Origin: Candidatus Fermentibacterota bacterium
GTDB lineage: Bacteria; JAFGKV01
DNA length: 29,808 nt
Reading direction: 5' to 3'
Assembly (NCBI GenBank): GCA_030620115.1
Contig: JAUXFG010000037.1
Coordinates: 1 to 29,808 of the forward strand
The notes under the pieces are model-generated. The model saw only the letters and a list, made by a program, of their open reading frames with translations. It was not told the DNA's origin and searched no databases. The position numbers were made by a program, and so were the translations under genes. This document shows positions 1 to 29,808 of this stretch, in pieces. Positions within the stretch are counted from its first letter, which is position 1; each line of letters begins with the position of its first letter.

Positions 1-2692
1 CCTGGAGCTGCAAGACAAATGGATTCTCCTGCACCACTGCCTGCACGGGGCCATGCAGCACACCAAGATCGTTCTCCGATATGTGCTCGAGCCAGTAATA
101 GTACACGCCCACCGGCACGTGGCAATCACGATAGGAATCTTCCCGAACCATTCCCTGACTGATGAGGCACATGTCGCATGCTTCAGGTGTCACCCCCCGG
201 TACACCCGCCACCCGAGCCCCGTGTCATCCTCCCCATGGAGAGACCGCCAATCAAGCAGCACATCTCCCCCCATCACGGCTGCGGTGAAACCCGCCAAGG
301 CAGGCTCCTCTCCCGCGGCAAGCCCCGTCCTGACCGTCGCTCTGATGAAGTATGTGACGTCACGAGAGGCCCAGGAAGATCCATCGAATCCCCATGCTCT
401 GCCATTGTTCTCGAAGTCAACTCCAAAGGAGGGAGTTGACGACTCTTCCGCGAATATCGCCACCGCGAAATCACGATTCACCGTGAGGTGATGCGGAAGA
501 AGATCAACGACAACCCAGTCCGTACTATCTGCCGTGACATTGATTGGATTGAGCAGTTCCGTGCCAGGCGCCCCGTCAAAGTCATACACCCGCGCGCTGA
601 AATGACCCGCTCCGGATATGTCGCTGATGAGGTAGCTCACCTTGACCAGCGTTGCCGGGTAGCGAGGCGATGTCATACGATTGGCGGCTCCCTGGCCTGG
701 AAAGAACCAGATAAAGGAGGCCGAGGGGGCGCCATCGTCATAGACAAGATCAAAGGTTGTTCCAGTACTGCCGGCCACTGCTTCCACTGCGGCCAACGCG
801 TCGAGTTTCCCGAAACCAAACGCACCATTCCAGCCCGAACCTGTCCATTGGTCCTCTCGTGCGGTGTTTCTCAGAATCTCCCTGACCTCTTCATATCCCA
901 GGGTTGGATCTTTCTCCAACATGAGCGCAACGGCGCCTGCCACATGCGGAGCAGCCATGCTCGTACCTTGCATGAACGTATGAAGGCTGTCCTGCGTCAC
1001 CATGGATGGCATGTACTCTATATAGAACGGGGCGGCCCCACCCGAGAGGACCGACGCCACGATCTGCCCGGGTGCGGAGATGTCCGGCTTCTGACGTCCA
1101 TCGGCTGTGGGGCCATTGCTGCTGAAGCCGGCGATATCTCCCAACTGCTCGTCGATGCTCCACACCTCCCCCATCACATCCGTCCACTCAAGCTTTGAGT
1201 TGTACGCCCCAACCGTAATAACCTCTTTGGCACTGCCGGGCATGCCCACAAGACCCTCATAGGACACATGGTCCAACCACCGCACCGCGTATTGATTCCG
1301 CTCGAACCACATGTCCACCATGCCACTCTCAGGCAGTCCGTTTGCGGCGGACACCCGGATCTCCCACTGCCCCTGGGTCACGGCAGATACCATGTTGGAG
1401 AGATAGACGAAAAAGTATCCCTTGTGGCTCACGGGATGATCGCTGCAAGAATAGACAAACACGGTATCCCCGGTGCTTGTGGCGTAGCCCGCGGCCGGCC
1501 AGGCATTCTCATCAGGCCCAAAAATCCGGGTGGCACTGCCATTGGGATCGAGGATTTCGATGTTCATCTGGTCGCCCAAGGCATACCAGACCTCGAAAAG
1601 CACCACGGGCATGGGGTAATCGCTTCCCGGAGTACCCGTGGTAAAGGAAACAGTCAAAGGTGTTGCAGCACTGACCGATCCGGCGGAATGCCACTCAGAT
1701 TGTTGATCATTACCCGCCGCCGCTACCACCGGAATGTTGGTAGCCTGAACAAAGTTGTCCACGCCTTGCTCGAACAACGTTGAACCATCATGGGGGCCCA
1801 TGCTGACCCCCTGGCTCCAACTGATAACCAAGGGTTTGCCGGCTTCGAGTCTCTTCTGGTTCATCCAGTCCAGCCCATCCAATGATCCAACCGTGGATGT
1901 GGTTTCGTACCAGGGAGGGGCATAGCCATACGAAAAGAACTCCTCCCCAAAATTCACGAGCATGAGGATATCACTCTTGGGCGCCATTCCAATGTATCCG
2001 GATGACGAAGAGCTCCCATCTCCACACGCAATGCCTGCACAATGGGAACCATGGGCGCCCATGTCGCTCATCGTGCATTGACCCGCATTGATCTCTGCCC
2101 TGGTCCACTCTCTGCCATAGTCGTAGCCTGATGGTGGCGGCCCACTATCCCATTGGTCCCATATGGCCAGAACCCTTGTGCCTCCGGTATCGTCCATGAA
2201 ATCGTCATGCAAGGGGTCGATGCCGGTATCAAGAAACCCGACGATGACGCCGTTGCCTTCATATGACGGCGTGGCCTCGTGCACGGCGGCGCCCCCACAT
2301 TCAGGCACACTGACATCAATCACATGGTGAAGCCGATAGGCGGCTTCGATAGCCACGACCTCATCGAGGGCCGCCAGATCCCCAAGCCTTTCCAAGGGAA
2401 TACGTGCAGTAGTAATATCGCCGAATCGTGAACCAATTCTCGCACCGGCAATCTCCATCTGCTCCCTTGAGGCAACACCTTTGACAAGCACGGGCACAAG
2501 GATCCTTTCCGAGCTTCGCCCTAGCATGATGCTGAGACTGCTTGCCAGACCAGGCCCAAAACGCGCCGGATTCTGTGCGAGCAACACCAATCGGGGATCG
2601 ATCTTGGCCGCGGAAGACGCCGTAAGCTCCACCGCTTCCGCATTCATTGCTATGAGGAAGATGAGGGAAAGAACACATAAAATCCTACGCAT
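1..2692 (-). CDS. Secreted subtilisin-family (S8) serine protease, 3' end cut by window
   Basis: The frame is open for 897 codons from an ATG at 2692 (GGAGG five bases upstream) to the left edge. Residues 1-20 are a signal peptide (hydrophobic ILCVLSLIFLIA, then AEA). About 30-120 resembles an I9-like or prodomain region. The catalytic triad is visible: Asp155 in FLDTGIDP, His214 in HGSHCAG, Ser578 in GTSMAAPHVAG; the oxyanion Asn is N328 in AAAGND. About 130 residues between N328 and the SSNGPTADG motif (345-470) form an inserted beta-rich domain, as in large S8 proteases such as KP-43-like or C5a-peptidase-like enzymes. Residues after 620 look like beta-sandwich and Fn3-like modules (WRVYRG). 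It probably degrades extracellular protein. The family call is firm; substrate and the missing C-terminus, which could hold a sorting domain, are unknown. Plus-strand ORFs over this stretch are shadows. Confidence 0.93.
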   Translation of the reverse strand, partial: MRRILCVLSLIFLIAMNAEAVELTASSAAKIDPRLVLLAQNPARFGPGLASSLSIMLGRSSERILVPVLVKGVASREQMEIAGARIGSRFGDITTARIPLERLGDLAALDEVVAIEAAYRLHHVIDVSVPECGGAAVHEATPSYEGNGVIVGFLDTGIDPLHDDFMDDTGGTRVLAIWDQWDSGPPPSGYDYGREWTRAEINAGQCTMSDMGAHGSHCAGIACGDGSSSSSGYIGMAPKSDILMLVNFGEEFFSYGYAPPWYETTSTVGSLDGLDWMNQKRLEAGKPLVISWSQGVSMGPHDGSTLFEQGVDNFVQATNIPVVAAAGNDQQSEWHSAGSVSAATPLTVSFTTGTPGSDYPMPVVLFEVWYALGDQMNIEILDPNGSATRIFGPDENAWPAAGYATSTGDTVFVYSCSDHPVSHKGYFFVYLSNMVSAVTQGQWEIRVSAANGLPESGMVDMWFERNQYAVRWLDHVSYEGLVGMPGSAKEVITVGAYNSKLEWTDVMGEVWSIDEQLGDIAGFSSNGPTADGRQKPDISAPGQIVASVLSGGAAPFYIEYMPSMVTQDSLHTFMQGTSMAAPHVAGAVALMLEKDPTLGYEEVREILRNTAREDQWTGSGWNGAFGFGKLDALAAVEAVAGSTGTTFDLVYDDGAPSASFIWFFPGQGAANRMTSPRYPATLVKVSYLISDISGAGHFSARVYDFDGAPGTELLNPINVTADSTDWVVVDLLPHHLTVNRDFAVAIFAEESSTPSFGVDFENNGRAWGFDGSSWASRDVTYFIRATVRTGLAAGEEPALAGFTAAVMGGDVLLDWRSLHGEDDTGLGWRVYRGVTPEACDMCLISQGMVREDSYRDCHVPVGVYYYWLEHISENDLGVLHGPVQAVVQENPFVLQLQ

Positions 2693-2806
2693 TTGAACCT
2701 CCGTCTGTTGCAGCCGCCCAATCTTCCGTACCTCAAAAGTGGATCACATATTCTCTTCTCTGGGTCCGGCAGCTCCTGTTGCTCATGTCCTCTCCTCCAC
2801 AACACC

Positions 2807-2950
2807 ATCGAAATCGGGATCGGAATCGGGATCGCTATCGAATTGAGCCACACCGTGGCTCTCCCCTTCATCAAACATCCAGCTTCTCGTGACTGAGAAC
2901 CATGTGATCATTCCTCAATTCGATCCCGATAGCGATGCCAATGCCGATGA
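2807..2950. repeat. Inverted pair of hexanucleotide (ATCGNN) repeat arms
   Basis: The 318-bp gap between the protease and the GGDEF gene holds no gene. At 2807-2842 six contiguous hexamers follow the pattern ATCGNN (AA, GG, GA, GG, CT, AA). At 2919-2948 the same pattern appears in reverse complement (NNCGAT) in four of five units, the exception being GCCAAT. The arms end symmetrically in AATTGAG (2841-2847) and CTCAATT (2914-2920) with about 66 bp between them, so the transcript could fold into a long imperfect hairpin downstream of the GGDEF gene. It could serve as a terminator or simply be slippage-prone repeat DNA. Confidence 0.7.
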
Positions 2951-3010
2951 TAATGTTGCTTCCTGTGATGATGATGCCAAAGGCAGCCCAGAAATGGCTT
3001 GCAGAAGCCT

Positions 3011-4015
3011 TCAGAGTGTCATGGTTTTGCCGGCCCAGCCCAGTCGATGACGACCGCCCTTCTTGGCAATATAGAGATTCTTGTCGGCTCGCTTGAAGAA
3101 GGAATCCCAGCTTTCGCCTATTCGATAGACCGTTCCTCCCATGCTCGCAGTGACATGCAGCTCGGTATGCGGTAGGGACACATCCAGTGCTCCAACCGCG
3201 GTAAACACCTGGGTGACCATGGCCATTACCTTGTCCTCCACAATGCCCGAAAAGACCACCGCGAATTCGTCCCCACCAAGTCGGCATGGCAAATCGCTCT
3301 GGCGGATCGATTTCCTCAGCACATCGGCAAAACGTTTGAGAACCACATCCCCGACATGGTGCCCATGTGTGTCGTTTATTGACTTGAAATGATCGATGTC
3401 CGCGATGAGGAATGCCAGGCCTGCCGCGCGTTCATTTGCACGTGGCAGCAAAACCTCGATCTGTTGATCGAGGCATCTCCGATTGTACAGACCTGTGAGC
3501 ACATCAGTCTGAGAGAGCAGCTCCGCGCTGTCCAGCTCCTGCCTGGTCCTGCGGAGGTAGTCAAGCGTCTGCTCGAGCTCCCGATTCCTCTTCTGGAGAT
3601 CGGTGATCAGGCCCTGCTCGGATTCCACGAGGTATGAGCAGGTCCGGATAAGAAGCGTTGCCAAGAGTGCGGAATGGCTTCCTAACAGCTCATCAAAAGC
3701 TCCTTGTCCAAGGATCCTGAGCCGGCATTCGCAGGCAGCAACAGCAGTGGCGGTGCGAAGTCGACTTCGGTCGAAAAGCGCAAGCTCGCCAAAAAAGGAT
3801 CCGCGAGAGAGGAGTTTTCCCGCCTTCCCCTCCTCAAAAATCAACCCAACATGCCCTTCCTCAATGATGTACATCTCCTCGCCTGGGTCGGAATACCGGA
3901 AGATGACATCCTCATCGGAATAGGTCCTTGTCGAGCCCACGTGAGCAAGCCTTATGAGGACATCCTCTGGGAGCACCGATCTATGTGATTCATCTGGTTG
4001 ACGCGGTAAACTCAC
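3011..4015 (-). CDS. Diguanylate cyclase with N-terminal cyclic-nucleotide-binding domain
   Basis: Residues 15-125 form a Crp/CNB-type beta-barrel: FGELAL at 75-80 and R87 sit where the phosphate-binding cassette contacts the cyclic phosphate. A short coiled coil (135-165) leads to a GGDEF domain (168-334). The active-site GGDEF is intact at 247-251, and an RxxD inhibitory site (RQSD, 238-241) lies exactly five residues before it, so product-inhibited c-di-GMP synthesis from GTP is expected. No EAL domain, REC domain or membrane segment is present, so the protein should be cytoplasmic. The GTG start at 4015 has GAGGAG five bases upstream. The layout couples cAMP/cGMP-like input to c-di-GMP output; which nucleotide binds is not visible. 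It lies 55 bp downstream of vapC and could be read from the same promoter. Confidence 0.93.
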   Translation of the reverse strand: MSLPRQPDESHRSVLPEDVLIRLAHVGSTRTYSDEDVIFRYSDPGEEMYIIEEGHVGLIFEEGKAGKLLSRGSFFGELALFDRSRLRTATAVAACECRLRILGQGAFDELLGSHSALLATLLIRTCSYLVESEQGLITDLQKRNRELEQTLDYLRRTRQELDSAELLSQTDVLTGLYNRRCLDQQIEVLLPRANERAAGLAFLIADIDHFKSINDTHGHHVGDVVLKRFADVLRKSIRQSDLPCRLGGDEFAVVFSGIVEDKVMAMVTQVFTAVGALDVSLPHTELHVTASMGGTVYRIGESWDSFFKRADKNLYIAKKGGRHRLGWAGKTMTL

Positions 4016-4070
4016 GGGCTCTCCTCGGGAAAATCCCTCCGTCTCTGTCGCCTAACCCAATCTTTCATGC

Positions 4071-4475
4071 TCAGGTCGAGAGGCATTCCACCATGACCTG
4101 AGGAACTCTTAGAAAGTGTCTATCGGTGGTCAGGATTGCCAATCCATACTGCATGGCGTTTGCAGCAATCCAAATATCGTTGGTCGGGATAGGGGCACCG
4201 GCGCTCCAAAGAGAATTCAGGATTGGCGCATACCGCTCAGCAGTGCCCTCGTCCACGGACAACACCTCAACTCGGGGAGATGAAAGAAATCTCTCCAGTT
4301 CTTCTCGATTCTTATCCGTGTGCTTCCCACGCAGGAATCCTGCGAGCAGCTCACCAATGACAACCGGGCTGAGATATATCTCATCAGCTTCCTGGAGGGC
4401 TTGTTTCATCGCCGGCTCACCTCTCATGAATGCCGAGTAACCAGACGTGTCCAGCAACACTCTCAATTTGCCCAC
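4071..4475 (-). CDS. vapC: PIN-domain toxin, VapC family
   Basis: This 134-residue protein has standard PIN-domain length. The conserved acidic residues are all present: D9 in LLDTSGY, E42 in VIGEL, D100 in TNDIWIAA and D118 in TTDRHF. These coordinate Mg2+ or Mn2+ for RNA cleavage in VapC/FitB ribonucleases. The GTG start at 4475 overlaps the end of the upstream antitoxin gene by 13 bases, the usual arrangement for a co-translated pair. A TTG at 4466, which overlaps the antitoxin stop, is a possible alternative start. No frameshift or missing catalytic residue is seen, so the toxin is likely active. The RNA target cannot be inferred. Confidence 0.9.
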   Translation of the reverse strand: MGKLRVLLDTSGYSAFMRGEPAMKQALQEADEIYLSPVVIGELLAGFLRGKHTDKNREELERFLSSPRVEVLSVDEGTAERYAPILNSLWSAGAPIPTNDIWIAANAMQYGLAILTTDRHFLRVPQVMVECLST

Positions 4476-4723
4476 AACTCATGGTCGATCCGGCGTTGCT
4501 CTGCCAAAGCCTTGTCCAATTCGTCCGCTTCTTCACGAGACCACGATCCAGCCAGGACATCCAGCTCGTGGTGGAGCATTTTCCGTTTTCTCTTGCCGAT
4601 TCCGAGGTTCGCCTCCAAGAGATGGATTATGGTTCTGCTCATGCTCGTGCCGTCCTCCTCCGCTTTCTGATGGAGAACTCGTTCCAGCTTGGGAGGAATG
4701 TTTCTCAGAGTAATGGCCTTCAT
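4463..4723 (-). CDS. vapB: Antitoxin of the VapBC pair, ribbon-helix-helix type
   Basis: This is an 86-residue basic and charged protein. Residues 1-40 fit a FitA-like ribbon-helix-helix DNA-binding fold: the strand KAITLRNIP is followed by two helices (LERVLHQKAEEDGTSMSRTIIHLLEA). The C-terminal half (45-86) is acidic and helical, as expected for the segment that wraps the PIN toxin. The ATG at 4723 has GGAGGG six bases upstream. The dimer should bind its own promoter; the promoter at 4759-4794 contains a direct repeat fitting this. Its gene precedes and overlaps vapC. Confidence 0.87.
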   Translation of the reverse strand: MKAITLRNIPPKLERVLHQKAEEDGTSMSRTIIHLLEANLGIGKRKRKMLHHELDVLAGSWSREEADELDKALAEQRRIDHELWAN

Positions 4724-4758
4724 ACGGTTCCCTCCAGTGCAGCGCTGCTTGCAGCATT

Positions 4759-4794
4759 ATGATGCAATATATGATGCAGAACAGGTGACGTCAA
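4759..4794 (-). promoter_or_regulatory. sigma-70-type promoter and putative VapB operator upstream of vapBC
   Basis: On the minus strand TTGACG (4794-4789) and TATATT (4771-4766) are separated by exactly 17 bp, a near-consensus sigma-70 promoter about 45 bp before the vapB start. Two perfect copies of ATGATGCA (plus-strand 4759-4766 and 4771-4778, 12-bp period) overlap the -10 element. The -35 region lies within the 8-bp palindrome TGACGTCA (4786-4793). A tandem half-site over the -10 box is what an autorepressing ribbon-helix-helix antitoxin would use; the operator role is inference. Confidence 0.65.
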
Positions 4795-4825
4795 AGGTGT
4801 ACGGGGATAGCCGCTTAGGGGGTGA

Positions 4826-4857
4826 AAGTTTACCAATCCCGCTGTCGGCGGGAGTAA
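4826..4857. repeat. Hairpin-forming intergenic repeat related to the cheW-cheR spacer
   Basis: CCCGC (4838-4842) and GCGGG (4848-4852) form a stem with a 5-nt loop, flanked by outer arms TTTAC and GTAAA. The left side shares the 12-mer TTACCAATCCCG with 13354-13365, where another GC-rich hairpin follows. This points to a dispersed element rather than a gene-specific terminator. Confidence 0.5.
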
Positions 4858-4963
4858 AGTCGGAGAAGAGTACTCTCCATTCAGTCTGCGTCCCACTTTG
4901 GAGTGCGGCGTTCATTCCCCCCAATTCGCGATTCAACATAGCCCCGCCCCGCCCAGATTCTTC

Positions 4964-5051
4964 GGTCGCTCCGCTCCCTCAGAATGACACGTGTTGCCAC
5001 ACACTTCTGCACACCACCACTGTCATTCTGAGCCACTCCAAGGAGCGATCC
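4964..5051. repeat. Inverted repeat with TCAGAATGACA arms
   Basis: TCAGAATGACA (4979-4989) pairs perfectly with TGTCATTCTGA (5021-5031). Outer GGTCGCTCC (4964-4972) pairs imperfectly with GGAGCGATCC (5042-5051). The arm type is familiar as a mobile-looking intergenic repeat in many environmental genomes. The adjoining TCCGCCGGCTGGCGGA differs by one base from the palindrome core at 9891-9906. No coding potential is seen here. Confidence 0.55.
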
Positions 5052-5078
5052 GCCGGCTGGCGGACGTCCCTCCGCAGA

Positions 5079-5192
5079 ACAAGACGTTCACATTGCTCGA
5101 TGGAGAGCCATGCCCGCGCTTCAAGAAAACATCGAACATCGAACATTCAACATCGAAGTGAGGATGATGGCGGGCCATGCTCCGTCATGGCC
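5079..5192 (+). repeat. Dispersed two-block intergenic repeat, copy 1, with heptamer tandem array
   Basis: Positions 5079-5111 match 9404-9436 at 29 of 33 bases (core CTCGATGGAG). A second block, ATGCTCCGTCATGGCC at 5177-5192, is identical to 9458-9473. Between the blocks lie four contiguous 7-mers at 5129-5156: ACATCGA, ACATCGA, ACATTCA, ACATCGA. The 774-bp gap 4724-5497 therefore carries the vapB promoter and repeats; I see no gene in it. Confidence 0.65.
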
Positions 5193-5497
5193 ATGGCTTG
5201 CATGTTCCCGAATGCTGTACGCTTATCGCTAATCGCTCAACGTTTCCCAAATCCCCCGGACGCGATGAAACGCACCCCTCCAGATAGCCGCGCTGAGTGT
5301 ACCCACCTCAAACATCGGTAACACTCATCCCAAAAACATGAGTGCCACTACCCACTTCCCCGACGACAGGGTGATCGGGGGCGAAGACCGCCTCGTTCAA
5401 TTGATCGTTGCGCGTAACTGTTTGAATGTGCATACTCATTGCGTGACTTCCGATGCGCGGGATGTTTCCCGCTGTCCATCACCTGGAGAACGCAATC

Positions 5498-7090
5498 ATG
5501 AACAACAAACGATTCTTCAATACTGCAGGGCCTGTGAACTGCGACAAGCATTACTGTTTGTCGCCGCTGGAGCGAGTCAAACTTGAGGAGATCCTTCCTC
5601 TTATCGAACAGGAGAAGTACTTCGTTCTCCATGCGCCTCGGCAGACAGGGAAGACATCGTGCCTGTTGGCGTTGATGGATTACCTCAACGGGACGAACGA
5701 CTACCGGTGTCTGTACGCAAACGTGGAGATAGCTCAAGCGCCTAGGGAGAACGTCGCAGAGGCGATGCGTGTCATCTTAGGAGAGATGGCTTCATGGGCT
5801 GAGTATAGGCTGAACGACCACTCCTTTGATGGGATCTGGCGTGCGGTGTATGCGGAACGTGGCGGCTATGGGGCTCTAGGAGAAACACTGTCCCGGTGGT
5901 GTGCGGCAGATCCAAGGCCCGTTGTTCTCCTCATTGATGAGATCGATTCATTGGTTGGAGACACGCTGATCTCCATGTTACGACAGATCCGTGCGGGGTA
6001 TGCGAAACGACCGGCTCATTTCCCTCAGAGCATCCTGCTTTGTGGGGTACGAGACGTTCGAGACTATCGGATTCATTCCGATCAGGAGAAGGCGATCATC
6101 ACAGGAGGCAGCGCATTCAATATCAAGGCGGAATCATTACGGCTTGGCGACTTCACCAGGGAGGAGACGAAGGAACTCTACCGGCAACACACCAATGAGA
6201 CGGGCCAGGCTTTTGAGCCTGCTGCACTTGATTTGGCATGGGAGTTGACACGGGGGCAGCCATGGCTGGTCAATGCCTTGGCTCATGAGACCTGTTTCAA
6301 GATGAAGGAAGGCCGAGACCGTTCTTTGGCCATCAGCGCGAAGATGATGGATGAGGCCAAGGAACGGATGATCATGCGGCGTGAAACGCATTTGGACCAA
6401 TTGGTCGACAAGCTCAAGGAAGATCGGGTCAGGAGAGTCATAGAACCGATCCTTGAGGGGCAGGAATTTGAAGAGCAGTTTCATGATCAGGATGTCCAGT
6501 ACGTATTGGACTTGGGATTGATCAGCCAGGAGCGAGCCGGAGCGTTGCACATCGCTAATCCCATCTATCGGGAGATCATCCCCAGGGCGCTGGCATGGAA
6601 TGCGCAGATGGGTATGTCGATTCAGACAACATGGTTTGTTGCCGGCAATGGTCGTCTGCTTATAGACAAGTTGCTTTCCGCGTTTCAGGAGTTCTTCCGT
6701 GAGCATTCAGAGAGCTGGGTGGAACGGTTCGACTACAAAGAAGCTGGTCCCCAGCTCTTGATGCAGGCATTCCTGCAGCGCATTATGAACGCTGGGGGAA
6801 GGATAGAGCGTGAATATGGACTGGGACGGAAACGCACTGATCTTCTGGTGATATGGCCATACCCGGCAGGAGTCCAGAAGGCCGTTATTGAGCTGAAGAT
6901 ACTCCACAGGTCATTGGAAACGACCATAGCAAAGGGCGTGGAGCAGACATGGGAGTACATGGATCGGTCCGGAGCCGAGGAAGGCCATTTGGTGATTTTC
7001 GACCGGGCAGAGGGCAAGCCGTGGGAGGATAAGATCTTTCGACGAGAGGAGGAGTATCGCGGCATCCCCATCATGGTCTGGGGCATGTGA
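5498..7090 (+). CDS. AAA-family ATPase with C-terminal PD-(D/E)XK nuclease-like domain
   Basis: This is 530 residues from the ATG at 5498, chosen because GGAG lies about 10 bases upstream and the sequence MNNKRFFNTAGPV resembles family N-termini; an in-frame ATG at 5453 lacks support. A P-loop (APRQTGKTS, near residue 47) and Walker B (VVLLIDEID, near 140) define an AAA/STAND-like ATPase. A winged-helix-like region follows (about 290-370). The C-terminal 120 residues contain IEREYGLGRKRTDLLV and KAVIELKI, spaced like the D...ExK core of PD-(D/E)XK nucleases. Related orphan ATPases occur in many copies in some environmental genomes; their role, perhaps selfish or defensive, is unknown. It stands alone, with repeat-rich DNA on both sides. 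Confidence 0.8.
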   Translation: MNNKRFFNTAGPVNCDKHYCLSPLERVKLEEILPLIEQEKYFVLHAPRQTGKTSCLLALMDYLNGTNDYRCLYANVEIAQAPRENVAEAMRVILGEMASWAEYRLNDHSFDGIWRAVYAERGGYGALGETLSRWCAADPRPVVLLIDEIDSLVGDTLISMLRQIRAGYAKRPAHFPQSILLCGVRDVRDYRIHSDQEKAIITGGSAFNIKAESLRLGDFTREETKELYRQHTNETGQAFEPAALDLAWELTRGQPWLVNALAHETCFKMKEGRDRSLAISAKMMDEAKERMIMRRETHLDQLVDKLKEDRVRRVIEPILEGQEFEEQFHDQDVQYVLDLGLISQERAGALHIANPIYREIIPRALAWNAQMGMSIQTTWFVAGNGRLLIDKLLSAFQEFFREHSESWVERFDYKEAGPQLLMQAFLQRIMNAGGRIEREYGLGRKRTDLLVIWPYPAGVQKAVIELKILHRSLETTIAKGVEQTWEYMDRSGAEEGHLVIFDRAEGKPWEDKIFRREEEYRGIPIMVWGM

Positions 7091-7134
7091 GCCGTATCAA
7101 GACCGAGGAGATAGATAGAACACCGATCCTCTTT

Positions 7135-7193
7135 GCAATGCTCGCATTGCGATGACTCCCGATCCCTCTCTCATACATCTTGGAGTGCGGCGT
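7135..7193. repeat. Convergent-gene spacer with small hairpin and shared repeat word
   Basis: The 208-bp gap between two converging genes holds the hairpin GCAATG-CTCG-CATTGC at 7135-7150, which could help end transcription although no T-run follows. TTGGAGTGCGGCGT at 7180-7193 is identical to 4898-4911, another fragment of dispersed intergenic repeat. Confidence 0.45.
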
Positions 7194-7298
7194 AGCCTCC
7201 CGGCGTAGACGGGTGATCAGTATGGAGAATCAGGAATAGTAGGGGCGCCTCCTTGGAATCAGGACTAATTCGAAACGCGAGCTACAACTCTTTGATCT

Positions 7299-9044
7299 TT
7301 ACGGCAAAACCTCGAGAGCGGCCAGGCGTGCCTCAAAAACAGCGAGGCGTGCTTCCTGTAGCCGAATGCGTTCCGCCATTCGTGCCACGGTAGGATCATG
7401 ATTCAGCAACCCTATTGACGCGCGAACCTTCTTCACACCGGAGTCGGCTGATGATTCCCAGGCTTGCCCTACCACTCGAGTGAACTGGGCGGATGTTATC
7501 TCCTCAGGCGCCACGGCGATGGCTGTACCGTTTTCCAGGCCGGAAGGAATCAACAGATCCCCCGCGTCTACCTCACCACCGACGTTGACAGCCACCTGGC
7601 CGATGAATGCCACTCTTGCATACGCATCGGCATGTTCTTCCCCGGGATCGTTGCCCAGGACTATGGGGCGTGTGCTTATCACCAAATGCTGCGACGCGCC
7701 ATGAGTCCTTCTGGAGACCTGGCCATCGTAGACACCGACGACATCTCCCGGTTCCATGGTTTCACCGGGATTCGATCGGGGAAGAAACTCGGCGAAATCG
7801 GCGCTGCCCGACATGTACGTCACCCCGCCTGCACCGTCACCTTCAATGGCGCCGACGGCGGTACCGTCACCCTTGAAAAACGTTATGAAATTAATGGGGA
7901 CGCCGGGATCGCCCACATAACCGACCTGCAAGGCCAAAACATCGGGACTCGTGCCGGTAGAGGCATTGTAGATCCGTGCCACATGGTAGGCCGGCATCGC
8001 TGATGCATTGATGTCTGCCTCGACGTAGAGCCTTCCGGAAAAGTATCCACCGTATCCGGTGTGGGAATTGCTGCAACCCTTCACGCCGTAGGTGATGCCG
8101 GTGGCGGCGGAGGCGTAACCAGAGATGCCTCTGCCGGAAGTTGATGGACTATGGCCGTAGACACCGGAGGCGCTACCGGAAATGGCGGAGACTTCACCAC
8201 GGACGCCGCCGCCAGATGTGGAGCAGTTCATAAACCTGCCACCGTAGGTGGTGCCGGTGGTGGCGGAGGCGTAGCCGTAAACGCCCTTGCCAGCCGTGGA
8301 GGCAGTCTCGCCGTAGACACCGGAGGTCATGCCCGTGGTAGCGGAGGCCTTGCCGTAGACGCCCCTGCCGGACGTGGAAATACTCCAGCCGTAGACCCCG
8401 TAGGTGGTGCCGGTGGTTTCAGAGGCTACGCCGCAGACGCCTTTGCCGGTCGTGGATCTACTCGAGCCGTAGATCCCGTAGTTGTTGCCCGTAACGGCCG
8501 TGGCCTCGCCGACTACCCCTCTGCCGGACGTGGAATTACTATAGCCGTGGATCCCGGAGGTGGCGCCCGTGAGGGCCGTGTTTGTGCCCTTGATGGCGGC
8601 GCAGGTCCCGGAGGTCACCGACCCGTTAGCTTCGGTCCCGGGCACCAGCCCGCTGGCCATGTAGGCATACCCAGCAGAGGATAGCCGTTGCCGTGGTGTC
8701 TGGTTGAAACCAGCAAATATCACTTGAAGCCAATAGTCCTCGTCAAATCCCAAGCTAATGGAGGGCTGGGGGCTCTCCCCCAGCAAGACATTGAATACGC
8801 CGCCGCTTACGTCTACCATTCGATCGCCGCTGTCCCATTCCATGGTACCGCCGCTGGCGGCATCGTAGATACGGAACCGCATGGTGTAGTCGCCATCAGC
8901 CACGGGCGTACCCCCGCTGTCAGTGACTTTGCCTTGGTAACTGATGACCTGGGGGATATCTGCGAGCGATGGAGGAGCGAGTAGGCCAAGCAGGAAGACT
9001 GTGGAGCAAAACAGCAAGGCGAGCGACGTCTGACGGTGCATCAT
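7299..9044 (-). CDS. Secreted repeat protein with seven 26-residue repeats
   Basis: This is 581 residues from the ATG at 9044, preceded by GGAGG six bases upstream; the open frame extends upstream to 9296 but without a start signal. A signal peptide (1-28, ending LADIP) is followed by a beta-rich domain (30-130: ISYQGKV, MRFRIYD, YWLQVIF, RQRLSSAGYAYMA). Residues 160-341 are seven tandem units with the pattern TxGxxYGVYGxSxSTSGRGVYG. After them come a linker and a domain (about 445-540: SADFAEFLP, PGDVVGV, IGQVAVNV) resembling the Peptidase_G2/intramolecular-chaperone-like domain of phage tail-fibre-type proteins. The C-terminus is a short coiled coil (RIRLQEARLAVFEARLAALE). It is probably a trimeric surface or secreted fibre; the function is unknown. 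Confidence 0.8.
   Translation of the reverse strand: MMHRQTSLALLFCSTVFLLGLLAPPSLADIPQVISYQGKVTDSGGTPVADGDYTMRFRIYDAASGGTMEWDSGDRMVDVSGGVFNVLLGESPQPSISLGFDEDYWLQVIFAGFNQTPRQRLSSAGYAYMASGLVPGTEANGSVTSGTCAAIKGTNTALTGATSGIHGYSNSTSGRGVVGEATAVTGNNYGIYGSSRSTTGKGVCGVASETTGTTYGVYGWSISTSGRGVYGKASATTGMTSGVYGETASTAGKGVYGYASATTGTTYGGRFMNCSTSGGGVRGEVSAISGSASGVYGHSPSTSGRGISGYASAATGITYGVKGCSNSHTGYGGYFSGRLYVEADINASAMPAYHVARIYNASTGTSPDVLALQVGYVGDPGVPINFITFFKGDGTAVGAIEGDGAGGVTYMSGSADFAEFLPRSNPGETMEPGDVVGVYDGQVSRRTHGASQHLVISTRPIVLGNDPGEEHADAYARVAFIGQVAVNVGGEVDAGDLLIPSGLENGTAIAVAPEEITSAQFTRVVGQAWESSADSGVKKVRASIGLLNHDPTVARMAERIRLQEARLAVFEARLAALEVLP
8022..8567 (-). repeat. Seven in-frame 78-bp coding repeats
   Basis: The units encode 26 residues each and vary in the middle (for example YGWSIS, YGETAS, YGHSPS) while keeping STSGRGV. 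The register never shifts the frame. The fifth unit departs most (YGGRFMNC). Such arrays change copy number by recombination. No spacers exist, so this is not a CRISPR. Confidence 0.85.
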
Positions 9045-9403
9045 AGTAAGCCTCCATCGGATTTTGAGTCTGCCGCGGCGTAACACGTCCACTGGCGGGC
9101 AAAGAGCGGGTTCTTGATTCGCAGTCGGAGGAAGAGAGCTGGGCACCTCCCTGGGATGGAGTTTGACAAAATCACGACAATAGCCGAAGCGCCTGGGGAG
9201 AAAACCGAAGACATACCTCCCCAAAGGCACAAGGGACATAAGGGCAAATGATTCATTGTGTTGTCCTGTTTGAGTGAGTTTTTCAGATGATAGCATTGTT
9301 CAGGATATAATGGGAACAGGATTCTGGCATTTCTCCCATAACCGATCAAACCAGAGCCCATCCTGAATGGCTTGTGGAATCTTCAGAACAATACCTCCAC
9401 CGG

Positions 9404-9473
9404 ACAGGACGGTCACATTCCTCGATGGAGGGCCATCCGCCGGTTGTCGGATCTTCGATGCTCCGTCATGGCC
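9404..9473 (+). repeat. Dispersed two-block intergenic repeat, copy 2
   Basis: Block 1 (9404-9436) matches 5079-5111 at 29 of 33 bases, and block 2 (9458-9473) is identical to 5177-5192. Here the blocks are 21 bases apart instead of 65, so the heptamer array of copy 1 looks inserted or this copy is deleted. It lies in the long gap upstream of the repeat-protein gene (9045-10648), where I see repeats but no convincing protein gene. Confidence 0.65.
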
Positions 9474-9888
9474 GCCATTGGTGCTCATACCTCCGGACGC
9501 GACGGAGCGGGTCCCCTCCACTGCGCGGGATGAAGAGTCGGATGTCAAAATGCGAAGTTGTTCCTGCGCGAACCCCAAGTCCCGCGTGACCGCCTCAGAG
9601 CCGCAAAACGAGAACAACCGTTGGATGTCCCTGGCGAAGAAGGTGCCCATCCATTATTGGTCGGTCGATGGCTCGGCAGAAAAGCTCCGAGGATACCGAG
9701 GCACGATTCGTCGAGTTTAGACTTGACAAGTTGTTCCTCGGAGTTGCGGGCTTGCGACTGAAGACCCCGGCTCTGTCAGGGCGTAGCCTGGCTCCCGGCT
9801 ATGTATGACAACGCCGTGACAAGCCGCCGTGGCGACTTGTCCCGGCGAAGCTCGGAGAGCGGAAAAGGAAGCCCGGAGGCGTATCCCC

Positions 9889-9908
9889 TTTCCGCCAGCT
9901 GGCGGAAA
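9889..9908. repeat. Perfect 20-bp palindrome
   Basis: TTTCCGCCAGCTGGCGGAAA is its own reverse complement. Its core recurs with one change at about 5050-5065. It sits inside a mosaic of repeat pieces (9810-9977), which also includes the small hairpin GCCCC-TTC-GGGGC at 9965-9977. Confidence 0.75.
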
Positions 9909-9926
9909 GCAGGCAGTGCCATATCG

Positions 9927-9964
9927 GCTGCTGCAGCCGAAAGCTGCTGAGAAGTGCGGGTTAA
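9927..9964 (+). repeat. Dispersed element (GAGAAATGCGGG type), diverged copy A
   Basis: AGCTGCTGAGAAGTGCGGG here matches the AGCTGGTGAGAAATGCGGG end of the element at 13378-13411 with two changes. The bases before it are more diverged. It is followed at once by the 9965-9977 hairpin. Confidence 0.5.
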
Positions 9965-10187
9965 GCCCCTTCGGGGCACAATGCCAGCTCATTCATGGTC
10001 CTCACCACTGGACATACATAACACGGTGGGTGTGTTGATGCGTACGTTGAGGTGACGGGAAACGAAGGACCTGTCCCGCGCATGGCCATGAGCTCGAGCC
10101 CAATGACGAGAGATGCTGTGGATGAGAGAATACCCCCGGTGCTATGTGTGTCCGAGTGACAGCTTCTGGAAAGGAGGAGGTGTTCGG

Positions 10188-10223
10188 ATGCCCCTACTTA
10201 TTGAGAAGTTAGTAAATCTCTAG
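10188..10223 (+). CDS. Possible 11-codon leader peptide ending inside the 38-bp palindrome
   Basis: AAAGGAGGAGGTG (10170-10182) is a very strong Shine-Dalgarno sequence five bases before an ATG at 10188. The frame reads MPLLIEKLVNL and stops at TAG 10221-10223, inside the left arm of the palindrome. It could be a leader peptide, or the 5' stub of a gene broken by arrival of the palindrome. No downstream gene on this strand continues the frame: the next annotated gene is convergent. Function is not inferred. Confidence 0.3.
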   Translation: MPLLIEKLVNL

Positions 10224-10250
10224 TAAATCCATGGATTTACTAGAGATTTA
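10213..10250. repeat. Perfect 38-bp palindrome with internal AGTAAATC repeats
   Basis: The half TAAATCTCTAGTAAATCC (10213-10230) plus A is followed with no loop by its exact complement; the centre is CCATGG. Each half carries a direct repeat (AGTAAATC at 10211-10218 and 10222-10229, mirrored as GATTTACT and GATTTA). The AT-rich sequence contrasts with the GC-rich surroundings. Perfect dyads of this length are easily deleted, so it is either recent or maintained. Possible roles are a multimeric repressor site, a hairpin recognised by a nuclease or transposase, or a resolution site. Confidence 0.9.
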
Positions 10251-10291
10251 TCAAGTGATGATTTTCGCGCCCAGAGGATTCAAGACCTTAG

Positions 10292-10325
10292 CCCGCATTT
10301 CTCACCGGCTATCGTCGCGAAGCGG
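10292..10325 (-). repeat. Dispersed element (GAGAAATGCGGG type), copy B
   Basis: Read on the minus strand, this 34-base stretch matches 13378-13411 at 31 positions. It contains TCGCGAAGCGG and CCCGCATTTCTCACC. It lies in the same noncoding gap as the 38-bp palindrome. Confidence 0.75.
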
Positions 10326-10434
10326 CGAAGTCGGCTGCAACTGCGAGGCTTGCGACCCCTCGACTGGGCTCGGGATAGGCCGGGAAGTGGTTCATGCTTT
10401 CGGAATCCTCCCTGCAATAGCTGAGGCCTCAGGG

Positions 10435-10508
10435 GTCATCGCGAGCAACAGCGCGGCGATCTCAATGGGCGGATGAGATTGCTTCGTCGCTACCCTCCTC
10501 GCAATGAC
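10435..10508. repeat. Long imperfect inverted repeat, MITE- or REP-like
   Basis: GTCATCGCGAG....GATCTCA (10435-10463) faces TGAGATTGC....CTCGCAATGAC (10474-10508). The outer 11 bases differ by one change and the inner GATCTCA/TGAGATT pairs nearly fully. The word GTCATTGCGAG...GCAATCTC is a common palindromic intergenic repeat in environmental genomes. ORFs crossing it are translations of the repeat. Confidence 0.65.
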
Positions 10509-10612
10509 TGAGGTGGGGCCTCGGTTCCGAAATCTCTCTACGGGATTCCATACTCCTATCGTGAGCCCTAGCGCGAGGCCGAGATCGTAAAGCGAGAGAA
10601 TGAAACATCCCC

Positions 10613-10632
10613 CAAATCTGTGCGCCAAGAAG
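10613..10632 (+). repeat. 20-bp exact repeat, copy 1 (downstream of the nuclease gene)
   Basis: CAAATCTGTGCGCCAAGAAG is identical to 24386-24405. Both copies lie on the plus strand just beyond the 3' end of a minus-strand gene (17 and 94 bases away), and both are soon followed by GCGAACCC. They may be pieces of a 3'-end-associated repeat. Confidence 0.7.
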
Positions 10633-10648
10633 ATCTTGTGCGAACCCT

Positions 10649-12379
10649 TTACTTGGTGATGATCATCGGTATGGCGGAGGTTCCGGAAACAGAAAGGCAA
10701 CGAATGAGGAAGGTGCCGGATGGACTCGGGATTCTGGTTCTCACGAAGTCTCTTCCTCCACATTCCAATAACGAGAAGACTAATCTGCCTGCGAGGTCAT
10801 AGAGCTGCACCTCATGGGACTGGGGAGGCAGCCATAAGCAGACCTCTGTGCCTGCACTTGAGGGGTTCGGCGAAATCCTGAGTGTGCGGTGGTTCGAAAA
10901 AGCTGAAGATGCCTTGAGCGGGGAAAAGCGAAGATCGGCGACGTGGGGAAGATGGTCTGAGGCGATCCTGGTGTCGTCTTGCTGAAGACCGAACAAGTCC
11001 AGCAGTTGCTGATCCAAGAGCGGAGTGTGAAGCACATAGTGGTTTCCTATCTCCATGGTGCTTCCCGTATAGGTGATCCTGTCGATGTGTGTGGGAAGAT
11101 AGGAATTCGCCTCATTGTACCACGTGTACCCGAGTCGCCTATTCGGCTGACGTGAGATAAGCTCCTCCAGAGGAGAATCACCCCAATCAGGCATGAAGTC
11201 GGGACCATACGTCGCGTTGTCACTGATGTCGCCATTGAGCATGGTCTCGATTTGCTGGATATCACCATACATGTTGGTGTCGCCCGTAATGACGATGGGC
11301 GTTCCCTCCGGGAGATCAAGCTGATCTCCAGGGGATTCCGCGTCCCTCACAAACGCCATGATCGCGTCAATGGCTTGCTGTCTTCCGATGTCGTTCCCGC
11401 CCCAGGGGAGGTGGAGGTTGATCACCAGCAGCAGCGAATCAGTACGAAAGGGGATCGCCAAAAGATGGGCGCTGGCATACTCAGTGCCCGGTTGCCAGTT
11501 GCCGATGAATTCGAACCTCGAAACAAGAACAAGGTCAGCGCCCATCCGTTCCGCGTACCATGGCCCGGGCAAGAGTCGGCTCATCCACTGCGCGGTCTGT
11601 TCAGCCGTGTGGCTGAATATCTCCTGGAAAGCTACTATGTCGGGTTCTATAGACCCAAGGATCCTCCGGCAGCGTTCCTCTTCATCCCAGAGGTTATCCC
11701 AGAGCACATTGTAAGTCAGAAGCCGGATATCGGCGGAGCTTTCTTTCTCCAAAAGAATGGGCTCTGGAATCAATGGGTCAGAATCATCAAACGTGTAATG
11801 CATCGAGCGCCCCGAATCAGGAGCCCGATCACCTCCCGGGGCGCCATCCTGAAAGAAGAACGCCACCCTGTTGCCTTGAAACAGGGGCGTCATGCCGTCT
11901 GGCCGGACAAGACGGTCCAGGGCGAGCTCAAACCTCGTTGAGGAGTAGCCCGGTCCCACGACAATGCCGGCGAGATGCCAACCCACGGTATCGTGGCTGG
12001 TTCCATAGTATACGCCGTATCTCCCACCGAAATGCCAGACGAGATCTGCTCCAATTCCACCAATCTCAAGCCCGGTTGCGACATCGTCATCACCGTCGAG
12101 ATAGAGCGCCATGGAGTTGTCCTCCTGATTCAGCATCTCGTCAGCCACCTCGAAACTCATGAAAAGATGGAAGCCGTCGTTTGTCACGAAGAACTCGAGG
12201 AAATCAACACCCCCTGGCACGGCATCACCAGCGGCGTCCTCGTAGAGAGACTCAACCTGGGCCCAATCTTCGAACCGCCCCTCAAGCATGATCGGATGCG
12301 CGGCAGGGAGCCTGCCGGCAGCCAGAGACACGAGGAGGAGTGATGCGAAGCGGATATACACTCTTGTCGCAAATCTCAT
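10649..12379 (-). CDS. Secreted endonuclease/exonuclease/phosphatase-fold enzyme with C-terminal sorting-like domain
   Basis: This is 576 residues; the ATG at 12379 has AAAGG eight bases upstream. Residues 1-27 are a signal peptide (LLLVSLAAGRLPAA). About 30-200 is a beta-sandwich resembling CBM9/DOMON-like domains (FEDWAQVE, ALYLDGDDDVATG). The EEP domain (216-485) keeps its motif residues: N224 in LTYNVLWDN, E253 in FQEIF, H323 in INLHLPWGG, D367 and N369 in GDTNMY, D433 in HIDRI, D475-H476 in ASDHLPH. It should be a metal-dependent phosphodiesterase acting on DNA, RNA, phospholipid or a sugar phosphate. The last 80 residues (ISPNPSSAGTEV, VQLYDLAGRLV, ending MIITK) look like a FlgD-like or type IX secretion sorting domain. 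It stands alone between repeat-rich gaps. Confidence 0.88.
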   Translation of the reverse strand: MRFATRVYIRFASLLLVSLAAGRLPAAHPIMLEGRFEDWAQVESLYEDAAGDAVPGGVDFLEFFVTNDGFHLFMSFEVADEMLNQEDNSMALYLDGDDDVATGLEIGGIGADLVWHFGGRYGVYYGTSHDTVGWHLAGIVVGPGYSSTRFELALDRLVRPDGMTPLFQGNRVAFFFQDGAPGGDRAPDSGRSMHYTFDDSDPLIPEPILLEKESSADIRLLTYNVLWDNLWDEEERCRRILGSIEPDIVAFQEIFSHTAEQTAQWMSRLLPGPWYAERMGADLVLVSRFEFIGNWQPGTEYASAHLLAIPFRTDSLLLVINLHLPWGGNDIGRQQAIDAIMAFVRDAESPGDQLDLPEGTPIVITGDTNMYGDIQQIETMLNGDISDNATYGPDFMPDWGDSPLEELISRQPNRRLGYTWYNEANSYLPTHIDRITYTGSTMEIGNHYVLHTPLLDQQLLDLFGLQQDDTRIASDHLPHVADLRFSPLKASSAFSNHRTLRISPNPSSAGTEVCLWLPPQSHEVQLYDLAGRLVFSLLECGGRDFVRTRIPSPSGTFLIRCLSVSGTSAIPMIITK

Positions 12380-12407
12380 GAGAGAATCCTTTCTTTTAGG
12401 CGTTCCC

Positions 12408-12540
12408 GGGTTCAGGGTTCAGGGTTCAAAGATGGTAAGTTCACCTCACAGATCTGAACTGTGCCACGATTCGGGGTTTCATCAAGTATTTGATAACCTG
12501 CGAACAAAATCAACAACAGAAAAGCAACGCTGAACGCTGA
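12408..12540. repeat. Heptanucleotide tandem repeats upstream of the nuclease gene
   Basis: GGGTTCA is repeated three times without interruption at 12408-12428, starting only 29 bases before the nuclease start codon on its 5' side. ACGCTGA is repeated twice at 12527-12540. The gap 12380-12850 contains these arrays and GTGGGCACGGCATG (12686-12699, identical to 24338-24351). I see no gene in it. TTGACA at 12743-12748 is a possible -35 for the che operon, but no clear -10 follows. Confidence 0.65.
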
Positions 12541-12850
12541 ACCTCTGTTCCTTAACCCTCTGGATGTAAGAAGCTCGTGGTCAGCATGTGGTGCCCACAA
12601 CACACCGTCAAGGGAGGAAGAATGTAGAATCTGAGAATCTGTAATCTCTGATATGGGGAAAGAAACTGAAAACGAGCGGAGTCGCGTGGGCACGGCATGT
12701 CCATAGGGCGGGTCTCTCGTCTCCAGAATCAGTCCGTTGTTCTTGACATGGGCTCATTCTTGAGTTTCTCTCTCTGTTGGCTGCGGCGGTCTGAGTACGA
12801 CTGCGCATACCTCGATCGGTTGAGGTTTGCCTGGAAGGACTTTCGCCTAG

Positions 12851-13336
12851 ATGGAACGCTCGCATCGTCACCAACACTTGGTCTTTGACCTTGATGAACA
12901 GCGTTATGCGATAAAGCTCTCCGCGGTGGAAAAGGTAATACGGGCTGTTCAAATAACCAACCTGGCAGAGGCGCCGGAGTTCTTACTGGGCCTCATCAAT
13001 CTGCAAGGAAACATAATCCCCGTCATCGATATCCGCAGAGCGCTCCATTTGCCAGATCGGGAGCTGGAGCTAAGCGATCGAATCATCATTGCCAAGATAT
13101 CGGGAAGAGTGATTGCTTTCGCAGTGGACAATGTCGATGATATCGTCGAGCCCACTTCGGACGAGATACATAATGCTCGAAGCATCTACCCCGGCATGGA
13201 GGACTATATCGAGGGAGTAGGCAAGCTCCGAGACAATACAGTCCTTCTCTATGACATCAACAAACTCCTTTCGATGAGCGACATAGAAGAGTTGAACATT
13301 CTACCGGGAGAGCTCGACAAAGGAACCGGCAGATGA
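12851..13336 (+). CDS. CheW-like coupling protein 1 (WspB position)
   Basis: This 161-residue protein is a single CheW domain (HLVFDLDEQRYAIKLSAVEKVIRA at the start; GLINLQGNIIPVIDIRRAL at 47-65). CheW links chemoreceptor tips to CheA in the sensory array. The NLRG motif conserved in E. coli CheW (Arg62) is NLQG here (Q52), while the following DIRR arginine is kept. It is the first gene of a tight plus-strand operon; GGAAGG lies 12 bases before the ATG at 12851, somewhat far. Gene order (CheW, CheR-TPR, CheW) matches wspB-wspC-wspD. Confidence 0.93.
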   Translation: MERSHRHQHLVFDLDEQRYAIKLSAVEKVIRAVQITNLAEAPEFLLGLINLQGNIIPVIDIRRALHLPDRELELSDRIIIAKISGRVIAFAVDNVDDIVEPTSDEIHNARSIYPGMEDYIEGVGKLRDNTVLLYDINKLLSMSDIEELNILPGELDKGTGR

Positions 13337-13353
13337 CGGTGAACCCACATTTA

Positions 13354-13411
13354 TTACCAATCCCGTGCGGCGCGGGACCGCTTCGCGACAAAAGCTGGTG
13401 AGAAATGCGGG
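13354..13411 (+). repeat. Dispersed element filling the cheW-cheR gap, copy C; includes the cheR start codon
   Basis: The 68-bp spacer after cheW starts with TTACCAATCCCG (shared with 4833-4844), a CCCG...CGGG hairpin, and then a 34-base stretch (13378-13411) that matches the reverse complement of 10292-10325 at 31 positions. The shared GGTGAGAAATGCGGG contains the ATG at 13405 used by cheR and the only Shine-Dalgarno-like bases in front of it. Confidence 0.75.
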
Positions 13412-14817
13412 ATAGAGTCTCTGACGCGCTCGTGGAAAAGCTGAGCGAATTCGTTTCCTCTGAAATCGGTCTCTTTTTCCCAAGAGAGCGCTGGGGAGAC
13501 CTCGAACGAGGCATAGGGCATGCGGCTCAAGATTGGGGGTTCGAGGACAAGACCTCATGTATCCAATGGCTCCTTTCGACCCCCCTCTCCGAGGATCACC
13601 TTGAGACATTGATAGGCCGCCTGACCATTGGTGAGACCTATTTCTTCAGAGATAAGAAGACACTTCAGGCCCTCGAGGATTTAATCCTTCCTGGTCTGAT
13701 TCGCCTGCGTCGCGGCAAGGAAGCAATGCTGAGAATCTGGAGTGCGGGATGTTGCACTGGTGAGGAGCCCTATTCCATAGCGATGATTGTCGACAGAATG
13801 ATTCCATGCCTGAGGGACTGGAACATCAGAATCCTGGGGAGCGACATCAATGGCGGGTTCCTCGAAAAAGCCAAGCGCGGCGTCTATACCAAATGGTCTT
13901 TTCGTCATGCCCCGCCCTGGGTCATGGGAGAGTACTTCACCACGGTCGGCAAAGACCGCTTCGAGATCTCCCAAAGCATCAAGAGCATGGTCGAGTTTCG
14001 TCAGCTCAACCTCATGAAGGACAGCTATCCTTCCCCGGATTCAGGCATACTGGAGATGGACGTGATTTTCTGCCGGAATGTGCTGATGTATTTTTCCACC
14101 GATTCCGGGAGCTTGGTTGTCAGCCATCTTTTTGAGTCTCTTGCGGAAGAGGGTTGGTTAATCGTGAGCCCCAGCGAGGTCGCGTATGTTGCGCATCCGG
14201 ACCTGAGATCTGTGCGATTCCCCGGCGCCTTCCTTTTCAGAAAGAAGCGGGCTGACGACGATATCGAGGAGGATGCAGGAGAGAACCATGCGGCGCCGAA
14301 AGAAGATCCTTGCATGGATGTTCTGGCGCTCTACAATGAAGGACGCTATGAAGCGGTTGTGGAAAGAATCACCGAGGTACTATCCCAGGCATCAGGCAGC
14401 AATTCCACTTCCAATCCCGGATTCCTCGCACTTCTGGCAAAGGCGTATGCCAACCAAGGAAAGCTGGACGAGGCACGGAAGTGGTGCGAAAGAGCGATCG
14501 AAGAGGACAGATCCTATCCCGGGCACTACTACCTGACCGCGACTGTTTGCCAGGAACAAGGCCGCTTCGATGAGTCGAGGAAATTCCTTAACCAAGCGCT
14601 CTATCTCGACCAAGGATTCGTGCTGGCCCATTTTCTCCTGGGTCATCTCGCCAGAATCCAGGGCAAGTCCAAGCAATCGAGGAAGCACCTCAAGAACGCT
14701 CTTGATCTGCTGGTTTGCATGGGTCCGGGAGAGATCCTTCCCTACTCTGACGGGATGATCGCGGCGAAGATGGCTGAAATGATCCAGACCATGATCAGAG
14801 AGGAGCACCACGCATGA
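13405..14817 (+). CDS. CheR-type chemoreceptor methyltransferase with C-terminal TPR domain (WspC-like)
   Basis: This is 470 residues. The N-terminal helical CheR domain (1-75: EIGLFFPRERWGDLE) precedes the SAM-dependent methyltransferase domain (80-280) with IWSAGCCTGEEPYSIAM (glycine-poor motif I typical of CheR), SDIN for the acidic ribose contact, and FCRNVLMYF. Residues 310-450 hold TPR units (ALYNEGRYEAVVERI, AKAYANQGKLDEARKWCERAI, ATVCQEQGRFDESRKFLNQAL, GHLARIQGKSKQSRKHLKNAL). CheR-TPR proteins are typical of Wsp and Frz-like pathways. It methylates glutamates on the receptor encoded two genes downstream. The start lies in a dispersed repeat; the next gene overlaps by ATGA. Confidence 0.94.
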   Translation: MRDRVSDALVEKLSEFVSSEIGLFFPRERWGDLERGIGHAAQDWGFEDKTSCIQWLLSTPLSEDHLETLIGRLTIGETYFFRDKKTLQALEDLILPGLIRLRRGKEAMLRIWSAGCCTGEEPYSIAMIVDRMIPCLRDWNIRILGSDINGGFLEKAKRGVYTKWSFRHAPPWVMGEYFTTVGKDRFEISQSIKSMVEFRQLNLMKDSYPSPDSGILEMDVIFCRNVLMYFSTDSGSLVVSHLFESLAEEGWLIVSPSEVAYVAHPDLRSVRFPGAFLFRKKRADDDIEEDAGENHAAPKEDPCMDVLALYNEGRYEAVVERITEVLSQASGSNSTSNPGFLALLAKAYANQGKLDEARKWCERAIEEDRSYPGHYYLTATVCQEQGRFDESRKFLNQALYLDQGFVLAHFLLGHLARIQGKSKQSRKHLKNALDLLVCMGPGEILPYSDGMIAAKMAEMIQTMIREEHHA

Positions 14818-15509
14818 CTGATGGCAAGGATCCTCGCTCCTCTGATAATCCTCAACCACCACAGAGCGGTTCTCTGCCGGGTGGTTCCACTGCGGACCGT
14901 TGGGAGGTCATTCGACGTCATCTGGAGGCGGGAAAAGCAGCACTCGAGAGAGAGTTCAAACCGACTCCGGAAGAAAGACTCAAGATACTCAAGGCCCGAG
15001 CCCAAACCCTGGCCCAAGAGGCAGAGCATGATAAGGGTGATGATTTTTACCTTGAGGTTGTTGAGTTTCTTCTTGCCAATGAGAAGTATGCTCTTGAACT
15101 CACGCATATCCGCGAGGTGTATCCCCTGAAGGACCTGACACTTCTTCCATGTACGCCATCTTTTGTCCGTGGGATCATCAACTTGCGCGGTCGGATTCTT
15201 TCCATCATTGACCTCAAACAGTTCTTCGAGCTCCCTGACACGGGGCTGACTGATTCTAATTGTGTAATCGTTCTCCATTCAGACGAACTGGAGTTCGGCA
15301 TCCTTGCAGACGTCATCCTTGGGCTCAGGTCGATCCCCAAAGATGCCATTCAGCGCTCACTTCCTACGTTGACAGGTATTCGAACCGATTATCTTAGGGG
15401 GGTTACCGGTGACCGCGTTGCAATTCTGGACGGTAGTAAGATCCTTTCTGACTCGAGGATCACAGTGCACGAAGAAATGGATTCATCACTCACGCAGTTT
15501 CGATCATAG
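14814..15509 (+). CDS. CheW-like coupling protein 2 with N-terminal extension (WspD position)
   Basis: This is 231 residues, overlapping cheR by 4 bases. The first 75 residues are a disordered proline/serine stretch followed by a charged helix with [18 protein letters not shown], a segment also typical of WspD-like proteins. The CheW domain (78-220) has [20 protein letters not shown]125 is the E. coli Arg62 equivalent and is present, whereas the downstream DLR arginine is lysine. The two CheWs thus each keep only one of two conserved arginines. It probably joins the same CheA-receptor array. Confidence 0.92.
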
Positions 15510-15519
15510 GGAGGTCAGG

Positions 15520-17571
15520 ATGATTGATTTCTTCAGGAGATTTTTCACTGGAAGCTTGATGAGGCGATTGGTTATCACTTTCCTCTTGGTCGCTTTCGTG
15601 CCCATAGTGATCGTCGCATCACTCGCCTTTCGCTTCTTCGGAGAAGCCCTGCAAGAGGATGCGTTCAACCAGCTTTCCGCCGTACGGGAAATCAAGAGAA
15701 GTGAGATCTTGAATGACCTGAAGCGGAGGCTGGATGATGCGGAGGTTCTTTCGGAATCCGAGGATGTCAGAAGGGCCTTCTCGCTGTTGGTGCCCTATGG
15801 CAGTACAGGACAAGCAGATCCACAAGGATTCTACGATGTGGCTTCCAAGGAATACGAAGCGATCTATGAGTGGATTGATCCCTTTTTCGCGAAGTATGCA
15901 AAGCTTCGCGAGTATCATGACATTTTCCTTATCAGCAGGGATCATGGCCACATAATGTATTCAGTGGCGTACAAGCAAGATCTCGGGACCAACTTGAGGA
16001 TGGGACCCTACAGGGATTCCAGCCTGGCGAAGCTTTGGGCCAAGGTTCTGAGAGGCAAAAAAACAAGCCTCGTGGATTTTACCTACTATGCGCCAAAGAA
16101 TGAGCCTGCCGCCTTCGTCGCGACGCCCATAACTGATGAAAACGGAAAGCTCCTTGGCGTGTTGGCCCTGCAGATCAGCACAGATCAGATCAATAGCATC
16201 ATGCAGGAAAGAACAGGAATGGGTGAGACTGGAGAAACCTATCTTGTGGGAGAGGACCTCTTGATGCGTTCAGATTCGAGGTTCGACAGCACGTCCACCA
16301 TTCTAAAAATCACTGTCAATACGGGTCCTGTGCGGAAAGCGCTCAAGGGCCTGACGGGAACCGAGATTGCTGAGAATTACAGAAACGTGAAGACCCTGAG
16401 TTCCTTTTCCGGGTTGGGATTGAAGAAGACATTCGGAACTGATTTCGAGTGGATTATCGTCTCGACAATCGATGAGGCTGAGGCGCTTGCCCCAATCAAG
16501 GCTCTTCGATCCAGGATCTTGCTGATCGGGTTTGCCATGATGATGTTGGCCTGTGCGGTGGGATACTTCTCTGCGAGGCTCATCTCCAAGCCCCTCGAGA
16601 TCTTGTCCGAAAGGGTCGCGCGAATGGCTGCTGGGGACTTGACGGTTGCGGTGAATCCCGAGACACGGCTCGACGAGGTAGGAGTATTGATGCGAGCCTT
16701 CCACACCATGCTGCAAACCCTTCGCAATCAGACCCAACAGATGATGGATGGCGCGCGCACCTTGGCTGCCTCCATGAGTGATATGTCGGCGACATCCGCT
16801 CAACTTGCCGCAAGCTCGGCAGAGACGTCGACCTCCATTGGAGAGATCACTACGACTGTTGAAGAAGTGAGGCATACTGCCCACGTTTCAAATGACAAGG
16901 CCGAGCAACTTGCTGCGACGGCAGAGAAAGCGGCCCAAGCCTCCGAGGTGGGCAAGGAAGCCACGGAGCAGGCTATCGAAGGGATGAATCGAATCAAGGA
17001 AGAGATGGAGTATGTCGCGGATAGCATCATGAAGCTCGGTGAACAGAGCCAGAGTATCGGTGAAATCATCGGTGCGGTGAACGATCTGGCTGACCAATCC
17101 AATCTTCTTTCGGTCAATGCATCCATCGAGGCGGCAAAGGCAGGCGAGTATGGCAAGGGTTTTGCCGTCGTGGCGCAGGAGATGAAAGCACTTGCCGAAC
17201 AATCAAAAGAGGCGACTCGCCAGGTCAGAACCATCTTGAACGACATCCAAAAGGCTACCAGCGCAGCTGTTTTGGCCACTGAGCGGGGAAGCAACGCGGT
17301 GGAAGCGGGAGCAGAGATGTCGACACAATCGAGTGCGGCCATCACGACTCTGTCCTCGGGCATCTCCGCGGCGGCAGATGCATCCGTTCAGATCGCTGCC
17401 TCGAGCCAACAGCAGTTGGTCGGAATGGACCAGCTTGCCACAGGCATGGAGAGCATCAAAGAAGCTACAGTCCAGAATCTGGATGGCGCGCAACAATTGG
17501 AGCGTGCCATGAAGGATTTGGACGAACTCGCCCAGAAGCTGAAACAACTTTCCGAAAGGTTCAAGGCATGA
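15520..17571 (+). CDS. Methyl-accepting chemotaxis protein with Cache sensor domain (WspA-like)
   Basis: This is 683 residues from the ATG at 15520, which has GGGAGG four bases upstream; the frame opens earlier inside cheW2 without support. TM1 spans 17-38 and TM2 333-352. The 294-residue periplasmic region between them fits a dCache domain ([51 protein letters not shown]). HAMP (354-405: [20 protein letters not shown]) leads to a long cytoplasmic coiled coil with the tip at 520-558 ([20 protein letters not shown]...[16 protein letters not shown]). AASSQQQ near 626 is a likely methylation region. No C-terminal CheR-tethering pentapeptide is present. The ligand is unknown. The cheA start overlaps its stop. 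Confidence 0.95.
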
Positions 17572-19934
17572 AGGAAGAGGCGTTACTCAAGAAGCTCCGA
17601 GCGGCCTTTCGTGTGGAAGCTGAGGAACGCCTTACTTCTATCTCTTCAAAGCTTATCGAGCTCGAGAACACATCAGATGAGGGCGAGCAGGGCTCCATCA
17701 TCGAGGTAGTCTACAGAGAGGCCCACAGTCTGAAAGGCGCTGCCCGAGCCGTGGAATTGGCGGATATCGAAGTCTTGTGTCAGTCCATTGAGGATATCTT
17801 TGCCGATATGAAACGCAAAAGGATCGTGGTTTCTCCGGAGCTCTTCGATGCGCTTCTTGATTCAGTCCGATTCCTTGAGAACAGGGCGAACATTCTTGAA
17901 TGGGATCAACCGACTTCATGTCAGGACGAGTTGGCAACGCTTGTTCGCCGACTCACATCTCAAGCAGCTGCGGGAGAAGACAGCGAGACAAGAACCAAGG
18001 ATCCAGAAGCCGATACTGGAGCTATCGGTCTGATGAGAGATAAGAAGACCGACGCCAAGGGAACGGAACGCTCCTTGCCGACCCCTCTCACCAAACCGGC
18101 GCGCGGGGATAAGCCATCTCCGGAAGCTCAGCCCGTTGTTCGTACAACCACGGAGACTGTCAGAATGTCCACCGAGAAACTGAGCTCCCTTCTATGCAAG
18201 GCGGAGGAGCTGGTGTCTCTCAAATTGGTGGCAGGTCAACATCTGAGCGACCTGAGGGATATTCTGCGGTCATTTCGGGAGTGGCAGAAGAGACAGGCCG
18301 GAATCAACGCGGATATTCGGTTGCTCCGCAACATGGTTCAACGGGGGAAGCCAGCCAACGGAACATGTTTTAACCTTGCGCCATTAGCCAACGTGCTGGA
18401 ATTCCTTGATTGGAATCAGGACAACATGCAAGCTCTCAGACGAGAGCTAAGAATCCTCACAAATGCGGCTGCTCAGAACGGATACTTGCTTGGCAGAATG
18501 GTGGATGACCTTCTGGATAGCGCCAAAGAAACTACCATGCTTCCCTTTTCGACCCTTCTTGAGCTCCTGCCAAGGATGGTCCGGGATCTCGCGCGTGATC
18601 TTGGCAAAGAGGTAGATCTAAAGATCCAGGGAAGTGAGATCCAAATAGACAGACGCATCCTAGAGGAGATGAAAGACCCCTTCATTCACCTTTTGAGAAA
18701 CGCGGTGGATCATGGTCTGGAGAAGCCCGAGAAACGTGAAAAACAAGGTAAACCGCGCCGGGGAATCGTAAGATTCATCGTTTCCCAGACCGAAGGAGAT
18801 AGAGTTGAGGTTCTGGTTTCCGATGACGGAAGGGGAATCGATCCGGATCAAATAAAGGATATAGCGATTGGGAATGAGCTCTTGACCAAAGGAGAAGCAG
18901 AACGCCTTGATGAACAAGAGGTCTTGTCTCTCATCTTCCGTTCAGGTGTATCCACGAGTCCAATAGTCACACAACTCTCCGGCAGAGGGCTTGGGCTTGC
19001 CATCGTACAGGAGAGAATCGAGAAGCTCAACGGCCTCATGGCGGTGGAGACAAGAATCGGCATGGGCTCATCCTTCAGGATCCAGTTGCCGGTGACTCTG
19101 GCCACCTACAGAGGCATCCTCGTGAGAGTGGGAGACGATCTCTTCATTCTCCCGAGTTCTCATGTTGAACGTGTCGCGAGTATCCCAAGAGAAGATGTGC
19201 AAACGATCGAGAACCGTGCAACGATTCCTCTCGACGGGCGGGCGGTTTCTTTGGTTCATCTTGCTGATTCGCTCGAGCTTCCAAGGGCAAGGAACGTAGA
19301 GGAAGGGAACGGAAACATCACCGTCGCAGTCCTGGGCTCAGGTGAGAGACGGATTGCCTTCCAGATCAGCGAGGTTCTCAGTGAGCAGGAGGTCTTGGCA
19401 AAGGACCTGGGGAGACAACTCAGGCGGGTGCGCAACATCGCGGGCGCAACGATCTTGGGCTCAGGCAGGGTGGCGCCGATTCTTAATGTTCGTGATCTGC
19501 TGGAGTCAGCGGCGAAAGCTTCGGCCCAAGGTTCTATGGCTGCTGTTCCGGAAGACGAAACAGCATCGAGAAGCAAGTCTATCCTTGTGGTCGAAGATTC
19601 TATCACCTCCAGGATGCTGCTCAAGAACATCCTCGAGACAGCCGGATATGTCGTCAAGACGGCTTTTGATGGGATGGACGCGTATGCGACATTGAGGATC
19701 CAGGACTTCGATATGATTGTCACTGACATACAGATGCCGAGAATGGACGGTTTTGAGTTGACGGCGAAGATTCGTGGTGACGAGAGGCTGCGCGAAAAAC
19801 CTGTCGTGTTGGTTACCGGGCTGGAATCGCGGGAGGACCGCGAACGTGGTATTGATGTAGGGGCCAACGCCTATATCGTGAAAAGCAGCTTTGACCAGGC
19901 CAATCTTCTTGAGGTTGTCATGAGGCTCATCTAA
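17568..19934 (+). CDS. CheA histidine kinase with C-terminal receiver domain (WspE-like hybrid)
   Basis: This is 788 residues. The HPt domain (1-115) carries the phosphorylated His53 in [10 protein letters not shown] disordered linker (130-195) replaces a recognisable P2 domain. The dimerisation region (200-330) is longer than in E. coli. The ATPase domain has N378 in [12 protein letters not shown], the G1 box DDGRGID (419-425) and the G2 box [10 protein letters not shown] CheW-like domain (510-650) follows. The receiver domain (670-788) has the acidic pair in VVEDS, phosphoacceptor D720 in [11 protein letters not shown] and K772. The built-in REC may act as phosphate sink or regulator, as in WspE and FrzE. 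It overlaps the MCP stop (ATGA) and the cheB start (TAATG). Confidence 0.95.
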
Positions 19935-20980
19935 TGGCTCGCGTTCTCATCGTCGATGATTCTCCAACGGCTCGTCAATACCTGGAACACCTGATCAACA
20001 CGGATGGTGATCTAGAGGTCATGGGGCTGGCAAGGGACGGTGTAGAAGCCATTGAACTGGTGCGGCGAGAGCGCCCTGACGTGGTAGTGATGGACACCCA
20101 TATGCCGAGGATGGATGGGTATCATGCGACCAAGGAGATCATGGAAACCTACCCTGTCCCCATTGTGATATGCGCGACAGGCTTGGAGCCTGGAGGCGTC
20201 GGGAAGGCCTTTCGAGCCATGGAGGCGGGAGCTGTTGCCACGGTAAGGAAACCTGCAGGACCCGGGGATCATGGAACCGATGATTCGGCGGGCAAATTCA
20301 TTCAGACCGTGAAGCTGATGTCAGAAGTCAAGGTGGTACGCCGTCGACCAAGAGTGAGACGCCCTGAACCCGAACGCACAACTCAAGCTCATCCAAAAAC
20401 CAAGCTACCTCGGTCCCAGATAGAGGTGATAGCCATGGGGGCCTCCGCTGGTGGGCCCCCTGTCATTCGAACTATCCTTTCCAGGCTAGGTGGGGAGTTC
20501 CCCATTCCCATACTTGTTGTGCAGCATATTGCCACAGGATTCCTTGGCGGGCTTGTCGATTGGCTGAAGAAGAGCACCGTCCTTCCGATCCATATCCCCA
20601 TTGACAGGGAGCGCATCGCGGCGGGACATATCTATTTCGCCCCGGAAGGCTGTCACATGGGGGTAACAATGAGTGGGAAGATTGTCTTGAGCACTAGCCC
20701 GCCGGATCGAGGGCTGCGGCCGTCCATCTCCCATCTTTTCAGTTCTGCGGCAGATGCTTTTGGGAAGAAGGCTGTAGGGGTGTTACTTACCGGGATGGGT
20801 GTCGATGGAGCCCATGAGCTCAAGAAGATGAAAGCTATGGGAGCAGTGACCATCGCCCAGGACAAAGCCAGCTCGGTCATTCACAGCATGCCGGAAAAGG
20901 CTATCGAGATTGGTGGGACAGATTATATTCTCCCTCCTGAGGGGATTGCCGATGTTCTGAGTTCTCTCGCCAGGAAATGA
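19934..20980 (+). CDS. cheB: CheB receptor methylesterase/deamidase (WspF-like)
   Basis: This is 348 residues. The receiver domain (1-125) has D8-D9, phosphoacceptor D54 in VVMDTHMPRMDG and K106 in RKPAG. After a basic linker (133-160), the methylesterase domain keeps its catalytic triad: S171 in MGASAGGPP, H198 in VVQHIATGF and D291 in TGMGVDGA. It removes methyl groups from receptor glutamates when phosphorylated by CheA, opposing the CheR two positions before the receptor. In Wsp systems loss of this protein locks signalling on. It is complete, with no motif loss, and overlaps genes on both sides. Confidence 0.95.
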   Translation: MARVLIVDDSPTARQYLEHLINTDGDLEVMGLARDGVEAIELVRRERPDVVVMDTHMPRMDGYHATKEIMETYPVPIVICATGLEPGGVGKAFRAMEAGAVATVRKPAGPGDHGTDDSAGKFIQTVKLMSEVKVVRRRPRVRRPEPERTTQAHPKTKLPRSQIEVIAMGASAGGPPVIRTILSRLGGEFPIPILVVQHIATGFLGGLVDWLKKSTVLPIHIPIDRERIAAGHIYFAPEGCHMGVTMSGKIVLSTSPPDRGLRPSISHLFSSAADAFGKKAVGVLLTGMGVDGAHELKKMKAMGAVTIAQDKASSVIHSMPEKAIEIGGTDYILPPEGIADVLSSLARK

Positions 20981-21762
20981 ACACGGCAAGAAAGAATGAG
21001 GACATGACGGATGAGCACGACGCAGTGATTCTCGTGGTTGAAGACAGCCCTACGCAGGCCCTTCAGTTGGAGTTGCTTCTGGGGGGGAAGGGCTACGACG
21101 TCGCCATAAGCCGCAACGGTCGGGAAGCACTGGCCTTCCTCAAGAAAAGCGGCGCATCGATAGTGATCAGCGATGTCGTTATGCCCGAGATGGATGGTTA
21201 CGAACTCTCACAGCAGATCAAGGCGGATGAGCATTTAAGGCACATCCCTATCCTTCTCCTTACCACGCTTTCTGATCCAGAAGATATGCTCAAGGCACTG
21301 GAAAGCGGAGCTGATAACTTCGTCATAAAGCCGTACGAGGATAAGAGCTTGCTGTCACGCATAAAGCATATTCTCGATAACAAAAGAAATATTGGCAATG
21401 TAGAATCCCAGATAGGCATAAAGGTATCTTTTGCGGGAAAGGAGTTATTCATCAATTCCGACAAAATTCAGATACTTGACCTCATGTTTTCTATGTATGA
21501 CAGAATCATCAACCAATATCGTGAACTTGAACGTGTAAGCAAAGATCTGAATGACGCCAAGGAGGCGATCAAAAATCTTCATGGAATACTTCCGATCTGT
21601 GCCAATTGCAAGAGAATAAGAGACGATAACGATCAATGGCAGAATCTCGAAAAGTACATCGAGGCGCATTCCAGAGCCGCGTTCAGTCATGGCCTATGCG
21701 ATAAGTGCTGCAGAGAACTATATCCTGATAGGTATGAGGAGATCTATGCTGGGGAAGAGTAG
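20977..21762 (+). CDS. Response regulator with conserved linker and four-cysteine C-terminal domain
   Basis: This is 261 residues from the ATG at 20977 (ATGA overlap with cheB); an ATG at 21004 with GAGG upstream is equally likely. The receiver domain (15-135) has E22-D23, phosphoacceptor D66 in VISDVVMPEMDGYEL and K118 in VIKPY. Residues 145-195 (IGIKVSFAGKELFINSDKIQ, a helix, YRELERVSKDL) are a linker shared with the next gene. The C-terminus (200-252) has LPICANCKRIRDD, FSHGLC and CDKCC: C208, C211, C241 and C244 are set like zinc ligands. This tail is known at the ends of sensor kinases and regulators, chiefly of deltaproteobacteria, but has no defined role. It occupies the position where wspR would be. 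Confidence 0.88.
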   Translation: MNTARKNEDMTDEHDAVILVVEDSPTQALQLELLLGGKGYDVAISRNGREALAFLKKSGASIVISDVVMPEMDGYELSQQIKADEHLRHIPILLLTTLSDPEDMLKALESGADNFVIKPYEDKSLLSRIKHILDNKRNIGNVESQIGIKVSFAGKELFINSDKIQILDLMFSMYDRIINQYRELERVSKDLNDAKEAIKNLHGILPICANCKRIRDDNDQWQNLEKYIEAHSRAAFSHGLCDKCCRELYPDRYEEIYAGEE

Positions 21763-21802
21763 ATCGCTTTCATGAATAGTATGATTGCATTAGGAGATCG
21801 CT

Positions 21803-23092
21803 ATGTCACAAGGTGTTGATATATTGATTGTTGAAGACAGCCTGACCCAGGCTGTGCAACTGCAGCATATGCTTGAACGACATCGTCACCGCGTCACGGT
21901 GGCACGCGACGGCTTCGACGCTCTCGAGCGGCTCAGAGAACACAGACCGGCGCTGGTGGTCAGTGACATCATTATGCCTGAGATGGATGGCTACGAACTA
22001 TGCCGCCGGATAAAGACGCAGGAGGGCTTCAAGGATATCCCTGTGATTCTTCTGACCGCCCTTTCCAACCCTGAGGACGTGATCAAGGCACTCGAAAGTG
22101 GTGCGGACAACTTTGTTACCAAACCCTACGATGAGAGTTTCCTCATGGCTCGGGTTGGGACTGTGCTGCACAATCAGGAACTACGCAAACGAGGTACGCC
22201 GGAACTTGGGATTGAAGTAGTTGTCGCTGGAAAAAAGTACTCTATTACCTCGGATCGCATGCAAGTCATCGACTTCCTGTTCTCCACATATGATAATGCC
22301 CTTCAGAAGAACCAAGAGCTCGAACGGGCCAACAACAAGCTGATCATGATGCAGGAAGAGCTTGAAAAGCGAAATATGGATCTTGAGGAACTGAATGAGG
22401 AGAAGAACAGATTCCTCAGTATGGCCGCGCACGACTTGCGCAATCCCTTGGCCGTAATATTCGGATACAGTGACATCCTGCTCTACGATGCTTCCGAAGA
22501 AGCTGCCCAGGAGGAGCTCGAGATGATCTCTGTGATGAAGTCATCGAGCGAATTCATGTTACAGATCGTGAATGAATTCCTGGACATCGCCAAAATTGAA
22601 GCGGGAAAACTCGAACTAGATCTGAAGATCACGGATGTCGTGGCTTTGATGAAGGAGTGTATCTCACTCAACCGGGTTTTTGCAGTAAGGAAGCAGATGA
22701 AGCTTCTCTTCCGCCACGATGATGAAGTTCCTGCGGTGATGATGGATTCCTGCAAGATTGAGCAGGTCATGAATAATCTTATCAGCAATGCCATCAAATA
22801 CTCCTATCCACAAAGCTCGGTAGAAATCCGCATTGAAAGGAGCGGCCATTGCTTAGTGATTTCGGTGAGGGATGAAGGGCAAGGTATCCCTGAGAAGGAA
22901 CTTGACAAGCTCTTCAAGCCATTCGAAAAAACCAGCGTGAGAACCACCGCAGGTGAGACGAGCACAGGTCTCGGCCTGGCAATAGCAAAGAAGATCGTGG
23001 AGTCCCACGAAGGACATATCTGGGTCGAGAGTGAAGTGGGCAGAGGCTCAGTATTCTACTTTGATCTGCCAATCCCGGAATCCCCAAGTTGA
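21803..23092 (+). CDS. Receiver-histidine kinase hybrid (REC-linker-HisKA-HATPase)
   Basis: This is 429 residues; the ATG at 21803 has GGAG seven bases upstream. The N-terminal receiver (5-120) has E11-D12, D55 in VVSDIIMPEMDGYEL and K107. The linker (135-190: LGIEVVVAGKKYSITSDRMQ, FLFSTYDNALQKNQELE) is paralogous to that of the preceding gene. A coiled coil runs into a HisKA domain with H210 in SMAAHDLRNPLAVIFGYS. The HATPase domain has N325/N329 (QVMNNLISNAIKY), the G1 box DEGQGIP and the G2 box TGLGLAIAKKIVESH. With no membrane segment, it is a soluble kinase whose activity is probably set by phosphorylation of its own receiver, so it could take phosphate from CheA and pass the signal to an unseen regulator. 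Confidence 0.93.
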   Translation: MSQGVDILIVEDSLTQAVQLQHMLERHRHRVTVARDGFDALERLREHRPALVVSDIIMPEMDGYELCRRIKTQEGFKDIPVILLTALSNPEDVIKALESGADNFVTKPYDESFLMARVGTVLHNQELRKRGTPELGIEVVVAGKKYSITSDRMQVIDFLFSTYDNALQKNQELERANNKLIMMQEELEKRNMDLEELNEEKNRFLSMAAHDLRNPLAVIFGYSDILLYDASEEAAQEELEMISVMKSSSEFMLQIVNEFLDIAKIEAGKLELDLKITDVVALMKECISLNRVFAVRKQMKLLFRHDDEVPAVMMDSCKIEQVMNNLISNAIKYSYPQSSVEIRIERSGHCLVISVRDEGQGIPEKELDKLFKPFEKTSVRTTAGETSTGLGLAIAKKIVESHEGHIWVESEVGRGSVFYFDLPIPESPS

Positions 23093-23103
23093 AAGGAAAC
23101 ACC

Positions 23104-24303
23104 ATGCAAGGAAGCATTGCTGCGAAGATAGAGACATTCATGGAAGCGGGATCCTGGATCCGCAAAATGTTTGAGGAAGGCGCGGCGCTCAAGAAAGAGT
23201 TTGGGGCTGACAATGTCTTCGATTTCTCACTCGGCAACCCCATGGGCGATCCTCCGCAACGTTTCCTTCAGGCTATCCGCGAAGCACTGGATGACCCGGC
23301 TCCGGGAAAACACGGCTATATGCCGAATGCGGGATACCCTGACGTGCGCGCCAAGCTGGCGGAATACCTCGCCAAGGATCATGGCGTCCCTCTGGAGGCG
23401 AAGCATCTCGTGCTCACCGTGGGGGCAGCAGGCGGGCTCAATGTGGCACTCAAATCCCTGGTGAATCCCGGTGAAACGATACTGATATTCGCGCCGTTCT
23501 TTGTTGAGTATCGTTTCTACATCGACACCGTGGGATGTACGTGCCGAATCGTTGAGACTGATGAGGATTTCAATCTCGACTTGGACGCCATCGAACAGGC
23601 ATTGGATCCATCGGTCAAGGCGATCATCATCAACACGCCCAATAATCCCACCGGCCGCGCCTATTCGGAGCAGGCGCTCGCCGAGCTGGCACGCCTCGTT
23701 GAGGCAAAATCAGAGGAATATGGGCATCCTATCTACATACTTTCTGATGAACCATACAAGCGGATCGTCTACGATGGATTCCGCACACCGAGCCTATTGA
23801 AGATCACGAAGAATGCCATCATCTGTACGTCATATTCAAAGGAACTCTCCATTCCAGGCGAGCGCCTTGGCTATATTGCTGTCCATCCCGATTGTTTCGG
23901 CGTCGACAAGATCGTTGCCGCCTTGACGTTCTGTAACCGCATCTTGGGGTTTGTCAACGCCCCGGCTTTGATGCAGCGAGCATTGGGCCGCTCCATTGGC
24001 GTGGCGGTGGATATCAGTCAGTACGCGGAGAACCGGGCGCTGCTCCTGCCGGCTTTGCGCGATATGGGATACGAGCTAATCCCGACAGAAGGTACATTCT
24101 ACCTGTTCCCCAAAAGTCCCATCCCTGATGAAGTCGCCTTCGTTGCCGAGCTGAAAAAGGAACGAATCCTGGTAGTTCCGGGCAGGGGTTTTGGGCGCAG
24201 TGGTTACTTCAGGATATCGTACTGTGTGACACGAGAGATCATCGAAAAGGCACTGCCTGGGTTCGAGCGCGCCATCAAGCGAGTCCGGACTCGGAATCTA
24301 TAA
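23104..24303 (+). CDS. Class I/II pyridoxal-phosphate aminotransferase
   Basis: This is 399 residues. The ATG at 23104 is chosen over an in-frame TTG at 23089 because AAAGGAA lies five bases upstream. Fold-type I landmarks are present: NNPTG (180-184), D215 in LSDEPYKR, the Schiff-base lysine K246 in TSYSKELSIPGERLGY, and the substrate-carboxylate arginine R370 in GYFRISYC. The reaction is amino-group transfer between an amino acid and a 2-oxoacid, most like aspartate/aromatic-type aminotransferases; substrate specificity cannot be read. It starts 11 bp after the kinase and is probably the last gene of the che operon, an unusual member. Confidence 0.93.
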   Translation: MQGSIAAKIETFMEAGSWIRKMFEEGAALKKEFGADNVFDFSLGNPMGDPPQRFLQAIREALDDPAPGKHGYMPNAGYPDVRAKLAEYLAKDHGVPLEAKHLVLTVGAAGGLNVALKSLVNPGETILIFAPFFVEYRFYIDTVGCTCRIVETDEDFNLDLDAIEQALDPSVKAIIINTPNNPTGRAYSEQALAELARLVEAKSEEYGHPIYILSDEPYKRIVYDGFRTPSLLKITKNAIICTSYSKELSIPGERLGYIAVHPDCFGVDKIVAALTFCNRILGFVNAPALMQRALGRSIGVAVDISQYAENRALLLPALRDMGYELIPTEGTFYLFPKSPIPDEVAFVAELKKERILVVPGRGFGRSGYFRISYCVTREIIEKALPGFERAIKRVRTRNL

Positions 24304-24337
24304 TGACGAGTGGAGAGTGCCTTAGGGTTCGCGTCCG

Positions 24338-24359
24338 GTGGGCACGGCATGCCGTGCCC
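24338..24359. repeat. Perfect 20-bp palindrome of the GGGCACGGCATG family
   Basis: GGGCACGGCATGCCGTGCCC at 24340-24359 is fully self-complementary. The left half with flank (GTGGGCACGGCATG) is identical to 12686-12699. It lies in the convergent gap after the aminotransferase gene and is followed by CCTAC, as in a repeat type seen in many environmental genomes. It may double as a transcription barrier. Confidence 0.7.
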
Positions 24360-24385
24360 CTACATAAGGGAGACCAATTCTGCGA

Positions 24386-24405
24386 CAAATCTGTGCGCCA
24401 AGAAG
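24386..24405 (+). repeat. 20-bp exact repeat, copy 2
   Basis: CAAATCTGTGCGCCAAGAAG is identical to 10613-10632. Here it lies between convergent genes, 94 bases past the receptor-gene stop on the opposite strand. Confidence 0.7.
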
Positions 24406-24432
24406 GCGAACTTATTCCTTGGGCGAACCCAG

Positions 24433-24466
24433 AAGGCCGGCCAACGCCATTGCGCCAACCGGCCTT
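24433..24466. terminator. Possible bidirectional terminator hairpin between convergent genes
   Basis: AAGGCCGG (24433-24440) and CCGGCCTT (24459-24466) form an 8-bp GC-rich stem with an 18-base loop. It lies 32 bases before the receptor-gene stop codon and 130 bases after the aminotransferase stop. No clean T-run follows on either side, so the terminator role is tentative. Confidence 0.4.
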
Positions 24467-24498
24467 GAGTCCTTTCGATTGGAATTCTGAACTAACAG

Positions 24499-26499
24499 TT
24501 ACAGATCAAGCGAGATTCCCGCGTACACGGCACGTGCAGGCCCGCCAGGGATCTCCTCTATATTGGCCCTGACATACTCGGGGTAGGTATACTCCTCGTC
24601 CATGAGGTTTCTGACCTTGAGCCAGACCGTCACATTATCCAGAGGAGAAGCCCTAAGAGAAAGATTGCTCAACATGTAGCTGTCTATCGTGAACTCGTCA
24701 CCCGCAGACGTCTTGCCGTCTCGAGACCCTACGAGCTGCAGATTAAAGGAAGCCTGGAGCATGTCCGAGAGTCTCCAGGTCAACCCTGCGTTCCCTGAAG
24801 TCTCGGCCAGAAATAGGAGATCTTCATCGGTCTCCGAATCCTTGCCCTTCTTGTAAGAGATGTTCCCGAAGTAAGAGAACTTGGGCCCTACGGATCCCCT
24901 GATCTCGGATTCTATCCCGTTGATTGTTTGACCGGTGCCGTTCGCGTACGTCGGAAAATCCATGGTGTCCTGATCGGCGATATGGGTGGATATGATCCTG
25001 CCGATCAAATCGTCGGTCTCCATCCAGAAGTAGTTGAGCCTCAACGAAGTCTTGCCCACCTTCCAGTCCAGACCCAGATCAACGGTACTCACCTTCTCGG
25101 GATCAAGCTCGGGGTCTCCGTAGAGAACTTTCCACGTATTCACGTGTTTCTCAAAGAAGTTGGGGTTCCGGAAGGCCTGACCGAAGAGGGCTTTTGCATA
25201 CAGTTGTTTCGCAGCTTCCACGACGAGTCCCGCTCGGGGTACGACGTTGGTCCCATAGTCTTTGTTGTTGTTGATTCGTAAGCCGGCACTCACTCCTACT
25301 TTGGGGCTCAGAGACCAGGAAAGCTCCGAATAGGCGCCGATGTCGTACGTATCATATTCATCTTCCCACGCCCTCAACCAATGAGTCGTATCAGGTTCGA
25401 TATCAACAAAGAGGTATGGCCCTGCTTCGCATCGCTCGTACGATACTCCGCCAAGGAACTCCAGTTTTTCCTGAAACCCATATCGGAGCCTTGCTTCCAT
25501 CCCGAGCTTTGAACCGTCATATTCCTGTCGTATTGAAGTACCAGCGATCTTGTCTATATGCTCTTCCTTCTTGAATCGATCGAACCAGCCGAATAAACCG
25601 ACACTTGCCTTCTCGCCTAACTCCTTGGCCCATTTTATGTCTGCTGCGAGTCCCTCTACTCTTCGCTCGCCCGTCTGGTCTATGACGGGGTTGAGCCCCA
25701 TCTTGTCCTTGTCGTTCCCGAAAGCCAGAGCAGAAAAAGAGACATCGCCGATCCTCGCCTTGGCCATGATATTGTAGAAGTCGTCTTCATATGCGTCTTC
25801 GTCGTCATCGTATATGGCTTCTCTGGGCGGATCGAAGGCGCCGGTCTCGTCAGCTTTTACCAGGAAATCGTATCCCTTGGAGTCAAAGAAATTGCCTCCT
25901 ACGATATAGTTCCCCGTTCCAAAGCTTCCCCCAAAAGACGCGTCGGCGAGGATGGAAGAGAAGGTCCCTCCCCCACCAGAGGCACTCAGAAAGGTCTCGT
26001 CTTCCCAGCCTTTGGTAATGACATTGACGATGCCTGCAAAAGCATTTGTGCCATAGAGAACCGAACCAGGGCCTCGAAGAACCTCGATTCTTCTTACCAT
26101 GTTGATGGGGATCTGCTCCAGGTAGTAGCTCCCTACGATTGTCTCATACATGGGGTGCCCATCGATGAGAAGAAGGCTCTTGTTGTTGTAGTGTGTCTGG
26201 AGGTTTCCACGAAACGTCACGGACGAGTAGCCATAGTAGGTCTCGATGACGGTGACTCCCGGCACATATGAGAGAGCCTCGTAGAGGTTGGTGACGCCGA
26301 GATCCTCTAAGTCCCGGGCGGTGAGCACCGATATGATCGCCGGTGCTTCTGCGATCTTCTGCGCCTTCATCGCTGCCGTAACAACGATGTCCTCCTCTTC
26401 CGCAAACATCAGCTCCTCAAGATCCTCTACCCCCTGGGCTTGCACAGCCAGGACGGATACGAGGATCACGAGGAACGCGAGAGAGAAGATCCTAGACAT
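24499..26499 (-). CDS. TonB-dependent outer-membrane receptor
   Basis: This is 666 residues from the ATG at 26499 (AGGAGG five bases upstream; the frame opens two codons earlier at a GTG inside that site). The signal peptide is 1-22 (FLVILVSVLAVQA, then QG). A TonB-box-like DIVVTAAMKAQ (about 37-47) precedes the plug domain (50-165: APAIISVLTARDLEDLG, DGHPMYE, RRIEVLRGPGSVLYGTNAFAGIVNVITKG). The rest is a 22-strand-type barrel with many aromatic and acidic strands, ending YAGISLDL. The plug fits the CirA/BtuB/FepA class, so the ligand may be a siderophore, cobalamin, sugar or another compound. No cobalamin riboswitch or Fur-like box was recognised upstream. It is probably co-transcribed with the two genes before it. 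Confidence 0.94.
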   Translation of the reverse strand: MSRIFSLAFLVILVSVLAVQAQGVEDLEELMFAEEEDIVVTAAMKAQKIAEAPAIISVLTARDLEDLGVTNLYEALSYVPGVTVIETYYGYSSVTFRGNLQTHYNNKSLLLIDGHPMYETIVGSYYLEQIPINMVRRIEVLRGPGSVLYGTNAFAGIVNVITKGWEDETFLSASGGGGTFSSILADASFGGSFGTGNYIVGGNFFDSKGYDFLVKADETGAFDPPREAIYDDDEDAYEDDFYNIMAKARIGDVSFSALAFGNDKDKMGLNPVIDQTGERRVEGLAADIKWAKELGEKASVGLFGWFDRFKKEEHIDKIAGTSIRQEYDGSKLGMEARLRYGFQEKLEFLGGVSYERCEAGPYLFVDIEPDTTHWLRAWEDEYDTYDIGAYSELSWSLSPKVGVSAGLRINNNKDYGTNVVPRAGLVVEAAKQLYAKALFGQAFRNPNFFEKHVNTWKVLYGDPELDPEKVSTVDLGLDWKVGKTSLRLNYFWMETDDLIGRIISTHIADQDTMDFPTYANGTGQTINGIESEIRGSVGPKFSYFGNISYKKGKDSETDEDLLFLAETSGNAGLTWRLSDMLQASFNLQLVGSRDGKTSAGDEFTIDSYMLSNLSLRASPLDNVTVWLKVRNLMDEEYTYPEYVRANIEEIPGGPARAVYAGISLDL

Positions 26500-26571
26500 A
26501 ACCACCTCCTTGCACTACGGGCTGACGGGACACCTCAGTCAGCGTCTGGCAACGCTCCCCACTGCATGGTC

Positions 26572-26586
26572 AAGGGACGATCCCTT
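26572..26586. other. Small hairpin in the leader of the receptor gene
   Basis: AAGGGA-CGA-TCCCTT forms a perfect 6-bp stem with a 3-base loop, midway in the 167-bp gap between the ABC-type protein gene and the receptor gene. It could attenuate or stabilise the transcript. No T-run follows on the minus strand. Confidence 0.35.
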
Positions 26587-26666
26587 AATCCCAAAACTAA
26601 TCACACACTCAAGAACGGTGAGAAGGAAGTTTCTCTTCTCTCGTCGTGATTTGTCCCATAGACCTC

Positions 26667-27575
26667 CTATTCGTACTCTATAGAAATACCAAGGAGTGAT
26701 GTAGGTACCTCGATGTTGAGGACCTCGGCCGTCTGCTTGTTGATGACCAACCTGAGCGAAGATGGTGACTCGAATGGGAGATCCCGAACCCTGACGCCGA
26801 GCAGCAGCCTCTTGGCCAGCTCCGCAGCTTGCCTTCCTGTTTCTCGATAGTCAGGCGAAAGCGCCAACAACGCTCCCATTCGCACCATCTTCTTGCTCGG
26901 AGCAAACACGGCGAGGCCCCTCTCCATCGCCAATGCAATCAGAGTCTCCGCATTGCGGAGTACCAGTACATCAGGAAGCATCCAGAGCAAATCTACGGAT
27001 TCCGGAAGGCTGCCAAAAGCTTCAGGTATTTCTTCCTTGGATCCAATAGGAACAGGTTTGATCTTCATACCGTATTCAGCCGCCACGAAATAGGCTTCCT
27101 CGATCACGTGCGTTGTGGCAGCCGAGTCGTAGATGGCAGCCATGACAGCGGCGGCGGGAAGTACTGATTTCAGGGCTCCGAATTGCACATTCAAAGGGAC
27201 GCTGAGTGTGACGCCTGTGCTGTGATGGCTCCCCATCAGCCCCACTGCTTCAGGATCCGCCACCATACAAAACACAACCGGAATACTCTCGTCTATCTCC
27301 CTTTCCGCAATCTGAGCAGCAGACGAACCAACTGCCAAAATAAGGGGGGGGCGCTCCCTATTGAGAGTTGCTGCTATTAGCTTGCCCTCGAGGGTATCCC
27401 CTTTCATGTCATATCTGGTGACCTGGATCTCCACGGTCTCCTCGAACAGATCTACTGTCTGCCTGTATATGGGGAGATCTTTGGTCATGATGGCAGGAAT
27501 CGACTCCCCACTTGTGGGGGAATGCAGACCCAAAAGCAGCAGCAATACTAAAAGCCCTGTTCTGACCTTAGGCAT
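26667..27575 (-). CDS. Periplasmic ABC_sub_bind-type substrate-binding protein
   Basis: This is 302 residues from the ATG at 27575, chosen because GGGAGG lies seven bases upstream and a signal peptide (GLLVLLLLLGLHSPTSG, 1-23) begins there; the frame opens earlier at 27617. No lipobox is evident. The fold resembles the ABC_sub_bind family (two Rossmann-like lobes): ILAVGSSAAQIA, IPVVFCMVADPEAVGL, STGVTLSVPLNVQFGALKSVLP, VAAIYD-like strands, LLWMLPDVLVLRN, VFAPSKKMVRMGALLALSPDY and a C-terminal LVINKQTAEVLNIEVP. Such proteins bind small ligands for uptake or sensing. No permease or ATPase gene is next to it; instead TonB and a TonB-dependent receptor flank it, suggesting a ligand carrier or sensor. 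Confidence 0.85.
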   Translation of the reverse strand: MPKVRTGLLVLLLLLGLHSPTSGESIPAIMTKDLPIYRQTVDLFEETVEIQVTRYDMKGDTLEGKLIAATLNRERPPLILAVGSSAAQIAEREIDESIPVVFCMVADPEAVGLMGSHHSTGVTLSVPLNVQFGALKSVLPAAAVMAAIYDSAATTHVIEEAYFVAAEYGMKIKPVPIGSKEEIPEAFGSLPESVDLLWMLPDVLVLRNAETLIALAMERGLAVFAPSKKMVRMGALLALSPDYRETGRQAAELAKRLLLGVRVRDLPFESPSSLRLVINKQTAEVLNIEVPTSLLGISIEYE

Positions 27576-27645
27576 CGCGGACCTCCCTGTCTGTGCTTGG
27601 ATGGCACCCATTACCATTCATTCCATTGCCTGCCTGTTCCCCCCA

Positions 27646-28797
27646 TCATCTGAAGAGCACAGGAACCCTTATCCAGGCCCGCACCGCCTCGCCTCCGGCC
27701 TTCGGAGGCGTGAACAACCAACCCCCTATTGCTTCAACCGCGATTGCATCGTACGACTCGTTCAGCGAGGCAATCACCTGAGTATCTTCGACCGAACCAT
27801 CTGCCCCGATAAGAACACGGAGCAAAACCTTCCCATGAGATGCGGGAAGGCGCCTCTGTCTTGCCATTTCCACTGGGTCAATCCGCTTCGTCGGCGTTAG
27901 AGGCTCGTCCAATTCCGACAGGCTTGCAATCCTGACCTCTTCCATGATTTCCCCGACAAGAGGCTCCTCGTGAGTTTCGACAGGGGTAATCTCACCTGTT
28001 TCCTCGGGCTTGTCTTGAGCAGCCCGCTCTTCGGCCTCCCGCCTCGCTTCCTCTGCAGCGCGCTCCTGTTCCTGTGCGAGCCGTTCCCGCTCTCTTCGCT
28101 CCTCCTCTACTCTCCGCTGGAGCGCTGCCCGTTCCCTTTCTCGATCCAGACGCTCCTGTTCGAGCCTTTGGCGTAACGCAGCATCCTCCTCCCTGAGCGT
28201 GGCAAGGCTCCTCTCCAGCTCCTCTGACTGCTCGGCCTTGTCAGTCAGAGCACCGGCCACCGTAGTCAGAGATTCAAGCCTTGCTTCAAGCCTTCTCGTC
28301 TCTGCCAGACCCCGAATCCTTGCTTCCTCAGCCTCCCGAGAGATCCTCACCAGCTCCTCCTCGGCCATCTCTCCTTTGCTCTCCGATTCTCCTCCACCCA
28401 TCATGTAGATTGCTCCAACAACAATCGCAGCAATGATCACCACCGCACCAAGAATTAGCAGAATGGTCTTCTTTCTCCTCGCGGGAGGAGTCTCAATCGG
28501 GCTTGGGATGGGTGATACTGGCGTGGAGGATTCCGGTTCTTCCTTTGTTTCTTCTCGATCTTCTTCCTTTGTCTCTTCTCTGGCTTCTTCCTCGGCAGGC
28601 TGCGGATCCTCCTGTTCAGAAGGCGGTCCCACTGCCGGGCTGCTTGCGGGCGGGCTGGGAGCAGAAGACCTTTTCCGTTTCCGTGGTTTGGCTTCGTTTC
28701 CGTGCGTCTTCTCGATCTTATGACGCTTCTCCTCAAGCTCGTGTCTTCTGCGCCTCAGCTCTTCCAGTCTGCGCTTCAGATCGTCTTCCTGAGCCAC
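27646..28797 (-). CDS. TonB-like energy transducer with long cytoplasmic N-terminus and coiled coil
   Basis: This is 383 residues; the GTG start at 28797 has AAGGAGGT nine bases upstream. Residues 1-108 are highly charged and disordered (RRLEELRRRRHELEEKRHK; EETKEE repeats; a proline-rich 92-105). A single membrane span (111-133: ILLILGAVVIIAAIVVGAIYM) follows, then a 120-residue Glu/Arg coiled coil (145-262). The C-terminal TonB domain is at 320-383 (KVLLRVLIGADGSVED, YDAIAVEAIGGWLFTPPK, VRVPVLF-like end). A canonical TonB starts with its membrane anchor; here over 100 cytoplasmic residues precede it. It should transmit proton-motive force to the receptor encoded two genes downstream. ExbB/ExbD are not in view. 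Confidence 0.87.
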   Translation of the reverse strand: MAQEDDLKRRLEELRRRRHELEEKRHKIEKTHGNEAKPRKRKRSSAPSPPASSPAVGPPSEQEDPQPAEEEAREETKEEDREETKEEPESSTPVSPIPSPIETPPARRKKTILLILGAVVIIAAIVVGAIYMMGGGESESKGEMAEEELVRISREAEEARIRGLAETRRLEARLESLTTVAGALTDKAEQSEELERSLATLREEDAALRQRLEQERLDRERERAALQRRVEEERRERERLAQEQERAAEEARREAEERAAQDKPEETGEITPVETHEEPLVGEIMEEVRIASLSELDEPLTPTKRIDPVEMARQRRLPASHGKVLLRVLIGADGSVEDTQVIASLNESYDAIAVEAIGGWLFTPPKAGGEAVRAWIRVPVLFR

Positions 28798-29054
28798 CTG
28801 ATGCTTACCTCCTTACCTGATGTCTCGCACTACTTAAGAAGCATGATCAAGTAGATTATCCCTGCTGGGGGCATTCCTGCGGGAATTCCGCCGGATTTTT
28901 CGACCCGTGCTCCATAGAGCATGGGCCCGCTGTTTCAGGCTCTCCAATACTCCCACGCACGGATCTTCTTCTGCTCCTTTCTTCTGATGGCGCCACGCTG
29001 TCCAGCACCATTCTTCAGCTCTCACAACACATGAAATGGATTGTGGCGTTTGTA

Positions 29055-29078
29055 CATGTTGCACATCATGTTGCACAT
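29055..29078. promoter_or_regulatory. Two perfect tandem 12-bp repeats in the divergent gap, candidate operator
   Basis: CATGTTGCACAT occurs twice without a gap. Each copy holds the imperfect dyad ATGT-TGC-ACAT, so a dimeric regulator could occupy both on the same face roughly one helical turn apart. The pair lies 258 bp before the tonB start and 332 bp before the membrane-protein start, which diverge. The 612-bp gap 28798-29409 also has hairpins ATTCC-TGCG-GGAAT (28873-28886) and CCCGAA-GAA-TTCGGG (29234-29248). I see no other gene in it. Confidence 0.4.
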
Positions 29079-29409
29079 GACGGCTCATTCCATTCATCAT
29101 TCAAGATAGTCTACCAAACTCGCTAATGCAAGATAGTTCTGCAGTCCGGAATAGGGGCGCTATCCTTCATCCAGGGACCTCAGCTTTCTTCCTCTGATGC
29201 AAAGCGCTTGCAGCTTCCTGGAGCGAATGCGAACCCGAAGAATTCGGGAGTTCCCTGATGTCTCGTGGTATCGAGCCGCGCGGGCTCGGAGCGGCGGGAG
29301 GAACCTCCATGGTCGGAGCCAGAGTTATGAGTGATCCGTGTCGGCTTGCAAAGTGACCTGATCACCTGCAACTTTGGTCGATTCTTTGTTTTTTTAGTTG
29401 GAGGCATGC

Positions 29410-29808
29410 ATGAGATCAGAGGAGCTTGCACCGCGGTGGCTGTTTCTGCTGCCGATTCTAGTCCCGGCCTTCCTCGCCTCGACAGCTCTCTTGATTTTCT
29501 CGGGCCTCGAGCTCCACCCGGCAAAACTTCTCGGTCTCTTGGCCCTCATGGCCGCCGCCATTAATCTCGGCACCTTCTTCAAATCACGCCGACAAACACT
29601 TCGCCTCGGTACGGGCAAGGCAGGCGCCCTGCCATTCTTGGCCTGGTTCCTCGTCGTGGGTATGTTGAGTACGCTGGTGATTCTCAATTTTCTCACGACC
29701 CCCCGAGCACTCCCGCAGGGTATCACTCAGTCGGTCGCGGTGGCCGTCTTCTTTCTTGCCGCGGCATTCGGATTGCACGTGACGCGCAGGATCGTGATGC
29801 TCGGTGCG
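29410..29808 (+). CDS. Polytopic inner-membrane protein, 3' end cut by window
   Basis: The frame is open for 133 codons from the ATG at 29410 (GGAGG five bases upstream) to the right edge; an ATG at 29406 is in another frame. Four membrane spans are visible: about 10-31 (WLFLLPILVPAFLASTALLI), 40-57 (LLGLLALMAAAINLGTFF), 77-98 (PFLAWFLVVGMLSTLVILNFL) and 108-125 (SVAVAVFFLAAAFGLHV). Short loops with RRQ and TRR follow the positive-inside rule. The pattern fits the N-terminus of an O-antigen ligase/polymerase-like protein, but no diagnostic motif is in view. Confidence 0.72.
   Translation, partial: MRSEELAPRWLFLLPILVPAFLASTALLIFSGLELHPAKLLGLLALMAAAINLGTFFKSRRQTLRLGTGKAGALPFLAWFLVVGMLSTLVILNFLTTPRALPQGITQSVAVAVFFLAAAFGLHVTRRIVMLGA

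Follow-up and report, generated by a model that had tools for sequence, protein, structure and literature searches.

The Che3 system of Rhodospirillum centenum provides a described case of a chemosensory array that acts on a second histidine kinase. In this system, the hybrid kinase CheA3 (CheA-REC) phosphorylates the first receiver (REC1) of CheS3, and CheS3 phosphorylates CheY3, as established by biochemical evidence (PMC3868531). The action of CheA3 turns the CheS3 kinase down, i.e. phosphate is not handed along (PMC3868531). Gene clusters containing cheR-TPR have been tied to the ACF (alternative cellular functions) class of chemosensory systems, and approximately 40% of the response regulators in such clusters carry a kinase module (PMC3447774). 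The Wsp system of Pseudomonas, which has WspR (REC-GGDEF) as its output, offers a further point of comparison.

The window analysed here, meaning the whole stretch of DNA of 29,808 nucleotides, is an entire contig of a 4.1-Mb, 98% complete genome from Candidatus Fermentibacterota, a sparsely sampled phylum with three genomes in the compared genome set. Eight neighbouring genes on the + strand encode CheW, CheR-TPR, CheW, a Cache receptor, CheA-REC, CheB, a REC protein and a REC-kinase; this order had been read from the sequence in an earlier note and is confirmed by Pfam (domain E-values 3e-11 to 2e-54). The junctions between these genes either overlap by 1-4 bases or leave gaps of 10-68 bases, and the eight genes are therefore likely transcribed as one operon. 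The receptor reading frame opens at 15409 within the second cheW, and inspection points to the ATG at 15520 as its likely start. The features are as follows.

12851 to 13336, + strand: CheW, in the WspB position (Pfam CheW 1.7e-32)
13405 to 14817, + strand: CheR methyltransferase with TPR repeats, in the WspC position (Pfam CheR 7.6e-47, TPR_2 3.3e-13)
14814 to 15509, + strand: CheW with an N-terminal extension of about 75 residues, in the WspD position (Pfam CheW 7.6e-28)
15520 to 17571, + strand: membrane receptor, dCache_1-HAMP-MCPsignal (Pfam MCPsignal 1.7e-32, dCache_1 1.9e-17, HAMP 2.7e-11)
17568 to 19934, + strand: hybrid CheA, Hpt-HATPase-CheW-REC, in the WspE / CheA3 position (Pfam)
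19934 to 20980, + strand: CheB, REC-methylesterase (Pfam)
20977 to 21762, + strand: output regulator 1, REC-linker-CysTail (Pfam REC 3.5e-25, the rest without a Pfam match)
21577 to 21735, + strand: Cys-tail module of regulator 1, C208-x2-C211...W221...E225...H238-x2-C241-x2-C244 (matches within the genome and across genomes)
21803 to 23092, + strand: output regulator 2, REC, linker and HisKA-HATPase kinase with phospho-acceptor His210 (Pfam and residue check)
23104 to 24303, + strand: PLP aminotransferase of the PRK06836 type, likely ATG at 23104 (NCBIfam NF005305 4e-165, above cut-off)

The aminotransferase gene begins 11 bases 3' of the kinase gene and is probably co-transcribed with it; no aminotransferase match was found near the related operons, and the gene is considered to lie outside the conserved set. 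Promoter and terminator scans returned no more matches than shuffled sequences. A dispersed repeat with the core GGTGAGAANTGCGGG occurs at 13378-13420 and 10283-10325, with copies also on other contigs of the genome; the copy at 13378-13420 lies between cheW and cheR and includes GGTGAG and the ATG that is the predicted cheR start. Several other genes of the window are of separate interest. On the - strand, 3011-4015 encodes a cyclic-nucleotide-binding domain fused to GGDEF (Pfam), a fusion that gives a diguanylate cyclase an unusual input, and the gene at 7299-9296 encodes a large, secreted-looking protein without a Pfam match, in which 78-base tandem repeats (8086-8631) code for a 26-residue repeat. 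The - strand gene at 10649-12379 encodes an Exo/endonuclease/phosphatase-family protein whose C-terminus, by eye, resembles type IX secretion sorting tails, which would suggest a relative of the FCB group. On the + strand, 5453-7090 encodes an AAA ATPase with only weak AAA Pfam matches, and its C-terminal region may, by eye, be nuclease-like.

The core of the operon is that of Pseudomonas Wsp (CheW, CheR-TPR, CheW, receptor, CheA-REC, CheB), and the Wsp components CheA-REC, CheR-TPR, two CheW proteins and CheB are all found. Unlike in Wsp, the receptor gene is fourth rather than first and its product has a dCache domain, and the REC-GGDEF output (WspR) is missing from the operon, which contains no GGDEF gene. 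The catalytic residues of the set are intact. CheA retains the Hpt motif HSLKG and receiver Asp720, and CheB retains GASAGG, QH and TGMGVDG together with receiver Asp54. Regulators 1 and 2 keep the receiver residues Asp66 and Asp55, respectively, and the kinase histidine of regulator 2 (His210) is intact within AAHDLRNPL, with ATP-binding motifs present. Regulator 1 is a 261-residue protein comprising a receiver (residues 18-130), a linker (approximately 139-190; a strand pair and a long helix in the predicted model) and the Cys tail; the four-cysteine tail described in the earlier note is indeed present, with its coordinates now refined to residues 201-252 or thereabouts. Both the tail and the linker are kept in four orthologues. 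Regulator 2 has its receiver at residues 7-118, followed by the same linker module at approximately 129-178, and Pfam finds one REC and HisKA in this protein but no PAS match. The two regulators are 45% identical over the 183 residues of receiver and linker.

In gene content and logic, the operon is similar to R. centenum Che3, which likewise comprises two CheWs, CheR, one MCP, CheB and a hybrid CheA-REC, together with one further REC protein and a second histidine kinase whose phosphorylatable REC is N-terminal (Asp55 and His210 here). The outputs differ in architecture. CheS3 is a REC-REC-PAS-HWE kinase whereas the window kinase is REC-linker-HisKA, without a second REC or PAS, and CheY3 is a bare receiver whereas the small regulator of the window adds a linker and the Cys tail. 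The locus also resembles the cheR-TPR clusters of the ACF class in combining CheR-TPR with multidomain response regulators; it has the MCP, CheW and CheA core as well as REC-HisKA-HATPase and CheR-TPR in the cluster, the features by which the class is recognised (PMC3447774). The markers of flagellar chemotaxis (Fla), a flagellum and a single-domain CheY in the cluster, were not found. Flagellar FlhA was not detected in the 98%-complete genome, which fits the non-motility output of ACF systems, but type IV pilus ATPases are present. The genome's three detected CheW domains all lie within this operon, which is therefore taken as its only chemosensory system. In the family's other two genomes, no match was obtained to CheA at 1e-60 or to the REC-CysTail regulator at 1e-35. 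The operon is best placed in the ACF class, with an output resembling CheS3 and an additional regulator for whose type no description was found.

The earlier note had presented the locus as a Wsp-like set with a replaced output and as an arrangement that it did not recognise as described. The Wsp-like core stands, as does the missing REC-GGDEF, but the locus is one branch of the known ACF class, because the slot after cheB is variable in related operons. The arrangement cannot be upheld as new, since a REC-kinase is already the target of a CheA-REC protein in R. centenum (PMC3868531) and regulators that combine REC with a kinase are frequent in cheR-TPR clusters (PMC3447774). The unusual part is the Cys-tail regulator, which is missing from the output-domain list quoted in PMC3447774.

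Related operons were compared in two ways. In a set of 20 operons picked by CheA similarity alone, the outputs after or beside cheB were REC-GGDEF (8), a kinase (5, one of them without a detected REC), other REC-linker proteins (2, of PAS and HD types) or none assigned (5); a Cys-tail regulator was found in 0 of the 20. The best CheA match (G267, 49% identity) lies in an operon of Wsp order whose only output regulator is REC-GGDEF, and the next (G121, 46%) has the window's order followed by a single REC-linker-kinase. A second scan covered named genomes by similarity to regulator 1. Among the matches listed, which are a sample, the slot holds REC-linker-kinase or REC-linker-GGDEF in Desulfomonile, Ignavibacteria, Methyloversatilis, Pseudomonas and others, as well as in Syntrophales, Nitrospirae and Gemmatimonadetes. 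The operons of Desulfomonile (L072), Ignavibacteria (L073), G121 and G446 follow the window's order through cheB wherever the locus is complete and continue with REC-linker-kinase, and differ from the window in that none has a Cys-tail regulator. Tandem linker-type outputs, i.e. two REC-linker-kinase genes after cheB, occur in the Ignavibacteria locus, which is cut at the contig start, and in G446 (L183). The slot after cheB is therefore variable and can hold REC-GGDEF, a REC-histidine kinase, REC-HD or others.

The exact pair of the window, REC-linker-CysTail followed by a REC-kinase-like protein, was found after cheB in all four species of one genus from another phylum (G346; L067, L173, L174 and L175). 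Conservation of the pair, which the earlier note had proposed as a check, is hence partial: the pair recurs in this one other genus, but neither of the two best CheA matches has it. The kinase-like proteins of the genus have N, E, E and S at the position of the phospho-acceptor histidine, and their ATP-binding motifs have decayed to varying extents, whereas the REC-CysTail regulator keeps its phospho-Asp and tail. A kinase output is therefore not a conserved part of the pair, and given the decayed kinase, these sequences suggest that in this genus the pair can act mainly through the Cys-tail regulator. The chemosensory operon of the genus thus has a pseudokinase as an output, and no REC match was found in the CheB proteins of its four species.

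Receiver phylogeny was examined in a tree of 108 receivers, part of which were chosen by similarity to the output regulators. In this poorly resolved tree, CheA, CheB and output receivers separate with few exceptions (3 changes versus a shuffled mean of 49.2). Both output receivers of the window cluster with output receivers from related che operons and apart from those of CheA and CheB, in agreement with the view that two RECs occupy the output slot. A second tree of 29 rows was built from receiver and linker. In both trees each window regulator is nearer to receivers of other organisms than to its neighbour; in the 29-row tree, a recent duplication, i.e. sisterhood of the window regulators (p-AU 0.316), and descent of all REC-CysTail proteins from one ancestor (p-AU 0.284) are neither favoured nor excluded.

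The Cys-tail module comprises approximately 50 residues, of which seven (C, C, W, E, H, C and C) do not vary among 32 aligned proteins. It was matched 142 times in 78 of 386 sampled genomes (about a fifth). In all 30 reading frames inspected, the module is C-terminal and ends 1-18 residues before the C-terminus. The module-bearing proteins carry PAS (about half), REC, GAF, CHASE, MASE3, 7TM, solute-binding or propeller domains, and no HisKA, HATPase, GGDEF or EAL appears among the 25 families listed for them. A second copy in the same genome is also on a receiver protein (contig C70; L010 1501-1653), and others occur in L186-L215. The Cys tail thus behaves like an output domain, and its Cys/His pattern suggests that it is probably metal-binding. 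A known zinc domain was considered and rejected, with no Pfam or NCBIfam match near threshold and no PDB sequence match. Foldseek gave no significant match with a weak model of the tail (pLDDT 79 for the best of five models and below 59 for the other four), and the sequence motifs of the tail were not found in a literature search. In regulator 1, the receiver and linker that are usual for outputs of this operon are joined to the Cys tail, a combination for which no published description was found. It is tentatively suggested, at somewhat less than even confidence, that the Cys tail represents an undescribed class of output domain that, in many bacteria, replaces the kinase or GGDEF at the C-terminal end of REC and PAS proteins, and that it is under CheA control both here and in a distant genus.

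The preferred reading, which is considered probable, is that of an ACF-class array in which phospho-CheA would act on both outputs, through CheS3-like control of the kinase and through exposure or dimerisation of the Cys4/His module. The dCache receptor would read a periplasmic signal, and its array with two CheW proteins would control autokinase CheA, with CheR-TPR and CheB setting the adaptation level. Phospho-CheA would have four candidate receivers, namely its own REC, which is probably a phosphate sink, CheB and the two output regulators. Once its receiver is phosphorylated, regulator 2 may change in kinase activity, as CheS3 does under the action of CheA3, and its histidine kinase would then act on some response regulator. 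The earlier proposal that phosphate passes to the second kinase went too far, as CheA3 phosphorylation of the CheS3 receiver turns that kinase down; CheA lowers CheS3 activity in R. centenum, and the connection is therefore read as control, not relay. We infer that phosphorylation of regulator 1 would expose or dimerise its C-terminal Cys4/His module, which would contact a partner. The cellular output may be gene expression or surface behaviour, possibly through type IV pili.

A linear cascade of the R. centenum type, in which CheA phosphorylates only the receiver of the REC-kinase, and this kinase in turn phosphorylates the four-Cys regulator as the counterpart of CheY3, is less likely but is the most serious competitor. 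It draws on the finding that CheS3, not CheA3, phosphorylates CheY3 (PMC3868531), on the adjoining genes of the two regulators and on the histidine and ATP-binding motifs of the window kinase. However, the two regulators have receivers and linkers of one type (45% identical), which suggests a common phosphodonor, and the G346 genus has a four-Cys regulator with phospho-Asp and tail next to a kinase without the histidine. Motility chemotaxis steering type IV pili is improbable: PilB/PilT-type ATPases are present in the genome, with three clustered on contig C14, and the genome has no other chemosensory system, but CheR-TPR with multidomain response regulators marks the ACF class (PMC3447774), Pfam finds no single-domain CheY in the operon, and the window holds no pilus genes. 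Least probable by a little is a system that functions as Wsp, with CheA driving c-di-GMP synthesis through a diguanylate cyclase from another locus and with an accessory role for the two regulators. In its favour are the core gene set, the Wsp-order operon with REC-GGDEF that holds the closest CheA, and the genome's one REC-GGDEF (contig C219) and further GGDEF proteins. A REC-GGDEF gene outside the operon, which the earlier note had considered as a possible preferred CheA target, does exist on C219. In the 108-receiver tree, however, the C219 receiver forms a long, isolated branch and is not of the operon-output type, and most related operons with REC-kinase outputs have no REC-GGDEF in the operon.

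Under the preferred reading of CheA control over both regulators, the operon is another case of a chemosensory array apparently controlling a second kinase. Outputs in this operon family are built in a modular way, with receiver and linker retained and the end piece being GGDEF, kinase, HD-type or Cys tail. The Cys tail is apparently common, yet no function, structure or family model was found for it; its connection to a chemosensory array provides a defined input, through which its function would become testable.
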